Positions 1 to 64,000 of a stretch of 64,000 nucleotides of DNA are shown in pieces (positions within the stretch are counted from its first letter, which is position 1; every line of letters starts with the position of its first letter). The position numbers were made by a program, and so were the translations under genes. Below the pieces are notes generated by a model. That model saw only the letters and a program-made list of their open reading frames with translations. It searched no databases and was not told the DNA's origin. This DNA is from Chloroflexota bacterium (GTDB taxonomy: Bacteria; Chloroflexota; Anaerolineae; Anaerolineales; Villigracilaceae): positions 62,001-126,000 of the forward strand of contig JAIOAU010000003.1 in NCBI GenBank assembly GCA_019873655.1, written 5' to 3'.

Positions 1-150
1 GCCGGGCTGGTAGAAAGCCAGGTAGTCCACGGCGATCACCTTCGGCGCGGTGCGGAAGGGGATGCGATACCAGCCCAAGAGCCGGGCAATCTCCAGATCG
101 CGCGGCGAGGGCAGGAGACAGACGAGGACGAGGGAGGAGGAAGATAACAT
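1..150 (-). CDS. Partial CDS of unknown function, cut by the window edge
   Basis: The first 50 codons of a minus-strand gene are visible; the rest lies outside the window. The product begins MLSSSSLVLVCLLPSPRDLE and continues with a hydrophilic stretch containing GWYRIPFRTAPKVIAVDYL. The start codon shares one base with the stop of the restriction endonuclease gene (TGATG), so translation is probably coupled and the gene belongs to the same transcript. The initial hydrophobic stretch is too short to be called a membrane segment with confidence. I do not assign a family. Its position after a methyltransferase and an endonuclease allows a role connected to restriction, but nothing in the visible part shows one. 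Confidence 0.6.
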   Translation of the reverse strand, partial: MLSSSSLVLVCLLPSPRDLEIARLLGWYRIPFRTAPKVIAVDYLAFYQPG

Positions 151-878
151 CAGACCTTTGCGGAATTAAATTCCACCAGTTTTTTCCAGTCAATATTCCC
201 GTCCTGACAGAACTCGCCTAAAAACTCCTGCGTGAATAAATTGAGAAGACGTCCGTACTCGGCTTGGAACTCCTCGTTACGTTCCTTGGCGCGACGGCCG
301 AGCGGCTCGATAATGTCCACGTAGAGTTGGCTGTTGCCAGAGATGAACTCCCAGAAGGCCTGACCGCAGAGTTTCTGATAGTCGCCTTTGTCGGGCTGGT
401 TATCTTTCCCATAACAGCAGCCATTGATGGCAACGACCTGCCCTTGATGGCCGCTGGTACGCAGGATGCGTTGCGCCTTCTTGAAATTATCTATCATGCG
501 CTTGATTTGACTGCTGTTGCCCCAATTTGGCCCAGACTTTACAGAAACAATGTAGAGGACACCGTTTCTCTCAAATTCGAGGTCAACACCTTCGGCTGCC
601 GATTTCCGCCCACCGTAGACGCGCGAGCAAACAAAGATAGCCAATTCCTCCAGGAAGTCGCCAAAAATGGTTTCTTCTTGCGAAGAGAGATGAGCATCAA
701 GAAGAGACTTAACTAAATCTTGAGCAGTATGAATATTTTTAGCCTTAAACAGGTAAGGATTTTTTCGTTTCAAAATCTGCTTCAATCTCAAAGTGCGCAA
801 ACTGTCTGCCCGCCGCTTATGAAAACCGCCAATATTTTGCTCAACAAAATGGGCAACCTCATCAAGATTTAGTGGCAT
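150..878 (-). CDS. Type II restriction endonuclease, PD-(D/E)XK type (putative)
   Basis: This 242-residue protein probably cleaves DNA at the site methylated by the upstream methyltransferase. The likely catalytic core is a PD-(D/E)XK-like pattern: Asp99 in GVDLEF, then a strand ending SVKSGPNWGNSSQ with Lys114 as the metal-site lysine. The SGPNWGNS segment resembles endonucleases of the PmeII/TdeIII group as I recall them; the subfamily and the recognition site are not established here. The N-terminal 70 residues are helical and basic. The gene overlaps the methyltransferase by 17 bases and overlaps the following partial gene by one base, so the three are one translation-coupled unit. The endonuclease call rests on motif and context; the fold was not tested. 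Confidence 0.75.
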   Translation of the reverse strand: MPLNLDEVAHFVEQNIGGFHKRRADSLRTLRLKQILKRKNPYLFKAKNIHTAQDLVKSLLDAHLSSQEETIFGDFLEELAIFVCSRVYGGRKSAAEGVDLEFERNGVLYIVSVKSGPNWGNSSQIKRMIDNFKKAQRILRTSGHQGQVVAINGCCYGKDNQPDKGDYQKLCGQAFWEFISGNSQLYVDIIEPLGRRAKERNEEFQAEYGRLLNLFTQEFLGEFCQDGNIDWKKLVEFNSAKV

Positions 879-1734
879 TATAGTTTCCTTTCTCCTCTAG
901 CAAAGCCAATTGAAGAGGCGCCTCAAGTACAGGGAGAATTCCCTGTTGCGCCAATTGAAAATATTCTGGCAAAATCTCAATACCAACAGCATTACGTCCC
1001 ATGCGTTGGGCCACGCGCACTGTCGTTCCAGAACCCATAAATGGATCTAAAACCCAATCACCAGGACGAGTAAACAGTTTGATGAACCACTCCGGTAAAT
1101 CTTCAGGAAAAACTGCGCTATGGTTGCGGTTCTTCGTTTCTGTCGCAAGGTGCAATACATTGGTCGGATAAACCTTATCGCGACCAATCCAGTTCGCGAC
1201 ACGTTTACCAAAGCCGCTCCCCACTCGTGATGTATCGCGGACCAAATCCGTTTCACTTAGTTTCTTTAACCGCCGTTCTGCCCACTCTCCCATCGGTATC
1301 ATTACTTCTTCCTGATACATATGGAATTTGCGATTTTTGTTGAATTGCAAAAGGCGTTCCCAAGAATCTCGGAATCGATTAGGCCACTTACCTGGATAAC
1401 TGTTTTTCTTGTGCCAGATAAATTCCTCTGTCCAGAGCCAGCCTTGCTTCCGCATAGCAAGAATCAACTCAATAACATATGTGTGCCGCTCTCCATTGAC
1501 AACCTTTTCCTTGATGTTTAACACGAATGTACCTGTTGGTTTTAATACGCGCAATAATTCAGCCGAGATGGGCAAGAACCATTCCACATAATCATCTGGC
1601 CGAATGCCACCATAAGTGTTTGCTCGACTATCAGCGTAAGGTGGCGAAGTGAAAATCAAATCCATAGAATTGTCGGGCAATTCTTTGAGTTTTTCCCGAC
1701 AATCACCCAGAATTAGACGTGCTTCGATCTTCAT
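862..1734 (-). CDS. Type II DNA methyltransferase, beta-class amino methylase
   Basis: This 290-residue S-adenosylmethionine-dependent methylase is likely to modify an exocyclic amino group and so protect host DNA from the adjacent endonuclease. The catalytic motif IV is TSPPY at residues 29-33, and the AdoMet-binding motif I is DPFMGSGTT at residues 230-238. This order, IV before I, defines the beta class. An SPPY form is more often seen in N4-cytosine methylases, though N6-adenine enzymes also occur. The protein is full length for a small beta-class enzyme. Upstream there is only an 8-base gap between a TATAAT box and the start codon, so the message may be leaderless. Target specificity cannot be read from the sequence. 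Confidence 0.92.
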   Translation of the reverse strand: MKIEARLILGDCREKLKELPDNSMDLIFTSPPYADSRANTYGGIRPDDYVEWFLPISAELLRVLKPTGTFVLNIKEKVVNGERHTYVIELILAMRKQGWLWTEEFIWHKKNSYPGKWPNRFRDSWERLLQFNKNRKFHMYQEEVMIPMGEWAERRLKKLSETDLVRDTSRVGSGFGKRVANWIGRDKVYPTNVLHLATETKNRNHSAVFPEDLPEWFIKLFTRPGDWVLDPFMGSGTTVRVAQRMGRNAVGIEILPEYFQLAQQGILPVLEAPLQLALLEEKGNYNATKS

Positions 1735-1741
1735 GCCATAA

Positions 1742-1747
1742 ATTATA
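1742..1747 (-). promoter_or_regulatory. -10 box of the restriction-modification operon
   Basis: A perfect TATAAT on the minus strand ends eight bases before the methyltransferase ATG. A transcript initiated here would start at or next to the start codon, so translation would be leaderless. No good -35 hexamer lies 16-18 bases upstream. A purine-rich GGGGAGGAG lies upstream of the box and cannot serve as a ribosome site for this start. Confidence 0.5.
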
Positions 1748-1770
1748 CTCTCAACTCCTCCCCAGAATCA

Positions 1771-1798
1771 CAAGCCGCCTGCTCACGCAGACGGCTTG
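1771..1798 (-). terminator. Hairpin after the PLP enzyme gene
   Basis: CAAGCCGCCTGC and GCAGACGGCTTG pair with one mismatch around a TCAC loop. It lies 26 bases after the stop of the minus-strand PLP enzyme. No strong U-run follows, so it may be a weak terminator or simply an RNA-stabilising hairpin. Confidence 0.4.
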
Positions 1799-1826
1799 AC
1801 TTTCGACTTCTGACCTTCGACTACTA
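1798..1826. repeat. Heptamer array (GACTTTC type) abutting a stop codon
   Basis: Four consecutive 7-base units read GACTTTC, GACTTCT, GACCTTC, GACTACT on the + strand. On the minus strand the array begins at the TAG stop codon of the PLP enzyme gene. The same unit type (GTCAAAA/GTCGAAG when read in reverse) forms the arms of the insertion inside copA at 24481-24529. Here only one arm is seen. Confidence 0.7.
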
Positions 1827-3290
1827 CATCAACCCCACTTCCGCGTTGAACTCCTCAATCAGCGCGTCGATTTCCTCTGCCTGCTGTTGGACGCCTTTCC
1901 AGTACTCGCGGTCGTTCCACATGCGGACGATTTCCTCGTAGGTCTTGCCTTGCTGTTCGACCCAGGTGTAGTACTTCAAGTTGTGGACGCGGCGGCGGTC
2001 GGCGTAGCGCAGTTCGAGCAGATTGTCGGTGGACTGCTGAAGAATCCAGCGGGCGTAGTCGGCGGCGGCGTCGCGCTCGGTGTACTCGCCGTACTCGGCG
2101 CGCATTTCCGCCAGGCGGCTCTGGTACAGTTCCATCGAGTCGGTCAGCACAGTAATCATGATGTCATCTTCGCCCATCTCGTAGTATTTGGCCGCCTTGA
2201 TGGCGCTCAACACGTTGGAAATGCCCGAAAAGCCGAGCAAATCGAGATTGGCGACCAATGCCTCCGGGACGCCCATCTTCACCAGATATTCCCGTCCTGC
2301 CTTTTCGTTAAACAAGCGTGCCAGACTCACCACCGCGTTGTCGTCAATCGCCACGACCATGTCGGTGTTCTTGACGTTGTGAATCCACGGCACGTGCTTG
2401 TCGCCGATGCCCTCGATGCGATGCGCGCCGAAGCCGTTCTCCAGCAGGGTCGGGCATTGCAGAGCCTCGCTGGCGACGATGACGCTGCCGGGGAAGACCT
2501 GCTTCATGTAGTCGCCGCTGGCAATCGTCCCGGCCGAACCGGTGGCGGAGGCCATGCCCCGATAGACGCCGCGCGGACCGGCGGCCTGCCGAACCACTTC
2601 CTCCATCGCGTGGCCGGTCACCTCGTAGTGCCACAGGTAGTTGCCGAATTCCTCGAACTGGTTGAAAATCATCAGGTCTTCGCCCGACTTGCGCAGTTCC
2701 CAGCACTTGTCGAAGATTTCCTTGACGTTCGATTCCGAACCGGGTGTCTTGATGACCTCGCCCGCAATCTTCGAGAGCCAGTCGAAGCGCTCCTTGCTCA
2801 TCCCCTCCGGCAGGATGGCGATGGACGTGCAGGCCAGCAGGGCCGAATCGTAGGCCCCGCCGCGGCAGAAATTGCCGGTCGAGGGCCAGACGGCCTTCTG
2901 CGTGGTCGGGTCGAACTGACCCGTGACCAGCCGCGGGACGAGACAGCCAAATGCCGCCCCGACCTTGTGCGCGCCGGTCGGGAACCACTTGCCGACCAGA
3001 ACAATAATCCGCGCCGGGACGCCGGTCAGCGCCGGGGGCAGTTCCATCCAATTCACGCCGCCGAAGCCGCCGCCTTTGGCCTTCGGCTCGTTCTTCCAGG
3101 TGATGCGGAACAGGTTGCGCGGATGGACGTCCCACAGCCCGATGCCCTTCAGTTCTTCCTTGATTTTGGCCGGAATCCTGGACGGGTCTTTCATCTGGGC
3201 GAAGGTGGGGATGATAATGTTACGCTCGCGGGCGCGTTGAATGGCGCGGGCGCGGCGCTCTTTATGGATGGTGAGGTCTATTCTGGACAT
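1824..3290 (-). CDS. Fold-type-II PLP-dependent enzyme (lyase/synthase-like), specific reaction unknown
   Basis: A 488-residue PLP enzyme of the tryptophan synthase beta/cysteine synthase fold. Lys109 in KWFPTGAHKVGAAFG is the expected PLP Schiff-base lysine, and STGNFCRGG (137-145) is the usual Ser/Thr-Gly-Asn phosphate-cradle region. It is longer than cysteine synthase (about 310 residues) and carries a C-terminal helical region. The start at 3290 is chosen because AGGAG lies seven bases before it; an upstream ATG would add 21 residues encoded by the operator region. It stands alone, with its own promoter and a palindrome identical to the one in front of the purine operon. Inference: it acts on an amino acid intermediate of purine breakdown. 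It lacks the Lys-site motifs I expect in diaminopropionate ammonia-lyase. Confidence 0.8.
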   Translation of the reverse strand: MSRIDLTIHKERRARAIQRARERNIIIPTFAQMKDPSRIPAKIKEELKGIGLWDVHPRNLFRITWKNEPKAKGGGFGGVNWMELPPALTGVPARIIVLVGKWFPTGAHKVGAAFGCLVPRLVTGQFDPTTQKAVWPSTGNFCRGGAYDSALLACTSIAILPEGMSKERFDWLSKIAGEVIKTPGSESNVKEIFDKCWELRKSGEDLMIFNQFEEFGNYLWHYEVTGHAMEEVVRQAAGPRGVYRGMASATGSAGTIASGDYMKQVFPGSVIVASEALQCPTLLENGFGAHRIEGIGDKHVPWIHNVKNTDMVVAIDDNAVVSLARLFNEKAGREYLVKMGVPEALVANLDLLGFSGISNVLSAIKAAKYYEMGEDDIMITVLTDSMELYQSRLAEMRAEYGEYTERDAAADYARWILQQSTDNLLELRYADRRRVHNLKYYTWVEQQGKTYEEIVRMWNDREYWKGVQQQAEEIDALIEEFNAEVGLM

Positions 3291-3341
3291 GAGAACACTC
3301 CTGTTCAGATTTCCGGAGTCTCGATGACTTCGGAAGTCTAT

Positions 3342-3354
3342 GTTGTCTGACAAC
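3342..3354. promoter_or_regulatory. 13-bp palindromic operator, copy 1
   Basis: GTTGTCTGACAAC is a perfect palindrome around a central T. It begins three bases downstream of the -10 box of the minus-strand PLP enzyme gene, where a bound repressor would block initiation. An identical 13-mer lies at the same kind of position before the 8-oxoguanine deaminase gene. The form (GTC...GAC core) fits operators of HutC-type GntR regulators, one of which is encoded at 19084-19803. Confidence 0.75.
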
Positions 3355-3357
3355 TTA

Positions 3358-3363
3358 ATTATA
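3358..3363 (-). promoter_or_regulatory. -10 box of the PLP enzyme gene
   Basis: TATAAT on the minus strand, 68 bases from the chosen start codon. The best -35 candidate is ATGACG/TGACGA at a spacing of 17-18, matching TTGACA only partly. The operator at 3342-3354 lies across the expected transcription start. Confidence 0.6.
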
Positions 3364-3393
3364 CTCCTATTCGTCCCAAATCGTCATTCGGCC

Positions 3394-3422
3394 TTGACAA
3401 TTGGCCGCCAAGAAGATATAAA
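3394..3422 (+). promoter_or_regulatory. Sigma-70-type promoter of the lipoprotein gene
   Basis: TTGACA at 3394-3399 and TATAAA at 3417-3422 are separated by exactly 17 bases, a near-consensus housekeeping promoter. It fires away from the PLP enzyme promoter and would start about 30 bases before the lipoprotein ATG. Confidence 0.75.
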
Positions 3423-3460
3423 CCGGATAATTCTTATCCAATTTCAAAAAGGATGCCGCG

Positions 3461-4027
3461 ATGAAACTCTTCCCCACCCTGTCCGTGTTTCTGATTGCCG
3501 CGCTGCTGCTCTCTGGCTGCCGCCCCCCCGCCTCGGACGACGGGACGCCGCCCGAACGGTCTTCGGCCTCCGGCAACGATCCCTGTCTCCAGGGAACGTG
3601 GATGATGTCCAACGAAGACCTCAACTCGACCATGCAAGCGCTGGCGCCTATTCCCAACCTGAGCATTCCCACCGGCGCGCTGGTCATGACGTTCATCGGC
3701 AATGACTTCGCCTACGGTTCGGATAACTTGACGATGCGCATGTCGATGCCCGGCGGCTACATGGAAACCGAGGCGGCCTTTCTGTTCACGGCGTCCTTTT
3801 CCACCTCGAACAGCGTCATCCAGTTCACGAACACGGTCTATGAGACAGAGGAATTCGTCTGGCGGGCCGTCATCGACGGCGAGGTCAGCGAAGTCGCCGG
3901 TCCGAACACGGTGCGTTTCCCCGTCCCCGGCAACGGACCCTACGGCTGCTCCGCCGACGCCCTGACCTTCGAGGCCGTCAGCGGCGCGACCGGCCCGGTT
4001 GTCCTGTTTTTCACGCGCCAGCGTTAA
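3461..4027 (+). CDS. Lipoprotein of unknown function
   Basis: A 188-residue secreted lipoprotein. The N-terminus MKLFPTLSVFLIAALLLSGC is a type II signal peptide with lipobox LLSGC; Cys20 would be lipidated. After a short Pro/Ser-rich linker comes a single globular domain of about 145 residues beginning CLQGTWMMSNEDLN, rich in beta-strand-like alternation. Such a GTW opening is common in lipocalin-like domains, but I do not assert membership. It is transcribed alone from a strong promoter and converges with the next gene. No ligand or catalytic residues can be named. Confidence 0.8.
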   Translation: MKLFPTLSVFLIAALLLSGCRPPASDDGTPPERSSASGNDPCLQGTWMMSNEDLNSTMQALAPIPNLSIPTGALVMTFIGNDFAYGSDNLTMRMSMPGGYMETEAAFLFTASFSTSNSVIQFTNTVYETEEFVWRAVIDGEVSEVAGPNTVRFPVPGNGPYGCSADALTFEAVSGATGPVVLFFTRQR

Positions 4028-4044
4028 GAGACGGCAACGATCTT

Positions 4045-4566
4045 CTATCCTTCCAGCACGAAACTCACCTGATTGGGACGCACGATCAACAAAGGAACGT
4101 GCAAAACGCCCATCTGGGGGAGAACCGGGCTGGAAATGTAGGCGTTGTAGAGCGACATCCACACCACCCGCGAGGTGGCCAGGCTGACGCCGAAGTCGGT
4201 CTTCGAAGAGATGCGCGCTTTGGCCTTGATAATGAACGCCCCCAGCAACACGGTAACCGGCTCCCAGACGCGGTTCAGTTCGCTTTCGTCGTAGTCGATC
4301 GTATCCTGGGTCGGCGGCACGATGTGGAAAGCGACGATCTGCTCGGTCGGCAGGAACATTTCCGGCGCGTTGAACGGCTTCACCTGCGGGCCGCAGAAAT
4401 TGATCACCTGCGCCCTGACAAAGTGAACATACTCGGGCGCAGCGTCGGTCCGCAGCCAGGTACTGACGCGCACCCCCTGTTTGGTCACCGCCTCGCCGCG
4501 CACCAGCATGGCCTGGGTATAGGCCATGACCAGGGTGGTCTTTTCATCTGGGGCGAGCGTGTACAT
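4045..4566 (-). CDS. Conserved hypothetical protein
   Basis: A 173-residue protein without a signal peptide or clear membrane segment. It begins MYTLAPDEKTTLVMAYTQAM and is preceded by a good AGGAGAG ribosome site. The region around residues 100-115 (PVTVLLGAFIIKAKARI) is hydrophobic but short. The composition is that of a compact alpha/beta cytosolic protein. I do not recognise a family. It is monocistronic: a terminator-like hairpin follows the gene upstream of it, and it converges with the lipoprotein gene on the other strand. Confidence 0.7.
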   Translation of the reverse strand: MYTLAPDEKTTLVMAYTQAMLVRGEAVTKQGVRVSTWLRTDAAPEYVHFVRAQVINFCGPQVKPFNAPEMFLPTEQIVAFHIVPPTQDTIDYDESELNRVWEPVTVLLGAFIIKAKARISSKTDFGVSLATSRVVWMSLYNAYISSPVLPQMGVLHVPLLIVRPNQVSFVLEG

Positions 4567-4643
4567 TCGATCTCTCCTCGAACAAATCTGTAAAAATTAT
4601 GCCCCAGAAAAGACTCGACGGAGTTTACGCCATCCTTACAAAA

Positions 4644-4666
4644 CAAAAAGCCGGCCGCAGCCGGCT
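4644..4666 (-). terminator. Rho-independent terminator of the lipoprotein/aminotransferase genes
   Basis: On the minus strand AGCCGGC, a TGCG loop and GCCGGCT are followed by TTTTG. The hairpin lies 19 bases after the stop codon of the lipoprotein gene ending at 4685. Confidence 0.85.
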
Positions 4667-4684
4667 GGAGATTTGCGCATCTTC

Positions 4685-5536
4685 TCAAGGATAGACGCCG
4701 ATCTCAACATAGTACCAGACGCCGTCCCGCTCGGCGAAGAAAGAGACCATGTTTTCAGCCGGTTCGGGATTGAAGGCCGCGCCGCTGCAACAGTAATAGT
4801 GGTGAACCAGATCATAATCAAGCGCAATCTCCTGACCGTCGTAAACCGCCCCCACTCTGCCGTTGCGCTGGAAGAAGTAGAAGGGGCGGCCGGCCATCGT
4901 CTGGAAACCGAAGGCTTCTTCATAGCCATAGGTGACGTTCAACAGTTCGCCATCCACGATGATTCCGCCCAGCGGCATGCCCGTGGGCGTACCCACCGCC
5001 ACCTCCACCACCCAATGGTGATCGTAGAGCCATAATCCTCGCAGCAACGGCACCGGCCCGGCAATGCCCAGGTCCATGCGGTAGATTTCGGCCCCATCGC
5101 GCAGGACAACCAGCGTGGCGGTAGGATATACAATTCCGCCCAAATCGAGGTTGGCGTTTTCGATGCGGGCCGTGATGAGGCTGCCGTCCAGTTCGCCCTG
5201 ATACTGATTGGGGTCGGCAGAGTCGAAAGGCGCGAGGGGGACCATGGCCGGGTCGGGACGGGCGCGCTCGGCGGCCCGGACGGCCAGCACCGCCTCCATC
5301 GTCCCTCGCGCCGGGACGAAGTCGCGCCCCTCGGTGGCGAGAAAGGAGACCAAAGGATACTCCTCGACGACCATGCCGGGCGGCAGAACCAGGGGAGTCT
5401 GACGGGTAACCGTCAGCGGCGGAGTCGGCGAGGGAGAAGCGGTCGGCGTCGGCGAGGGGGCAGGGGTCGCGGGGGCGCAAGCCGAAAGCATCGCCAGGGC
5501 AAGCAGGAACAGGGTCCGGAGAGGGAACGGTTTCAT
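4685..5536 (-). CDS. Lipoprotein of unknown function
   Basis: A 283-residue lipoprotein: signal peptide MKPFPLRTLFLLALAMLSAC, lipobox LSAC, then a TP/SP-rich linker typical of Anaerolineae exported proteins. The mature part of about 230 residues has many aromatic and glycine residues and ends in FAERDGVWYYVEIGVYP. No known domain is recognised. The reading frame stays open far upstream, but the start at 5536 is fixed by the signal peptide and by a 4-base ATGA overlap with the aminotransferase gene, so the two are probably co-transcribed. A good terminator follows. Confidence 0.8.
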   Translation of the reverse strand: MKPFPLRTLFLLALAMLSACAPATPAPSPTPTASPSPTPPLTVTRQTPLVLPPGMVVEEYPLVSFLATEGRDFVPARGTMEAVLAVRAAERARPDPAMVPLAPFDSADPNQYQGELDGSLITARIENANLDLGGIVYPTATLVVLRDGAEIYRMDLGIAGPVPLLRGLWLYDHHWVVEVAVGTPTGMPLGGIIVDGELLNVTYGYEEAFGFQTMAGRPFYFFQRNGRVGAVYDGQEIALDYDLVHHYYCCSGAAFNPEPAENMVSFFAERDGVWYYVEIGVYP

Positions 5537-6723
5537 GTCTCGACTTCCAAAGCGCGCGCCATCCTCTCCAGCGCCTCGGCAAGGGTGGCGCGCGGACAGC
5601 CAAAATTCAGGCGCACAAAGCCCTCGCCGCCGGGGCCGAACTCGGCGCCGTCGTTGAGAGCCACGCGCGCTTTCTGCACGAAGAACTGATGCGGCGACCC
5701 CTGGATGCGACCGGCGCGGAGCAGGTCGGTGCAATCCAGCCAGGCCAGATAGGTGGCGGCAGGGAGGCTGGTGCGGACGCCGGGCAAGCGGCGGGCGACG
5801 AAATCGGCCAGAAAATCGCGGTTGGCGGTCAGATAACGGTTCAGGGCGGCCAGCCAGTCGTCGCAGGCGCCGGAGAAGGCGGCCTGGGCAGCCGCCAGCC
5901 CGAGACTGTTGACATGCAAGGTCATCGCCTCGAGAGTTTTTCGATACCGGAGGCGCAAGTCCTCGTCGGGGATGATGGCAAAACCGCAGAACAAACCGGC
6001 CACGTTGAAGGTCTTGCTGGGGGCGATCAGGGTGATGGTGCGGGCAGCCACCGCCGGGTCGAGGGCGGCGATGGGAGTGTGGGTCGCGCCGCCGAGCAGC
6101 AGTTCGGCGTGAATTTCGTCCGAGCAAATCACCGCCCCGTAGCGCAGACACAGGTCGGCCATGCGGCTCAAGTCCGCCCGGCTGTAAGTCTGGCCGGTGG
6201 GATTGTGCGGATTGCAGAGCAGGAACATGCTGGTCGAAGCGCCGCCGGAACGGAAAGCGGCTTCAAAGACGTCCCAATCGATCTCGTACGCGACATATTG
6301 GCTATGCGCAACCCGCGCCAGGGGCGCGTCCTGACGCACCAGACCGGCCGCAGCGTGGACGCTCAAGAACGGCGGATAGACCGGCGGCTGGACCAGAATC
6401 CCCTGCCCCGGCTGACAGACCGCCCGCGCCGCGGCCGCAAACGCCGAGACGACCCCCGGCGTGGCAACGACCATCTCGGGCGTCGCCTGCCAGCCGTAGA
6501 GACGCTGCAAACGGGCAGCCACCGTCTCGGCCAGTTCGCGGGTCGGAACGGCGTAACCGAAGACGCCGTGATCCACCGCCTGGCGCAGCGCCTCCAGGAC
6601 GGGCGGCGGGGCGGCGAAATCCATGTCGGCCACCCACAGCGGCAGAACATCGGGGTCGTAGCGCCGCCATTTGAGGCTGTTGGTCGAGCGGCGGTCGATG
6701 AGGCGGTCGAAATCGTATTGCAT
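5533..6723 (-). CDS. MalY/PatB family aminotransferase (probable cystathionine beta-lyase)
   Basis: A 396-residue fold-type-I PLP enzyme. The start MQYDFDRLIDRRSTNSLKWR followed by LPLWVADMDF is the signature of the PatB/MalY group, which typically cleaves cystathionine or other cysteine S-conjugates by beta-elimination. NPHNPTG (171-177) contacts the cofactor, SDEIH (201-205) holds the Asp that pairs with the pyridine nitrogen, and Lys237 in IAPSKTFNVAG is the Schiff-base lysine. The length is normal. It starts seven bases after the glycosyltransferase stop and overlaps the next lipoprotein gene. The actual substrate is not determined; MalY homologues also have regulatory roles in some species. 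Confidence 0.88.
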   Translation of the reverse strand: MQYDFDRLIDRRSTNSLKWRRYDPDVLPLWVADMDFAAPPPVLEALRQAVDHGVFGYAVPTRELAETVAARLQRLYGWQATPEMVVATPGVVSAFAAAARAVCQPGQGILVQPPVYPPFLSVHAAAGLVRQDAPLARVAHSQYVAYEIDWDVFEAAFRSGGASTSMFLLCNPHNPTGQTYSRADLSRMADLCLRYGAVICSDEIHAELLLGGATHTPIAALDPAVAARTITLIAPSKTFNVAGLFCGFAIIPDEDLRLRYRKTLEAMTLHVNSLGLAAAQAAFSGACDDWLAALNRYLTANRDFLADFVARRLPGVRTSLPAATYLAWLDCTDLLRAGRIQGSPHQFFVQKARVALNDGAEFGPGGEGFVRLNFGCPRATLAEALERMARALEVET

Positions 6724-6729
6724 GGAGAC

Positions 6730-7659
6730 TCACTTTTCCGGTTCCTCGCGGACGATGTAGAGCGGACGGCCCTTGGCCTCGTCGTACAATCGGCCGATGT
6801 ACTCGCCCAGCACGCCCAGAGAAATCAATTGGACGCCGCCCAGGAAGAGCACTGCAATCAGCGTGGTCGCCTGGCCGCCGAAGAACTGCGACCCGGCCAG
6901 ACGCAGGGCGATCACGACCGGAATGGCGATAATGGCAATCCCCGCCGAGACAAACCCTGCATACGTGGCAAGCTGGAGGGGAAAATACGAGAAACTGGTG
7001 ATGGCGTTGAGCGCCAGGCGGAGCATTTTCCTGAACGGGTATTTGGTCACACCGGCAAAGCGGGCGGCGCGCTTGTAGGGCACGCCGATCTGACGAAAGC
7101 CCACCCAGGCGGCCATGCCGCGCAGGAAGCGGTGGCGCTCACGCATCTTGCCGAGCACATCCACCACTTTGCGGTCGAGCAGGCGAAAATCGCCCGTGTC
7201 GAGCGGGATTTTGACATCGGTGATGCGAAAGATGATGCGATAGAAGAGCGCCGCGGTTGTGCGTTTGAACCAGGTCTCGCCCTCGCGCTCGGCGCGGACC
7301 GCGTAGACCACCTCGTAGCCCTCCCGCCATTTGGCAATCAGGTCGGGGATGAGTTCCGGCGGGTCCTGCAGGTCGGCGTCGATGATGACCACCGCCGCGC
7401 CGCGGGCGTAATCCAGGCCGGCGGTGACCGCGATCTGGTGGCCAAAATTGCGGGCGAAAATGACCGGCCGGACGCGCTTGTCCTGGCGGGCAAGTTCGCG
7501 CATCCGTTCGGTCGAGCCGTCGGTCGAGCCGTCGTCCACGAGGACCAGTTCCCAGGTCAGGCCCTGGGCGTCCATCACCGCCTTGACCCGCCGGTACAGT
7601 TCGGGGATGTTGTCGAACTCATTGTAGATCGGGGCAACGATCGAAATCTCGATGGTCAT
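6730..7659 (-). CDS. Glycosyltransferase family 2, DPM1/GtrB-like membrane protein
   Basis: A 309-residue enzyme likely to move a sugar from a nucleotide donor to a polyprenyl phosphate on the inner face of the membrane. The N-terminal GT-A domain has [15 protein letters not shown] at its start, a VDDGSTDGS nucleotide-binding motif and DADLQDPPE, the metal-binding Asp-X-Asp region of the GtrB/DPM group. The C-terminal third carries two hydrophobic segments (about 225-255 and 265-290), as in GtrB and ArnC relatives. Its start overlaps the AI-2E transporter stop by four bases, so the genes are co-translated. The sugar and lipid are unknown. Confidence 0.9.
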
Positions 7660-8786
7660 GGTTCGTCCTTTGGGGAAACTTTTTTGCGCGCCGGCTTGGG
7701 CGGCGGAGAACGATGCTCATCCTCGGGAAAAGGCGGCAAGCCCAGAATGCGCCGGCGCAGGTAGTCGCCGACGACGCCCAGCGAGGCCAGCACCGGCACG
7801 ATAATGAACGCGCCCAAAATGCCGATGAAAATCACCGCCGCCACGATGGCGATGAAAACCAAGCCTTCGTGCATGTGAACGCTGCGCCCCAGGATGTGCG
7901 GCCGCAGCCAGATATTTTTGATGTTGATCAAGATCACATAAATGCCGAACACCAGCAGCGCGATCCAGATGTTATCCCAGGGAATCCAGCGCGAGCCTTC
8001 CAGCGCGGCGACAATCGCCGCCAGGAGCGCCGCGGCAAACGGCCCGACATCGGGAATGATGCTGAAAATGCCGCCCAAAATGCCCAACACCAGCGCCCCC
8101 GGCAGGCCGATGATGGACCAGATGACCGTGAAAGTCACGCCGACGATCGCCATCAGGGTCAGTTGGCCGCGCAGGTAAGCCATCCACACATCTTTGATTT
8201 TCAAATACAGGCGGCGGACATCATGGCGATAGTCCTCCGGCGCCAGGCGAATCAGCCACTCGCGCAGCCGCGCCCAGTCCGTGATGAAATAGTAGGCCGC
8301 TACAACCACCACTAAAAACCACAAAGCGCCGCGGGATGTGCTTTCCAACAAGCGTAAAGCATCTTCGGGAAGGGGCGTCAAAAGAGTGGAAAGAGACTGT
8401 TTAATATCCGGGATCAGGCGCTCCAGATGGATCGAAAAATTTCCCAGACGAATTGGGTCGAGCAAGAAATATTCCGCCCGGTTAAGGACCTCCAGCAGGT
8501 CATTGGCTACCGTCTGCATTTCGCCGGAAAGGATCGGCAATAAGGTGCCGGGGATGGCAAAAAACAGCAACAGACTGACCACGAAAACAAGGTGAGAGGC
8601 CAGTTTGGGTTTCATGCGCAAGCGCTTTTGCAGAAACTCCACTACCGGATAGAGCAGATAAGCAATCACCCCCGCCAGGACGAGCGGGCCAAACAGGTCG
8701 CGCACGTACCAGGCAGCCAGCGCCAGGCTCACAAGGATGACCGCCAGGGCAAAATAACGCGCCGCCGGACTCCAATTCTTGCTCAT
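7656..8786 (-). CDS. AI-2E family (UPF0118/PerM-like) membrane protein
   Basis: A 376-residue polytopic membrane protein of the AI-2E exporter family, with paired hydrophobic helices at the N-terminus, a soluble stretch at about 85-160 and a helical C-terminal core containing [20 protein letters not shown], a typical family segment. Members include permeases, Na+/H+ antiporters and proposed signal exporters, so the substrate cannot be named. The tail is cytosolic, charged and Pro/Lys-rich. The gene overlaps threonine synthase upstream and the glycosyltransferase downstream by four bases each. Confidence 0.88.
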
Positions 8787-10051
8787 AGAATCTTTTTGAG
8801 CGCCTCGAGAGTCGGCTCGATGACCGGCGCGGGCTGGACCGCCTGCATGGCGGCGCGCACGTCCTTCAGACCCGAACCGGTGTTGAGCACCACAATCGGG
8901 TCTTCGGGCGCGACCAGACCCTGCGCCGCGGCCCGCGCCAGGCCGGCATACGCCGCCGCTCCGGCCGGTTCGGCAAAGACGCCCAGCGGGCCGAGCGCGG
9001 CGATAGCCCGCAGAATCTCGTCATCGCTCACCTGAATATATGTCCCCCCGGTCTCGCGGGCGGCGCGCACCGCCCGGACGCCGTCGCGCGGCAAATCGAC
9101 CGAAATGCTGTCGGCAATGGTCTGCGCCGAGACGGGGACGATCTTCTCGCCGCCGGCGTGGAAAGCCGTCGCAATCGCCGCCGACCCCTCGGCCTGGACG
9201 CCGATCAGACGCGGCAGGCGGTGGATCCACCCCAAGGCGAGCAAATCCTTAAATCCCTTGTGGAGGCCGGAGATGATGTTGCCATCGCCGACCGAAACGA
9301 AGATCGTCAGCGGACGGTGGTCGTCGAGCGGGCTGCCGGGTTTGTGCCAGTCGTGATGCTCCTGCCGCCACCACTCCCAAATCTCGAAGGCGGCTGTCTT
9401 CTTTCCCTCCGCTGTGAAGGGATTGTAGCCAGTGTTGCGGCAATACCAGCCGAAAGCCTCCGCGGCCCGAACCGTCAGATCGAAGGCGTCGTCGTAGGTG
9501 CCGTCCACCAGAATGACCCTGGCCCCATAGACGAGCAACTGGGCCACCTTGGCCGGGGGGGCCGTCTTGGGCGCGAAGATGATTGCCTGCTGGCCGACCG
9601 CCGCCGCCATCCCCGCCAGCGCCGCGCCGGCGTTGCCGGTCGAGGCGGTGACGACCACCTCGGCGCGTATCTCGCGCGCCCGGGCCACCACCACCGCGCT
9701 GGCGCGGTCCTTGAACGAGGCGGTCGGATTGCGGCTCTCATCCTTCAGCCAGACGTGTTTCAAGCCGAGCGGCGCGGCCAAGCGATCCAGGCGATAGACG
9801 GGAGTGCCGCCCGCGGCGCGCAGCGGCGTCCCCTCGCCGCCGGGGTCTCCAACGGGCAGAAGCGGCAGATAGCGCCACAAAGAATTCTCATCGCGCGAGA
9901 GCAGGTCTTCGGGCTGGTACTTCTGACGCAAAGCGGCATAGTCGAGCGCCACGTCCAAATTGCCGCCGTCCGTCGGGCAGAGATAATCCACCTGACCGGG
10001 AAGATATTCCCGGCCGCAAAGGGAACAACGATAACCGAGGAATTTGTTCAT
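8783..10051 (-). CDS. thrC: Threonine synthase
   Basis: This 422-residue PLP enzyme converts O-phosphohomoserine to threonine. The N-terminus has a zinc-ribbon-like segment, YRCSLCGREY with a further Cys near residue 25, seen in the archaeal/Chloroflexi-type long ThrC. Lys114 in NPTASFKDRA is the Schiff-base lysine, and VTASTGNAGAALAGMAA is the phosphate-binding loop. GTGSGLKD near the C-terminus is also typical. The gene appears to lead a minus-strand cluster that continues with the AI-2E protein, glycosyltransferase, PatB-like enzyme and lipoprotein. Confidence 0.92.
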   Translation of the reverse strand: MNKFLGYRCSLCGREYLPGQVDYLCPTDGGNLDVALDYAALRQKYQPEDLLSRDENSLWRYLPLLPVGDPGGEGTPLRAAGGTPVYRLDRLAAPLGLKHVWLKDESRNPTASFKDRASAVVVARAREIRAEVVVTASTGNAGAALAGMAAAVGQQAIIFAPKTAPPAKVAQLLVYGARVILVDGTYDDAFDLTVRAAEAFGWYCRNTGYNPFTAEGKKTAAFEIWEWWRQEHHDWHKPGSPLDDHRPLTIFVSVGDGNIISGLHKGFKDLLALGWIHRLPRLIGVQAEGSAAIATAFHAGGEKIVPVSAQTIADSISVDLPRDGVRAVRAARETGGTYIQVSDDEILRAIAALGPLGVFAEPAGAAAYAGLARAAAQGLVAPEDPIVVLNTGSGLKDVRAAMQAVQPAPVIEPTLEALKKIL

Positions 10052-10074
10052 AGGCTCATAATTATAACCACATT

Positions 10075-10107
10075 AAGGACCCGTTCCCTTGCGAGGAACG
10101 GGTCCTT
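10075..10107 (-). terminator. Terminator of the purine/nucleoside operon
   Basis: AAGGACCCGTTCC and GGAACGGGTCCTT form a perfect 13-bp stem around a 7-base loop, 14 bases after the last ABC permease gene. On the minus strand the stem ends in CCTTAATGTGG, so the U-run is poor. The same CCCGTTCC/GGAACGGG core recurs in the hairpin at 59079-59107. Confidence 0.7.
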
Positions 10108-10120
10108 GAGCGGCCTGCAT

Positions 10121-11119
10121 TTACTCCGACTCGAATGGCACGCCCAACGCTGCGGGCGGCGAGGCCCGCAAGGCTCTCAGGAATCGAACCGCCAGCCGGC
10201 GCAATCCGGTCGGCAGCAGGGCCAGGGTGCGCGCCACCCATTCGGCGTCGCCGATGTTGACCAGGAGGAGGGTCAGAATCATGAGCGGGAAGGGCGCCAC
10301 CTGCAGCACCTGCGAGGGAATGTTCGGCAGGCGCGCCTGCAGCACCAGTCCCAGCCACTGGAGAAAAGCGAAGAGGTAGGAGCCAAAGGCGGCCCGCAGC
10401 GGATTCCAGCCGCCGAAAATCGTGATGGAAAGGGCGATCCAGCCGATGCCGTCCAGGCCGGAGATCGTCCCCGCCCAGCCAGCCTTGACGCTGAGCGAAT
10501 AGGCCGGTCCCGCCAGGCCGATGATCGCGCCGCCGATGACCGTGTACAGGTAACGCATCCGATTGACGTTCGCGCCGCGCACGAAAGCCGCCGCCGGGCG
10601 TTCCCCAATCCCTTGAAGCATGAGGCCGGGACGAGTCTTGAAAATCCACGCCCAGGCCAGGAAAATCATCACAAAACTGAGATACGTGATGACGGTATGA
10701 TTGAAAAACAGCGTCCCCACATACGGGAGTTGCGCCAGTCCCGGAATCGGTACGGCCAGCAAGCGCGGGCCCGGAATGTTCATGTAGGGATTGCCCAAAA
10801 AATAGGCCAGATCGCGGCACAACAGCGCCAGGACGAAACCGACCGCCACCTGGGATTGCTTGAGCGTGATGCTGCTGAAAGCCACGATCAGCGCCACCAG
10901 CGCGCCAATCGCCATGCCGGTCAGAAAGCCCAGCCAGAGACTGTTGGTGCGCAAGGCGACCGCAAAACTCCCCATCGCCGTCAGCAAAATCGTGCCGTTC
11001 ATCGAAAGATTGATCACACCCGCCCGCTCGGAGATGGTCTCGCCTATCACAGCAAACAACACGGGCGCGGCGGCCGCCAGGACCGAAGCCAGACCAAGAA
11101 GCAGTTGTTCGTTCGTCAT
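10121..11119 (-). CDS. ABC transporter permease, nucleoside importer (second subunit)
   Basis: A 332-residue inner-membrane permease of the BmpA-associated nucleoside importer group. It has about eight to ten hydrophobic segments and an early ERAGVINLSMNGTILL motif, the characteristic (E/D)RxGVxNLxxEG region of this permease family. It is last in the operon: its ATG overlaps the stop of the first permease by four bases, and a strong hairpin follows. With the other permease it would form the translocation channel energised by the double ATPase. Confidence 0.9.
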   Translation of the reverse strand: MTNEQLLLGLASVLAAAAPVLFAVIGETISERAGVINLSMNGTILLTAMGSFAVALRTNSLWLGFLTGMAIGALVALIVAFSSITLKQSQVAVGFVLALLCRDLAYFLGNPYMNIPGPRLLAVPIPGLAQLPYVGTLFFNHTVITYLSFVMIFLAWAWIFKTRPGLMLQGIGERPAAAFVRGANVNRMRYLYTVIGGAIIGLAGPAYSLSVKAGWAGTISGLDGIGWIALSITIFGGWNPLRAAFGSYLFAFLQWLGLVLQARLPNIPSQVLQVAPFPLMILTLLLVNIGDAEWVARTLALLPTGLRRLAVRFLRALRASPPAALGVPFESE

Positions 11120-12222
11120 GGTCGTTCCTCCACCGGCGCAGATTCATCCGAAAGGCGCAGACGTTTCATAATCTGCTGGCGAGCGCCCTCGACCAGCAGG
11201 ACGGACAAGACCAGCAATCCCTGCAACACCCCCGCCAGCGATGAATCCAGCCGCAAGACAATCGGCAACTGGATGCTCCCGATGTTGAGCGCCGCAAAGA
11301 AAAGCGCCACCGGCACAGCCCAGACTGCCTGGTAGTTGACCAACATAGCCACCAGCAACCCCAAGAAACCGTAACCGCTCGAAATCGAGGGAATCAAGCG
11401 GTGATAGACGGCCGTCACCTGCAACGCGCCAGCCAGACCCGCCAGGAGGCCGCACAACAGAAAAGAGGCCATCATGTGCTGCCAGGTCGGAACCCCCAGC
11501 AGATAGGCGGCGCGCATATTCTTGCCGACCGCCTTGAGGCGCAAGCCAAAACGCGTTCCTCGCAGCATCAGATAGACCACCACCACCGCCAACAGCGCCA
11601 GTCCCAGCGCCCAGGGACTGAGGCGCAAACCGCTCAGGGTGGGCAGCCAGAGCGTCTCGGGGAAAGGCAAGGTGCCAGACATCGAGCCGGTCCCCGGTCG
11701 CTTCCAGGGGCCAAAGATCAACCACAGGGTCAAGGCGGTGGCGACGAAATTCAACCCCAGGCCGCCGAAAATTTCATTCACGCCGCCAAAGGTCTTCAGC
11801 GCCCCGGCCAGGGCCGCCCACAGCGCGCCGCCCAGCATCCCTGCCAGCATGGCCAGCAAGATAATCAACCAGGGCGGAAGCGCGCTTTCTTGTAAGAGAC
11901 GCAGGACCCAGGTCGTGAAAATGGCGCCGAGCGTGACCTGTCCTTCCACGCCGATGTTCCACAAACCCGCCGAGAAGGTGATCAAGACGCCAACCGTCGT
12001 CAGCAACAGCGGCGCCCAAACCACCAGCACATTCGCAATGCTGTTGGTGTTGCCGAAGGCACCTTTCAGAATGTTGAGATAGGCCTGCCCCGGCGGAGCG
12101 CCGACGGCCAGCAGGATGAGTGTGGTAAAGGACAAAGCCAGCAGGAACGCCGCCGCCTGAAACAGAGGGGAAATCCACTTGATCGTTTTGGCAGTCAACT
12201 TAGCGCCTTTCGAACCTTCCAT
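11116..12222 (-). CDS. ABC transporter permease, nucleoside importer (first subunit)
   Basis: A 368-residue permease paired with the following one. Hydrophobic segments run through the whole protein; FSAGLWNIGVEGQVTLGA is the family motif corresponding to the GxxNIGxEGQ segment of nucleoside permeases. TRFGLRLKAVGKNMRAAYLLG is the cytoplasmic coupling loop that touches the ATPase. Its ATG shares one base with the stop of the ATPase gene (TGATG), showing tight coupling of subunit synthesis. Confidence 0.92.
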   Translation of the reverse strand: MEGSKGAKLTAKTIKWISPLFQAAAFLLALSFTTLILLAVGAPPGQAYLNILKGAFGNTNSIANVLVVWAPLLLTTVGVLITFSAGLWNIGVEGQVTLGAIFTTWVLRLLQESALPPWLIILLAMLAGMLGGALWAALAGALKTFGGVNEIFGGLGLNFVATALTLWLIFGPWKRPGTGSMSGTLPFPETLWLPTLSGLRLSPWALGLALLAVVVVYLMLRGTRFGLRLKAVGKNMRAAYLLGVPTWQHMMASFLLCGLLAGLAGALQVTAVYHRLIPSISSGYGFLGLLVAMLVNYQAVWAVPVALFFAALNIGSIQLPIVLRLDSSLAGVLQGLLVLSVLLVEGARQQIMKRLRLSDESAPVEERP

Positions 12223-13706
12223 CAGCCCTGCCCTCCTTTCTCCGGCCAGCCCTTGCCGCCGATCAATTCGCCCAGCCGGTCGGTCGTCAGGTCGGCGGCC
12301 TCCAGCGGCGGCGTCACCCGCCCGCTGAAGAATACCAGCACCCGGTCGCTGTACTGCAAAATTTCTTCCAGGTCAGAAGAGATGAACAAAACCGCCATCC
12401 CCTGCGCGCAGCGCTCTTTCAACTTCGACCAGATGTAAATCGTCGATTCGATGTCCAAGCCGCGGGTCGGATGCTCGAGCAGGAGCAGATCGAGCGGGAC
12501 CCGCAACAGCGCCAGCAAAGCCCGCTGCTGATTGCCGCCCGAAAGCGACTCGACCGGCGTTTCAGGAGCGCCGCGAATGTTGAAATCCAGGATGCGTTGA
12601 CGCGCCAGCGAGCGGCCGGCATTCCAATCCACGAAGAAACTTCTCCGTTCCTCGGCCAGCACAAAATGTTCGGTTAAATTCAACCCTGGAACCAACCCCT
12701 CTTCCAAACGCGAGGCCGGCAAAAAGGCCACGCCGTGCCGCTTGTGAGCCAGATAGGAACGGCCGGTCAAATCCTGATCGCCCACCCAAACGCGCCCTCC
12801 CGTTGGACGCACCAAACCACAGATGGCGCGCATAAACAGGCCCTGACCGCTGCCTTCCATCCCGGCCAGCCCAATGACCTCGCCCTTGTGCACCGTCAGC
12901 GAAACATCGCGGACTTTGAGCCGGTCGTCTTCGACCGAGAGGGACTCCAGTCTGAGAGCGACCGGCCCGGGCTTGGCCGGCTGGCGTTCTCCCATGGCAA
13001 CGCTCTTGCCGAACATCATCTCGACCAACTGGGCGGTCTTGTAAGGCGGGCGGACATCGCCTACCAAATATCCCTGGCGCAGGACGGCAATTTTATGGCA
13101 CAGGCCTTCCACGTCCTCCAACTTGTGGGAAACGAACAACACCGTCCGACCCTGTTCGGCCAGCAAACGAAGGGCGGCGAACAATTTTTCCTTCTGGGCG
13201 GCGCTGATTCCCGTGGTCGGCTCATCGAAAATGAGAACCCGCGCCCCCAACCAGAGCAGACGCAGGATTTCCAACTGCTGGCGCTCGCCGACCGTCAGGG
13301 TGTCCACATAAGCGTCGGGGTCGAGGGAAAAACCGAACTGGTCAGCCAAAGCCCGAAAGTCGCGCTTGGCCGCCGCCCGGCCGGGAAGCAAACCGCCCTT
13401 GCGTCCGAGGATAAAATTGTCGATGACGCGCATGGGCGGAAAATCGAGCGGATCCTGATGCAGCATGCCGATCCCGTGGCGGATGGCGTCAGAAGGGGAA
13501 TGGATGACCACCGGGCGGCCGTCGAGGCGAATCTCGCCGCGGTCCGCCCGAATGAAACCGGATAAGACCTTCATCAAGGTGCTCTTGCCAGCCCCGTTTT
13601 CGCCCAGAATGCCCTGGATGGTCCCTGCCGGCACGCTCAAGGTGATTCCCACATTGGCATGTACGCGGCCGAACGTTTTGTGGATATCGTACAGCGCAAC
13701 GTCCAT
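12222..13706 (-). CDS. ABC transporter ATPase with two ATP-binding domains, nucleoside importer
   Basis: A 494-residue double ATPase. Domain one has Walker A GENGAGKST (35-43), a TVGERQQ signature and Walker B VLIFDEPT. Domain two has a degenerate P-loop (GMEGSGQG) and an intact LSGGNQQR signature, the usual asymmetry of sugar and nucleoside importers of the RbsA/YufO type. It lies between the lipoprotein receptor gene and two permease genes and overlaps the first permease by one base. It supplies the energy for the importer. Confidence 0.95.
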   Translation of the reverse strand: MDVALYDIHKTFGRVHANVGITLSVPAGTIQGILGENGAGKSTLMKVLSGFIRADRGEIRLDGRPVVIHSPSDAIRHGIGMLHQDPLDFPPMRVIDNFILGRKGGLLPGRAAAKRDFRALADQFGFSLDPDAYVDTLTVGERQQLEILRLLWLGARVLIFDEPTTGISAAQKEKLFAALRLLAEQGRTVLFVSHKLEDVEGLCHKIAVLRQGYLVGDVRPPYKTAQLVEMMFGKSVAMGERQPAKPGPVALRLESLSVEDDRLKVRDVSLTVHKGEVIGLAGMEGSGQGLFMRAICGLVRPTGGRVWVGDQDLTGRSYLAHKRHGVAFLPASRLEEGLVPGLNLTEHFVLAEERRSFFVDWNAGRSLARQRILDFNIRGAPETPVESLSGGNQQRALLALLRVPLDLLLLEHPTRGLDIESTIYIWSKLKERCAQGMAVLFISSDLEEILQYSDRVLVFFSGRVTPPLEAADLTTDRLGELIGGKGWPEKGGQG

Positions 13707-13732
13707 GGCGTCCTTTCGTCAACAAGGAGAAG

Positions 13733-13762
13733 AAGGGGGAAGGCCGGTCGGCCCTCCCCCTT
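13733..13762 (-). promoter_or_regulatory. Intercistronic hairpin after the nucleoside-binding lipoprotein gene
   Basis: AAGGGGGAAGGCC and GGCCCTCCCCCTT pair with one bulge in the 67-base gap between the receptor and ATPase genes. Such hairpins commonly protect the receptor message or attenuate transcription, giving more receptor than transporter. No U-run follows. Confidence 0.55.
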
Positions 13763-13773
13763 GAAACACAACG

Positions 13774-15060
13774 CTATTCCCCAGAAACGCTCTGGCCCTG
13801 CATGCCCTCGAGCAATTGCGGCAGGTACCAGATTTGCTGATCCGTGGCGATCTCGCCATCGGCCAGATAAGGTGTACCATCCTGCAGGTTGAGCGGGCCG
13901 GTCCACAGGTTCAGACCGCCGGCCAGTTCGCCGATGAACTGATTCAGGAGGGCAGAGGCATCGGGGCTCAGGGCCGGGCCGGGAACGAAGCCGACCGCGC
14001 TGGTGTCGAGATTGTTGATGTCAGCCCAATCCGGACCGTTCCACTGGAACGAGGAAGTCCAGGTGCCATTGATGGCCGATTGGATGGTGGCCAGGTAAGC
14101 CGGGCCCCAGTTGAAGTACGGCACACCCAGACAGACCGCATCCGCGCCTTCGCAAGCGCCAATGAAGTCGTAGGGGATCGCCCAAACCTGTTCGCCAGCG
14201 GCGCGCAGGCGGGAGGCTTCGGTCAGGGCCTCGGTGGTGTCAATGCCCGAGATGACCACGTCGTAGCCGGTGTTGAAGAAGTCGTCGGCGACCTGGGTCG
14301 GGTCGGCGGTGACGCCGGGGATGTTGAACCAGAAGCCAATCCAGGTGACCTTAAATTGCAGGGCGGCCGGGTCATTGCCCAGGTACTCGCTCCAGCAATA
14401 GCGGGCGCCCAGGTAGGCCGAGGCAGCCAGGCGGCGGGTCTCGTCGTTGATCAGCGGGCCGAGATAGCCAATCTGACCGGTCTGGGTGGTCAGAGCGGCA
14501 GCGCAGCCAGCGATCATCTTGCCGTATTCCATCCGGCCCATGATGTTGACCATGTTGTCCATCGGGATGTAGGCGTTGCCCTCTGCCCAGACCTGGTCGC
14601 CGGAGGCCATGATGACAAAGATGTCGGGATGCGCCTGGGCAAACTCGGTAGAACTATCTTTCATGTCATCCGAGTTGAAGATGATGAGGCGCGCGCCCTG
14701 AGCGACCAGTTCTTCGGCCAACTGAGCGGGGGTGGTGCCGGGGCGGTCAGCCGGGTTGACGCGGTCCAGATAAATCATGCGAGCGCCGGGCAGATTCTCT
14801 TCGACGTAGAGCCCGGCCTCGTAGTGGGCCTGACTCCAGCCGCGGTCGTTGTAGGGGCCAACCAGCAGCATGCCGAAGACGAACTCTTCGGGCTGCGCTT
14901 CGGTGGCGGCGGATTCGGTCGCGGCGGCCTCGGTCGCGGCGGCTTCGGTGGCCGCCGTCCCGCTGCCAGTCGTCGTCTCGGTGGCGGCCGGCTTGCAGGC
15001 GGTCAACAGCATGGCAAAGGCCATCAACAACAGAGCAAGGCGAAAGATATTCTTGCGCAT
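13774..15060 (-). CDS. BmpA family nucleoside-binding lipoprotein
   Basis: A 428-residue substrate-binding lipoprotein of the BMP/PnrA family. The signal peptide ends in lipobox LLTAC, followed by an ATEAAATEA spacer that lifts the domain off the membrane. FVFGMLLVGPYNDRGWSQAHYEAG is the N-terminal BMP motif, with the Asp and Trp that commonly contact the nucleoside. The start at 15060 is preferred over one 18 codons upstream because TAGGAGGAG lies just before it and the signal peptide begins there. It is the first gene of the transport half of the operon. Purine nucleosides are the likely ligand, from family and context. Confidence 0.9.
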   Translation of the reverse strand: MRKNIFRLALLLMAFAMLLTACKPAATETTTGSGTAATEAAATEAAATESAATEAQPEEFVFGMLLVGPYNDRGWSQAHYEAGLYVEENLPGARMIYLDRVNPADRPGTTPAQLAEELVAQGARLIIFNSDDMKDSSTEFAQAHPDIFVIMASGDQVWAEGNAYIPMDNMVNIMGRMEYGKMIAGCAAALTTQTGQIGYLGPLINDETRRLAASAYLGARYCWSEYLGNDPAALQFKVTWIGFWFNIPGVTADPTQVADDFFNTGYDVVISGIDTTEALTEASRLRAAGEQVWAIPYDFIGACEGADAVCLGVPYFNWGPAYLATIQSAINGTWTSSFQWNGPDWADINNLDTSAVGFVPGPALSPDASALLNQFIGELAGGLNLWTGPLNLQDGTPYLADGEIATDQQIWYLPQLLEGMQGQSVSGE

Positions 15061-15225
15061 TTCGATACTCCTCCTAACATAGATCGTGGTGAATAAGATT
15101 CGAACGGGCAACAAAACGAGCGGTCAATCATCTAGCGTTCAACCACCTCCTTTCCCAAGCAATTATCACCTCCAAATTCGTCACGAAACAGCCGCAATTT
15201 TGCCGATTTTAACACATTCACAGAC
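15061..15225 (-). promoter_or_regulatory. Leader between carbamate kinase and the transport genes, with two orphan ribosome sites
   Basis: This 165-base gap holds two strong Shine-Dalgarno-like sequences on the minus strand, GGAGGTG at 15167-15173 and AAAGGAGGTG at 15144-15153, neither of which serves the lipoprotein start (its own AGGAGG is at 15069-15075). The first could drive a 7-codon TTG-initiated peptide that ends inside the second. An internal promoter is possible but no convincing hexamer pair was seen. Confidence 0.35.
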
Positions 15226-16191
15226 TCACGGCACAATCCACGTGCCGGTTTCGCCCTTGAGGGCGCGGCCGATGTTCTCCGGGTTGGTGATGAGCGCCTT
15301 GCCGTTGGGATTGGCCTCCAGGAACCAGATGATGGCCTGGATTTTGGGGGCCATCGAGCCTTTGGCGAAATGCACGCCTTCGGCCAGGTACTGCTTGGCC
15401 TCGGCGAGGGTCATCTTATCGATCCACTTCTGGTCGGGTTTGCCGAAGTTGAGGGCTACTTTTTCGACCGCGGTGGAGATGACGAACAGATCGGCGTTGA
15501 TTTCGCGCGCCAGCAGGCTGGAGGCGTAGTCCTTATCGATGACCGCCGCCGTGCCAACATACTCGCCGTTGCCCTTGTCAATGACCGGGATGCCGCCGCC
15601 GCCCACCGTGATGACGATGATGCCGGCGTTGAGCAGGGTCTTGACCGTATCAAGTTCGACTACCTCCTTGGGCAGGGGCGAGGCGACGACGCGCCGCCAG
15701 CCGCGGCCAGCGTCTTCGACCACATCCCAACCCATCTCGTTCTTGCGGCGCATCGCCTCGGCCTCATCCATGAAGCCGCCGATGGGCTTGCTGGGATTCT
15801 TGAAGGCCGGGTCGTCTTTGTCCACCAGAACCTGGGTGATCACGGTGGCGACGTTCTTTTTGATGCCGCGCCGGTAGAGTTCGTTCTGCAGATTCTGCTG
15901 GAGGGCGTAGCCGATAGCGCCCTGGCTGTCGGCCCCGCACACGTCCAGCGGGACCTCGTGCATGCCCTCGACCTTGGCCGCGATTTCCGAGCGGCGCAGG
16001 ATGAAGCCGACCTGCGGCCCGTTGCCGTGACCGATGGCCACATCCCAGCCGGCCTCAATCATGTCGGCGATGTGGTAGCAGGTCTCTTTCGCGGCCTGAT
16101 ATTGGTCTTCGACCGTCTTGTGTTGTTCGTCCTTGATGAGTGAGTTGCCGCCGATGGCGACGACAGCGAGTTTTTTCGTTTTATCTGTCAT
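15226..16191 (-). CDS. arcC: Carbamate kinase
   Basis: A 321-residue amino-acid-kinase-fold enzyme that uses carbamoyl phosphate and ADP to make ATP, CO2 and ammonia. The N-terminus VVAIGGNSLI is the carbamate kinase form of the phosphate-binding loop, GHGNGPQVG contacts carbamoyl phosphate, and SMAPKIQA near the C-terminus is family-typical. Full length. Its ATG overlaps the stop of the four-helix-bundle gene by four bases, and the ribosome site AGGAGA lies inside that gene. Two carbamoyltransferase genes lie upstream, so the enzyme probably harvests the carbamoyl phosphate they release. Confidence 0.95.
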   Translation of the reverse strand: MTDKTKKLAVVAIGGNSLIKDEQHKTVEDQYQAAKETCYHIADMIEAGWDVAIGHGNGPQVGFILRRSEIAAKVEGMHEVPLDVCGADSQGAIGYALQQNLQNELYRRGIKKNVATVITQVLVDKDDPAFKNPSKPIGGFMDEAEAMRRKNEMGWDVVEDAGRGWRRVVASPLPKEVVELDTVKTLLNAGIIVITVGGGGIPVIDKGNGEYVGTAAVIDKDYASSLLAREINADLFVISTAVEKVALNFGKPDQKWIDKMTLAEAKQYLAEGVHFAKGSMAPKIQAIIWFLEANPNGKALITNPENIGRALKGETGTWIVP

Positions 16192-16697
16192 GAGTTCTCC
16201 TTGTCTTGTATAAAAGATGTATCAGGTATCCAGGTAGACAGGTAATCTGCCTGGTCTTCATGGATGGCTTTCTCGCCGAATTCCTGCGCGCCGGCGCGGC
16301 GATTACGGATGTAGGTCATGTAGCCATTCAGCGCTTGTTCGGTCTGGCGAATCAGTTTGTAAAGCGTCTCGAAATCCGGTTGGCTGATATAGTCCAACAC
16401 GCGGGCGTCAATTAAATGCGCCAGGGTCTCGTTCAGTTCGCCGCGCGCAATCGAGTAATAACGCAGGCTGTCCAGGTAGTGGTAGCGCCCGTAAGCCTCA
16501 CCGATATTGGCGGTGACGCCTTTTGCCGAGCGGCGGATTTGCGCATACAGGTCGAATTTCTCGTCAGGAGGCAGAGTTTTCGAGAACTCGTGCACCTTTG
16601 CCATCACCTCAAGCGCCAGTTGATAGCATTCCAGGTCCTCGAAGCCGCGCTTGCCCGGCGTTCCCGGCGAGTGGTACAGAGGCCGCTTTTCGCTCAT
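16188..16697 (-). CDS. Four-helix-bundle protein of the 23S rRNA intervening-sequence (S23) family
   Basis: A 169-residue protein: a core of about 120 residues with RGFEDLECYQLALEVMAKVHEF, then QIRRSAKGVTANIGEAYGR and a helix ending TYIRNRR. The RSA-x-S/G-V-x-x-NI-x-EG-like motif is the signature of the S23/TIGR02436 four-helix bundle, first known from open reading frames in 23S rRNA intervening sequences; the cellular function is unknown. The start has a perfect AGGAGG. The last 20 residues (DYLSTWIPDTSF...) are encoded by a repeat arm that is the inverse of the array just upstream of the gene. It separates two metabolic genes with which it has no obvious functional link. Confidence 0.9.
   Translation of the reverse strand: MSEKRPLYHSPGTPGKRGFEDLECYQLALEVMAKVHEFSKTLPPDEKFDLYAQIRRSAKGVTANIGEAYGRYHYLDSLRYYSIARGELNETLAHLIDARVLDYISQPDFETLYKLIRQTEQALNGYMTYIRNRRAGAQEFGEKAIHEDQADYLSTWIPDTSFIQDKENS
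16219..16244. repeat. Left arm of an inverted short-repeat pair around the four-helix-bundle gene
   Basis: The + strand reads GTATCAG, GTATCCAG, GTAGACAG, GTA. It lies inside the 3' end of the four-helix-bundle gene. Read in reverse it matches the CTGTCTACCTGCTAC array at 16709-16780 on the far side of the gene, so the gene sits between inverted arms. Confidence 0.7.
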
Positions 16698-16708
16698 ATT
16701 CCTCCTTG

Positions 16709-16780
16709 CCCTGTCTACCTGCTACCTGTCTACCTGCTACCTGTCTACTTGCTACCTGTCTACCTGTTCCCTGTCTACTA
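16709..16780. repeat. 15-bp tandem array (8+7) between stop and start codons
   Basis: CTGTCTAC and CTGCTAC alternate about four and a half times on the + strand. The array fills the gap between the carbamoyltransferase stop codon (16783) and the ribosome site of the four-helix-bundle gene. It is the right-hand, inverted partner of the arm at 16219-16244. Confidence 0.9.
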
Positions 16781-16782
16781 CA

Positions 16783-17772
16783 TCATCCCATCGTCAGCGC
16801 CATGACCGCCTTTTGAGCGTGCAGGCGGTTTTCGGCCTCATCATAGACGACCGAGTTGGGGCCGTCAATCACGCCGTCGGTGACTTCGATGTTGCGGTCG
16901 GCGGGCAGGGGGTGCATGTAGATGGCATCCGGCTTGGCGAGGGCCATCTTGCGCTCGTCGGTAATCCAGTGCGAGTACTTCTTGATGATTTTCGCGCCCT
17001 CTTCCGGGTCCGGCGTATGGACCATCGCGCCCCACGACTTGGCGTAGATGATGTCGGCGTCCTTGAAGGCTTTCTCCATCCCGTCCGGATCGGAGATGAC
17101 CTCGAAGCCGGCGCCGTACTTTTTGGCCTCGGCCTCGGCCTGGTCCATGATTTCCGGCATCAGGCGGAATTCCGGCGGGTGGACGAGGGTCACATCCAGC
17201 CCGAAGCGCGGCATCTGCAGGATGAGCGACTGCGGCACCGACATCGGCTTCTGGTACGAGGCGGCGTAGGCCCACGAGACGACCATCTTCTTGCGGCGCA
17301 GGTCGCGGCCCTTCTTCTCGACGATGGTCATCAGGTCAGCCAGAATCTGGAAGGGGTGGTAGATGTCGCACTGCATGTTCAGCACGGGGACGCGGCTATA
17401 CTTGGCCACCTCGCTGATGTACTTGTTGCCCACGCCCCAATCCACGTGGCGGATGGCAATGCCGTCGTAGTAGCGGCCAAAGATTTCACCGATTTCCTTG
17501 GGGGTATCGCCGTGGGCGATTTGGGTGGTGCGACTCTCGATGAACGCGCCGTGTCCGCCCAGTTGGGCGATGCCAGCCTCGAAGGAGCCGCGCGTGCGCG
17601 TGGACGAGAAGAAGAACAGCATCGCCAGCACCTTGTCGCGCAGATAGGCGTGCGGTTCATTCAGGGCGCGTTTGCGCTTCAGGTCGAAAGCCACATCGAG
17701 GACGGTTTCGACTTCTTCTTTCGTAAAATCCAGGTCGCCGATCAGGTCTCGGCCGTGAAGGAAGGTTTGCAT
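16783..17772 (-). CDS. Carbamoyltransferase, ornithine/YgeW-like (probable catabolic enzyme)
   Basis: A 329-residue aspartate/ornithine carbamoyltransferase family enzyme. FFFSSTRTRGSFE is the carbamoyl-phosphate-binding SxRT loop, and DIYHPFQILADLMT is the HPxQ motif. The amino-acid-site motif reads YMHPLPADRNIEV, where ornithine enzymes have HCLP and YgeW-type enzymes have HALPAD. The end, VVYDEAENRLHAQKAVMALTMG, is ornithine-carbamoyltransferase-like. Context with carbamate kinase and purine deaminases favours a catabolic direction, releasing carbamoyl phosphate from a ureido compound, as described for the purine pathway carbamoyltransferase YgeW; this substrate is an inference. Confidence 0.85.
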   Translation of the reverse strand: MQTFLHGRDLIGDLDFTKEEVETVLDVAFDLKRKRALNEPHAYLRDKVLAMLFFFSSTRTRGSFEAGIAQLGGHGAFIESRTTQIAHGDTPKEIGEIFGRYYDGIAIRHVDWGVGNKYISEVAKYSRVPVLNMQCDIYHPFQILADLMTIVEKKGRDLRRKKMVVSWAYAASYQKPMSVPQSLILQMPRFGLDVTLVHPPEFRLMPEIMDQAEAEAKKYGAGFEVISDPDGMEKAFKDADIIYAKSWGAMVHTPDPEEGAKIIKKYSHWITDERKMALAKPDAIYMHPLPADRNIEVTDGVIDGPNSVVYDEAENRLHAQKAVMALTMG

Positions 17773-17815
17773 GGTTGTTAATCTCCGTTTGTTGTAAATA
17801 AAAGTGTGTCAAGTG

Positions 17816-18042
17816 CACAGGTATCAGGTATACAGGTAGTAGGTATGCAGGTAGTAGGTATACACGTACACAGGTCCGTCCTATCTTTCCCTGTTTCCCT
17901 GTTTCCCTGTTTCCCTGTTTACCTGTTTCCCTGTTTCCCTGTTTCCCTGTTTACCTGTTTCCCTGTTTCCCTGTTTCCCTGTTTACCTGTTTCCCTGTTT
18001 ACCTGTTTACCTGTCTACCCGTCTACCCGTCTACCTGCCTAC
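17816..18042. repeat. Inverted short-repeat element with a long TTTCCCTG/TTTACCTG array
   Basis: The left part (17816-17874) is built of CAGGTAT/GTAGGTA units. The right part (17886-18042) is about twenty 8-bp units, TTTCCCTG or TTTACCTG, ending in CTACCCGT/CTACCTGC units. The two parts are inverted with respect to each other (CAGGTA against TACCTG). The array ends exactly at the TAG stop of the aspartate-carbamoyltransferase-like gene. It fills the intergenic space and holds no gene. Confidence 0.9.
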
Positions 18043-18996
18043 CTACTCCATCGCTCCCAGCACCAGCGCCAACAGCGCCATGCGCATCACGACGCCGTTG
18101 AAGGCCTCCTGCCAGTAGCGGCTCCAGCGGGTGATGTCCACATCGGTCGGGACCTCGTCCATGCGCGGCAGGGAGTGGAGCAGGATGGCGTCGGACTTGG
18201 CTTTGGTGGCGAGCAGTTCGCGGGTAATCTTGTAGTTGGCGGGGGTCAGGCCCACCTCGCCCTTGCGCTCGTCGCGGGACTTGGTGTAGTCCGGCTGGAC
18301 GACCGGCTCGACCAGGATGACGTCCGCGTCGGCGATCGCCTGCTCGACATGCTCGGCCTCGCGGAAATTGAGGCTGTACTGGCGCAACTCGGCCTTGAAT
18401 TCCTCGGTCAGCGACATGTCGGGCGGGGAGACGAAGGTGATGGGGCAGTCGAACTGCGTCAGGGCGTAGGCCAGCGAGTGCATCGTGCGCATGCGCATAT
18501 CGCCCACCGCCAGCCACTTCAAGCCGTCAATCGTGCCTTTCTCTTTCAGCACCGTGTACAGGTCGGTCAGAATCTGGGTCGGGTGTTCGCCCCAGCCGTC
18601 GCCGCCGTTGATGACGGGAATGGATGCCCACTTGGCCGCCTCGTGCGGCGCGCCCTGCTGGAAGTGACGCATGACGATGACATCGCCGTAGAACTCCAGC
18701 ATCTTGACCGTGTCCTTGATGGACTCCTGGTAGAAGTCCCCGGCGCGGGTCATCTTGGCGTCGGCGAAACCGGTCACGTGACCGCCCAGGCGGTGCATGG
18801 CCGCCTCGTGCGCCAGACGGGTGCGCGTGGACGGCTGATAGAAGGCCGTCACCAGGGTCTTCTCCTTGAGCAGGTCGCTGTTGCGACGCTGCACGGCAAT
18901 CGGCTCCAGTTCAGCCGCTACATCGAAGATATGGAAAAACTCGTTCCGTTCGAAATCCTTGAGGGACAGAATGTCCCGGCCAGCAAAACTACGCAT
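18043..18996 (-). CDS. Carbamoyltransferase, aspartate-carbamoyltransferase-like paralogue
   Basis: A 317-residue enzyme with the aspartate carbamoyltransferase plan: FYQPSTRTRLAHEAAMHRLGG binds carbamoyl phosphate, GEHPTQILTDLYT is the HPTQ motif and LLHSLPRMDEVPTDVD corresponds to the HPLPRxDE motif. Differences are His-Ser-Leu-Pro in place of His-Pro-Leu-Pro, and an 80s loop (MTRAGDFYQESIKDT) lacking the usual SxxKGES form, so the second substrate may not be aspartate. It follows the GntR gene and has a CGGAGGT ribosome site. It is not near other pyrimidine synthesis genes. A role in releasing carbamoyl phosphate from a purine-derived ureido acid is the favoured inference. Confidence 0.82.
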   Translation of the reverse strand: MRSFAGRDILSLKDFERNEFFHIFDVAAELEPIAVQRRNSDLLKEKTLVTAFYQPSTRTRLAHEAAMHRLGGHVTGFADAKMTRAGDFYQESIKDTVKMLEFYGDVIVMRHFQQGAPHEAAKWASIPVINGGDGWGEHPTQILTDLYTVLKEKGTIDGLKWLAVGDMRMRTMHSLAYALTQFDCPITFVSPPDMSLTEEFKAELRQYSLNFREAEHVEQAIADADVILVEPVVQPDYTKSRDERKGEVGLTPANYKITRELLATKAKSDAILLHSLPRMDEVPTDVDITRWSRYWQEAFNGVVMRMALLALVLGAME

Positions 18997-19024
18997 GTTT
19001 ACCTCCGAGTAAGAATAGATATCT

Positions 19025-19047
19025 ACAGCGCTTCTGCGACGCGCTGT
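19025..19047 (-). promoter_or_regulatory. Intercistronic hairpin before the carbamoyltransferase genes
   Basis: ACAGCGC and GCGCTGT form a 7-bp stem around a 9-base loop in the 87-base gap between the GntR gene and the first carbamoyltransferase gene. No U-run follows, so RNA stabilisation or processing is more likely than termination. Confidence 0.45.
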
Positions 19048-19083
19048 CCTCTTGAAAACACCAACCGATCCACGAAGATCAAT

Positions 19084-19803
19084 CTATCCCTGCCCGACTC
19101 TCCTCACCACATGGAATCGGAAATAACCGGGCCGGAAATAACTTTGCGAAGCATCCATTACGCGGCCGTTCTCGGCATACAAGCGCGCCACAAAGTGAAG
19201 CAAGACATCGTCGCGCTGGACCTGCAACGCACGCGCCACCTCCGGGGTCGCCCCGATGGCGCGAATCTCCGTACGTGAATGAGAGAGTTTGGGCGTTCCG
19301 CGGCTCAACAACAGGTCGAGAACCGAACCCGAAAAGCCGTTCCCCAGGTCATCCTCGCTGAGCACGTCGGCGGGCAGGATGTCAATCAGATAGGCGATGG
19401 GGGTATTTTCGGTGTAGATGACGCGCTCGACGCGGGTCAAGAGCGTTCCGGGAGCAACTCCCAACGCCTCTGCCTCAGCAGGGTTTGCCTGCGCCTGCTC
19501 GACCTTGAGTTCGCCCATCCGCACCTTCAGGCCAATCCGCTGGGCCAGCGTCTCGATGCTTTCCAGGACCTCCAGCCCGCTCTCGATGACCGGAATCTTG
19601 CCCACCACGAAGGTGCCGACTCCCTGTCGGCGGCGAATCAGACCCCGCCCCTCGATGGCGCGCATGGCCTCGCGCAGCGTCGCCCGCGACACGCCCAATT
19701 GCTTCGCCAGATAGGGTTCGGACGGCAACTGGCTTTCGGCCGGCATCGACTCAATCATCTGAATGAGTTCGGCCTGCAAACGACGAAACGGAAACTGTGT
19801 CAT
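19084..19803 (-). CDS. GntR-family transcriptional regulator with UTRA domain (HutC type)
   Basis: A 239-residue regulator. The winged helix is near residues 25-65 (SEPYLAKQLGVSRATLREAMRAIEGRGLIRRRQGVGTFV). The remaining 150 residues form an effector-binding UTRA domain, with YTENTPIAYLIDILPADVL and a final YFRPGYFRFHVVRR strand pair. It lies 9 bases after the adenine deaminase gene, inside the operon it probably controls. HutC-type regulators bind short palindromes with GTC/GAC-like arms, matching the two GTTGTCTGACAAC sites at 3342 and 23084. A purine or ureido intermediate is the likely inducer, by inference. Confidence 0.9.
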   Translation of the reverse strand: MTQFPFRRLQAELIQMIESMPAESQLPSEPYLAKQLGVSRATLREAMRAIEGRGLIRRRQGVGTFVVGKIPVIESGLEVLESIETLAQRIGLKVRMGELKVEQAQANPAEAEALGVAPGTLLTRVERVIYTENTPIAYLIDILPADVLSEDDLGNGFSGSVLDLLLSRGTPKLSHSRTEIRAIGATPEVARALQVQRDDVLLHFVARLYAENGRVMDASQSYFRPGYFRFHVVRRVGQG

Positions 19804-19812
19804 ATCCTCCTC

Positions 19813-21609
19813 CTATTTTGCCGGCCCTTCGACGACCGGCACAAATTTGAAATGAATCGCGTCCACCAAACCGCGATCCGTGATCCGCAATTCAGGGATG
19901 ACCGGCAGAGCCAGCAGACTCAATTGCATGTTGGGATTGTTCAACTGGCAGCCACAGGCCCGGAATCCCTCCAGAACGCTTTCGGCCCGCATAGCCACGA
20001 TCTCCGCCCGCTCGGTAGCCATCAGACCGGCCAATTGCAAGTCCACCTGACCAATGATCTCCCCCTCTTTGACGACCACCTGTCCGCCGCCCGAGGCGGC
20101 CAGAGCGTTGGCCGCTGCCGCCATGCTGGCCTCGTCGGTGCCAACCACGATGAGATGATGACTATCATGCGCCACCGTGGAGGCGACCGCGCACCTGGCG
20201 CGGAAACCGAACCCGCTCACCAGCCCCACCTGCACCGTCCCGCTGCCGCGATGACGCTCGATCAAGGCCACCTTGGCCAGATCATTCTCCAAACTCGGGC
20301 GAATCTCGCCGCCCTCGACCGTCACGGGCAATTTCAGATGCCGGGTAGTAGCCTGGTTTTCGATGACGCCGATCACATTACACATCACCTGTCCGCCGTC
20401 GGCCGACTCAACCGGCAGACGGAAATCCTCCGCCTTCATCTTCTTTCCGAGATGGACCGAACGCGTCGCCCAGGCCGGATAGCGCACGACGGGCAGTTCG
20501 AGCAGCAACTTGCCCCGGTCCGCAGCAACCACACCGCGGGCAATGACCATCGAGACCTGGAAATTCTTCAAATCGTTGACCAGCAAAATATCCGCCCAGC
20601 GGCCAGGCGCAATCTGACCGATTTCGCGGCTCAGGCCGAAGTGCTCGGCGATATTGAGGGTCGCCATCTGAATAGCCGTCATCGGCGATACGCCCTCGGC
20701 AATGGCGTGACGCACCACCCGATCCATGTGGCCGTGAATGAGCGTCTCCGCATGCGCATCGTCGTTGCAGAGCAGGAAATGGCGCGGGTCCAGACGCATT
20801 TTGGTGATCGCTTTAACTTGGGCGGCCACATCATGCCAGGCCGAACCATAGCGCATCATCACCTTCATCCCCTGGCGGGCGCGGGCAATGGCATCCTCCA
20901 GGCGCGTCCCCTCGTGGTCATCTTCCGGGCCGCCGGCCACGTAGCCATGGAACGCCCGTCCGAGGTCGGGCGAGGCGTAGTGTCCGCCAACCACCTTGCC
21001 CAGGCGGCGGGCGGCGACGATTTCCGCAATCATCTTTCGGTCGCCGGCGGCCACGCCCGGGAAGTTCATCACCTCGCCCAGGCCGATGACGCCCTCCCAG
21101 CCGAGCGCCTCGGCCACCTCCTCCGGCCCGAGGTCCGCGCCGGGCGTCTCGAACCCCGGCGCAGCCGGCACACAGGACGGCACCTGCACCCAGACGTGAA
21201 TCGGCTGGCGGCGCGCCTCGTCCACCATCAAGCGGATGCCTTTCAGCCCAAACACATTGGCAATCTCGTGCGGATCGACGAACAGACCGGTCGTCCCATG
21301 CGGCAGGACGGCGCGCACGAACTCGGTCACGGTCAGCATCCCCGACTCGATGTGTACATGGGCATCCAGCAGGCCAGGGACAAGGTATTTGCCGTTGGCG
21401 TCGAGGACCAGCGTGGTGTTCGAATCGATCGTATGGGAGGCATCCGGCCCCACGTAAGCCACGCGCCCCTCTTTCACGGCTACATCGGTATCAGGGATGA
21501 TCTCCCCCGACTGGACGCACACCCACGTGCCATTCTTGATGACCAAATCGGCGGGTTTGCGCCCCATGGCTACATCAATCAGACTCTTCACGATTGCAGG
21601 CGTCTTCAT
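19813..21609 (-). CDS. ade: Adenine deaminase
   Basis: A 598-residue metal-dependent amidohydrolase that converts adenine to hypoxanthine and ammonia. The N-terminal LVPGLLDAHVHIESGMLT holds the metal-binding His-X-His. HEIANVFG, GLGEVMNFPGV with its conserved Glu, and LCNDDAHAETLIHGHMD are all typical of the bacterial Ade family, and the C-terminal domain VAHDSHHLIVVGTDEASMAAA is diagnostic. The start at 21609 is preferred because GGAGAAA precedes it. The second gene of the operon, it follows 8-oxoguanine deaminase by 58 bases. Confidence 0.95.
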   Translation of the reverse strand: MKTPAIVKSLIDVAMGRKPADLVIKNGTWVCVQSGEIIPDTDVAVKEGRVAYVGPDASHTIDSNTTLVLDANGKYLVPGLLDAHVHIESGMLTVTEFVRAVLPHGTTGLFVDPHEIANVFGLKGIRLMVDEARRQPIHVWVQVPSCVPAAPGFETPGADLGPEEVAEALGWEGVIGLGEVMNFPGVAAGDRKMIAEIVAARRLGKVVGGHYASPDLGRAFHGYVAGGPEDDHEGTRLEDAIARARQGMKVMMRYGSAWHDVAAQVKAITKMRLDPRHFLLCNDDAHAETLIHGHMDRVVRHAIAEGVSPMTAIQMATLNIAEHFGLSREIGQIAPGRWADILLVNDLKNFQVSMVIARGVVAADRGKLLLELPVVRYPAWATRSVHLGKKMKAEDFRLPVESADGGQVMCNVIGVIENQATTRHLKLPVTVEGGEIRPSLENDLAKVALIERHRGSGTVQVGLVSGFGFRARCAVASTVAHDSHHLIVVGTDEASMAAAANALAASGGGQVVVKEGEIIGQVDLQLAGLMATERAEIVAMRAESVLEGFRACGCQLNNPNMQLSLLALPVIPELRITDRGLVDAIHFKFVPVVEGPAK

Positions 21610-21667
21610 CGTTTCTCCTTCTCCCAGCATCGAGACGATACGATAAACGAGACAAATCTCATCCGGT

Positions 21668-23059
21668 TTACTGGCCGCCGCCGACCAGACGCTTCGCCGC
21701 CCGATTGTGATTCTCCGCCAACCGAGTCTCGTCCACCGTGACCAGTTGCCTCTCCCGCACCACGAACTGGCCGCCCACGACGGTGTAGTCCACGCGCCCC
21801 GGCTGACAGAAAACGACCGCCGCGACTGGATCGTGCAGCGCGCCGGCATAATCGAGGCGGTTCAGGTCGATCGCAAAGAAATCGGCGCATTTCCCGACCT
21901 CCAGACTGCCGATGTCGCTGCGCCCCAGCACCGCCGCCCCGCCGCGCGTCGCCAGCCAGAGGGCATCGCGGGCCGTCAGCAGTTTGCGGGAAGGATCGTT
22001 GGAAAGCGAGAAACCGGTGATTCCCTCCCGGACGCGCGCCAACAGCATCGCCTGACGCGCCTCGGCCAGCAGGTGTGAGCCGTCATTGGAAGCCGATCCA
22101 TCCACCCCTAGCCCGACTTTGACGCCCGCCGCCAGATATTCCTTGATCGGCGCAATGCCGGAGGCCAGGCGCATGTTCGAGGTCGGACAGTGCGCCACGC
22201 CGCAGCCATGCCGGGCAAACACGCCAATCTCCTGTTCATTGACCCAGACGGCATGCGCAAACCAGACATCCTCGCCCACCCAGTCCAATTCCTGCATGTA
22301 ACCGACCGGCCGATGGCCGAATTTCTGCAGGCAAAATTGCTCCTCGTCCTCGGTCTCAGCCAGATGGGTGTGGAGGTGAACGCCGTACTGACGCGCCAGC
22401 CGCGCCGATTCGCGCATCAGGTCGCCGGTCACGCTGAAGGGCGAACAGGGGGCGAGGACGATCTGAACGCGCGCGCCCGACTTCGGGTCATGATAGGTTT
22501 CGATCAGACGCTGACTGTCACGCAGGATGGTCTCCTCGCTGTCGACCACCGAATCGGGCGGCAAACCGCCTTTCGACTCGCCCAGACTCATCGAGCCGCG
22601 CGACGCCTGCAAGCGGAGGCCGACTTCCAGCGCGGCGGCAATCTCATCGTCCAGGCGCGAACCGTTCGGGTAGAGATAAAGATGATCCGAGGCGGTGGTG
22701 CAGCCCGAAAGAGCCAGTTCGGCCAGAGCGGTCTGCGTGGAAATATAAATATCTTCCGGCGTGAGCCGCGCCCAGATCGGATAGAGCGTCTTCAACCAGT
22801 TGAACAGGTTGGCATCCTGGGCGGCAGGCACCGCGCGGGTGAGGGTCTGGTAAAAGTGATGGTGGGTGTTCACCAGGCCCGGCAACACAATATGCCCGCG
22901 CAGGTCGAGGACTTCATCGGCGGTTGTGTGGCGCAAATCCGAGACTTGCGCTACTTCTTCAATAAATCCATCACGGACAAAAAGACCACCATCGGGAATC
23001 TCCCGCCGGTGGTCGTCCATCGTTACAAGATAAACATGCTTGATGAGGAGAGTGGACAT
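21668..23059 (-). CDS. 8-oxoguanine deaminase / SsnA-type amidohydrolase
   Basis: A 463-residue amidohydrolase. LPGLVNTHHHFYQTLTRAVP carries the metal-binding HxH; LFNWLKTLYPIWARLTPEDIY and GCTTASDHLYLYPNG are segments I associate with characterised 8-oxoguanine deaminases; LHTHLAET and VGLGVDGSASND complete the active site. The reaction would be 8-oxoguanine to uric acid and ammonia. Related hydrolases act on guanine or s-triazines, so the substrate is likely but not certain. It is the first gene of the operon, with a 38-base leader, no clear ribosome site, and the operator palindrome on the transcription start. Adenine deaminase follows. Confidence 0.88.
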   Translation of the reverse strand: MSTLLIKHVYLVTMDDHRREIPDGGLFVRDGFIEEVAQVSDLRHTTADEVLDLRGHIVLPGLVNTHHHFYQTLTRAVPAAQDANLFNWLKTLYPIWARLTPEDIYISTQTALAELALSGCTTASDHLYLYPNGSRLDDEIAAALEVGLRLQASRGSMSLGESKGGLPPDSVVDSEETILRDSQRLIETYHDPKSGARVQIVLAPCSPFSVTGDLMRESARLARQYGVHLHTHLAETEDEEQFCLQKFGHRPVGYMQELDWVGEDVWFAHAVWVNEQEIGVFARHGCGVAHCPTSNMRLASGIAPIKEYLAAGVKVGLGVDGSASNDGSHLLAEARQAMLLARVREGITGFSLSNDPSRKLLTARDALWLATRGGAAVLGRSDIGSLEVGKCADFFAIDLNRLDYAGALHDPVAAVVFCQPGRVDYTVVGGQFVVRERQLVTVDETRLAENHNRAAKRLVGGGQ

Positions 23060-23083
23060 AATGACGAATGAGGGAATAGTCTA

Positions 23084-23096
23084 GTTGTCTGACAAC
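23084..23096. promoter_or_regulatory. 13-bp palindromic operator, copy 2
   Basis: GTTGTCTGACAAC, identical over all 13 bases to the site at 3342-3354. It begins seven bases after the -10 box, covering the expected transcription start of the purine operon. Candidate binding site for the HutC-type GntR protein encoded in this operon. Confidence 0.8.
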
Positions 23097-23103
23097 CATC
23101 TAT

Positions 23104-23132
23104 AGTTTAGCAAAAAAAGAAGAGGCTGTCAA
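23104..23132 (-). promoter_or_regulatory. Promoter of the purine operon
   Basis: On the minus strand TTGACA (23127-23132) and TAAACT (23104-23109) are 17 bases apart. The -35 is perfect and the -10 matches four of six positions. Transcription would start near 23097, immediately beside the palindromic operator. Confidence 0.75.
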
Positions 23133-23324
23133 TAATTCGATCCTTATATTCGGATACTTGTCCTTCTCCAGCACAGACCTTTGCAGAAAGAGGCGAAAAC
23201 GAATCCGAATCGGAGCAAGACTCTCATGTATAATCAAGATGATTAGGGCGTCTGAAGACTGGGCCAAGGAAAAGGCAAACGCATCGGACGGCCAGTCGCA
23301 ATCAGTCTCCCTGACAGCGCCAAG

Positions 23325-24104
23325 ATGAATCGCCTCCCCTCGATTTCCCGCCGCGATTTCCTGCAATTAATCGGTTTGGGGCTGACCAGCCTGCTCATCG
23401 AGCCGTTCGAATCGGCCGCCGCCAAAAGCGACCCGCCCATATTTACCCATGGCCGCCGCGATTTGCCTTTCGTGGCTTTGACTTTCGATGATTGTTACCT
23501 GTTCTATGAATTGTGCCGGCTGGAACAGTTCCTGGAAAGCCAACCCGGCTTGAAAGTAACCTTCTTTCCCGTCGGCGTCGCGCTGGAGAATATTGGCAGG
23601 CGCGATCGTCAACTGCGGTCGCGCCTGTACCAAAGGGGACACGAATTCGGTTACCACAGTTACGACCATACGCTTCCCAGCACGCTGAACACCCAGGAGA
23701 TGCTCGCAGATTACGACCGCTGGCTGGAGACGCTCAGCAAATGGATCGGCGAGACGCCCTCTGTACGGTTTGCACGGCCTCCCTTTGGCGAACGCAGCAG
23801 GTCCTTCCTGGAGATGTGCGCGGCGCAAAATCTGGTCGTAGCCATGTGGTCAACCGACTGGCCGGCAGCCCTCAGTCCGAACATCTCCCCAAACAACCGG
23901 GTTCAGGCAGGAGACATCATCATCTTCCACACCCGTGACGCAGACATCAACAGTCTCCCGCGGGTGATCGATCTGTTAGCCGAGCGCCGTTTGTCCCCCC
24001 TGACGATGAGTGAATTATATTTTTACAGCCTGGGGGTTCCGCCCACCGCTGACTGCGACGGACCTGCCCCGCGAACTGGCCGACAGCATTATTATCCCAA
24101 ATAA
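23325..24104 (+). CDS. Polysaccharide deacetylase family protein, exported
   Basis: A 259-residue NodB-fold hydrolase. The N-terminus SRRDFLQLIGLGLTSLL is a twin-arginine-like signal, suggesting export in a folded, metal-loaded form. The NodB motifs are TFDDC (motif 1, with the metal Asp), HSYDH (motif 2, the two metal His) and RFARPPFGERS (motif 3). The likely action is removal of N- or O-acetyl groups from a cell-wall or capsule glycan; the substrate is unknown. It is divergent from the purine operon; a TATAAT at 23229-23234 is a possible -10. It converges with copA. Confidence 0.85.
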   Translation: MNRLPSISRRDFLQLIGLGLTSLLIEPFESAAAKSDPPIFTHGRRDLPFVALTFDDCYLFYELCRLEQFLESQPGLKVTFFPVGVALENIGRRDRQLRSRLYQRGHEFGYHSYDHTLPSTLNTQEMLADYDRWLETLSKWIGETPSVRFARPPFGERSRSFLEMCAAQNLVVAMWSTDWPAALSPNISPNNRVQAGDIIIFHTRDADINSLPRVIDLLAERRLSPLTMSELYFYSLGVPPTADCDGPAPRTGRQHYYPK

Positions 24105-24141
24105 GGTCATCTTCTTTGACGGCGGCCATCAGCAGATTGGA

Positions 24142-26628
24142 TTAAATCTTCGCCTTTCGCAGCCGCAAACTATTGCTGACCACGAACACACTGCTGAACG
24201 CCATCGCCCCCGCGGCCAGCATGGGATTCAAATATCCAAGTGCGGCGGCAGGGATGAGAATCACATTGTAGAAGAACGCCCAAAAGAGATTTTGTTTGAT
24301 GGTGCGCAGCGTCCGCCGCGAGAGGCGGATGGCGCGCGCCACCCCGCGCAAATCGCCGCTGATGAGCGTGACCGGCGCGGCGGCCATGGCCACGTCAGTA
24401 CCTGTGCCGATGGCGATGCCCACGTCGGCCTGGGCGAGGGCGGGCGCGTCGTTGACGCCGTCGCCAACCATAGCCACAACGTCAAGAGTCGAACGTCGAA
24501 AGTCGGGCTTTTGACCTTCGACTTTTGACTGTAATTTTTTAACCTCCTCCGCCTTCCCCTCCGGCAGCACTTCGGCCAGCACGATGTCAATCCCCACCTG
24601 CTTCGCAATCGCCTCGGCGGTCTTGCGATTGTCGCCCGTCATCATCGCCACCTTGAGACCCATGCGGTGCAACTCCTCAACCGCCTCAACCGCCCCGTCC
24701 TTGAGCGTATCGGCCACGGCAATGACGCCGCAAACCTGACCGTCCACCGCCACCAGCATGGTCGTCCTGGCCTCGGATTGCAGGCGCTCGACCTCCGCCT
24801 CCAGCCCGTTGAGCGGATAGCCGCGCGCCGTCATCATGCGCAGACTGCCCACCACCACGCGGCGGCCCTCCACCTCGGCCTCCACGCCCGCCCCGGCCTC
24901 GGCGCGGAACCTGGCCGGTTCGGCCAGTGACAGGCCGCGGGTCGTGGCCTCGGCCCAAATCGCCTCGCCGAGCGGATGTTCCGAGCCTTTTTCCACCGAG
25001 GCAGCCAGTCTCAATAAGTCATTAGTCATTAGTGAATAGTGAGTAGTAGCGCCATCAGAAAGCGGTCCACTCACCACTAATAACTGTTCACTAATTACTA
25101 CATCAGTAACCGCCGGTTGTCCCTTCGTCAGCGTGCCGGTCTTGTCGAGCGCCACCACGTTCACGCGCCCGGCGCGTTCCAGCGCCTCGCTGCTGCGGAA
25201 GAGGACGCCCAACTCGGCGCCCTTGCCCGCGCCGACCATCACCGCCGTTGGCGTGGCGAGGCCCATCGCGCACGGACAGGCGATGACCAGCACCGCCACC
25301 ATGTTGATGAGCGCCCGCGTGAAGTCGCCCGGCGCGCCGAAGAAATACCAGCCCGCAAACGTCAACAGGGCCACGCCGACCACCGCCGGGACGAAGACCG
25401 CCGAGACGCGGTCGGCCAGCCGCTGAATCGGCGCTTTGCTGCCCTGCGCATCCTCCACCAGGCGGATGATTTGCGCCAGGGCGGTCTCGCGGCCGACCTT
25501 CGTCGCCTCGACCTTGAGCAGGCCGAGTTTGTTGAGCGTCGCGCCGATGACCGGCTCGCCCGGCCCCTTCTCCACCGGCAGAGACTCGCCCGTCAGCATC
25601 GATTCGTCCACCGCCGAGCGGCCCTCCACCACCACGCCGTCGGTCGGGATTTTCTCGCCCGGCCGCACCAGCATCAGGTCGCCGACGCGCACGTCGTCGG
25701 TCGGGACCTCCATCTCCACGCCATCGCGAATCACCCGCGCCGTCCTGGCGCGCAGGCCCATCAGTTTCTTGATGGCTTCGGACGTGCGTCCCTTCGCCCG
25801 CGCCTCCAGGAACTTGCCCAGGCGGATGAGCGTGATGATGACCGCCGCCGTTTCCAGATAGACGTGTCCCTCCAGCCAGCCGAAGACAATCGGCAGCGAG
25901 TACAAGTACGCCGCCGACGAGCCGAGCGCAATCAGCACGTCCATGTTGGCCGAGCCGTTGCGCAGCGCCTTCCACGCGCCCACATAATACTGCCCGCCGA
26001 CGTAGAACTGCACCGGCGTCGCCAGCAGGAGCATGACCCAGTTCGTCCAGGCGGCGTGCGCCCAGTGGCCGAGCAGTCCCAGGTCGCGCCCCATAGAGAA
26101 GAGGAACAGCGGGACGGTGAACAACAGACCGACGAGGAGAAGATGACGCTGCTGGCGGATTTCCGCCTGACGCGCCTTCTGTTCGGCGTCCTCGACCTCG
26201 CCGCCCGTCTCGACCGCCTCGAACCCGGACCTGGCGACGGCCGCGCGTATCTCGGCCTGGGTCGCCACCGTCGGCACGTACCGCACCCGCGCCCGGCCGG
26301 TGACGAGCGAAACCTGGGCCTCCAGCACTCCCTCCACCTTGAGCAGCGCCCGCTCCAGCCGCCGGGCGTCGTTGTCGTCTGCCAGGCGGCGGATGAGCAG
26401 GTCGGCCTCGCCGGTCGCCACCCCGTAGCCGGATTTCTGGACGCGGGCGATGAGGTCCGGCAGGGAGACGGCGGCCGGGTCGAAGGTCACGGCGGCGCGC
26501 TCGGACGAGAGATTGACCGCCGCGGCCTCCACGCCGGGCAGTTTCTTCAGTCCGCGCTCGACCGTCGCCACGCAGTTGGCGCAGGTCATGCCGGTGATGG
26601 GAAGGGTGATTTGCCTGGCCTCAGCCAT
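24142..26628 (-). CDS. copA: Copper-exporting P1B-type ATPase
   Basis: An 828-residue ATP-driven metal pump. An N-terminal metal-binding domain has TCANC; a second domain-like region (about 75-135) lacks the CxxC. The membrane metal site is [11 protein letters not shown], which marks Cu(I) transport; DKTGTLTKG holds the phosphorylated Asp, SEHPLG the ATP-site His, and [10 protein letters not shown] the hinge. Two oddities: 16 or so extra residues between VTDVV and LLRLAAS, and about 13 between KKLQ and VVAMVGDG. Both are encoded by short inverted repeat elements and keep the frame. It is last in an operon with copper-binding proteins. Confidence 0.95.
24481..24529. repeat. Inverted heptamer element inside copA (nucleotide-binding domain)
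   Basis: The left arm reads GTCAAGA, GTCGAAC, GTCGAAA, GTCG. The right arm, read in reverse, gives GTCAAAA, GTCGAAG, GTCAAAA, G. The arms are separated by about two bases. The element adds roughly a dozen residues just before the VAMVGDG motif of the pump without breaking the frame. The unit type is the same as in the array at 1798-1826. Confidence 0.8.
25018..25101. repeat. Inverted heptamer element inside copA (after the phosphorylation site)
   Basis: The left arm is GTCATTA, GTCATTA, GTGAATA, GTGAGTA, GTAG; the right arm, read in reverse, gives GTAGTA, ATTAGTG, AACAGTT, ATTAGTG, GTGAGTG. A GC-rich spacer of about 18 bases separates them. The 84-bp element is 28 codons long and translated in frame. 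Its AT-richness contrasts sharply with the surrounding GC-rich gene. Confidence 0.8.
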
Positions 26629-26631
26629 AGA

Positions 26632-27177
26632 TTATTGACCGTACCAGTCCAGTTTCCACTGTTCCATCTGTTCGATTTCCGCCCGTTGCGCCGCAAGAAT
26701 CGCCTGCGCCAGGTCGCGAATCTCGGCGTGTTCGGTTTTTTGCAGCGCGTCCTGCGCCATGGCAATCGCGCCCTCGTGATGCGGAATCATCGCCTCGATG
26801 AAACGCAAGTCATAGGGGACAGAGGGGTCATCGGCGACTTCCATCGGCCCCATGTGAATGTGCAGGCCTTCGGTTGGAGGCAGGTCGGGATACCAGGCCT
26901 CCCGCCAGGCGCGCATTTGGGCGATTTCGGCTTCCTGGGCGGCCAGGATGGCCTCGGCCAGCGCCCGCAATTCGGGGCGCTCGGCCTGTTCCAACGCCTG
27001 ACGCGCCATCTCCACCGCGCCCTGATGGTGGATAATCATGCTGTCCAGGAACAGGGCATCATACGGAACAGAGGCCGACTCGGCGGCTGAATGCGCTTCG
27101 TGTGGGGAGGCCGCTGGAGCCGCCGACTGGCAGGCCGTCAGAAACAGCAAAAGAACGAGAAAAGCAAGCCGCTTCAT
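26632..27177 (-). CDS. DUF305 lipoprotein (ferritin-like, probable periplasmic/extracytoplasmic copper binder)
   Basis: A 181-residue lipoprotein with lipobox LTAC. Two copies of a DUF305-like helical unit follow: DALFLDSMIIHHQGAVEMARQALE (about 40-65) and DLRFIEAMIPHHEGAIAMAQDALQ (about 123-146). Each has the conserved M-I-x-HH-x-GA pattern, whose His and Met residues can bind metal. DUF305 proteins are repeatedly found with copper export genes. It lies three bases upstream of copA and six bases after the CopZ-like gene, so the three are one operon. A metal-binding role outside the membrane is inferred. Confidence 0.9.
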   Translation of the reverse strand: MKRLAFLVLLLFLTACQSAAPAASPHEAHSAAESASVPYDALFLDSMIIHHQGAVEMARQALEQAERPELRALAEAILAAQEAEIAQMRAWREAWYPDLPPTEGLHIHMGPMEVADDPSVPYDLRFIEAMIPHHEGAIAMAQDALQKTEHAEIRDLAQAILAAQRAEIEQMEQWKLDWYGQ

Positions 27178-27183
27178 GTCCGA

Positions 27184-27390
27184 CTAACCGGCGGCGGGGT
27201 AATTGATTTCTGCCAGCAGCGCCTTGATTTTGGCCTCGTCGGCGGGCGGCTCGAAATGGACGACCACCGTCTTCGTCTCGGCGCTGGCGCGGACGTCTTT
27301 CACCCCTTCCAACTCGATGAGTTCGGTCTGGATGGTGTGGACGCAGTGTCCGCAGGAAATGTTGGGAACGGAATAGGTGACGATTTGCAT
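27184..27390 (-). CDS. Heavy-metal-associated domain protein (CopZ-like copper chaperone)
   Basis: A 68-residue single HMA domain. The metal loop is NISCGHCVHTIQ with Cys-X-X-Cys, followed by the usual GVKDVRASAETKTVVVHF strand. A conserved hydrophobic end (INYPAAG) completes the ferredoxin-like fold. It probably delivers Cu(I) to CopA. The gene begins 18 bases after the upstream membrane protein gene and is followed by the DUF305 gene. Confidence 0.92.
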   Translation of the reverse strand: MQIVTYSVPNISCGHCVHTIQTELIELEGVKDVRASAETKTVVVHFEPPADEAKIKALLAEINYPAAG

Positions 27391-27408
27391 GAGAAACTCC
27401 TTTGAAAC

Positions 27409-27945
27409 TCAAGGGGTGGAAGACCCCATGATTGTCTGGCCCAAAATGGTCAGCACCCTGACGACCTTGGGATCGATTTTCTTCGGATTGCCCGAAAGGC
27501 TGCCCAAACTTTCCAGTCTTCCCGATTTGAGAGCCACATAGAAGGTAACCAAAACCGCCCCCCTCATGGTGGGGATCTCGGCGCCTTTTGAAATAATCGA
27601 CTCGACCTCCGCAAAGGGAATTTGGCGCTTTCCAATGGTAATCAACTTTGCAGCCGGATCGATGATAACCCGCCCTCTCCTTGCCCTGTTGTACAAATAG
27701 AAAGTTGCAAAGCCCAGGAATAGAATGATTCCCAGGAATTGAAAGACATTTCCCAGGGAAACATCGTCGGCGGGATCGAGAAATCGAATGACCACCGATG
27801 GCATCATCGCCAACGCGCCAAGCGTTGCCATTCCGATGAGAACGAGCAGCGTCCAGGTAAGGCAACCCGCCCCGCCCAGCGAGACTTTCCCATCGGCCGC
27901 CTTGGTCAACGTTCCCCCGTCTATTTTGATTTTTTCCACGGTCAT
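27409..27945 (-). CDS. Membrane protein of unknown function, first gene of the copper operon
   Basis: A 178-residue protein with a soluble N-terminus of about 25 residues, two hydrophobic helices (about 28-55 and 66-86) and a C-terminal domain of 90 residues with basic start RARRGRVIIDPAAKLITIGKRQIPFAEVESI. That part resembles a small PH-like or bPH domain, but this is only a visual impression. It has a near-consensus promoter and lies 18 bases before the CopZ-like gene. A role in copper handling is possible from context only. Confidence 0.7.
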   Translation of the reverse strand: MTVEKIKIDGGTLTKAADGKVSLGGAGCLTWTLLVLIGMATLGALAMMPSVVIRFLDPADDVSLGNVFQFLGIILFLGFATFYLYNRARRGRVIIDPAAKLITIGKRQIPFAEVESIISKGAEIPTMRGAVLVTFYVALKSGRLESLGSLSGNPKKIDPKVVRVLTILGQTIMGSSTP

Positions 27946-27995
27946 TTTATCTCCTTAACGATGATTATCCGAACAGGCGGTCCAAACTTCGATAA

Positions 27996-28024
27996 ATTAT
28001 AACTAAAATTATCATATTTATCAA
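27996..28024 (-). promoter_or_regulatory. Promoter of the copper operon
   Basis: On the minus strand TTGATA (28019-28024) and a perfect TATAAT (27996-28001) are 17 bases apart in an AT-rich stretch. The start would lie about 45 bases before the first ATG. No CopY-like or CueR-like operator was recognised; CueR-type promoters usually have a 19-20 base spacer, unlike here. Confidence 0.8.
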
Positions 28025-28169
28025 CTAAATTCGCGAGCAACGGCTTTCCGCCCGCCTCGCTGACCATCTGGAAAGGCGGCCCCCGGCGCGCAAATGGATG
28101 GCGTTCCCGTAGAACGTTGGCGCCGATTGCGTGTTATTATTGACAAAATCCCCCACTTTAGGAGCCATC

Positions 28170-29024
28170 ATGTCCCGCCTTGCCATTATCACCGACACCG
28201 ACTCTTCCCTGCCGCTCGACCTGGCGCAAAAGCACGGCGTCGTCCAGGTGCCGATTATCATCCAATTCGGCGAAGAATCGTTCAAGGACGTGTACGAAAT
28301 CAACAACGAGATCGTCTTCCCGCGCATCGACCGGGAGGGGAAACTGCCCACCACGGCCGCGCCCGCGCCGGGTCAGTTTGCCGAGGCGTTCCGGGCCGCC
28401 TTCGATTCCGGCGCGCAGGAAATCCTGTGCCTGAACATCAGCAGCGAGATGAGCGCCACCTACGCCTCCGCCCGTCAGGCCGCCGAGATGTTCCCCGGCA
28501 GGCGCATCGAGGTCATGGACAGCCGCAGCCTGGCGCTCGGGCAGGGCTGGATGGCCCTCGCCGCCGCCGAGGTCGCGGCGCGCGGCGGGTCCATCGAGGA
28601 GGCCATCGCCGCGGCAGAAGACATCCGCAGCCGCACCTATCTCTTCGGCGCGCTGGCCACGCTGAAGTACATCGCCATGAGCGGACGCGTCAGCCACCTG
28701 GCCGCCGGCATGGCCGGTTTGCTCGACATCAAGCCAATCCTCTCGCTGCAGAACGGCAAACTCTCGCTCCTGGAGAAAATCCGCACGCAGAGCAAGGCCT
28801 GGGCGCGGGCGGTCGAGTTGACGGTTGAGGCCGCCGCCGGTCGGCGCATCGAAAAGATGGCGATTCTGAACGTCAACTGCCGCGAGGCCGCCAAGCAGTT
28901 CGAGGCGCAACTGCGCGCCGCCCTGCCCTGCCCCGCGGACATCCTGCACGCAGACATGAACCCCGGCCTCTCCTGCCACACCGGCGCGGGGATGGTGGCG
29001 GTGGTGTTCGTGGTCGAGAAATAG
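28170..29024 (+). CDS. DegV family fatty-acid-binding protein
   Basis: A 284-residue DegV protein. MSRLAIITDTDSSLPLDLAQKHGVVQVPIII is the canonical start, with the DSS segment that contacts the fatty acid carboxylate; later come TTAAPAPGQFAEAF and LCLNISSEMSATYASAR, and the C-terminal HTGAGMVAVVF closes the lipid pocket. Related proteins (FakB) present fatty acids to a kinase for phospholipid synthesis. The start at 28170 follows AGGAG by five bases; an in-frame ATG 13 codons upstream lacks this. It is monocistronic with a strong terminator. Confidence 0.92.
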   Translation: MSRLAIITDTDSSLPLDLAQKHGVVQVPIIIQFGEESFKDVYEINNEIVFPRIDREGKLPTTAAPAPGQFAEAFRAAFDSGAQEILCLNISSEMSATYASARQAAEMFPGRRIEVMDSRSLALGQGWMALAAAEVAARGGSIEEAIAAAEDIRSRTYLFGALATLKYIAMSGRVSHLAAGMAGLLDIKPILSLQNGKLSLLEKIRTQSKAWARAVELTVEAAAGRRIEKMAILNVNCREAAKQFEAQLRAALPCPADILHADMNPGLSCHTGAGMVAVVFVVEK

Positions 29025-29046
29025 CAGTCTGGCCGAAAAAAATATT

Positions 29047-29090
29047 CGACTGTCCCAAAAGGCTTGTCTCTTTTGGGACAGTCGTTTTTT
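29047..29090 (+). terminator. Rho-independent terminator of degV
   Basis: CGACTGTCCCAAAAG and CTTTTGGGACAGTCG form a perfect 15-bp stem around an 8-base loop, followed by TTTTTTG. It lies 22 bases after the stop codon. Confidence 0.95.
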
Positions 29091-29122
29091 GTATGCGGGG
29101 AAGAATCGGCCCGCGGAACGTT

Positions 29123-30544
29123 CTACTTATTCTTGCACGCTCCGTTGGGAGGAACGTTTGAATCCCAGTAACAGGCCTGGTTGGCGTTGCAGGCCTGGGG
29201 ATTGGTGTTGTATTGCGAGCAGTCCACCACCGGCGGGGAGGACTGGGCGTCTGTGGCCTCCGGCGTCTCCGGCATGGTCAAATGCGGCGGCTCCGGATCA
29301 ATGACCATGACCAAGTCGGTATCGCCGAAGACCTCGACCAGGCCGCCATAAATCCAGCAAGTGCCGTTGATGGCCGGGTCGAAAATCATCCAGGCGTCGC
29401 CACGGCTGTTGCGCGCCCGAATCCCATATTCGCTGCCGGCGGCAACAAAACTGCGCACCGGATAATCGCGCGTCGGCCCCGAGCGGCAGTTGGCATCGGT
29501 CAGGACGCGCAAGCCGGGATGATGGAATCCAACCGGGAGAACGAAGAGGTCGCCTTCGGTCTCCACACTGGTTCCGGGCGTCCAGCAGCGGACGGCCATT
29601 CCTGAACCTGCCGTCTGGTCGAGCGGCCGGTGCGGCGGCTCAGGGTCCACAATAGCAGTCGGGTCCACCTGGAACCAGGCGATGTCGTCGTCAATCCAGG
29701 CGATGTCATCGTCGATCGCCAGAATGCGGAACCACTGACCGGCGTCCAGCGCGGCGATTTGTTCGTAGGCCATATCCGGCGCAGCATAACAGCCGACCGA
29801 CTCGGCCACCCTCAGAACAGGTGGCCGGATGGTCTGAGTCTGGGTCAGGTCGCCTTCGGTTTCGACTTTATCGCCAGGCGCCCAGCAGCGGACAGACATC
29901 CCCGAACCCGCCGCCTGGTCGAGCGGGCGGTGCGGCGGATTGGGGTCCACAACAGCAGTCGGGTCCACCTGGAACCAGGCAATGTCGTCGTCAATCCAGG
30001 CGATGTCATCGTCAATCGCCAGAATGCGGAACCACAGCCCCGCATCCAGGCTGACCACCTGGTCATTGGTCGTTCCCGGCGCCGCATAACAGCCGACCGT
30101 TTCCAAGACTCTTAGGACAGGGACTTGGATGATGGGAACCCGGGTCAGGTCGCCGCTGACTTCGACCTTGTCGCCGGGCGCCCAGCAGCGGACGGCCATT
30201 CCTGAACCCGCCGCCTGGTCGAGCGGGCGGTGCGGTGGATTGGGGTCCACAACAGCAGTCGGGTCCACCTGGAACCAGGCGATATCGTCGTCAATCCAGG
30301 CGATGTCATCGTCAATGCCCACGATCTCGAAAGACTGCCCCAGTTCCAGCAGGGCTGCCTGTCCATAGTTCGCCCCCGGCCCGTAAAAACAGCCGGTCTG
30401 TTCGGCGACCGTCAGAATGGCAGGCGCGGCAGTCGCAACGGCATCGGGAGCCTGGCTGGTTTCTTCTGTCGTCGGCAAGGTGCAGGACGGAAGCAGCAGG
30501 ACGACCAGAAGTAAAATAATGGGAAAATACAGGCGTGTTTTCAT
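29123..30544 (-). CDS. Lipoprotein with three near-identical 100-residue SH3-like modules
   Basis: A 473-residue lipoprotein: signal peptide to lipobox LLPSC, three modules of exactly 100 residues, a fourth divergent module (about 325-400) and a Cys-rich tail ending NPQACNANQACYWDSNVPPNG. Each of the first three modules opens like a bacterial SH3 domain (GCYAAPGTTNDQVVSLDAG) and contains a 7-residue internal doubling, IDDDIAWIDDDIAW. SH3-like domains commonly bind cell-wall peptides. The start is set by the signal peptide and AGGAGAA; 56 upstream in-frame codons are excluded. Modules are almost identical at DNA level, indicating recent duplication or conversion. Confidence 0.8.
   Translation of the reverse strand: MKTRLYFPIILLLVVLLLPSCTLPTTEETSQAPDAVATAAPAILTVAEQTGCFYGPGANYGQAALLELGQSFEIVGIDDDIAWIDDDIAWFQVDPTAVVDPNPPHRPLDQAAGSGMAVRCWAPGDKVEVSGDLTRVPIIQVPVLRVLETVGCYAAPGTTNDQVVSLDAGLWFRILAIDDDIAWIDDDIAWFQVDPTAVVDPNPPHRPLDQAAGSGMSVRCWAPGDKVETEGDLTQTQTIRPPVLRVAESVGCYAAPDMAYEQIAALDAGQWFRILAIDDDIAWIDDDIAWFQVDPTAIVDPEPPHRPLDQTAGSGMAVRCWTPGTSVETEGDLFVLPVGFHHPGLRVLTDANCRSGPTRDYPVRSFVAAGSEYGIRARNSRGDAWMIFDPAINGTCWIYGGLVEVFGDTDLVMVIDPEPPHLTMPETPEATDAQSSPPVVDCSQYNTNPQACNANQACYWDSNVPPNGACKNK
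29546..30420. repeat. Three tandem 300-bp coding repeats
   Basis: The anchor GGGTCCACCTGGAACCAGGC begins at 29661, 29961 and 30261, so the period is exactly 300 bp. Within each copy a 21-bp unit is itself doubled, giving the IDDDIAWIDDDIAW peptide. Outer boundaries are approximate. Confidence 0.9.
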
Positions 30545-30857
30545 CTTTCTTCTCCTTTCAGGGCGCCACCCCTCGACAAAATCAAAAATTTCCACCGCCT
30601 CTCTCGAATAGAGGACCCGGTGGAAATTTGGTCGCTTGATAAACCCTCGCCATCTGACTTCTCCTGCTGATATAACGCCGGCAAAGCAGGCGATGGCGAG
30701 CGGCGTGCTCAAATGCTGGTTGCACGCTCAGTATAGAACGCCATTGCACAAAATACAATTCGACCATTGGTACCGTCGAATGGTTCCCAAAAACGAAGCG
30801 CCCGCCATCCTGTTCTTGCTACGGCTCGCCTGAAAGAGGCTGTGGTAAGATTCTTGC
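30545..30857 (-). promoter_or_regulatory. 313-bp intergenic region with lipoprotein promoter and leader palindrome
   Basis: No gene is seen. On the minus strand TATACT (30730-30735) with TTGTAT 17 bases upstream (30753-30758) is a plausible promoter for the lipoprotein, giving a leader of about 180 bases. The leader contains a perfect 12-bp palindrome, AAATTTCCACCG with CGGTGGAAATTT (30586-30629), whose loop holds a second inner hairpin CCTCT/AGAGG. The function of this structure is unknown. Confidence 0.55.
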
Positions 30858-31343
30858 ATGTCCATCTCCCCCCTGCTCTACATTCACGGCTCCGACAGCA
30901 GCGGGCAGACCTACAAAGCGCAGGTCATCCGCCGCGTTTTCCCCGACCTCATCGCCCCCGACTTTACCGGCCCGCTGGCGGAGCGCATGGCGCAATTGCG
31001 CGCGCTTCTCGCCGCCGCCGAAGGCTGGATTCTCATCGGCTCCTCGCTCGGCGGGCTGATGGCCGCCCTCTACGCCGCCGAAAATCCGGCCCGCCTGCGG
31101 AAACTTGTCCTGCTCGCCCCGGCGCTGACCCTGCCGGAGTTCGCCGCCGTCCCGCCGGCTTCCATTCGCGTCCCGACCGTCATCGTGCACGGCCGCCAGG
31201 ACGAGGTTGTTCCCCTTTTGGCTACGCGAAGAATTGCTGAAAACATCTTCACTGCCCTGACCTTTCTCGAGGTGGACGACGACCACCGTCTGCACCGCAC
31301 GGCTGAAACGCTGGATTGGAAGAGCCTGCTGGAGGGCGCGTGA
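30858..31343 (+). CDS. Small alpha/beta hydrolase (YqiA/RBBP9-like esterase)
   Basis: A 161-residue serine hydrolase-like protein. LLYIHGSDSSGQTYKAQVI is the oxyanion-side start, GSSLGG holds the nucleophile Ser, VIVHGRQDEVVP carries the acid Asp and VDDDHRLH the catalytic His, so the triad appears complete. It is compact, lacking a lid, as in YqiA and RBBP9. The substrate is unknown. The gene has no obvious ribosome site. Its stop overlaps a GTG start of a truncated dehydrogenase frame, suggesting an original two-gene operon. Confidence 0.85.
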   Translation: MSISPLLYIHGSDSSGQTYKAQVIRRVFPDLIAPDFTGPLAERMAQLRALLAAAEGWILIGSSLGGLMAALYAAENPARLRKLVLLAPALTLPEFAAVPPASIRVPTVIVHGRQDEVVPLLATRRIAENIFTALTFLEVDDDHRLHRTAETLDWKSLLEGA

Positions 31344-31438
31344 AAGAATACGCCATCGCCGTCATCCCCGGCGACGGAAGCAGAGAAAATATACCGCCTA
31401 ACAAGATAGTAAGTTTGACCTATTTACGATTAAGTTAA
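31340..31438 (+). pseudogene. Truncated isocitrate/isopropylmalate dehydrogenase start
   Basis: A 32-codon frame starts at a GTG that overlaps the hydrolase stop (GTGA). It reads VKEYAIAVIPGDGS, the N-terminal beta-strand and IPGDG motif of the isocitrate/3-isopropylmalate/tartrate dehydrogenase family, then turns into unrelated AT-rich sequence and stops at TAA. Homologous proteins normally continue IGPEV for another 330 residues. The break is at about 31381. It marks a deletion or rearrangement junction. Confidence 0.6.
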
Positions 31439-31570
31439 AATCGAGGATAATATAAGTATCCCAGGGGTCTAAGAGCATTTGCTCCACTGGGGGAGAGTTT
31501 TACGCTCTTCTTGCGTAAGCATTGTCGTCGAAAATCAATTATCGTTTTGATTCTTCAAAGGGAGGAACCT

Positions 31571-32941
31571 ATGAAACACAAGAAGTCTCAACGCGGACAG
31601 GCGCTGATTCTGATCGTCCTGACCATTGTGGGACTGGTTGCGATGGTCGCCCTGGCGGTGGACGGGGGAACCGCCTTTGCCGATCGCCGTCACGCCCAAA
31701 ACGCCGCCGACGCGGCCGCCCTGGCCGCCGCCCTGGCAAAAATCAACAACCAGGACTGGCAAACCGCTGCCATGGGCCGCGCCATGAGCAACGGCTATTA
31801 CAACGACGGCGTCAACAGCACCGTCACCATCTCGAACCCGCCCGGAGCGGGCTGCAATGGCGTTCTCAGTCCCTACGCAGGGAATAACGAATACATTCAA
31901 GTGATCATCCGCTCCACGGTCAGGACCTTCTTCGGCCCGGTCATCGGCGTCAACCAGATGCACAACTGCGTCGAGGCGGTGGCGCGCGCCCGCCAAGGGG
32001 CCTATGTACCGCTCTACAACGGCGCCGGCGTGGTCGCCCTGAAGCCCAACGGCAACAGCGTCTTTGGAAACGTCGGCAACATCAACCTGAGGGTGCGCAA
32101 CAGCGGCGTGTTCGTCAATTCCAACGGCTCTTGCGCCATGAATGTAAACGGCAATGTGAACATGACCGTGGATACGCAATACGGCATCGTCGGCGGCTTC
32201 TGCCGCACCGGCAATGTGACCGTCAATGGGCCGGTGGTCACTGGCGCTGGTCAGGTGCCCTATCCGCCCTCCATCAACGTCCCGCCGCCGAACATTACTT
32301 GCTCGGGCAATGGATATTTATCTGGAAACACCTATTATCCCGGCAACTACAACAACATCAGTTTGAGCGCAAACGGCAATTACACTTTTGCTCCAGGAAA
32401 CTACTGCATCAACAACGGCATCAGCATCAGCGGCAACATCAATCTGACCATCAACAACGTCAACATGCAACTCAACGGCGGGAGCTTCTCGATCGCCGGC
32501 AACAGCAGGGTTACCTGCTCCAATTTCCTGTTCTACAGCACGGGCAACGCGGGCGGCATTCATTTCAACGGCAATTCGGGCAACAACTGCACCGGCGTCA
32601 CGTTCTACCTCGAGAGCGGCAACATGGTCTGGAACGGCAACGTCGCCAACACCTTCACCGCCCGCACCGAAGGCCCCTACGCCAATCTGCTGGTCTATAT
32701 GCCCTATGGCAACACCTCCGGCCTGACCATCAACGGCAACTCTGGCAATAACATCATCGGCACCATCCTGGCCGTTCAGTCGCCGATCACCATCAGCGGC
32801 AACAGCGGCACGACCGGTTTCCGCAGCCAAATCGTGGGGTACACCATCCAGTTCAGCGGTAACGCCGATACCACCATTGACTACCGCGACTCGGACAATT
32901 TCGACATCCCCTCGCCGCCGACCATCGAACTGGTGCGCTAA
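31571..32941 (+). CDS. TadG-like protein: Flp-pilus assembly N-terminus with Asn/Gly-rich C-terminal domain
   Basis: A 456-residue secreted or membrane-anchored protein. RGQALILIVLTIVGLVAMVALAVDGG is the TadE/TadG-like N-terminal hydrophobic helix, and AFADRRHAQNAADAAALAAALA is the classic segment that follows. From about residue 180 onward the protein is rich in Asn and Gly with repeated SGN and NGN turns (INGNSGN, SGNINLTINN), which suggests a beta-helix. A perfect GGAGG precedes the start at 31571. The gene has a long AT-rich leader; TTTACG with GATAAT 17 bases later is a weak promoter candidate. It stands alone, with no other tad genes in view. Confidence 0.8.
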   Translation: MKHKKSQRGQALILIVLTIVGLVAMVALAVDGGTAFADRRHAQNAADAAALAAALAKINNQDWQTAAMGRAMSNGYYNDGVNSTVTISNPPGAGCNGVLSPYAGNNEYIQVIIRSTVRTFFGPVIGVNQMHNCVEAVARARQGAYVPLYNGAGVVALKPNGNSVFGNVGNINLRVRNSGVFVNSNGSCAMNVNGNVNMTVDTQYGIVGGFCRTGNVTVNGPVVTGAGQVPYPPSINVPPPNITCSGNGYLSGNTYYPGNYNNISLSANGNYTFAPGNYCINNGISISGNINLTINNVNMQLNGGSFSIAGNSRVTCSNFLFYSTGNAGGIHFNGNSGNNCTGVTFYLESGNMVWNGNVANTFTARTEGPYANLLVYMPYGNTSGLTINGNSGNNIIGTILAVQSPITISGNSGTTGFRSQIVGYTIQFSGNADTTIDYRDSDNFDIPSPPTIELVR

Positions 32942-32983
32942 ACGGCTTCTAAGAGAGGCTGTCTCAAAAGCCTTTTCAAACAC

Positions 32984-33013
32984 AGAATGGCCGCCGAATC
33001 TGGCGGTCATTCT
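32984..33013 (+). terminator. Hairpin after the TadG-like gene
   Basis: AGAATGGCCGCC pairs with GGCGGTCATTCT (one G-U pair) around GAATCT. It lies about 40 bases after the stop codon; GCTCTTAT follows rather than a clean U-run, so termination is only probable. Confidence 0.5.
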
Positions 33014-33204
33014 GCTCTTATAACGGCAACCGTAACGGCAAGATACCATCCATATAAGCGTCACTGGCCAGCGCTTCCATCGGCCGGCGACATTCGTCGA
33101 ACCGAAAACCGGCCCTTCTCACCTCCCGCTCCCTCTGGTACAATGGGCCGCCGGAGCGTTGTACCCTTCGCTCCAAATTCATTGTCAAGAAAGGGCTTGT
33201 TGAA

Positions 33205-33765
33205 ATGAAAGTGCTGTTAATCAAAGACGTCTACAAATTAGGACGCGCCGGGGATGTCAAGCGCGTCGCCGATGGCTACGGCCGAAACTATCTCATCCCG
33301 CAAGGACTGGCCGTTCTTGCCACGCCTGGCGCCCTCAAACAGGCCGAGCGCATCCGCGCCAAGGCCGCCGCCCAGCGCGCTCTCCTGAACGAGGAGATGT
33401 CAGCCGTCGCCGAACAACTGGCCAACCTGAAACTTGCTTTCAGCGCCAGAGCCGGCGAGACCGGTAAACTGTACGGCTCCATCACCAGTCAGGACGTCGC
33501 CAACGCCATCCAGGCCAAGACCGGCCTCACCATTAAGCGCCAGCAAATCGACATGCAACCCCTGCGCGCCCTGGGCGAGCACACCATCCGTATTCGCCTG
33601 ACCGTGGATTTGATTCCCGAAATCAAAGTGGTGGTCTATCGCGAAGGCGAGGCCGAGCCAACCCTGACGCCGGAAGCCGAGACCAGCGAAACGCCCCCGG
33701 CGACCGAAGTCAGAGCATCGGCCGAGGCCGAACCGCCCGCCGAAGAAGCAACCGCCGAAAACTAA
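33205..33765 (+). CDS. rplI: Ribosomal protein L9
   Basis: A 186-residue large-subunit protein that binds 23S rRNA near the L1 stalk. MKVLLIKDVYKLGRAGDVKRVADGYGRNYLIPQGLA is the standard N-terminal rRNA-binding domain. A long connecting helix follows (ALKQAERIRAKAAAQRALL), then the C-terminal domain (GKLYGSITSQDVANAI). The last 35 residues are an acidic Pro/Glu/Ala-rich extension beyond the usual length of about 150. A TACAAT at 33139-33144 is a possible -10. A large hairpin follows. Confidence 0.97.
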   Translation: MKVLLIKDVYKLGRAGDVKRVADGYGRNYLIPQGLAVLATPGALKQAERIRAKAAAQRALLNEEMSAVAEQLANLKLAFSARAGETGKLYGSITSQDVANAIQAKTGLTIKRQQIDMQPLRALGEHTIRIRLTVDLIPEIKVVVYREGEAEPTLTPEAETSETPPATEVRASAEAEPPAEEATAEN

Positions 33766-33784
33766 CCCAAAACGACCCGCGAAT

Positions 33785-33826
33785 GAACATCACCGGTTAT
33801 AATAATTGCGAAAACCGGTGATGTTC
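33785..33826 (+). terminator. 14-bp perfect hairpin between rplI and the HTH gene
   Basis: GAACATCACCGGTT and AACCGGTGATGTTC are perfectly complementary, with a 14-base loop; TTCTTTCT follows, so it would terminate rplI transcripts. The stem reaches to within six bases of the next ATG, and a TATAAT spanning its end (33798-33803) could be the -10 of that gene. Confidence 0.75.
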
Positions 33827-33831
33827 TTTCT

Positions 33832-34866
33832 ATGACAGAAACCATTGGTCAACGATTACGCCGTCGGCGCGAAGAACGCCGTCTGACCATCGCCAGCGTG
33901 GTGGAAGCGACGCGCATCCGCCCGCACTACATCGAGGCGATCGAAGCGGATAACTTCGAGGCCTTTCCCTCCCCGGTCCAGGCGCGCGGCTTTCTGCGCA
34001 GTTACGCCGAATTCCTCGGCTTTTCGCTCGAGGAACTCTATCGCCGCGAAAGCCCGCCCGAGCCTTCCTCCCCCTCAGAACCAGAAACACCGCCCACAGA
34101 ATCCGCTCCGCCCCCCTCGGCCATGGAGCCTGCTCCGTCAGGGGAAGCGCCTCCGCCGGCGGGCGAAACGCTTTCCCTGCCTGCGGAATCATCTCCTCTT
34201 GCCCCGTTGAGCGCCGAAGCGGCGAGCGAGACGCCGCCCCGGTCTGACTCCGGTGAAGAAAGGCTGTCGCCCGTCCCGCAGTCGGACCTCGCGCCCCAAA
34301 AGGCGACAGCGGAAGGCAGACGGCGGACAGCGGACACGGCCGCCGTCAAGAAAACTGTTTCTGCGCCCAAAGCGGCAGCCGAGAAGAAGCCCGCCGCCAA
34401 GAAACCCGCGCCCGCGCTCAAAGCGGCGGCCGAGAAGAAACCCGCCGCAAAGAAGACGACTGCCGCGGCCAAACCGGAGGCCAAGAAAACCGTCCCCGCG
34501 CCCAAGGCGGCAGCCGAGAAGAAATCCGCTGCCAAGAAGGCGACTGCTGCGGCCAAACCGGAGGCCAAGAAAACCGTCCCCGCGCCCAAAGCGGCAGCCG
34601 AGAAGAAACCCGCGGCCAAGAAGACGACTGCCGCGGCCAAACCGGAGGCCAAGAAAACCGTCCCCGCGCCGCAGCCAATCACCGAAAAGAAGACGCCTCC
34701 CGGCAAAGGGGTCAAACCCTCTCGCCAGCCGGCCGGCGGTCCGACGCCCCGCCGTCGCTCCATGGCCGCCCGGACAGGCGAGAAAAGCGAACACAAAAAA
34801 AGAGCCGCCAAAAAGCAGCCGCAAGCGAGCGAAACAAGCCCCGAGGCCGAACCCTCGCCGGGGTAA
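33832..34866 (+). CDS. RodZ-type HTH protein with histone H1-like Lys/Ala/Pro tail
   Basis: A 344-residue protein with a 70-residue helix-turn-helix of the RodZ type ([38 protein letters not shown]), a Pro/Ser/Glu-rich acidic linker (about 75-160) and a basic tail of about 150 residues made of [11 protein letters not shown] and [11 protein letters not shown] units. No transmembrane segment is present, unlike RodZ. The tail resembles bacterial histone H1-like proteins such as HctB and AlgP. It would bind DNA without sequence preference, while the HTH might bind DNA or MreB-like partners. No ribosome site separates it from the upstream hairpin. Its stop overlaps the RodZ-like ATG by one base. 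Confidence 0.85.
34407..34668. repeat. 84-bp tandem repeats encoding the basic tail
   Basis: CGTCCCCGCG recurs at 34491, 34575 and 34659, an exact 84-bp (28-codon) period. Each unit encodes [18 protein letters not shown] followed by [10 protein letters not shown]. The copies differ at few bases, so the tail length is likely to vary between strains. Confidence 0.9.
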
Positions 34867-35978
34867 TGACCGTCGAGACAACAGCACCGGAGAACATCTT
34901 TCCGACCCCGGCCGAGATCTCATTCCTCCCCAGCGCCGAAACAAGCGTAGTCGAACAGGCCCCAGCCATTAGCGAAGAGCCGTCTTCTTCCCCAGCGGAA
35001 GAGATCGCCTCGTCGCAGGACATCTTTCGCTCCATCGGCGAGGAACTCCGTCGGCGGCGCGAGGCGCTGGGGCTGAATCTCAGCGAGGTCGAACAGCACA
35101 CCCGCATCCGCCTGCGACATCTGGAAAGTCTGGAAGCGGCTGATTTCGACAGCCTGCCGTCTCCGATCCAGACGCGGGGAGTGCTCAGTCAATACGCTGC
35201 TTTCCTGGACCTGGACAGCGAGGCGTTGCTGTTGCGTTTTGCCGAAGCCCTCCAGCGCCGCCGCCTGGAACATTTATCGGCGTCCGAAGATCAACGTTCT
35301 CCCCAGAAGAAGAAATCTTCCCCCTCCCGACCCAAGAGTTTTCTCTCAGCGGACATCCTGATCGGCGTGCCATTGGTCATCAGCCTGTTGCTGATCATCT
35401 TTTGGGGTCTATCGCGGGTGATGGCGCTGCGCAACCTGCCTACCCCGGCCGTGACCCTGCCTCCCATCTCGGACGTCCTCCTCGAAACCCCCTCGCCTGC
35501 CGCGCCCGACCTCCCCACCGCCGAGACCGCTCCCCTCGGTTCGCCCGCCCCCTTTTCCAATCCCACCCAGGCGGTCATTCAGCCGCTGCCCACCGCCGAC
35601 GAGGGTGTCGTCCAGGTCGTCGTCGTCTCCCTGGAGCGGACGTGGATGCGCGTGACCGTCGATGGCCAGGTCGAGTTCGAGGGCCGGACCACAGCCGGCA
35701 CACCGTACAGTTTCGCGGGCGACAGCCAGATTGAGGTCCAGACCGGCAATGGCGCCGCCCTACAAATTTACCATCAAGGCCGAGACCTGGGCATTCTGGG
35801 AAGTTTTGGGCAGGCAGTCGATCGCATTTACACCTCCAGCGCCGTGCTCGATCCAACCCCGACGGTGACACCCTCTCCGACTGTCACGCCGACGCCGACG
35901 CGCACGCCGGTCCCCTCGCCCACGCCGCGGCCCTCGCCGACGCCGCGCCCCTCGCCCACGCCGCGGCCGTCGCCCTGA
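34866..35978 (+). CDS. RodZ-like membrane protein
   Basis: A 370-residue bitopic protein. After an acidic N-terminal segment of about 55 residues comes an HTH domain ([38 protein letters not shown]). A single membrane helix, [20 protein letters not shown], is near 160-180. An extracytoplasmic domain follows ([35 protein letters not shown]) that fits the DUF4115 domain of RodZ. The last 50 residues are a [10 protein letters not shown]-type low-complexity tail. RodZ links MreB filaments to cell-wall synthesis. It is translationally coupled to the preceding HTH paralogue and lies six bases before rimO. Confidence 0.88.
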
Positions 35979-35984
35979 TTCAAG

Positions 35985-37343
35985 ATGGACTCAAAAACTT
36001 TTCATTTGATCTCCCTGGGCTGCGCCAAGAACACTGTCGATTCGGAATCCATGGCGCAATTGCTGGCAAGAGAGGGATACCGTCCCGTCAAAGACGTCTC
36101 GCGGGCCGAGGTGGTCATCGTCAACACCTGCGGGTTCATCGCCCCGGCCCGGGCCGAAGCCTACGAGGTTCTGCGCGCCCTGGCCGAAGCCAAACGCCCC
36201 GGCCAACTGCTGATCGCCGCCGGCTGCCTGACCCAGCGGTATGGAAAAGAGGTCGTGCAACAAGTCCCCGGCATCGACGGCGTGCTCGGCACCCGCCGCT
36301 GGATGGACATCGTCGAAGTTATCCGCCGCCTGCGCGCCGCTCCCCATCCCCTCCCCCTCTACCACCTGCCAGACGAGGCAAAGACCATCGGCCCCGATCC
36401 GCTCGGCCCCGACCGGCGTCCGCTGGTGCTGCGCGCCAGCGTCGCCGGCGCCAGCGCCTATTTAAAAATTGCCGACGGCTGCCGCCGCCCCTGCGCCTTC
36501 TGCGCCATTCCGCTCATCAAGGGGACGGTCGTCAGCCGCCCGCTGGAAACGCTGCTCGACGAGGCAGAACGCCTGCGTCAGCGGGGTGTGCGCGAACTGA
36601 TTCTGATCGCCCAAGACACCACCGACTACGGCTCTGACCTGGGCATGCAAGACGGCCTATCCACCCTGCTCGAACGGCTGACCGAACGCGTCCCCGAGAT
36701 AGACTGGATTCGGATTCTCTACGCTTACCCCGGCTATGTGACCGACCGGCTGATCGAACTCATGGCCACCCGGCCGCAAATCCTGCCCTACCTCGACATC
36801 CCCTTGCAACACGCCCATCCGGCCACCCTCCTGCGCATGCGCCGGCCGGCCAACCTCGACTGGGTGCGCGCGACGATCGCCAAGATGCGGGCCGCGCTGC
36901 CCGGCCTGGCCATCCGCACCACCTTCATCGTTGGCTACCCCGGAGAGACGGAGGCCGAATTCCAGGCGCTGCTCGATTTCGTCGCCGAAATGAGATTCGA
37001 CCGCCTGGGCGCGTTCCAGTACTCGTTCGAGCCGGGCACGCCCGCCGAGGCGCTCGGCGATCCCGTCCCTCCCGAAGTCAAAGAGGAACGCTACCAGCGC
37101 CTGATGGAATTGCAGCAAACGATTTCTCTGCAAAACAACCAGGCCCTGGTCGGACAAACATTGCAGGTTCTCATTGATGGAAACGACCGAAAAAAGCGCT
37201 TTTCGATCGGACGCTCTTACCGCGACGCCCCCGAAGTGGACGGCGTGGTCCTGGTCGAGGGCCTGTTTCCGGCCGGGACTCTGTTGCCGGTCCGCATCAC
37301 CGGCGCGTTGACCTACGACCTGACCGGCGTACCGGCCGCCTGA
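35985..37343 (+). CDS. rimO: Ribosomal protein S12 methylthiotransferase
   Basis: A 452-residue radical-SAM enzyme that methylthiolates an Asp of ribosomal protein S12. The N-terminal UPF0004 domain has Cys13, Cys49 and Cys81 (SLGCAKNTVDSE, NTCGF, AAGCL), which hold the auxiliary cluster. The radical-SAM motif CRRPCAFC has Cys166, Cys170 and Cys173. The C-terminal TRAM-like domain begins near residue 385 (ALVGQTLQVLIDGND). Length and order are those of RimO. It follows the RodZ-like gene by six bases, an arrangement seen in several phyla. Confidence 0.96.
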   Translation: MDSKTFHLISLGCAKNTVDSESMAQLLAREGYRPVKDVSRAEVVIVNTCGFIAPARAEAYEVLRALAEAKRPGQLLIAAGCLTQRYGKEVVQQVPGIDGVLGTRRWMDIVEVIRRLRAAPHPLPLYHLPDEAKTIGPDPLGPDRRPLVLRASVAGASAYLKIADGCRRPCAFCAIPLIKGTVVSRPLETLLDEAERLRQRGVRELILIAQDTTDYGSDLGMQDGLSTLLERLTERVPEIDWIRILYAYPGYVTDRLIELMATRPQILPYLDIPLQHAHPATLLRMRRPANLDWVRATIAKMRAALPGLAIRTTFIVGYPGETEAEFQALLDFVAEMRFDRLGAFQYSFEPGTPAEALGDPVPPEVKEERYQRLMELQQTISLQNNQALVGQTLQVLIDGNDRKKRFSIGRSYRDAPEVDGVVLVEGLFPAGTLLPVRITGALTYDLTGVPAA

Positions 37344-37350
37344 CGGGCGC

Positions 37351-38265
37351 TCAGACGTTTTCTCCGCCGGTTGCCGTCCTCCTCTCGATCCGGGCGCGCA
37401 GCGGGTCGACGAATATCAGCACAAAGACCAGCAAGCCAAAGCAAGCGGCCGGCACCGCAAAGAGGACATCCTGCGTCTGGATGGTGAACAGGGAGGGAGT
37501 AGGCATCACGGTGATCTCATAATTGGCAAACAGGGCCGCGAAGAGATTGTTGGCAGCGTGGAAGCCAAGCGCCAGTTCGAGCCGTCCATCCCGCAGAGTC
37601 ACATAAGCCGGGACCGCCCCCATCAAAAAATAGTAAACAGAAAGCAATAAGGGATTGAACTGGAATTCCGGGTTCAGCGTGTGCATCGAGCCAAAGATCA
37701 GCCCCGAAAGGGCGCTCAATAGCCAGATGTTGCGCCAGCGCAAACCCACCCACTGCAACAGGTAACCGCGGAAAAACAGTTCTTCGGCCGAAGTCTGGAT
37801 GGGGATTAAGATCAGGGCCAGGAAGACGAAAGGGAGAAAGCGACGCAGGTCCGGGGTCCAGACGTAGCGGCCGGGATAGAGCAGCGCCTCCGCTAGGCTC
37901 AGCAGGGCCACGATGACGAACCAGACCCAGAATCCCTGGCCGGCGCGCCGCCAGTCGAGGGCAGGAGCGGGGGTGATCAACGTCCGCAGAGGGCGGCCAT
38001 GAATATATCGAACCGCCAGGAAAATTCCCGCCAGGAAAAAGACAGAGGCCAGCATCGAGACGATGAAAATGCTGGTCTCGTCGCCCCGGAGGCCGTACGT
38101 GTCCAAATCGGTGGCCGGGTCCCCGTCCAGCAAATACCAGCCCATGAGCAAGGCGAAGGGAACCGCGCCCAAGAATTGCCAGAAAAGCAGAATGAGAACG
38201 ACCGAGAGAAGATAGCGCCACCAATCGTTCTTCCCCAAACGGACCAAATCGAGATAGGCGTGCAT
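37351..38265 (-). CDS. CPBP-family intramembrane metalloprotease
   Basis: A 304-residue membrane protein with about eight hydrophobic segments. The CPBP/Abi motif 1 is EELFFRG with Glu161, Glu162 and Arg166; motif 2 is FGSMH with His195. These residues form the metal/catalytic site of CAAX-type proteases. Roles range from prenyl-protein processing to bacteriocin self-immunity; nothing here points to one. It converges with rimO at a gap of seven bases and is preceded by a terminator from the upstream gene. Confidence 0.88.
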   Translation of the reverse strand: MHAYLDLVRLGKNDWWRYLLSVVLILLFWQFLGAVPFALLMGWYLLDGDPATDLDTYGLRGDETSIFIVSMLASVFFLAGIFLAVRYIHGRPLRTLITPAPALDWRRAGQGFWVWFVIVALLSLAEALLYPGRYVWTPDLRRFLPFVFLALILIPIQTSAEELFFRGYLLQWVGLRWRNIWLLSALSGLIFGSMHTLNPEFQFNPLLLSVYYFLMGAVPAYVTLRDGRLELALGFHAANNLFAALFANYEITVMPTPSLFTIQTQDVLFAVPAACFGLLVFVLIFVDPLRARIERRTATGGENV

Positions 38266-38287
38266 GGCTTACTCCTTATAAGAGAAA

Positions 38288-38313
38288 CTTGCTCGTTCTT
38301 GGGAACGAGCAAG
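38288..38313 (-). terminator. Terminator of the TPR membrane protein gene
   Basis: CTTGCTCGTTC and GAACGAGCAAG form a perfect 11-bp stem with a 4-base loop, followed on the minus strand by TTTCTCTT. It lies 33 bases after the stop codon at 38346. Confidence 0.85.
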
Positions 38314-38345
38314 CGAACCGAGAAACTCACATGAAGTCAAATCCC

Positions 38346-39383
38346 TCAAGGGGTGGCCGAAGGCGTCTCGGAGGGCGTCGTAACGAGAGGCGGAGTCGGT
38401 GTAGGAGTCGTCGGCGTACCGTAACAGAGGTAATAGACCTGGGTGGCCACCGGATAGAGTTGTTCGTTTTCTGCGCTGTAGACAGTAAATGCTTCCTCGT
38501 ATAGGGCAGAGGCCCCGCAATAGTCGCCGGCGGCCTGTTTTTGAGCGGCCAGCTGGACGGTGGCGTAACGCCAGCGCTCATTGGCTGTCAGACAGGAGGC
38601 GTCCATCATGTTGGGGGCGGTGAGGGCCACCTGGCCAAAGTAGTAACGGGCGTTTTCCCAATCGAGTTGCCAGAAACTGGCTGCCGTCAGATACAGGCGG
38701 GCGTTGGCGCGCAACGCAATGGCCGTCGAATCCAGCGGCCCGAAGCGCTCTGCCAGAGTAATGTCGTAGATGCCGCCTTCGAGATTGATGTCCTGACAGC
38801 GATAGGCCAGAATCTTGCCAACGCCGCGGTTGCGCAGCGCAATGTAATACATCCCATCGACATCGATGGTGCGATAGGTGGGGGCTACGCGGCGCAGAGA
38901 ATCGAGGTGAGCGACGGCCGCGTCCCAATCGCGGTTGTTGAGCGCCTCGACGGCGGAGGCGTAAATCGCCTCGGCCTCGCGCAGGTCGGGGGTCGGCGTG
39001 ATGGTCGGGGTCAAGGTGTAGGTCGGCGTGGGCGTAATGTTGAGGTACAGGAGCAGTTCACGGTAAGCATCCTGAACGCCGGGATAGTCCGGATTGTTGC
39101 GGATGACGAATTCCAGGTGCATGCGCGCGACTTCGTACTGTCCGGCCTGCATCGCCTGCAAACCCAACTGATACTGCTCCTGGATTTGCTGAGAGACGAG
39201 CGTCGCCTGCGCGCTTCGGCGGACGCCGATTCCGGACCCGTAACCGGCCAGCCCGCCCAGAACGAGCAACAAGAGCAGGCCCAAAACGGCCAGGAGGCGG
39301 CTCCGGCCTTTGGCGGCTTTTCCAACCTTGTTGGGTTGGGTATCTTTGACAAGGGTGGGTTGAGTATCGTTGATATCAGACAT
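38346..39383 (-). CDS. Membrane-anchored TPR-like protein
   Basis: A 345-residue protein. A short cytoplasmic N-terminus (MSDINDTQPTLVKDTQPNKV) precedes one membrane helix (LLAVLGLLLLLVLGGLAGYG), so the rest lies outside. The exported part has two TPR-like blocks (QYQLGLQAMQAGQYEVARMHLEFVIRNNPDYPGV and AEAIYASAVEALNNRDWDAAVAHLDSLRRV) separated by a TPTPTYTLTPT linker, and ends in a TPTPTPP tail. It resembles many Anaerolineae tetratricopeptide proteins of unknown role. The upstream gene is murJ, 21 bases away, so the two may form an operon. Confidence 0.75.
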   Translation of the reverse strand: MSDINDTQPTLVKDTQPNKVGKAAKGRSRLLAVLGLLLLLVLGGLAGYGSGIGVRRSAQATLVSQQIQEQYQLGLQAMQAGQYEVARMHLEFVIRNNPDYPGVQDAYRELLLYLNITPTPTYTLTPTITPTPDLREAEAIYASAVEALNNRDWDAAVAHLDSLRRVAPTYRTIDVDGMYYIALRNRGVGKILAYRCQDINLEGGIYDITLAERFGPLDSTAIALRANARLYLTAASFWQLDWENARYYFGQVALTAPNMMDASCLTANERWRYATVQLAAQKQAAGDYCGASALYEEAFTVYSAENEQLYPVATQVYYLCYGTPTTPTPTPPLVTTPSETPSATP

Positions 39384-39404
39384 GGCGGCAATTATACTCC
39401 ACGT

Positions 39405-40949
39405 TTAGAGACGGAAGAGCAAACGAAGTTCCGGCCAGAGAAGCGGCAAAACGGCCGCTCCACCGACGAGCATGCCCGCCAGAGCAGTCAAATATCCCGG
39501 CCCCGGCAAATAGAGCGCCAGCGCATAGGCGATCGCCCCGCCGATCAGCGCCGCCAGGGCGCCGCGCCAGAGGGCCTTCCAGGCCAGAATGGGCGCGTCC
39601 AGCCTCCTGTTCAACCAGGCCAGCATGAACAAGGCCTCGGCCGTCAACGAGATTTCGGCCAGGGCGATGACCGGCGCGCCGACAGACCGCAACCAGGTCG
39701 CCCCCACGATCCCGATGCCCACATACAGCGCCAGACGGATGAGCACGCTTCGAAACGGCATCCACGGCTCCTTGCGCGCGTAGAAGGCGCGCGCCATCAC
39801 TTCTTGCAAGGCGTAACCGGTCAGGGTGAGCATGTAGGCGCGCGTGGTCCAGGTCATCAGGGCGGTGCCGGCCTCGTCGAAGCCAAAGACGACCGCAATC
39901 AGCGGACGCAAACCGGCAGCCAGGATGGCCCCAATCGGCAGGGTGACCGCAATCAGGACGCGCATGGCCTTCTCGACCGTCTGACGGAAGGCCGCCCACT
40001 CCTGGCGGGCGGCGAACTCGGACAGGGTCGGCAGCAGCGCGGTCGCGATGGCCGTGCCGAGCAGCGTCTCCGGAACCTGCATGATCATCCAGCCATACGT
40101 CAGCGAAGACACCGCGCCGACCTGATCCAGCCGGGAGGCCAGGTTATCGCGGGCGATGAACATCAACTGAATGCCGAACATGGTCAACAAACGAGGCGCG
40201 ATCAACCGCAAGGCCTCGACCAGGCCACTGTTGCGGATGTCGAGGGCGGGCGTCCAGCGGAAACGGTAACGCACCAGGCCGGGAATCTGAATGGAAAGAT
40301 GCAAAACCGCGCCTACGATGACGCCATAGACCAAGCCGTGAACCCCCAGGCCGAAAGCCGGCAGCCGCAGCGGGCCAAGGCTGTACGGTTCGTTGGGAGA
40401 AAGGACGACCGCCCCAAAAATCTGGCCGACGTTGTAGAGCAGCGGCGCAATCGCCGGTAGGACGAAGTGTTGATTGGCCTGCAAACCGGCCATCACCAAA
40501 CCGCTGATGGAAAAAATCAGCGTGGCGATGAGGTTGAGGCGCATCAGTTCCGCCACCAGGTCTTGCTGCTGAGATTCAAAGCCGGGCGCAATGCCCATCT
40601 CGGCGCGCACAATCTGCTCGGCGAAAACGGCGATCAGCACAGCCAGAGAGGCCGTCACCAGGAAGGCCAGGTTGGCGACGCGCGAGAACAAATCCCAGGC
40701 GGCGGCGTAGCCTCTCTTGGTCAGATATTCGCTCAACAGCGGGATAAAAGCCATCGCCAGCGCCCCGCCCGAAATGAGAGCAAACAGCAAATCCGGCAGA
40801 TTGTTGGCGACGTTGAAAACGTCCAGTTCGGTCGAGAGACGAAACTGGCGGGCAATAATGATGGCGCGGAAAAAGGCGACAACCTTGTCGAGAGCAAATA
40901 AAAAGCCAAGCAAGAGCGAGGTGCGGGTAAGATGGGAAAGACGTTTCAT
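39405..40949 (-). CDS. murJ: Lipid II flippase MurJ
   Basis: A 514-residue MOP-superfamily flippase with 14 expected helices. It moves lipid II across the membrane for peptidoglycan synthesis. SLLLGFLFALDKVVAFFRAIIIARQFRLSTELDVFNVANNLPDLLFALISGGALAMAFIPLLSEY matches the MurJ N-terminus, with the Arg and Asp of the central cavity. The start at 40949 is chosen because the family motif begins there; 40 in-frame upstream codons look non-coding. Together with RodZ-like and GT2 proteins, it is one of several envelope genes here. Confidence 0.93.
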   Translation of the reverse strand: MKRLSHLTRTSLLLGFLFALDKVVAFFRAIIIARQFRLSTELDVFNVANNLPDLLFALISGGALAMAFIPLLSEYLTKRGYAAAWDLFSRVANLAFLVTASLAVLIAVFAEQIVRAEMGIAPGFESQQQDLVAELMRLNLIATLIFSISGLVMAGLQANQHFVLPAIAPLLYNVGQIFGAVVLSPNEPYSLGPLRLPAFGLGVHGLVYGVIVGAVLHLSIQIPGLVRYRFRWTPALDIRNSGLVEALRLIAPRLLTMFGIQLMFIARDNLASRLDQVGAVSSLTYGWMIMQVPETLLGTAIATALLPTLSEFAARQEWAAFRQTVEKAMRVLIAVTLPIGAILAAGLRPLIAVVFGFDEAGTALMTWTTRAYMLTLTGYALQEVMARAFYARKEPWMPFRSVLIRLALYVGIGIVGATWLRSVGAPVIALAEISLTAEALFMLAWLNRRLDAPILAWKALWRGALAALIGGAIAYALALYLPGPGYLTALAGMLVGGAAVLPLLWPELRLLFRL

Positions 40950-41035
40950 GAGGACATCCGGGCGGGTCAAAGAAATCAGGCGGATGATAACACATCTCGA
41001 CCGATTTTCTGCCCGCATCTCCCCCTCAGAAAATC

Positions 41036-41067
41036 GAAGTCTCCCGCCCCAACGGACGGGAGACTTC
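41036..41067 (-). terminator. Terminator of the sugar ABC importer operon
   Basis: GAAGTCTCCCG and CGGGAGACTTC form a perfect 11-bp stem with a 10-base loop; GATTTTCT follows on the minus strand. It lies 14 bases after the last permease stop. Confidence 0.85.
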
Positions 41068-41081
41068 AAAACCCCACCCGT

Positions 41082-41918
41082 TCAACCCTTGAGCGCTCCA
41101 GCCATCAGACCGCGCAAGAAGTAACGGCCAAGGAAAATGTAAACCAACAAAGTGGGCAAGGCGGTCAACAACGACCCGGCCATTTGAACGTTCCAGGCGA
41201 TGATCTGGCTGCCGGCCATATTATTCAGCGCAACGGTAATCGGCCAGAATTCCGGCTTGGTCAGGACAACGGCGAAAAGGAAATCGTTCCAGGCGGAGGT
41301 GAATTGCCAGATCAAGACCACAACAAAACTGGGCATCGAGACAGGCAGAATAATGTGACGATAAGTTTTGAGAAGATTGGCGCCATCGATGCGCGCCGCC
41401 TCGATGATCTCCTTGGGAATCGTGGCGTAGTAATTGCGGAAGGTCAGCGTTGTGATCGGAATGCCATAGATGATGTGCGCCATAATCAGCCCCGGCAAAC
41501 CGCCATACATGTTGATCGTACGCATGAACTCAACCAGCGGAATCAAGATGCTCTGATACGGAATGAACATTCCAAACAGAAGCAGAGGGAAAATGATGTC
41601 GGCGCCGCGGAATTTCCAACGCGAGAGGACAAAACCGTTGATCGAGCCGATGAACGAGGAGATGATGGCCGCCGGGAAGACCATGTTGACGCTGTTCCAC
41701 AAGGACGGAGCGAGATTCCGGTAGGCCTCGATGTAATTGTCGAAGCGCAGACGGGAGGGCAGTTCCCACATCGTCCGCAGACTGACTTCCTCGAAGCCCT
41801 TGAATCCCGTGACGATCACCACATACATGGGAATAAGATAGAAGACCGTCATGAACAACAGCGGCAAGTAGAGCAAATACCGGCGTTGGAGGCGAAAATG
41901 ACGATGGACGGCGCTCAT
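41082..41918 (-). CDS. Carbohydrate ABC transporter permease (MalG-like)
   Basis: A 278-residue inner-membrane permease with six hydrophobic helices. The EAA loop reads IIEAARIDGANLLKTYRHIILPVSMPSF, which docks onto the ATPase. It pairs with the MalF-like permease upstream, overlapping it by four bases. No ATPase gene is present in the operon, so a shared MsiK/UgpC-type ATPase encoded elsewhere is likely. The sugar cannot be deduced. Confidence 0.93.
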   Translation of the reverse strand: MSAVHRHFRLQRRYLLYLPLLFMTVFYLIPMYVVIVTGFKGFEEVSLRTMWELPSRLRFDNYIEAYRNLAPSLWNSVNMVFPAAIISSFIGSINGFVLSRWKFRGADIIFPLLLFGMFIPYQSILIPLVEFMRTINMYGGLPGLIMAHIIYGIPITTLTFRNYYATIPKEIIEAARIDGANLLKTYRHIILPVSMPSFVVVLIWQFTSAWNDFLFAVVLTKPEFWPITVALNNMAGSQIIAWNVQMAGSLLTALPTLLVYIFLGRYFLRGLMAGALKG

Positions 41919-42835
41919 AGGTCTGCCTCATTCTTAACGTTGAAATAGATATAAGGAACGATGAGCAAAGAAACGGCCAGCAAGAGCAGAATCGCGATGG
42001 CAGCGCCGCGACCGAAGAAATAGCCGTCGAAGGTAGCCTGCCACATGTAAATAGCAGGGACATCGAGCGGCAACTGTTTGCCGGCAATCGCAATGATCAA
42101 ATCGAACACCTTCAGGGAAATATGGCCGAGGATGATCAACGCGCTGAGGGTGACGGGGCTGAGCATCGGCAGCACAATGTACCGATAAATCTGCAACTCG
42201 TTGGCCCCATCGACGCGCGCCGCTTCGCGCAATTCCTCGGGGACGCTGCGCAAGCCGCCCAGGTACAAGGCCATCGTAAAGCCGGACATCTGCCAGATCG
42301 CCGCCAGCGCCACGGCTGCGATTCCCCACTTGGGCGTCGTGTGCCAGGCGTTGACCAGAAAATCCAGCCCCATCATGGTGAAGAGTTGATTGAAGCCGCT
42401 GATGCGACTGCCCGTGGCCGGGTTCATCAACCAGCGCCAGACCACGCCGGTGACGATGAACGAAATGGCCATGGGAAACAAAAACAGATTGCGGAAGAAA
42501 TTCTCGCCTGGCAGGTTCTGATCCAGCAAGATCGCCAAGGTGAGGCCGACCAGAATCGAACCGAACACAAAAACCACGGTAAAAATCACCGTGTTCCGAA
42601 TATCCACGAAAAAGCGCGGATCGGAAAACAACTCGATATAGTTTCGCAGTCCCACCCAGGTGTAATCGGGCAGCAAACCCTTCCAGGCGCTGAGCGAAAC
42701 CCTCAACGACCAGCCAATGAAACCGTAAACGAAGACGCCAACTGCCAGGATGGAAGGCGCGACCAGCGCAATAGCGGTCAGCGTGTCTTGATTCCGGATG
42801 CGCGTCAGAAACTGGTTGAATTTATTCATCGTCAA
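41915..42835 (-). CDS. Carbohydrate ABC transporter permease (MalF-like)
   Basis: A 306-residue permease with six helices; the cytoplasmic EAA loop is ELREAARVDGANELQIYRYIVLPMLSPV. WRWLMNPATGSRISGFNQL is the family-typical region between helices. It follows the substrate-binding protein gene across a 99-base gap holding a hairpin, and is translationally coupled to the MalG-like gene. Confidence 0.93.
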   Translation of the reverse strand: MTMNKFNQFLTRIRNQDTLTAIALVAPSILAVGVFVYGFIGWSLRVSLSAWKGLLPDYTWVGLRNYIELFSDPRFFVDIRNTVIFTVVFVFGSILVGLTLAILLDQNLPGENFFRNLFLFPMAISFIVTGVVWRWLMNPATGSRISGFNQLFTMMGLDFLVNAWHTTPKWGIAAVALAAIWQMSGFTMALYLGGLRSVPEELREAARVDGANELQIYRYIVLPMLSPVTLSALIILGHISLKVFDLIIAIAGKQLPLDVPAIYMWQATFDGYFFGRGAAIAILLLLAVSLLIVPYIYFNVKNEADL

Positions 42836-42889
42836 ACCATTCTAAATTATAAGTGGCATAGATGTTTTCCGACCAGGACCCCTACAAAA

Positions 42890-42920
42890 TGCGGGGGATA
42901 CCATGGCGGTATCCCCCGCA
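42890..42920 (-). promoter_or_regulatory. Intercistronic hairpin after the sugar-binding protein gene
   Basis: TGCGGGGGATACC and GGTATCCCCCGCA form a perfect 13-bp stem with a 5-base loop, 14 bases after the binding-protein stop. Such hairpins stabilise the receptor message and limit read-through into permease genes; a run of A and T follows only loosely. Confidence 0.75.
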
Positions 42921-42934
42921 AGAGGGATTGAGGA

Positions 42935-44275
42935 TTAGCGGCAGGGGCCGGAGGTGGCGCAGGCCTGAGTCAGCGCCGCCTGGAAGTTGGCCACGTTGCG
43001 GTCGGCTAGGAAAATGCCGAGGGCGTTGTTGATTTCGGTCTTCCAGGAGTCATTGGCCACCACGCCATGGGTCAGCGAACCGACGACCACGTTGGTCGCC
43101 CAATCGTCCATGGCCGATTGCAGGTACTCGCCGAAGAGGGAGCGGTCGCAGTCGGTGCGGGCGCAGATGGAGCCCTTGACCGGGTTGAAGGCTTCCTGTC
43201 CCTCGCGCGAGCCGGCGACGATCAGCCAGGCGATCGCGGCGTCGCGGTGCGGCGCGTTGACCGGCAGAACGAAGGAGTCGGACAGGAACTGGAAGGTGCC
43301 GTTCGTGCCCGGAACCGGCGCCCAGCCGTAGTCAACGTTCGGCTGCATGCCCAGTTCGCGGAAGTAGCCTTCCGCCCAGTCGCCCATCACGTTGAAGGCC
43401 GCATCGCCGTTGACGACCAGTTGAGCGGCGTCCTGCCAGGTCAGCGAGGAGGCGTCGCTGTTGGTGTAGTTCAAGACGCGGTCGAAATTCTGGAGCGCCA
43501 CGGTGACCTCCGGGCTGTCCCAGCCCAGTTCACCCGTCCAGAGTTGGTTGTAGGCATCGGGACCCAGCGAGGCCAGCAGAATGGTCTCGAAGAGGTGCAT
43601 CGCCGTCCACTGCTCGCCCATGGCCAGAGGAGTGACGCCAGCGGCCTGCAAAGCATCCATCGCGGCGAACCACTCATCCAGCGTGGTCGGCACAGCAATG
43701 CCGTTCTCGCTCAGGATGGTCGGGTTGTACCACAGGACATTGGCGCGGTGGATGTTGACCGGCACCGAGTAGATATTGCCATCCTGCGAAATGAGCGGGA
43801 TGAGCGTCTCGGGCATGACCTCCAGCCAGCCTTCCTGTTCATAGAGGAAGTTGAGCGGCTCGATCTGGCCGGCAGCCACGTAGGTGCCGATGAGTTCCTG
43901 ACCGGCATGGCCCTGCCAGGAGTCGGGCGGATCGCCCGCCTGCAGACGGGTGGCCAGAACGGCGCGGGCGTTCGTGCCGGCGCCGCCAGCGACCGCGGCA
44001 TTGATGAACTCAATATCCGGATAGCGCTGGCGGAAGACGCCGATCATGGCTTCCAGGCCGGCCGCTTCACCGCCGCCCGTCCACCACGAGAACACCTCGA
44101 CCTGATTCATGCTGCCGCCGGTCGTTTCTTCCTCGGTTGCAGCCTGAGCTTCCGTCGCCTCAGTACCGGCTTCGGTCGCTTCGGCCGCTTCGGTCGCTCC
44201 GCCGCCGCAAGCGGTCAAAATGACCGACAACACCAGAAGCAGACTCAGGATGGTCCAATGAGTTTTCTTGAACAT
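42935..44275 (-). CDS. Extracellular carbohydrate-binding lipoprotein (ABC importer receptor)
   Basis: A 446-residue family 1 solute-binding protein. The signal peptide leads to lipobox ILTACGGG, then a TEAAEATEAG spacer. The mature domain starts EVFSWWTGGGEAAGLEAMIGVFRQRYPDIEF, a standard sugar-binding opening; aromatic residues such as WTAMHLFET and GDWAEGYF probably line the ligand cleft. It heads the operon and has a good AGGAG ribosome site. Ligand unknown. Confidence 0.93.
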   Translation of the reverse strand: MFKKTHWTILSLLLVLSVILTACGGGATEAAEATEAGTEATEAQAATEEETTGGSMNQVEVFSWWTGGGEAAGLEAMIGVFRQRYPDIEFINAAVAGGAGTNARAVLATRLQAGDPPDSWQGHAGQELIGTYVAAGQIEPLNFLYEQEGWLEVMPETLIPLISQDGNIYSVPVNIHRANVLWYNPTILSENGIAVPTTLDEWFAAMDALQAAGVTPLAMGEQWTAMHLFETILLASLGPDAYNQLWTGELGWDSPEVTVALQNFDRVLNYTNSDASSLTWQDAAQLVVNGDAAFNVMGDWAEGYFRELGMQPNVDYGWAPVPGTNGTFQFLSDSFVLPVNAPHRDAAIAWLIVAGSREGQEAFNPVKGSICARTDCDRSLFGEYLQSAMDDWATNVVVGSLTHGVVANDSWKTEINNALGIFLADRNVANFQAALTQACATSGPCR

Positions 44276-44412
44276 CTCTCTTTTCTCCTTTCAAAAATTA
44301 ACTTTGGAATTGGGGCAAATACACGCTGTGAACATTTAGAGTATCGAAAACACCTCCTCTTCACATGCATTCGGGTTGCGAACAAAGAAGATGTCTCTTC
44401 TAGTATATAAAT

Positions 44413-44418
44413 TATAAT
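44413..44418 (+). promoter_or_regulatory. -10 box of the response regulator/histidine kinase operon
   Basis: A perfect TATAAT within an AT-rich stretch (TATATAAATTATAATGATC), 38 bases before the first in-frame ATG. No clear -35 was found. Confidence 0.5.
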
Positions 44419-44456
44419 GATCGGGTATTTGCGAACAATCGCTTTCCGGCCAAAAA

Positions 44457-45653
44457 ATGGACAAGGAACGGCCAAATCCCATGGATCAAAACACGTTCTT
44501 CGACCTCTTCAAAGACCTGCTCGCCCACCTCTACGATCGCGCCTCGGTCGAAACGCATCCTCTGGCGGCTGAATTTCCGCTTCCGCCGCGTTCGACCTCC
44601 CACCGCGCCGAGGCGATCCAGAATTTGATTTTCGCCGAAATCGAACAGTTGCGGCCGGCGGCGGGCGAAGCCAATCCCCGCTCGCCCGAATGGCGGCCTT
44701 ATCTCATCCTCCACCAACGCTACGTGGAAGGATTGGAGCCTGCCGCCATCGCCGCGTCCCTCTTTATCAGCGAGCGTCAGTTCCGCCGCGACCACAGCCG
44801 CGCCACCCGCGCCCTCTGCCTGCGCGTCTGGGAACGCTATTTCGAACCCCGTTTGCCGGAAAAGACAACCGAAGAAGAGCGGCCCGAATTCGAGATCTCC
44901 ATCGAACGATTGGACCTGCACGAGGTGCTGAAAGGCGTGCTCGACCTGAACGCCCCTCGACTGACGGCTCAGTCCATCCAGGTCAACCTCGACCTGGCGA
45001 CCGAAGCGCCTCTCGTCCTGGCCGACCGCGTCCTTTTGCGCCAGATTCTGCTCAACCTGTTCAACCTGTTCTTCCACCTGCGCGCCCAGCCCTGCCTGAA
45101 TCTCTCCACCCGCCTCACCCCCGCTCCCCTCCTGCAACTCGTCTTCGAGAGCCGTCCGGAGCAAGGAGAGGAGACCGCCAAAACCCAGGCTCTGATTCGG
45201 GAAATGAGCAATCGGCTTCAGATTCGCGTCGAGGAACGCTGCCCGCCGGCGGGCCCCTGCGAAATCTCCCTGGTCTTCCCCAACGCAGGCGCAAAAACCG
45301 TGCTGGTGATCGATGACCAGCCAGCCGCGCTCAAGATGTTCCAACGCTACTTGAGTCGCACCGGCCTGGAAGTGATCGGCGTGGGCGACCCCACCGAGGC
45401 GCTGACCATCGCCCGCCGCAGCCAGCCGGCGCTCATCATCCTGGACGTGATGATGCCGCGCCTGGACGGCTGGGAGGTCTTGCAAACCATCAAAGTCGAT
45501 CCGGCCCTGCAATCCACGCCGGTCATCGTCTGTTCGGCCTGGGCAGACGCCGACCTGGCGCACTCCCTCGGAGCAGCAGCCTGCCTCAAAAAACCCGTCT
45601 TCCAGAAAGACTTGCTCGAAACGCTGGCCCGTTTCGGAATCCTCGAGAGTTGA
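44457..45653 (+). CDS. Response regulator with sigma-factor-like N-terminus and degenerate ATPase-like middle
   Basis: A 398-residue protein. Residues about 75-130 (RPYLILHQRYVEGLEPAAIAASLFISERQFRRDHSRATRAL) look like a sigma-70 region 4 helix-turn-helix. The middle (about 155-275) resembles a histidine-kinase ATPase with a DRVLLRQILLNLFNLFF helix but without clear G boxes. The C-terminal receiver domain has VLVIDDQPAAL, the phospho-acceptor Asp in LIILDVMMPRLDGWEVL and a Lys in LKKPV. The start could also be the ATG at 44481. The gene overlaps the hybrid kinase by a few bases or is adjacent to it, so they are probable partners. Confidence 0.8.
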   Translation: MDKERPNPMDQNTFFDLFKDLLAHLYDRASVETHPLAAEFPLPPRSTSHRAEAIQNLIFAEIEQLRPAAGEANPRSPEWRPYLILHQRYVEGLEPAAIAASLFISERQFRRDHSRATRALCLRVWERYFEPRLPEKTTEEERPEFEISIERLDLHEVLKGVLDLNAPRLTAQSIQVNLDLATEAPLVLADRVLLRQILLNLFNLFFHLRAQPCLNLSTRLTPAPLLQLVFESRPEQGEETAKTQALIREMSNRLQIRVEERCPPAGPCEISLVFPNAGAKTVLVIDDQPAALKMFQRYLSRTGLEVIGVGDPTEALTIARRSQPALIILDVMMPRLDGWEVLQTIKVDPALQSTPVIVCSAWADADLAHSLGAAACLKKPVFQKDLLETLARFGILES

Positions 45654-45655
45654 CC

Positions 45656-47806
45656 ATGCGCTGGCTTCACTTGCTTTCCCCCAAGTCCGAATTGAACGAT
45701 TTGATGAATTCAACCGCCCGCAATGTTGTGGGAACCGTGGCAGGGCTTTACCTGACCTGGCACATCATTGCAACGGTCGGCTATCCTTCCATATTTAGTC
45801 CCAGTCTGTGGTTGATTTCGATTTTTATGTTCTTCCTCGTCTCGGCCACCCTCTATCTGAGCAAAAGACACTATTTGCTGTCGCAGATTTTGTGGCTGGG
45901 CGGACTGCTGGCCGCAGTCCTGATCGCCTACCTGCTCTATCGCTTTCCCGGCATATTCTACCTGCTGTTGATTCTGCCCCTGCTCGCCACCGTGACCGTC
46001 GGCCTGCCGGTCACCGCTCTGACCATCCTGGCGTCCACCGCAGCCACCGCCTTGTTCGTCTCCCAATACAACCTGCCCGGCGCCTTGCCGGCGGTCATCT
46101 TGATCGGCGGCGTTTTCAGCGCTCTGCTCGGTTGGGGAATCTCCAGCAATCTATTGGAAGCCCTCAACGCCGCCTCGTATCACTACAACGAAGCCCGCCG
46201 CCTGCTGGAAGAGACCCGTCAACACCGCGCCGAAATCAGCCGCATGCTCAAAGACCGCAACCAGGTCAATTACCAACTGGAGCGGATGAACGAAATGCTG
46301 GCTGCGGCGCGCGCCCAGGCCGAAGAAGCGCGCGAGAATCGCAACCGCTTCATGCTGGCCGTCAGCCACGAACTGCGCAGCCCGCTGAACTTCATCATCG
46401 GCTTCAGCGACCTGATGGTCAACGCCCCCGAGACCTATGCCCCCCTCGAACACTGGCCCCCCGGCCTCTACGACGACATCCAGGAAATCTACACTTCCAG
46501 CCGCCACCTGATGCGTCTCATCAACGACATCCTGGACATGGGGAAAATCGAGGCCCGCCAAATGCAGTTGTTCCGCGAAAAAGCCAACCTGCGCCAAATC
46601 GTCGCCGACGTCGCCGAAATGCTGCGCAGCGCTTTCGAACAAAAGGGGATTGCCCTCAATATCGACCTGCCCCCCGACCTGCCGCCCGTTTTCGTGGATA
46701 CCACCCGCATCCGTCAGGTGCTGCTCAACTTGCTCAACAACGGCCTGCGCTTCACCGATCGGGGCAGCGTCACCCTGCGAGTCGAACAGCAAGAACAGCG
46801 CCTCCTGATCAGCGTCGAAGATACCGGCGCTGGCATCGCCCCCGAAGACCTTCCCAAGGTGTTCAGCGAATTTCGACAGGTGGGAGACGAGAACTGGCGG
46901 CGGCGAGCCGGCAGCGGCCTGGGCCTCTACATCAGTCGTCAGTTCATCGAACTGCATGGCGGCCGAATGGACGTCGAGAGCGTCCTCGGCAAGGGAACGC
47001 GCTTCTATTTCACGCTGCCGATCAGCCCCCTGCCCACCGAGATTCCCGAGATTATCGCCTCCGAACGGCCTCCCCAGCCCGATAACCGCCTCGTCCTGCT
47101 CGTCACGCCCCGCAGCGAGGACGCCGACGCGCTCCAGCACGAAATGGAGGATTACACCATCAGACCCGTCCGCAGCCCGGAAGAGGCCCTCCGCCAGACC
47201 CGCAAACTGTTCCCGCGCGCCGTCCTGGTCGCAGACGAGGCGGGCGACCTGCGCGCCGAAAAACTCCCCTACGACCTGCCGGTCGTGCGCTTCCACCTGC
47301 CGCGCAGCAGCGCCCGCCCCGGCAACATTCGCAGCCAACTGGTCAAGCCGGTCTCGCGCAAGATGCTGATGGACGCCATCCATGCCCTCGGCCCCGGCCA
47401 GCGCAACCTGCTCATCGTGGACGACGACCCGGCTATGGTGCGCTTTGTCACCCAGGCGCTGCGCGCCGACAAGACTCCCAACCGCTACGTCCTGCTGAGC
47501 GCGTTCACCGGCGCTCAGGCCCTCGAGTTCGCCCAAACCCATCCCATCGACGCTATGCTGCTCGACCTCGAACTGCCCGACATCCACGGCTGGGAGGTGC
47601 TCGCCCGCATCCGCCAGCAGCCGGGGCTGGAAAACCTGCCGGTCATCATCATCTCGGCCCAAGACCTGCCGGAAATGAACTTTGTCCCCGGCACGAACGC
47701 CCTGGAAGTCGTCCTGCGCCGTCCCTTGCGGCTGGGAGAACTGACTCAGATGATTCGCGCAATACTCGAGACCCTCCAACCGCAGTATCCAAACGAACAA
47801 ATATAA
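45656..47806 (+). CDS. Hybrid sensor histidine kinase with a pseudo-receiver and an intact receiver
   Basis: A 716-residue membrane kinase (a TTG two codons upstream that overlaps the previous stop is an alternative start). The N-terminal 180 residues hold about six hydrophobic helices. A coiled helix (AEISRMLKDRNQVNYQLERMNEMLAAARAQAEEAREN) leads to the His-box MLAVSHELRSPLNFIIGFSDL, then the ATPase boxes LLNLLNNGLRF, DTGAGIAPEDLP and GSGLGLYISRQF. A first receiver-like segment (about 478-580) lacks the acceptor Asp; the second (LLIVDDDPAMVRF, MLLDLELPDIHGWEVL) is complete. Input signal unknown. It is followed by a strong terminator. Confidence 0.9.
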   Translation: MRWLHLLSPKSELNDLMNSTARNVVGTVAGLYLTWHIIATVGYPSIFSPSLWLISIFMFFLVSATLYLSKRHYLLSQILWLGGLLAAVLIAYLLYRFPGIFYLLLILPLLATVTVGLPVTALTILASTAATALFVSQYNLPGALPAVILIGGVFSALLGWGISSNLLEALNAASYHYNEARRLLEETRQHRAEISRMLKDRNQVNYQLERMNEMLAAARAQAEEARENRNRFMLAVSHELRSPLNFIIGFSDLMVNAPETYAPLEHWPPGLYDDIQEIYTSSRHLMRLINDILDMGKIEARQMQLFREKANLRQIVADVAEMLRSAFEQKGIALNIDLPPDLPPVFVDTTRIRQVLLNLLNNGLRFTDRGSVTLRVEQQEQRLLISVEDTGAGIAPEDLPKVFSEFRQVGDENWRRRAGSGLGLYISRQFIELHGGRMDVESVLGKGTRFYFTLPISPLPTEIPEIIASERPPQPDNRLVLLVTPRSEDADALQHEMEDYTIRPVRSPEEALRQTRKLFPRAVLVADEAGDLRAEKLPYDLPVVRFHLPRSSARPGNIRSQLVKPVSRKMLMDAIHALGPGQRNLLIVDDDPAMVRFVTQALRADKTPNRYVLLSAFTGAQALEFAQTHPIDAMLLDLELPDIHGWEVLARIRQQPGLENLPVIIISAQDLPEMNFVPGTNALEVVLRRPLRLGELTQMIRAILETLQPQYPNEQI

Positions 47807-47810
47807 AGCA

Positions 47811-47842
47811 GTCTCGGAGCAAGTCGAACCTCGCTCCGAGAC
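47811..47842 (+). terminator. Terminator of the two-component operon
   Basis: GTCTCGGAGC and GCTCCGAGAC form a perfect 10-bp stem with a 12-base loop, followed by CTGTTCTTTTCG. It begins four bases after the kinase stop. Confidence 0.85.
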
Positions 47843-47895
47843 CTGTTCTTTTCGTTTTCAACAGCCAAACCCAGGCGACTTCACGCTCCAATCAA

Positions 47896-49419
47896 TCAGT
47901 CCAGCGGGCCGACGACCTTCTCGACTTCCTCGAGAATCTCCCCGGAGCGGACGAGCGCCTTCATGGCATTGTGGTCATTGAAGAGCGGGCGATCGATGTC
48001 GAGGTGGGCCACATGCCGCCGGATGACCTCGCGGGCCTTGTTCGTGCCTTTGCCCGGCGTGAACTGGCGAAAATCGAGCGCCTGGGCCGCCGCCATGAAC
48101 TCGATCCCCAGCACCCCATAGGCGTTGTCCATAATCTGCAGATTCTTGAGGGCGGTGTTCATCCCCATCGAGACGAAGTCTTCCTGGTCGGCCGCGGCCG
48201 GAATGGACTGGATGCTGGCCGGCATCGAGAGAATGCGTTGCTCGACGATCAGCATGTCGGCCGTGTACTGGCTGAGCATCAGCCCGGAATAGAAGCCGGG
48301 ATCGTGGGCCAGGAAATCCGGCAACCCCTGCGAGAGGGCCGGGTTGGTCAGGCGGTTCAGCCGCCGCTCGGAGAGCACGCAGACCATCGTAATCGCCGCG
48401 CCGGCCATGTCCATCGGCAGGGCCACCGGGCTACCCTGGAAGTTCGCGCCGGTCAACGTCAGGCGATCCTCGGTGACGAAGATGGGATTGTCGGCCACCG
48501 CGTTGAGTTCAATTTCGACCTGCGAGCGGGCGTAGTCGATCGCGTCGTGCGCCGCGCCGATGACTTGCGGCGTGGAACGCATCGAGTACGCGTCTTGCAC
48601 CTTGGTCTTCATCTTGCCGGTCGTCAGGTCTGAGCCTTCGATGCACTTGCGGATGGCGCGCGCCGCCCGCATCGCCCCCTTGAAGCCGCGCAACTCGTGC
48701 AGTTTGGCATGATAGGGCTTCAAATTTCCCAGCAGCGCCTCGATTGACATGGCCGCGGCGATCTCGGCCTGGCGCAGCCAGCGATCCATATCATACAGCG
48801 TCAGGGCGCTGATGGCCGTCAGCAGATTGGACCCGTTGATGGCCGCCAGCCCATCCCGCGCTTGCAGCCCCGGGACGGGAATGCCGGCGCGGCGCATCGC
48901 CTCGGCCCCCGGCAGGCGCTCGCCCTGGTAAAAGGCTTCGCCCTCGCCCATCAACAAGAGCGCCGCCTGCGCCATCGGCGCCAGGTCGCCGCAGGCCCCA
49001 ACCGAACCCTTCTGGCAGACGACCGGCGTCACGCCCTTGTTGAGCATCTCGACGTAGGTCAGCGTAATCTCCGGGCGGCAGCCCGAATAGCCGCGCGCGT
49101 GGACGTTGATTCGGCTGGCCAGCGCGGCGCGCACGTGCTCGACCGGAATCGGGTCGCCGATGCCGGCGGCATGGTTGTAGACCAGATAACGCTGGAATTG
49201 CTTGACCTGCTCGTCGTCGAGCACCTTCTCGGAGAACTCGCCGATGCCGGTGTTCGTGCCGTACATGATCTCGTGGGCGGCCAGTTTCTCCTCCAGCATG
49301 GCCCGGCAAGCGCGGATTCGCTCCAGCGCCTGCGGATCGAGTTCGACCTTCTCGCCATGACGGGCAATGGCGACCAGTTTCTCGATCGTCAGAGAAGACC
49401 CATCCAAAATGATTGTCAT
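47896..49419 (-). CDS. hutH: Histidine ammonia-lyase family enzyme with Cys in the MIO motif
   Basis: A 507-residue aromatic amino acid lyase; the family removes ammonia from histidine to give urocanate. YGTNTGIGEF (53-62) includes the catalytic Tyr, NHAAGIG the His loop, NGSNLL the conserved Asn, YSMRSTPQ and QEDFVSMG the remaining active-site segments. The cofactor motif, normally Ala-Ser-Gly, reads Ala142-Cys143-Gly144 in GSVGACGDLAP; the TGC codon is at 48991-48993. Family position 143 is the serine that forms MIO in the Pseudomonas enzyme. A histidine-lyase call is favoured by the NHAAG loop, but other aromatic substrates are possible. Monocistronic; no hutU, hutI or hutG nearby. Confidence 0.85.
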   Translation of the reverse strand: MTIILDGSSLTIEKLVAIARHGEKVELDPQALERIRACRAMLEEKLAAHEIMYGTNTGIGEFSEKVLDDEQVKQFQRYLVYNHAAGIGDPIPVEHVRAALASRINVHARGYSGCRPEITLTYVEMLNKGVTPVVCQKGSVGACGDLAPMAQAALLLMGEGEAFYQGERLPGAEAMRRAGIPVPGLQARDGLAAINGSNLLTAISALTLYDMDRWLRQAEIAAAMSIEALLGNLKPYHAKLHELRGFKGAMRAARAIRKCIEGSDLTTGKMKTKVQDAYSMRSTPQVIGAAHDAIDYARSQVEIELNAVADNPIFVTEDRLTLTGANFQGSPVALPMDMAGAAITMVCVLSERRLNRLTNPALSQGLPDFLAHDPGFYSGLMLSQYTADMLIVEQRILSMPASIQSIPAAADQEDFVSMGMNTALKNLQIMDNAYGVLGIEFMAAAQALDFRQFTPGKGTNKAREVIRRHVAHLDIDRPLFNDHNAMKALVRSGEILEEVEKVVGPLD

Positions 49420-49529
49420 CTTTTCTCCTTGGCAATAGGTTTTCTTCGATTGTACTCCCCTTGCAAAAGCGCGAGTATCTGGCAGATGTCACAAAAGGTA
49501 CGGACAGGTTTCACGCTTCGCAAAAGAGA

Positions 49530-49551
49530 GGGGCGGCCCGGCGGCCGCCCC
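49530..49551 (-). terminator. Terminator of the beta-helix protein gene
   Basis: On the minus strand GGGGCGGCC, a GCCG loop and GGCCGCCCC are followed by TCTCTTTTG. It lies 26 bases after the stop codon at 49578. Confidence 0.9.
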
Positions 49552-49577
49552 TCCAAACTTACCGGCGATCCTAACGC

Positions 49578-52500
49578 CTAGCGGCGATAGGGACGGCCTT
49601 TCTGGCCGCAACCGCCGCCCGGATTGCTGGGCGGACGCGGATTGCAGAGGCCGCCGTCCACGAAGATGCTGCCGAGGGTGTTGTCACTGAACACGGGCGA
49701 ACCGCTTTGGAACAGCGCCCCATTGACCACCTTCAGGCCATAGCCGCCGTTCTCCACGTACACGCCATCGGTCAGATAGACGCTGATGCAGCAGTTGCCG
49801 GTGACCAAAACGCCGTGCGATCCGTTGCCCCGGGCCGTCAGCCCGGTCAGAGCCACGTTGCCAGACGTCTTGATGGAAAGGCCGTTTTGCTGGTTGTTCC
49901 GGTACAGGCCGCCGGTCACCGTCACCGCGCCGCCGTTGGAGACGACCGCGCCGGACGCGCCGTTGCCGAAGGCAATCACCGAGACCAGTTCGACCGCCCC
50001 GGGCGTGGTCGCCGAGAGACCGGCGCCGCGCGCGTTGTTGCTGAACACGCCGCTGGAGACGAGGATGTCCTCGCCCGCCGTCAGGTTGGCGCCATAGGTG
50101 GCGTTGTCCTCGGCCGAAACGCCGTTCAACACAATCGCCCCGCCGGCAATCACCTGCAAGCCGTACCCGCCGACGCAGCCGCCGCAATAGGTGCACTTGT
50201 AGAACAGGTGACCCGTGAAGGCGCTGTCCTCGATGGTCACATCGCCGGCAGCCTGGACGAAAGCGCCGTAAAGGCTGTTATCGTAGGCTGCCACGTTGAC
50301 CAGCGTCGCATTCCCGCCGCTGACGGCTTTCAGCCCGTAGCCGACCTCGACCTTATTGGAGAGGTCGAAACGGTTGTCGCTGAAACTGCTGTCGGTAACG
50401 ATGATGTCGCCGTCCGCTTTCAGACTGGCGCCGTAGAGATAGTTGCCGTTGGCCTGGACGTCGTGCAGATGAATTTGTCCCTTGCTCTCCACCAGCAAGC
50501 CGTACCCATAGACGGTGTAGCCGCTGCAGTACGAGCAGGTGTAAGCCCGGTTGTCAGAGAAATTGCTGGCGTTGATGACCACATTCCCCGCGGCCCGAAT
50601 CTTCGCGCCGTAGAGATTGTTGCCCACCGCCTGTACATCCCACAACCAGACATTCCCGCCGCTGACCACCTGCAGCCCGTATCCGTCGCGGGTCTTGCCG
50701 TTGCTGTAAGCATTGCGGCTGAAATTGCCGGTGGTGATGTAAACATCGCCGTCGGTCTTGAGGTACACGCCATAAAGCACGTTGTTTTCAGCGGTGACAT
50801 CGTAGAGGTAAATCGTGCCTTTGGTCACAACCTTGAGGCCGTAGCCGTAAGGCGTGCAGCCGCCGCACTCGGCGTTGCTGTAAGAGCAGGTGTACAAACT
50901 GTGGCCGGAGAAACTGGCCGCCGCGATCGAGACGTCGCCCACGGCCTGCACATCCGCTCCGAAGAGACGGTTGTTGTTGGCCTGGACTCCGGACATCGAA
51001 ACGAAGCCTCCGCTGACCACCTTGAGGCCGTAGCCAACCTGCAGGCTTTGGGATTGTCCGAAGGCGTTTTCGCTGAAACTGCTGTTGTTGATCGAGACAT
51101 TCGATCCGGCATTCAGCGAGGCGCCGTAAAGGTTGTTGCGATTCGTCTGGACGCCGTCGAGTTGGATGCTTCCGCCAGCCGTCGCCTGCAGGCCGTAGCC
51201 GTAAGCCGTATAACTGCCGCAGTAAGGCTTGACGTAAGAGCGATTGTCAGAGAAACTGCTGGCATAGACGGAAATATCCCTGGCCGCCTGGATGCGCGCG
51301 CCGTAGAGATTGTTGGCGTTGGCGGCGACGTTCGTCAGCCCCACCGCCCCGCCGCTGACAATTTCCAGGCCATAACCGACCCGGGTGTTGTCTTTGGAGA
51401 ACGCGTTCTGGCTGAAACTGGCCTCGTAGACGAACACATCGCCATTGGCCTTCAGATAAGCGCCGTACAGGGCGTTGCGGTTGGCGGTCACCTGGTACAG
51501 ATAGATGCTGCCCGTGGTGACGACCTTCAGGCCGTACCCGTAGGGAGTGCATCCGCCGCCGCATTCGTAATTGGACGAGCAAGAATACAGCCGATGCCCC
51601 GAAAAAGCGCCGTTCGAGATGGCGACATCGCCCGCCGCCTGGATCGTCGCGCCGTACAGGCTGTTGTCGTTGGCCCGCACGCCCGAAAGGGTGACATACG
51701 AGCCGCTGACGATGTTCAACCCGTAGCCGACTTGATTGCGGCTGGAGCGATCGAAGCGGTTGTTGCTGAAACTGCTGTCCATAACCAGCACCCAACCGTT
51801 GGACTTGATCGAAGCGCCGTAGAGGTAGTTCTGGTCTGCCCGGACGGCCACCAGCGTCACCGTCGCCGCCGAGTCCACCTGCAGGCCATAGCCATAGACA
51901 ACGTAGTTGTTGCTGCACCACGAGCAGGTGTAAGCGCGATTCTCGGAGAAATCGCTCTGGCTGATGGACAGATTGCCCGTCGCCCGAATACGAGCCCCGT
52001 AGAGGCGGTTTCGGTTGGCCTGCACGCTGGTCAGGGCGACATCCCCATCGCTGGTCACGTACAGTCCGTACCCCACCACCGTCTGGTTGCACAGGATAGC
52101 GCCGTTATCATTGAAGGTGCTGTTGGTGATGGTCACATCTCCATCTGCGTCAATGCGGGCGCCGGCCCTCCGGTTCTGGTTGGCCGCTACGTTTTCGAGC
52201 GTCACATCGCCGCCGGCTACAATCGCCAGACCAGCATTGCTGTTGGTCACCTGGACATTCACGACGGTCACATCGCTCTGCGAGACCAGCGTCAGGGCGG
52301 CCTGCTGACCCACCCCGGCAATATTGAGATTGCGCACAATCAGCGCGCCGGTCCATGGCTTCTCTTCCAGGCCGATGGTGATCGGGATGGTGAAAACGGT
52401 GCGGTCGGCGGGATCGATCACCGGCGCATTGGGATTCCAGCCTCCCTGAAGCGAAAGGTCGTACTGGCTCAGATTGACGAAACTGAATGCATTGAAGTTG

Positions 52501-53045
52501 ATGCTCGTTTCGCCGCCGCTGTAATCCCCTACCGCAATGTAGATGACGCCTGCCTGTTGATAGAGGGGGTCGGCTTCATTCGCCAACAGAAAGCCCAAGA
52601 GTCCCGTCATGCTGCCAAACGCCTGCGTACAGCCATTCTCGCCCGGCATTGCCGGCTGCCCGGCCGGGCACCAGAAAGAATCGCCCGGATTGAAGGAAAT
52701 GACAGAGGACGCTGGCGGCTCGTTGGACTGACCGCTGTCGGGAGCAGAAGGATTCGGGTCGTCTGTCGTTTGGGTGGCGGTCTCATCCTCCTGCCCCGTC
52801 AAAACCTCATCGGTCGAAGGGCTATCTGCTTGACCATCGTCAACGGTCGCCTCCGACGGCTCCTGCCCCGTCAAGCCCTCGCCGGTCGAAGAGACGCCTG
52901 CCTGGTCATCGCCGACGGTCGCCTCCGCCGATGGCGTCTCGGGCGGCTGCGACTCATCCGCGCGCGCGATGGTTGTCGTCACCGCGCTGATGGACAACGC
53001 AAGGATGACGGCGAAGAACAAATAAAATATTTTCTTTGTTAGCAT
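49578..53045 (-). CDS. Large secreted beta-helix repeat protein with Cys-bearing loops
   Basis: A 1155-residue exported protein. The signal peptide (MLTKKIFYLFFAVILALSIS and following) is followed by an acidic Ser/Thr/Glu-rich linker with an internal duplication (residues about 35-110), then SFNPGDSFWCPAGQPAMPGENGC. From about residue 190 to 1100 it is a right-handed beta-helix: rungs such as NLYGARIQAAGDVSI alternate with FSDNRAYTCSYC and YGYGLQVVSGG. Loops with two or more Cys recur about every 140-150 residues. The C-terminus ends GGGCGQKGRPYRR. The start is set by the GGGAGG ten bases before 53045. No catalytic motif is seen; an adhesive or surface role is plausible. Confidence 0.85.
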   Translation of the reverse strand: MLTKKIFYLFFAVILALSISAVTTTIARADESQPPETPSAEATVGDDQAGVSSTGEGLTGQEPSEATVDDGQADSPSTDEVLTGQEDETATQTTDDPNPSAPDSGQSNEPPASSVISFNPGDSFWCPAGQPAMPGENGCTQAFGSMTGLLGFLLANEADPLYQQAGVIYIAVGDYSGGETSINFNAFSFVNLSQYDLSLQGGWNPNAPVIDPADRTVFTIPITIGLEEKPWTGALIVRNLNIAGVGQQAALTLVSQSDVTVVNVQVTNSNAGLAIVAGGDVTLENVAANQNRRAGARIDADGDVTITNSTFNDNGAILCNQTVVGYGLYVTSDGDVALTSVQANRNRLYGARIRATGNLSISQSDFSENRAYTCSWCSNNYVVYGYGLQVDSAATVTLVAVRADQNYLYGASIKSNGWVLVMDSSFSNNRFDRSSRNQVGYGLNIVSGSYVTLSGVRANDNSLYGATIQAAGDVAISNGAFSGHRLYSCSSNYECGGGCTPYGYGLKVVTTGSIYLYQVTANRNALYGAYLKANGDVFVYEASFSQNAFSKDNTRVGYGLEIVSGGAVGLTNVAANANNLYGARIQAARDISVYASSFSDNRSYVKPYCGSYTAYGYGLQATAGGSIQLDGVQTNRNNLYGASLNAGSNVSINNSSFSENAFGQSQSLQVGYGLKVVSGGFVSMSGVQANNNRLFGADVQAVGDVSIAAASFSGHSLYTCSYSNAECGGCTPYGYGLKVVTKGTIYLYDVTAENNVLYGVYLKTDGDVYITTGNFSRNAYSNGKTRDGYGLQVVSGGNVWLWDVQAVGNNLYGAKIRAAGNVVINASNFSDNRAYTCSYCSGYTVYGYGLLVESKGQIHLHDVQANGNYLYGASLKADGDIIVTDSSFSDNRFDLSNKVEVGYGLKAVSGGNATLVNVAAYDNSLYGAFVQAAGDVTIEDSAFTGHLFYKCTYCGGCVGGYGLQVIAGGAIVLNGVSAEDNATYGANLTAGEDILVSSGVFSNNARGAGLSATTPGAVELVSVIAFGNGASGAVVSNGGAVTVTGGLYRNNQQNGLSIKTSGNVALTGLTARGNGSHGVLVTGNCCISVYLTDGVYVENGGYGLKVVNGALFQSGSPVFSDNTLGSIFVDGGLCNPRPPSNPGGGCGQKGRPYRR

Positions 53046-53390
53046 AGTGCAAAGACCTCCCATCTTTGTTGCCTCTTCGCCATGATAAAAAACACAGAGG
53101 CAAATGCCATGAAATGTTCCTTACAAGTTGAGAAATTGATTCTGCATCTCTATTTCGATTCGTTTTCCCTCCTTTTCTCTTGGAGTATCCACCCAATCAT
53201 ACCAACCAGACGACAACTTTATTCTACATCTATTTTACAAAACAAATGGTAACAAAACAATAACAAAATGAGACCGCTGCGCCATTCCCTCCCTGTCCCA
53301 ACCCTGCAATTCACAAGCCGAGAAGCGGCCCGAAAAACAAAAGACCTGCCACGGGTCAGATGGCAGGTCTTCTCGAAAGATGCTGCACAG
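53046..53390. other. 345-bp AT-rich intergenic region
   Basis: No gene is seen. The part at 53195-53265 is strongly AT-rich and holds repeated ACAAAACAA/AACAATAAC stretches, a likely site for the promoter of the beta-helix gene, but I could not fix a convincing hexamer pair. The part nearest 53340-53390 holds the terminator of the DUF2917 gene. Confidence 0.6.
53341..53371 (-). terminator. Terminator of the DUF2917 gene
   Basis: AAGACCTGCCA and TGGCAGGTCTT form a perfect 11-bp stem with a 9-base loop; on the minus strand TTTGTTTTT follows. It lies about 20 bases after the stop codon. Confidence 0.9.
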
Positions 53391-53600
53391 TTAGTTCAGG
53401 CTGAAGGTGGAGGAATGTTTCAGCGCCTGCAGCACCACTTTCCCCTTGCGATGGGTCACAAAGGTCTCGCCCGGTTCGAGGATGTAATCTCGCGGGTCCC
53501 CCTCCTGCGTGACCCACAAAATGCCTTCCAGACAGCGAATTTCCGAACCGGGCCGGATGATCAGCGATTTCTGTGCATTCTGCGGAAGATTACCCGTCAT
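53391..53600 (-). CDS. DUF2917 domain protein
   Basis: A 69-residue protein with the pattern SLIIRPGSEIRCLEGILWVTQEGDPRDYILEPGETF, which matches DUF2917: a small cupin-like beta domain in which a Gly-x-x-Trp-(V/I)-T strand is followed by GDPRDY. Function unknown. The start at 53600 has a GGAGGT four bases upstream; an earlier ATG would add four residues within that ribosome site. It has its own terminator and is divergent from the MocR gene. Confidence 0.88.
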   Translation of the reverse strand: MTGNLPQNAQKSLIIRPGSEIRCLEGILWVTQEGDPRDYILEPGETFVTHRKGKVVLQALKHSSTFSLN

Positions 53601-53689
53601 ATCGACCTCCAATCCAGTAAAACCTTTGCGAGCGCTTTTATTTTAGGATATTTCGGAGTAAAATAACAGATGCAGAAACAAGAAATTGT

Positions 53690-53750
53690 AACCAGTACAG
53701 TTGTTTCACAAAAAAACTGTACTGGTTGATGAACCGCCCAACTGTATTGG
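53690..53750. promoter_or_regulatory. Three-part operator of the MocR regulator
   Basis: AACCAGTACAGTT (53690-53702) is inverted relative to AACTGTACTGGTT (53715-53727), an exact match, and a third imperfect copy AACTGTATTGG begins 25 bases after the second (53740-53750), just before GGAGG. One inverted pair plus one direct repeat is the usual layout of MocR/PdxR binding regions. The third copy overlaps the ribosome site, so the regulator probably controls its own gene. Confidence 0.8.
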
Positions 53751-53762
53751 GAGGATTTTCCC

Positions 53763-55193
53763 ATGCCCGCTGTCCGCGAACCGCTCTACGAACAACTTGC
53801 TGATGAAATTGCCCACCTGATTGCTTCGGGCACCTTTCGACCCGGCGACCGCCTGCCCTCGGTGCGCAAACTGAGCCAGCAAAAACGCTTGAGCATCAGC
53901 ACCATCCTTCAGGCCTACCTGCAGTTGGAGAATCGCGGCCTGATCGAAGCCCGACCGCAATCCGGCTACTACGTCCGCCGCGCCTCCGAGGCCGAACTGC
54001 CCGAACCGGCGATTTCCTCTCCCCGGCCAGACCCCTCGCAGGTGAGCATCCAGGAACTGACCATGATGGTGCTGCGGGACATCAAAAACCCCAACCTGGT
54101 TCAACTTGGCACCGCCCTGCCCAACCCCGACCTGCTCCCGTCCGCCAAGTTGAGCCGCATCGTAGCCGCCCTGGCCCGCGAGGATGAGCGCCTGGCCAAT
54201 ACCTACGACCTGCCGCCCGGACTGGAAAGCCTGCGCATCCAGATCGCCCAGCGCCACGTAGAAACCGGCTGCAACCTGACCCCGGCCGACATCGTCATCA
54301 CTTCCGGCTGCATGGAAGCCGTTGACCTGTCGCTGCGGGCCACCTGCCAGCCCGGCGACATCGTCGCCATCGAATCGCCCATCTACTTTGGGATGTTGCA
54401 AACCCTGCAAGCCCAAGGGCTGAAGGCGCTCGAAATTCCCACCCACCCGCGCGACGGCATCAGCCTCGACGCCCTGCGCTTTGCCATCGCCCACAACCCC
54501 ATCCGCGCCTGCGTCGTCATCTCGAACTTCAACAACCCCCTCGGCAGTTGCATCCCCGACGAGAACAAGCGCCAACTGGTGGAGATGCTCGCCCATCACG
54601 AGATTCCCCTGATCGAGAACGCCGTCTCGACCGAATTGTACTTCTCTGAACAACGGCCCGCGGTATGCAAGTCCTTCGACCGTAAGGGACTCGTCCTCCT
54701 GTGTTCTTCTTTCTCGAAGGACATCAGTCCCGGTTACCGGGTTGGCTGGGTGGCGCCCGGCCGGTTCCGGGCCGAGGTAGAATGGCTGAAGTACACCGCC
54801 AACATCGGTTCGGCGCCGCTGGTGCAAATGGCCATCGCCCGCTATCTGGAGACCGGCGGCTACGACCACCATCTGCGCCGCATCCGCCGCGAGTACGCCC
54901 GCAACGTCAGCCTGATGTCCCAGGCAGTGACGCGTTACTTTCCGCCCGAAACGCGCGTCACCCGCCCGAGCGGCGGATTCGTGCTCTGGGTTCAACTGCC
55001 CGAAAAGGTCGACTCGCTCGAATTGTACAAACGCGCCCTCCGGGCGCGCATCACCCTGACCCCCGGCTATCTCTTTTCCGCCTCGCAACAATTTCGCAAC
55101 TTCATCCGCCTGAACGCCGCCGCCTGGAGTCTGGACATCGAACGCGCCCTGCGAACCCTCGGCCTGCTGGTCGGGGAGATGGCGCGCAAATGA
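53763..55193 (+). CDS. MocR-type transcriptional regulator (GntR HTH fused to aminotransferase domain)
   Basis: A 476-residue fusion. Residues 1-80 form a GntR winged helix (YEQLADEIAHLIASGTFRPGDRLPSVRKLSQQKRLSISTILQAYLQLENRGLIEARPQSGYYV). The rest is a fold-type-I aminotransferase-like domain with ITSGCMEAVDLSLRA, SNFNNPLGSCIPDENK and a Schiff-base Lys in LCSSFSKDISPGYRVGW. MocR proteins sense PLP or amino-acid adducts; many regulate vitamin B6, taurine or GABA genes. The target here is not known. GGGAGG precedes the start. Confidence 0.93.
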   Translation: MPAVREPLYEQLADEIAHLIASGTFRPGDRLPSVRKLSQQKRLSISTILQAYLQLENRGLIEARPQSGYYVRRASEAELPEPAISSPRPDPSQVSIQELTMMVLRDIKNPNLVQLGTALPNPDLLPSAKLSRIVAALAREDERLANTYDLPPGLESLRIQIAQRHVETGCNLTPADIVITSGCMEAVDLSLRATCQPGDIVAIESPIYFGMLQTLQAQGLKALEIPTHPRDGISLDALRFAIAHNPIRACVVISNFNNPLGSCIPDENKRQLVEMLAHHEIPLIENAVSTELYFSEQRPAVCKSFDRKGLVLLCSSFSKDISPGYRVGWVAPGRFRAEVEWLKYTANIGSAPLVQMAIARYLETGGYDHHLRRIRREYARNVSLMSQAVTRYFPPETRVTRPSGGFVLWVQLPEKVDSLELYKRALRARITLTPGYLFSASQQFRNFIRLNAAAWSLDIERALRTLGLLVGEMARK

Positions 55194-55206
55194 CTTCGGA
55201 GGCGGG

Positions 55207-55622
<416 letters not shown>

Positions 55623-55626
<4 letters not shown>

Positions 55627-56825
55627 AGGTCTGTCTCCGCCAAAGATTTGTTCTTGCGAAAGATTCTATCAGGAAACCACAAACCCAAAGCCAGAATCAA
55701 CATCAGCGCGTAGGGAAGGCTGTATTGCAACACAGGGGCGAAATAACCGAAGAGCAGCGCCAGGGAGGCCATCAGAGGAAGGGCTGCGGCGTCGCGCCAT
55801 TCGGCCGCCAGCAGGACGCTCAGCCCCGTCAGAGGAATGAGCAGCAAGACGAGATCGTGGAAATGCAGATGTGGGGCCGTGAACAGAGCCAGCAGGACGG
55901 CCGTCCCCGCCTCGCGCCAACCCCAACCGTCGCAGCGCCGCAGCCAGAGACACAGGCCGACGGTCGCCGCGGCGTAGGCCAACCAGCCAATCGGCCGCAG
56001 GAGAGCAGGCGAGAGGGCGGGGAAGAGGCGCAGCAACAGTCCCAACAAGTTCACCATCTTGTTTTCGTTGATATGATAGGCCTCGCCGCTTCCGCTGAGA
56101 AACAGGAGGCGCGTAAAACCCGCGATTCCCTCCGGCCCGACATAGGCCAGGCTGAACAGCGCCAGCGCGCCGCCGCCCGCCGCAAACCACCAGAAGACCT
56201 TGCGCCGCCGAAAAGCAAAGGGCAAAGCCAGCGGCAGGGCCAGGTGCGGACGGACCGTCATCAGGGCCAGCCCCAGCCCGGCCAGCCCATCGCGCCCCGA
56301 AAACAAGCCCCACACCCACAGGCTGCCGCCCAGCAGGAGCAGGGCGCTGTCCTGTCCATTGACCAGGCTGACAAAGGCGGGAAAGAAAAGCAGGGAACCC
56401 GCCGCCAAAAGCCGCCCGTCCGCGGCCGCGAACCGTCCGCCTGTGGACTTCAGCAAGGCCAGGGCGGCCAGAATCAGCAGGATGCCCATCATCCCGCTCC
56501 AGGCCAGGAAGGAGAGGAGATAATGCTCTCCAGCAACGGCCTGGACGAGCGGAAGGATGAACGGCGGGTGGGGAAAAGGAAACGTATCTTCGGCCTCGAT
56601 CTCGAAGCCGACGACCCGCTCCTCATAGTCCTGCTGAAGAGCAAGGTCATAGGCCCGCGCCGGCCCCTCCTGGCGGGCGATCCGACCGGCGGCGTAGAAG
56701 GCAATGAAATCAGCGCCCGTCGCCTGGACTGGATCGGTCAACACCCTGACATATAACAGCAGGTAGGAGACGGGCAGCGCGATCAGGCTGACGGCCAAGA
56801 AAACGCGGCGGAGATCGATTCGCAT
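55623..56825 (-). CDS. DUF2029/GT87-type membrane glycosyltransferase (putative)
   Basis: A 400-residue polytopic membrane protein with about ten hydrophobic segments. [34 protein letters not shown] is the DF-x-x-FY-x-A motif of the DUF2029 family, whose early Asp is the probable catalytic residue in polyprenol-phosphate-mannose-dependent transferases of the GT87 type. [10 protein letters not shown] follows as usual. Donor and acceptor are unknown. It is co-transcribed with yjbQ. Confidence 0.85.
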
Positions 56826-56841
56826 TCCTGGAGACGCGGCC

Positions 56842-57087
56842 TCAATCCGTCTTTTCCACCACCACCGTCGCCTCGCTGACCAGCGCGGCGATGGCCCCCA
56901 CCGCCGCCAGCGTCGGCGCTAGGACCAGCCCCACGACGCCAAAGGTGAGCGGGAATTCCATCAACACCTTCCCCTCCCGGTCTTTGATAATCACCCGCCG
57001 GATATTGCCCTCGTGAATCAACTGCTTGATTTTGGCAAGCAATTCCTCGCCGCTGACGCGGAACTCCTCAGTGTGGCTCCCGGTCAT
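56842..57087 (-). CDS. DUF4342 domain protein
   Basis: An 81-residue protein with EEFRVSGEELLAKIKQLIHEGNIRRVIIKDREGKVLMEFPLTFGVVGLVLAPTLAAVGAIAALV, which fits DUF4342: a short helical start, an R-R-I-hydrophobic strand and one C-terminal membrane segment. Function unknown. It follows the Pmp3-like gene closely (one base gap) and precedes the GT87-like gene. Confidence 0.88.
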   Translation of the reverse strand: MTGSHTEEFRVSGEELLAKIKQLIHEGNIRRVIIKDREGKVLMEFPLTFGVVGLVLAPTLAAVGAIAALVSEATVVVEKTD

Positions 57088-57088
57088 C

Positions 57089-57298
57089 TCACCCTTCCTT
57101 CGATGGAGAATTCTTGACGCGCTTTTCCTTGACGATCACCACCGTCCTCTCCGGGCGGTTGAACAGAATCGCCGCAATCACCCCCGGCGCCCAGCCGACC
57201 AGAGTCAAAATCGTGGTCAAGAGGATCGCGCCGCAGCCTTTGTCCAGGACGGCCAGCGGCGGCAACAAGATGCACAACAGCACCCGTCCAACGCTCAT
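57089..57298 (-). CDS. YqaE/Pmp3 family small membrane protein
   Basis: A 69-residue protein with two membrane helices. ILLPPLAVLDKGCGAILLTTILTLVGWAPGVIAAILF is the Pmp3/YqaE signature (the PP-L-AV and W-x-PG-x-IHA-like positions). Family members respond to salt or membrane stress. A charged tail (RPERTVVIVKEKRVKNSPSKEG) follows. The start at 57298 has an AGGAG six or seven bases upstream; the in-frame ATG 10 codons earlier would lie in the ribosome-site region. Confidence 0.88.
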   Translation of the reverse strand: MSVGRVLLCILLPPLAVLDKGCGAILLTTILTLVGWAPGVIAAILFNRPERTVVIVKEKRVKNSPSKEG

Positions 57299-57408
57299 CG
57301 CAATTCTCCTTTCCGGCGCAAGAAGCATCGGGGGCTTCGCGCCCGTTCCAAAGGTGTTATATACTTAAGGAACGTTTACCCAAAACCATCCTGCCTAAGG
57401 AGATTCTC

Positions 57409-58545
57409 ATGGTCACCATCGAAAAGGTCGACACGGAAAACAAGGCGCAGGTCAAGCGCTTCGTCGAATTCTACTACAGACTCTACGAGGGCTGCCCCCA
57501 GTGGGTTCCTCCGCTTTACGTGGACGCCTACCTGCCGCTCAACCGCAAGAAACACCCCTTCTTCGAACATTCCGAGGCAGATTTCTTCCTGGCCGTCCAG
57601 GACGGCGAAGTGGTCGGCCGCATCTGCGCCGCCGAGAACAAGCCCTTCAACGCTTACCACAACACCCGCAAGGCGCACTTCTACGCCTTCGACAGCGTGG
57701 ACGATCAGGAAGTGGCCAACGCCCTCTTCGAGACCGTCTTCGACTGGGCGCGCAAACGCGGCCTGGACACCGTCATCGGGCCGAAGGGACTCTCGCCCTT
57801 CGACGGCTACGGCATCCTGGTCGAGGGCTTCGAACATCGGCAGATGATGACGATGACGAACTACAACTACGCCTACTACCCTCGACTCATAGAAGCCCTC
57901 GGCTTCGAGAAAGAGGTGGACTTCGTCTCCTGTTACCTGCCCGCCGACTCGTTCCGGCTTCCAGAGCGGGTGGCGCGGATTGCCGAGCGCGTCAAAGAAC
58001 GCGGCCGGCTGCAGGTCAAGCAATTCCGCTCCAAACGCGAACTGCTCGAATGGGCGCCTCGCATCGGCCAGGCCTACAATAAGGCGTTCATCAACAACTG
58101 GGAATACTATCCTTTCTCGCAAGGCGACATCCAGTACGCCGTAGATAACGTCTTCCTGGTAGCCGACCACCGCCTCATCAAAATCATCCTGCACGGCGAC
58201 GAAATCGTCGGCTTCCTGTTCGCCTTTCCGGATGTCTCCGCCGCGCTGCAACGCGCCCGCGGGCGCCTCTTCCCCTTCGGCCTCATCGACATCCTGCTCG
58301 AAATGCGCCGCACCAAGACCATCTCTGGCAACGGCATGGGCATCCTGCCCGAATATCAGGGGTTGGGCGGCAACGCCCTGCTCTATTACGAAATGGCCAA
58401 AACCATTCTGGGGTTCAAGCAGTTCGAACACGTCGAAATGACCCAGGTGGCCGAGACCACCCGTCAGATGCGCGCCGACTTGAAGAATCTCAACGGCGTG
58501 GAATACAAAAACCATCGCGTGTACCGCCGGAGCATTGCCCTATGA
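57409..58545 (+). CDS. GNAT-superfamily-like protein
   Basis: A 378-residue protein with two GNAT-like halves. The first half has FVEFYYRLYEGCPQWVPPLY and DGEVVGRICAAEN; the second has HGDEIVGFLFAFPD, GMGILPEYQGLGGNALLYYEMA (an acetyl-CoA-loop-like R/Q-x-x-G-x-G/A site reading YQGLGG) and ends EYKNHRVYRRSI. It resembles bacterial GNAT proteins without defined substrate. AAGGAG precedes the start. It overlaps the following membrane protein gene by four bases. Confidence 0.85.
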   Translation: MVTIEKVDTENKAQVKRFVEFYYRLYEGCPQWVPPLYVDAYLPLNRKKHPFFEHSEADFFLAVQDGEVVGRICAAENKPFNAYHNTRKAHFYAFDSVDDQEVANALFETVFDWARKRGLDTVIGPKGLSPFDGYGILVEGFEHRQMMTMTNYNYAYYPRLIEALGFEKEVDFVSCYLPADSFRLPERVARIAERVKERGRLQVKQFRSKRELLEWAPRIGQAYNKAFINNWEYYPFSQGDIQYAVDNVFLVADHRLIKIILHGDEIVGFLFAFPDVSAALQRARGRLFPFGLIDILLEMRRTKTISGNGMGILPEYQGLGGNALLYYEMAKTILGFKQFEHVEMTQVAETTRQMRADLKNLNGVEYKNHRVYRRSIAL

Positions 58546-59072
58546 ACCATCCCCTGGCCTGGATTCCAAACCCGGCGCGCAAGCCTTTGTTCTACTTTTT
58601 CCTTGCCGCGACGGTCGTCCTGCTCTTCCTCTTCCAGCCGCTGAACCGCCCCCTGACGACCGCTGCCGCCCCGGCCGGGATCGTCTCCCTTCAACTCGCG
58701 GCGACGCCGGAACGGGCGCAATCCATCCTGGACTCTTGGAACGCCCACTCGCGCCTGTTCGCGGCTTTCGGCCTGGGCTTCGATTACCTCTTCATGTTCG
58801 CGTATGCCGCCGCCCTGGCGCTCGGCGCCTTGCTGGCGGCCAACCGCCATCCGGGTTGGTTGGCCCGTCTGGGCGGCTGGGCAGGCTGGGGCGCGTGGAT
58901 GGCGGCCATTCTGGATGCGCTCGAAAATTTCGGTCAATTTCACCAACTCTTCAACGGGCGGACAGACTGGACGGCGCCCATCGCCGTCCTGGCAGGACTG
59001 AAATTCACCCTGATCCTGCTGGTTCTGGTCTATGATCTGGCCGGCTGGTTGTGGCCGAAGCCGAAACAGTAA
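58542..59072 (+). CDS. Small membrane protein of unknown function
   Basis: A 176-residue protein with about four hydrophobic helices (about 15-32, 70-92, 105-125 and 150-170). The first exported loop contains ATPERAQSILDSW, and the second and third helices are connected by a short segment. The pattern suggests an integral membrane protein such as a DUF4386-like or DoxX-like one, but no family is identified. It is translationally coupled to the GNAT-like gene. Confidence 0.75.
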   Translation: MNHPLAWIPNPARKPLFYFFLAATVVLLFLFQPLNRPLTTAAAPAGIVSLQLAATPERAQSILDSWNAHSRLFAAFGLGFDYLFMFAYAAALALGALLAANRHPGWLARLGGWAGWGAWMAAILDALENFGQFHQLFNGRTDWTAPIAVLAGLKFTLILLVLVYDLAGWLWPKPKQ

Positions 59073-59078
59073 ACGAAA

Positions 59079-59107
59079 GAACCCGTTCCCTGGCAGAGAA
59101 CGGGTCC
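59079..59107. terminator. Shared terminator hairpin between convergent genes
   Basis: ACCCGTTC (59081-59088) pairs with GAACGGGT (59098-59105). The core CCCGTTCC/GAACGGGTCCTT is the same as in the hairpin at 10075-10107. It lies between convergent genes; on either strand only short U-runs follow. Confidence 0.65.
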
Positions 59108-59123
59108 TTCTCAACTTCGAAAA

Positions 59124-59333
59124 CTACAGAATGGTCACGCGGACCGCTTGCGGGCCTTTCTGGCCCTGTTCGACCGCGAACTCGACCCTCTGGCCTTCCT
59201 CGAGCGTGCGGAATCCGTCGCTCTGGATGGCAGAATAGTGGACGAAGACATCCGGGCCGTTCTCGCGGGCGATGAACCCGTAGCCCTTGCCGCCGTTGAA
59301 CCACTTGACCGTGCCGATGATCCGTTCAGACAT
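59124..59333 (-). CDS. Cold-shock protein (CspA family)
   Basis: A 69-residue OB-fold RNA chaperone. [30 protein letters not shown] holds the RNP1 (KGYGFI) and RNP2 (DVFVHYSAI) motifs. The C-terminus [13 protein letters not shown] is standard. The frame continues upstream, but the start at 59333 is clear from family length. A leader of about 130 bases precedes it, containing the hairpin GACCCGCG/CGCGGGTC (59402-59425), as is common for temperature-regulated csp mRNAs. Confidence 0.95.
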
Positions 59334-59471
59334 TTGATTTGCTCCTTCTAGCAAAAAGATAGGGATGTGACAGGCCGTTCCATCGGACGATCGAAACGAA
59401 ACGACCCGCGCAAGAAACCGCGGGTCACTGCTCTTCTTCCAACGTGAACTGACTGGCATCTTACAAGGGCT

Positions 59472-59500
59472 ATGATACAACCTAAATTCAGATATGTCAA
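59472..59500 (-). promoter_or_regulatory. Promoter of the cold-shock gene
   Basis: On the minus strand TTGACA (59495-59500) and TATCAT (59472-59477) are 17 bases apart, matching all six and five of six consensus positions. The resulting leader is long and structured. Confidence 0.85.
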
Positions 59501-59516
59501 GTAGGAATTTTGACCT

Positions 59517-61802
59517 CTATAACTTCAGCCGCGCCCCCTCCGAGATGCGCACCGTCTCACTCTCGCCCTGACGGCGCAGCGGAAGGACGACGTGGAACTG
59601 GCTGCCCGGGCAGGTCACCTCGTCGTACCCCGGCGACTCGACCCAGATGCGTCCGCCGTGCGCCTCGACGATGCCGCGCGAGAGCGCCAGACCCAATCCT
59701 GCGCCCGAACCCTTGAACTTGGTCTTGCCCGTCGAGTGCTTGTTCAAGTCTTCTTCGGGCTGGTAGAACTTGGTAAAGATGAGATCGTGGTATTCGGGCG
59801 CGACGCCCACGCCGGTATCGGCCACCACAATCTCGACTCCGCCCTCCGGCAGGTCGCGCTGGTTGGGGGGCAGCGCCCGCCCCAGGATGGTGATCTTGCC
59901 GCCGTTGGGGGTAAATTTGATGGCGTTGCTCAACAGGTGCTGGAAGACCTTGCGCAGAGTCTTCGGGTCCGCTTTGATGGCCGGCAGGGCGGGCAGGTCG
60001 AGGGTCAGGGTTTGATCGCGCTCCTTAATCGCCGCCGCCATGCTGGCGCTGACCGAGCGAATCAACTCGGGCACATCCACCGCCTGCCAGGAAAGTTCCA
60101 GCGTTCGGGCGTCAATCTGGGCAATATCGAACATCGAATCCATAATTTCGTGCAGGCGCAACGTTCCCTTGTGGATGCCCTCGATGGTCTGGTAATGATA
60201 GGGATTCTGCTTGATGGTGGGGTCTTCGAGGAGCATTTCAGTGTAACCGCGCAGCACGGTCAGCGGGGTGCGCAATTCGTGCGAGGCGATGCTGATGAAG
60301 TCCGATTTGGTCTGGTCGAGGCGTTCCAGGTTGCGGTTGGCGCGGTCGAGGGCCTGATAGGCCTGGCGAATTTCCTGGTTCAAGCGAATCAGATTCTCGA
60401 CCAGGCGGGCGTTCTCGAGGGCGACGGCGGTCTGATTGGCCAGGGTGGTCAGGACGTTCAGGTCGTCGTCCGTGTAGCGGTTGCCCGACGATTTCGCCCC
60501 CAGCGCCAGCATGCCAATCCATTCCTTCTTGGCATAGATCGGGACGTAAACTTCGGTATCCAGGCTGCTCAGCCACTCGCGCTCGGAGGCCGGCCCCTGG
60601 CGGAATTCGGGGAGCATATCCACGTCATACTGGAGCAGAGGACGATGTCCCTCGGCGAAGAAGCGGGCAAAGGGTCCGGCCGCGCTCAGCACGCCGACCC
60701 GCATCGGCCGTTCGCCCGCCCCGCGCACCGCCCGCAGACGGTACGTCACCCGCCCGTGCAAATCGGTGTCCTTGTCCACCAGGAACAGAAAACCGCGCCG
60801 GATGTCCATCGCCTCGATGATCAGCCCAACCGCCACCGTCGCCAGGCGCTCGACGTCCAGAATGTTGCTGATGGAGATGCTGTAATCCCGCAGTGTCTGG
60901 CTGGGGTTGTAACTCTCGACCGGCAGGAGACGATAGACCAGGCGGCGCAGCATGCCAAACAGCGCCAGGCAAACCACGACCAAAACGCTGACAACCACAA
61001 AACCGCCCAGGAAGGGGTCATAATCGGGCAGCAGCGCCGGAAGAGAACCGAGCAAGACGTACCCGGCCCCATAGGCCCCGGCCAGCAGCGCGATGCCCAG
61101 CAAGACGCTCGCCGTCTCGCGGAAGATGCGATGGGCGTCGGGCAGACGGTGTTTGACCAGCATGTACGTCATCACCCAGACGGCCAACAGACGCAGGACC
61201 CCGCCCCAGGCGTTTCGCCCGCTCAGAATGAGCACATCATTCGCGCTCAGCAACAAAAAGACCGGCAGCCAGTAACTGAGACGGTTGCGGTGCAGGGGCT
61301 GACGGGTGCGGCGAAAGGCGGCGCGCGTGGTCAGGATAGCGGCGGCCAAGAACATCGTCCAGCCGAGCAGGAGGATGAAAAAACTCAGTCGGGCGCTTGA
61401 CGTTTGGTAAGGGGTATCCGGCCAGAAAACTTCGGGCAAGGGAAGAGCGCGGGCGGAGAACAACGCCACCCCCACAAACAGCGCCGCTCCCAGCCCCAAC
61501 CAGACGCTCCGACCGGGCAAGCGCAAAAACGCCCGGTTGACCAGGACCAGCAAGACGGCCAGCAAGAGCACGCCGTAAGTTTGAAAACGCCAGACGATTT
61601 CCTCCGTCAGCGGCAAGAGATCCAGCCGCCAGAGCGCTTCGAATCCCCCCAGCAGCACCGCCGCCAGCGCGTAGAGGCCCAGCAGCGAGGCGGCCTCCTC
61701 CTGACCGGCGCGCTGACGCAACACCTGGAAAGCCAGCGTCAGATAGACGAGACTCTCGACGGCCAGCAGAGCAACGAAAAGTAAATCGGCGCTGACGATC
61801 AT
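59517..61802 (-). CDS. Membrane sensor histidine kinase with GAF domain
   Basis: A 761-residue kinase. The N-terminal 290 residues hold about nine hydrophobic helices, consistent with a 7TM-type sensor region. A GAF-like domain (about 320-470) has VERLATVAVGLIIEAMDI and EVYVPIYAKKEWIGMLALG. A coiled helix leads to the His-box ISIASHELRTPLTVLRGYTEML, then LLSNAIKFTPNGGKI, DTGVGVAPEYHDLIF and GSGAGLGLALSRGIVEAHGG (ATPase boxes). No receiver domain or regulator gene adjoins. TATACT lies 17 bases before the start codon, so the leader is very short. Confidence 0.9.
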   Translation of the reverse strand: MIVSADLLFVALLAVESLVYLTLAFQVLRQRAGQEEAASLLGLYALAAVLLGGFEALWRLDLLPLTEEIVWRFQTYGVLLLAVLLVLVNRAFLRLPGRSVWLGLGAALFVGVALFSARALPLPEVFWPDTPYQTSSARLSFFILLLGWTMFLAAAILTTRAAFRRTRQPLHRNRLSYWLPVFLLLSANDVLILSGRNAWGGVLRLLAVWVMTYMLVKHRLPDAHRIFRETASVLLGIALLAGAYGAGYVLLGSLPALLPDYDPFLGGFVVVSVLVVVCLALFGMLRRLVYRLLPVESYNPSQTLRDYSISISNILDVERLATVAVGLIIEAMDIRRGFLFLVDKDTDLHGRVTYRLRAVRGAGERPMRVGVLSAAGPFARFFAEGHRPLLQYDVDMLPEFRQGPASEREWLSSLDTEVYVPIYAKKEWIGMLALGAKSSGNRYTDDDLNVLTTLANQTAVALENARLVENLIRLNQEIRQAYQALDRANRNLERLDQTKSDFISIASHELRTPLTVLRGYTEMLLEDPTIKQNPYHYQTIEGIHKGTLRLHEIMDSMFDIAQIDARTLELSWQAVDVPELIRSVSASMAAAIKERDQTLTLDLPALPAIKADPKTLRKVFQHLLSNAIKFTPNGGKITILGRALPPNQRDLPEGGVEIVVADTGVGVAPEYHDLIFTKFYQPEEDLNKHSTGKTKFKGSGAGLGLALSRGIVEAHGGRIWVESPGYDEVTCPGSQFHVVLPLRRQGESETVRISEGARLKL

Positions 61803-61923
61803 GGGACGCTATAAAGTATACTCGAAATTGGCTGTTTGATTGCCCTCAAGTAGGGTATGATTAAGCCAAAAGGCTGCGAAAAACGAGGCGCCGAGAAGTT
61901 CCCATTTTCTTGAATGAGGCCAA

Positions 61924-64000
61924 ATGAATCAATACGAATTCCATGTCTCGCGGCGGGCGCGCCAGAAATACCAGTTCGATGAGGGCCTCTTCGCCCTGAA
62001 CGGCAACGTCATCCTGGCCGACTTCGCCGCCGCCCGGCGTTTTGCCGAGGCGATGAGCCGCGTCCGCGGCCAGCCGGTCCCTGCCAGCGACATCAACGCC
62101 ATGGGGTTGATCGACGAAATCATGCACATCCTTATCCGCCAGTACGAGCGGCAAAATCCCGGCGTGATGCGCCGCGCCCTGGAAGCCCTGACCGGCCTGG
62201 ACGTCGAAACCGCCCTGCTGAAATTCACCGAGGAATTTCCTCCCCTGCCCGTCCAGCGCGGCGAGTTGACCCCGCGCGCCTACCTGGACGGGGAAACGGC
62301 CGGTACGCCCCATCGTCAGTCCACGCTGGAAGAGATGCTCCTGCTCCACCTGGCCAACACCAACCCGGCCTACACCCCCTACCAGGAACTCTTCGACGAC
62401 CACGAACTACGCCAGAAGACCACCTATCCGCTCATCCTGAGCCGGATGCAGGAATTCTTCCGCGCCGGACCCGCCTTCGGCCCCGGCGGCGAGACGCTGT
62501 TTGACGTCCTGGCCGCCCCCGCCCGGGTGGCCCCTCACTCCCTCACCGCCCAACTCGAATACTTGCTCCAACGCTGGAGCCCGCTCCTGGGCGAGCAGTT
62601 CGTTCTGCGCCTCCTGCGCGCCCTCGACCATCTCAAGGAAGACGTCATCCGCGGTGCCTTCGCCGGCGGCTTCGCCGGCCAGGCCCCCGTCCTGACCTTC
62701 GGCGGCTACGCCGAGTACGAACGCTTCAGCCCCGACCGCGACTGGATGCCGCGCTGCGTCCTGATCGCCAAAAACTCCTACGTCTGGCTCGAACAACTCT
62801 CACGCAAATACAAGTTCTGGGTCAAGACCCTCGACCTGATTCCCGACGAGGAACTCGACCTCCTGGCCGAACGCGGCTTCACCGGTCTGTGGCTGATCGG
62901 CCTGTGGGAACGCAGCCGCGCCAGTCAACGCATCAAACAACGCATGGGCGACCACGACGCCGTCGCCTCGGCCTATTCGCTCTACGCCTACGACATCGCC
63001 GCCGACCTGGGCGGCTGGGAGGCCCTCGCCAACCTGCGCGCCCGCGCCTGGCAGCGCGGCATCCGCCTTGCCGCCGACATGGTCCCCAACCACATGGGCA
63101 TCGACTCGCGCTGGGTGGCCGAACACCCCGATTGGTTCCTCTCCCTGCCCTACCCGCCCTACCCCAACTACACCTTCAACAGCGAAGACCTCTCCGACGA
63201 CCCCCGCATGGCGGTCATCATCGAGGACCATTACTACGACCGCACCGACGCCGCGGTGGTCTTCAAACGCGTCGACCGTTACACCGGAGAGGTGCGCTAC
63301 ATCTACCACGGCAACGACGGCACCTCCATGCCCTGGAACGACACCGCTCAACTGGATTACTCCAAAGCCGAAGTGCGCGAAGCCGTCATCCAGACCATCC
63401 TGCACGTGGCGCGCAACTTCCCCATCATCCGCTTCGACGCCGCGATGACCCTGGCCAAGAAACACATCCAGCGCCTGTGGTTCCCCCTGCCCGGACAGGG
63501 CGGCGCCATCCCCTCGCGCGCCGAGCACGGCATGACCCAGGCCGAGTTCGACGCCGCCATCCCCAACGAATTCTGGCGCGAGGTCGTAGACCGCGTCGCC
63601 GCCGAAGCGCCGGATACGCTCCTCCTGGCCGAAGCCTTCTGGCTGATGGAGGGCTACTTCGTCCGCACCCTGGGCATGCACCGCGTCTACAACTCGGCCT
63701 TCATGCACATGCTGCGCGACGAGGACAACGCCAAGTACCGCCAGGTGATGAAGAACGTCCTGGAATTCGACCCCCAAGTGCTCAAACGCTTCGTCAACTT
63801 CATGAACAACCCCGATGAGAAGACCGCCATCGAGCAATTCGGCGACGGCGACAAGTACTTCGGCGTCTGCATCCTCATGTCCACGCTGCCGGGCCTGCCG
63901 ATGTTCGGTCACGGCCAGATCGAAGGCTACCGCGAAAAATACGGCATGGAATTCCGCAAGCCTAAGTGGGACGAATGGCCGAACGAAGGCCTCATCAAAG
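61924..64000 (+). CDS. Alpha-amylase family (GH13) enzyme, partial
   Basis: At least 692 residues of a gene that runs off the window edge. An N-terminal extension of about 290 residues with no signal peptide precedes the TIM-barrel motifs: ADMVPNHMG (region I, Asp385), IIRFDAAMTLAKKH (region II, nucleophile Asp505) and LLAEAFW (region III, acid Glu570). The N-terminal part (YEFHVSRRARQKYQFDEGLFALNGNVI) is unlike common amylases but occurs in Chloroflexi-type large GH13 proteins. An alpha-glucan substrate and cytosolic location are likely. Only a weak GAGG lies before the ATG. Subfamily is not assignable. Confidence 0.88.
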   Translation, partial: MNQYEFHVSRRARQKYQFDEGLFALNGNVILADFAAARRFAEAMSRVRGQPVPASDINAMGLIDEIMHILIRQYERQNPGVMRRALEALTGLDVETALLKFTEEFPPLPVQRGELTPRAYLDGETAGTPHRQSTLEEMLLLHLANTNPAYTPYQELFDDHELRQKTTYPLILSRMQEFFRAGPAFGPGGETLFDVLAAPARVAPHSLTAQLEYLLQRWSPLLGEQFVLRLLRALDHLKEDVIRGAFAGGFAGQAPVLTFGGYAEYERFSPDRDWMPRCVLIAKNSYVWLEQLSRKYKFWVKTLDLIPDEELDLLAERGFTGLWLIGLWERSRASQRIKQRMGDHDAVASAYSLYAYDIAADLGGWEALANLRARAWQRGIRLAADMVPNHMGIDSRWVAEHPDWFLSLPYPPYPNYTFNSEDLSDDPRMAVIIEDHYYDRTDAAVVFKRVDRYTGEVRYIYHGNDGTSMPWNDTAQLDYSKAEVREAVIQTILHVARNFPIIRFDAAMTLAKKHIQRLWFPLPGQGGAIPSRAEHGMTQAEFDAAIPNEFWREVVDRVAAEAPDTLLLAEAFWLMEGYFVRTLGMHRVYNSAFMHMLRDEDNAKYRQVMKNVLEFDPQVLKRFVNFMNNPDEKTAIEQFGDGDKYFGVCILMSTLPGLPMFGHGQIEGYREKYGMEFRKPKWDEWPNEGLIK

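Follow-up and report, generated by a model that had tools for sequence, protein, structure and literature searches.

We analyzed a 64,000-nucleotide stretch of a Chloroflexota genome from the order Anaerolineales, referred to here as the window. On its minus strand, the window carries a purine operon that begins with a gene of the 8-oxoguanine deaminase family and, apart from it, a gene for a PLP-dependent enzyme. Each is preceded by a copy of a 13-bp near-palindrome, GTTGTCTGACAAC, which consists of TTGTC-N-GACAA and a flanking G/C pair and leaves its central base unpaired. The site has the form GT-CTG-AC, with 3 nt between GT and AC. The features of both loci are collected in Table 1.

Table 1 Positions of the predicted operators, promoter elements and genes in the window
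Feature	Position	Strand	Basis
PLP-dependent enzyme, 488 aa from conserved ATG, cysteine-synthase-like fold with C-terminal extension	1824..3290	-	PF00291, alignment, fold comparison
Predicted operator GTTGTCTGACAAC, PLP gene	3342..3354	.	exact match; conserved upstream in relatives
-10 element TATAAT, directly upstream of the PLP-gene operator	3358..3363	-	read from sequence; conserved at 41/42 sites
Threonine-synthase paralogue (ThrC-like), often a neighbor of the PLP gene in other genomes	8783..10051	-	NF006050 268.3, below cut-off 303; TIGR00260 180.3, over 167.1
Two ABC transporter permeases	10121..12222 (10121-11119, 11116-12222)	-	PF02653
ABC transporter ATPase	12222..13706	-	PF00005
Bmp-type substrate-binding lipoprotein	13774..15060	-	PF02608
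Carbamate kinase	15226..16191	-	TIGR00746 379.9, cut-off 358.25
Carbamoyltransferase, ornithine-type/YgeW-like	16783..17772	-	scores below listed cut-offs
Carbamoyltransferase, aspartate-transcarbamoylase-like	18043..18996	-	TIGR00670 253.4, cut-off 236.95
GntR-family regulator with UTRA domain, candidate binder	19084..19803	-	PF00392, PF07702
Adenine deaminase	19813..21609	-	TIGR01178 514.5, cut-off 472.5; scanned as longer ORF 19813-21849, start taken as first ATG past the deaminase gene's stop
Amidohydrolase, 8-oxoguanine deaminase family	21668..23059	-	NF006055 679.7 bits, cut-off 532
Predicted operator GTTGTCTGACAAC, purine operon	23084..23096	.	exact match
-10 element TAAACT, TGC before it	23104..23109	-	read from sequence
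-35 element TTGACA, 17-bp spacer to -10	23127..23132	-	read from sequence

A scan of the whole genome (3,035,807 bp) returned these two exact copies of GTTGTCTGACAAC and no other, along with one further place that differs by a single mismatch. About 0.05 exact copies would be expected on both strands of 3.04 Mb at the base composition of the window (61% G+C). A preliminary description of this DNA had reported the exact pair, had placed each copy just downstream of a minus-strand -10 box, had judged such a pair very unlikely by chance and had proposed the genome scan. Both copies were found where it had put them, with a minus-strand -10 element just 5' of each, and its judgment on chance was borne out by the expected count and by conservation across the family. 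The 11-bp core of the palindrome, TTGTCTGACAA, occurred seven times in the genome compared with 0.58 expected, and once in the reversed-pattern control. One of these cores lies 59 bp upstream of a pyrimidine-nucleoside phosphorylase gene (C21, L167:7486-8846), an arrangement that recurs in G008 and G050, and may be a real site. Others fall within the coding sequences of genes that we take to be coaBC-like and xerC-like, at a presumably trmD-like gene, and between genes that we assume to be isopropylmalate-dehydrogenase-like and YjbQ-like. In G050 and G061, a core stands 35-52 bp before an xerC-like gene.

We analyzed the conservation of the site at the PLP gene in 77 genomes of the order (among them that of the window), using the 73 loci with at least 200 bp of upstream sequence and leaving out the other 4. 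In 42 of the 73 genomes, the core stood no more than 250 bp ahead of the PLP gene start, where none of 1460 shuffles had it; the gene start is mis-set in some diverged loci of this set (e.g. G037, G078), which is likelier to hide sites than to create them. An exact TATAAT preceded the core by 10 or 11 bp at 41 of the 42 sites, compared with 3 of 2100 shuffles, and the site at the PLP gene therefore covers the expected transcription start. Among named loci reaching far beyond the window's family, all with 250 bp of upstream sequence, 17 of 78 carried the core in this interval before the PLP gene, indicating that an operator of its own is the exception for this gene outside the family. In the window, genes for an EcoO109I-type restriction endonuclease and a DNA methylase (150-1734) lie directly downstream of the PLP gene.

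The site at the purine operon was likewise conserved. At 57 loci, the sequence ahead of the deaminase gene was 250 bp or longer; an exact core precedes the gene at 51 of them, in 50 cases 9-99 bp from its start, and three of the six remaining loci (G027, G040, G062) have a site with one mismatch. At 11 of the 51 loci, another exact core stands 44-53 bp upstream of the first; in G085, the second core is 15 bp away. Since the outer copy touches a TTGACA -35 box in the examples G017, G005 and G012, two operators flank the core promoter there. A search for a second operator in the window's own deaminase promoter found none. The usual gene order in relatives is deaminase, adenine deaminase, GntR, carbamoyltransferases and carbamate kinase, often with transporter genes next and, at some loci, with a ThrC-like gene further downstream. 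A YgeY-type hydrolase family, one member of which was checked against the YgeY models, follows the GntR gene at 39 of 65 loci. These loci were chosen by their GntR gene, so its presence in them is not a finding. In the window, tandem repeats lie between the genes of the operon (8-24 bp at 17886-18044 and 15 bp at 16710-16778), and a 169-aa ORF on the operon strand (16188-16697), between the carbamate kinase and a carbamoyltransferase, looks like a four-helix bundle by eye.

We surveyed the genes at 84 core sites from 11 genomes, taking the three longest ORFs per direction that start within 300 bp and checking the domains of representatives. The survey is a lower bound, with G015, G024, G042 and G065 represented by listed sites. 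Targets that recurred in at least two genomes were the deaminase operon, the PLP gene, Bmp-type lipoproteins, xanthine-dehydrogenase Mo/Fe-S subunits, carbamate kinase, pyrimidine-nucleoside phosphorylase, glutamate dehydrogenase, SHMT and formate-THF ligase, together with genes that we take, by eye, to be metallo-beta-lactamase-fold-like and xerC-like; FolD and the FAD subunit of a molybdenum hydroxylase were single cases. In G015, a core precedes a YgfK-like gene, and SsnA (523 bits, cut-off 455.5) comes next. In G113 (Anaerolineaceae UBA6086), a core lies 27 bp before a gene for diaminopropionate ammonia-lyase (YgeX), with TATTAT directly before the core; this lyase scored 503.7 bits with NF006058, over the cut-off of 276, and 488.5 with TIGR03528, below 532.25. 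According to the preliminary description, a palindrome found upstream of many unrelated genes would refute its reading. For the most part this was not the case: the recurrent targets were mostly purine, nucleoside, ammonia and one-carbon genes, although some sites were intragenic or stood before genes without an evident purine link. Cores before formate-THF ligase, FolD or SHMT genes (L240, L242, L244, L246, L282 and L311, from G024, G042, G061 and G063) possibly connect purine breakdown to one-carbon metabolism. These data support the joining of the PLP gene and the purine operon in one regulon, and the operator can serve as a ready assay that tags genes of no known role as members of the pathway.

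Next to the operator, the gene neighborhood points in the same direction. The preliminary description had called the PLP gene distant from the operon, which is true of the window (about 20 kb) but not of many relatives, where the gene lies within or beside the purine cluster, next to the threonine-synthase paralogue. At one locus (L330), a single cluster comprises a site, the deaminase, GntR, two carbamoyltransferases, carbamate kinase, the ThrC-like gene, a glycosyltransferase, a further site and the PLP gene; G085 has the same gene order with the inner site absent. Of the named loci, 65 extend 3 kb or more upstream; at 43 of these, a ThrC-like gene lies at most 3.5 kb from the PLP gene, and at 32, a carbamoyltransferase or carbamate kinase lies at most 9.5 kb from it, although not all 65 hold that much sequence. 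Homologues of the PLP enzyme also occur in Desulfobacterales, Halanaerobiales and other groups. The Desulfobacterales locus L374 encodes ThrC-like, PLP, YgeY (682 bits, cut-off 321.5), a selenium-dependent xanthine dehydrogenase (920 vs. 830), YgeW (697 vs. 453) and SsnA (353, below 444), and the Halanaerobiales locus L391 encodes PLP, ThrC-like, dihydropyrimidinase (436 vs. 393) and YgeY (620 vs. 321.5), with a carbamoyltransferase and a xanthine-dehydrogenase-like subunit both below their cut-offs. These gene sets resemble that of the reductive urate pathway, recently worked out in gut bacteria (PMC12507026, PMC12990295).

We utilized AlphaFold2 to model the PLP enzyme (mean pLDDT 79.8, weak at residues 138-140 and 280-305). 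The best fold matches, with tied top rows, were beta-cyanoalanine and cysteine synthases (3vc3, Z 28.8, rmsd 3.2 Å over 311 residues), leaving the protein uncovered past about residue 420, and we take the fold to be PLP fold type II. K109 in a GAHK motif is invariant in an alignment of 23 sequences and is a candidate for the catalytic lysine. With 84.9 bits, the enzyme scored far under the TIGR01139 cut-off for CysK (350.95), and neither TIGR03528 nor NF006058, the YgeX models, was among its matches at E<=0.001. Diaminopropionate ammonia-lyase was absent among the listed fold matches, which excludes nothing. A housekeeping role as cysteine or threonine synthase is not favored for the PLP and ThrC-like enzymes, given the score of the PLP enzyme below the CysK cut-off and the presence of another threonine synthase well over the cut-off in the same genome (580.6 vs. 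303).

Given its conserved operator and gene neighborhood, the PLP enzyme most likely takes part in the anaerobic degradation of purines; a role in purine breakdown had been predicted in the preliminary description. Its route is probably the reductive urate route. Cysteine and beta-cyanoalanine synthases act on alanines with a leaving group on the beta carbon, and 2,3-diaminopropionate, which the reductive urate route yields, and albizziin are such compounds. Judged from context and chemistry, a diamino or ureido acid (2,3-diaminopropionate or its ureido form) is a plausible substrate, since the route makes 2,3-diaminopropionate and the YgeX gene carries the same core in one relative.

We then compared the genomes with the E. 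coli pathway of XdhD, YgfK, SsnA, HyuA, YgeW, YgeY and YgeX (PMC12507026). SsnA, YgeY, a YgeW-type carbamoyltransferase, carbamate kinase and xanthine dehydrogenase occur here in the same clusters, regulon or genomes; SsnA was over its cut-off in 44 and YgeY in 34 of 61 genomes. Unlike the pathway described there, none of the 61 had a YgeX over the TIGR03528 cut-off (best 55.6 bits), and a cysteine-synthase-like PLP enzyme with a threonine-synthase paralogue occupies the PLP-enzyme slot. The window's genome encodes SsnA (C13:41731-43053, 500.8 bits, cut-off 455.5), with no core site in the 20 kb around the gene, and by profile scores it has neither YgeY nor YgeX over the cut-off. Either the PLP enzyme or the ThrC-like protein beside it may stand in for the missing YgeX. 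The PLP enzyme is not a strict substitute, because 3 of the 18 PLP-gene-carrying genomes tested also encode a YgeX-type protein, one scoring over the TIGR03528 cut-off and two with full-length matches below it; strict mutual exclusion of the two enzymes was rejected on this count. In G103, YgeX lies with YgeY, carbamate kinase, YgeW, xanthine dehydrogenase and SsnA, and the PLP pair is found in a different stretch, among transporter genes (L389). YgeX belongs to the same Pfam family as the PLP enzyme, PF00291, and this family also covers the ThrC-like protein; the PLP enzyme differs in lacking a match to the NCBIfam models of YgeX. In PMC12507026, the neighbors of YgeX are colored by the broad PF00291.

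Next, we examined which protein could bind the sites. The preliminary description had named the operon's GntR protein as the natural candidate and had given its coordinates correctly. The protein combines an N-terminal GntR helix-turn-helix (HTH) domain (PF00392, 53.5 bits) with a C-terminal UTRA domain (PF07702, 88.6 bits) and has no FCD match. In 69 genomes with the GntR gene, we counted 303 cores in 242 Mb (54 for the reversed-pattern control), compared with 46 in 107 Mb (control 21) in 32 genomes without it. Allowing one mismatch, 43 of 57 genomes that have the GntR gene carried the PLP-gene site, as did 2 of 16 that lack it (Fisher p 8e-6, an optimistic value since the genomes are related and kinship was not corrected for); G030, where a fragment of GntR sits at the end of a contig, was counted as lacking the gene. 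The two genomes with a site and no detected GntR gene are G052, which is 85% complete and in which no FCD protein was found either, and G007, whose site has one mismatch. The site was missing in 14 of the 57 genomes with the gene; in G085 and G097 the PLP gene sits in the GntR cluster, and in G097 the GntR gene itself has a site roughly 118 bp ahead of it. The 217 ORFs adjoining the 84 examined sites revealed no additional GntR-type HTH. The recognition helix, SRATLREAMR, is nearly invariant in 65 orthologues. The HTH is of mixed class, its best PDB match being PdhR and its best NCBIfam match, for the HTH alone, HutC with PdhR second, so we claim no domain swap.

Overall, we assign a probability of roughly 0.7 to the reading that both palindromes are operators of one purine-catabolism regulon including the PLP gene, with the UTRA/GntR protein as repressor and 2,3-diaminopropionate or albizziin as the substrate of the PLP enzyme; operator conservation, promoter architecture, regulon membership and neighborhood are computed results, and binding by this protein, repression, effector and substrate are predictions. 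The operon's own protein is the likeliest repressor. The sites follow the presence of its gene and are kept in some genomes in which no FCD-type GntR protein was found, but two features speak against it, namely their 3-nt spacing of FadR/VanR type and a footprint of a VanR-type regulator on the identical core. The GT and AC of FadR-type sites, a group in which PdhR is listed, are typically separated by 3 nt and those of HutC-type sites mostly by 4 nt (PMC4494728). TTGTCTGACAA has the 3-nt spacing and lacks GT-N4-AC, which is typical of HutC but not universal and counts only if the UTRA protein is the binder. NagR/YvoA and HutC share the GntR HTH and UTRA layout of the window's protein, and HutC is its best NCBIfam HTH match, whereas their operator spacing is 4 nt and the best PDB match of the HTH here is PdhR. 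AlkR, a VanR-type GntR repressor of alkB2 in Pseudomonas aeruginosa, was DNase-footprinted on ATTGTCAGACAAT, whose 11-bp core is identical to the window's and which covers -10 regions (PMC12042122); AlkR differs in having an FCD effector domain and alkane genes as targets, compared with a UTRA regulator and purine genes here. The core also appears in a paper on the LysR-type CrgA at the same gene, and 92 of 101 genomes encode at least one FCD protein. Another regulator, most likely a FadR/VanR (FCD)-type GntR protein, could accordingly occupy the sites and leave other operators to the UTRA protein. We consider this improbable, since no FCD protein was found in 9 of the 101 genomes and some of these retain sites: G008 before the PLP and deaminase genes, G080 with six cores including one at the PLP gene, and G062 with one exact core and a one-mismatch site before the deaminase gene. 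Such genomes leave room for FadR-type proteins with other C-terminal domains or for genes missed in drafts.

A wider nitrogen or one-carbon regulon, with the PLP and ThrC-like proteins caught in it as ordinary enzymes of cysteine, serine or threonine metabolism, would account for the cores that some relatives carry before SHMT, formate-THF ligase, FolD and glutamate-dehydrogenase genes, and for cysteine and beta-cyanoalanine synthases being the best fold matches of the PLP model (Z about 28). It appears unlikely in view of the low CysK score, the separate threonine synthase and neighbors that include carbamoyltransferases, YgeY, SsnA and xanthine dehydrogenase. That the two 13-mers are unrelated, arising by chance or from a mobile repeat, is hardly credible: the intragenic cores in coaBC-like and xerC-like genes would agree with it, but the expected number of exact copies is far below one and the promoter positions are fixed across the family. 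Chance was ruled out by conservation at the PLP gene, at the deaminase gene and of the TATAAT spacing.

Under the regulon reading, a dimeric GntR-family repressor, most likely the UTRA/GntR protein, would bind TTGTC-N-GACAA over the start-point region just 3' of the -10 box and block transcription; some relatives have a second operator copy beside the -35 box. As the third gene of the purine operon, the GntR gene would be autoregulated, and the repressor would leave the DNA once its UTRA domain binds a purine-derived signal. The PLP gene would be a purine-pathway gene that in this lineage lies apart from the cluster under its own operator. Its product would most likely strip the beta-amino or beta-ureido group from 2,3-diaminopropionate or albizziin, with pyruvate and ammonia as products, either replacing YgeX or working alongside it.

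More tentatively, a UTRA-type GntR repressor on a FadR/VanR-type 3-nt operator might run an anaerobic purine regulon in Chloroflexota, with the cysteine-synthase-like PLP system, usually accompanied by the threonine-synthase paralogue, degrading the diaminopropionate/albizziin backbone as a counterpart of YgeX from a non-homologous family. None of the papers listed in our literature search deals with this regulon. For a large group known mostly from MAGs, these findings predict both the regulator and the operator of a purine pathway. They also assign a pathway to a conserved PLP enzyme of previously no known role and offer, as a case open to testing, a GntR protein with an operator spacing that departs from its effector-domain class.

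Elsewhere in the window, a 300-bp tandem repeat (29577-30316) lies inside a predicted 529-aa lipoprotein-like ORF. The SsnA gene of the window's genome (L394, C13) is located near the coenzyme F420 gene cofE, and in G015 (L235) SsnA and the YgfK-like gene lie beside genes that are presumably cofC/cofD-like. These neighbors fit the F420 link suggested for Chloroflexota in PMC12507026, whereas the YgfK-like gene of G015 goes against the statement there that Chloroflexota lack YgfK.
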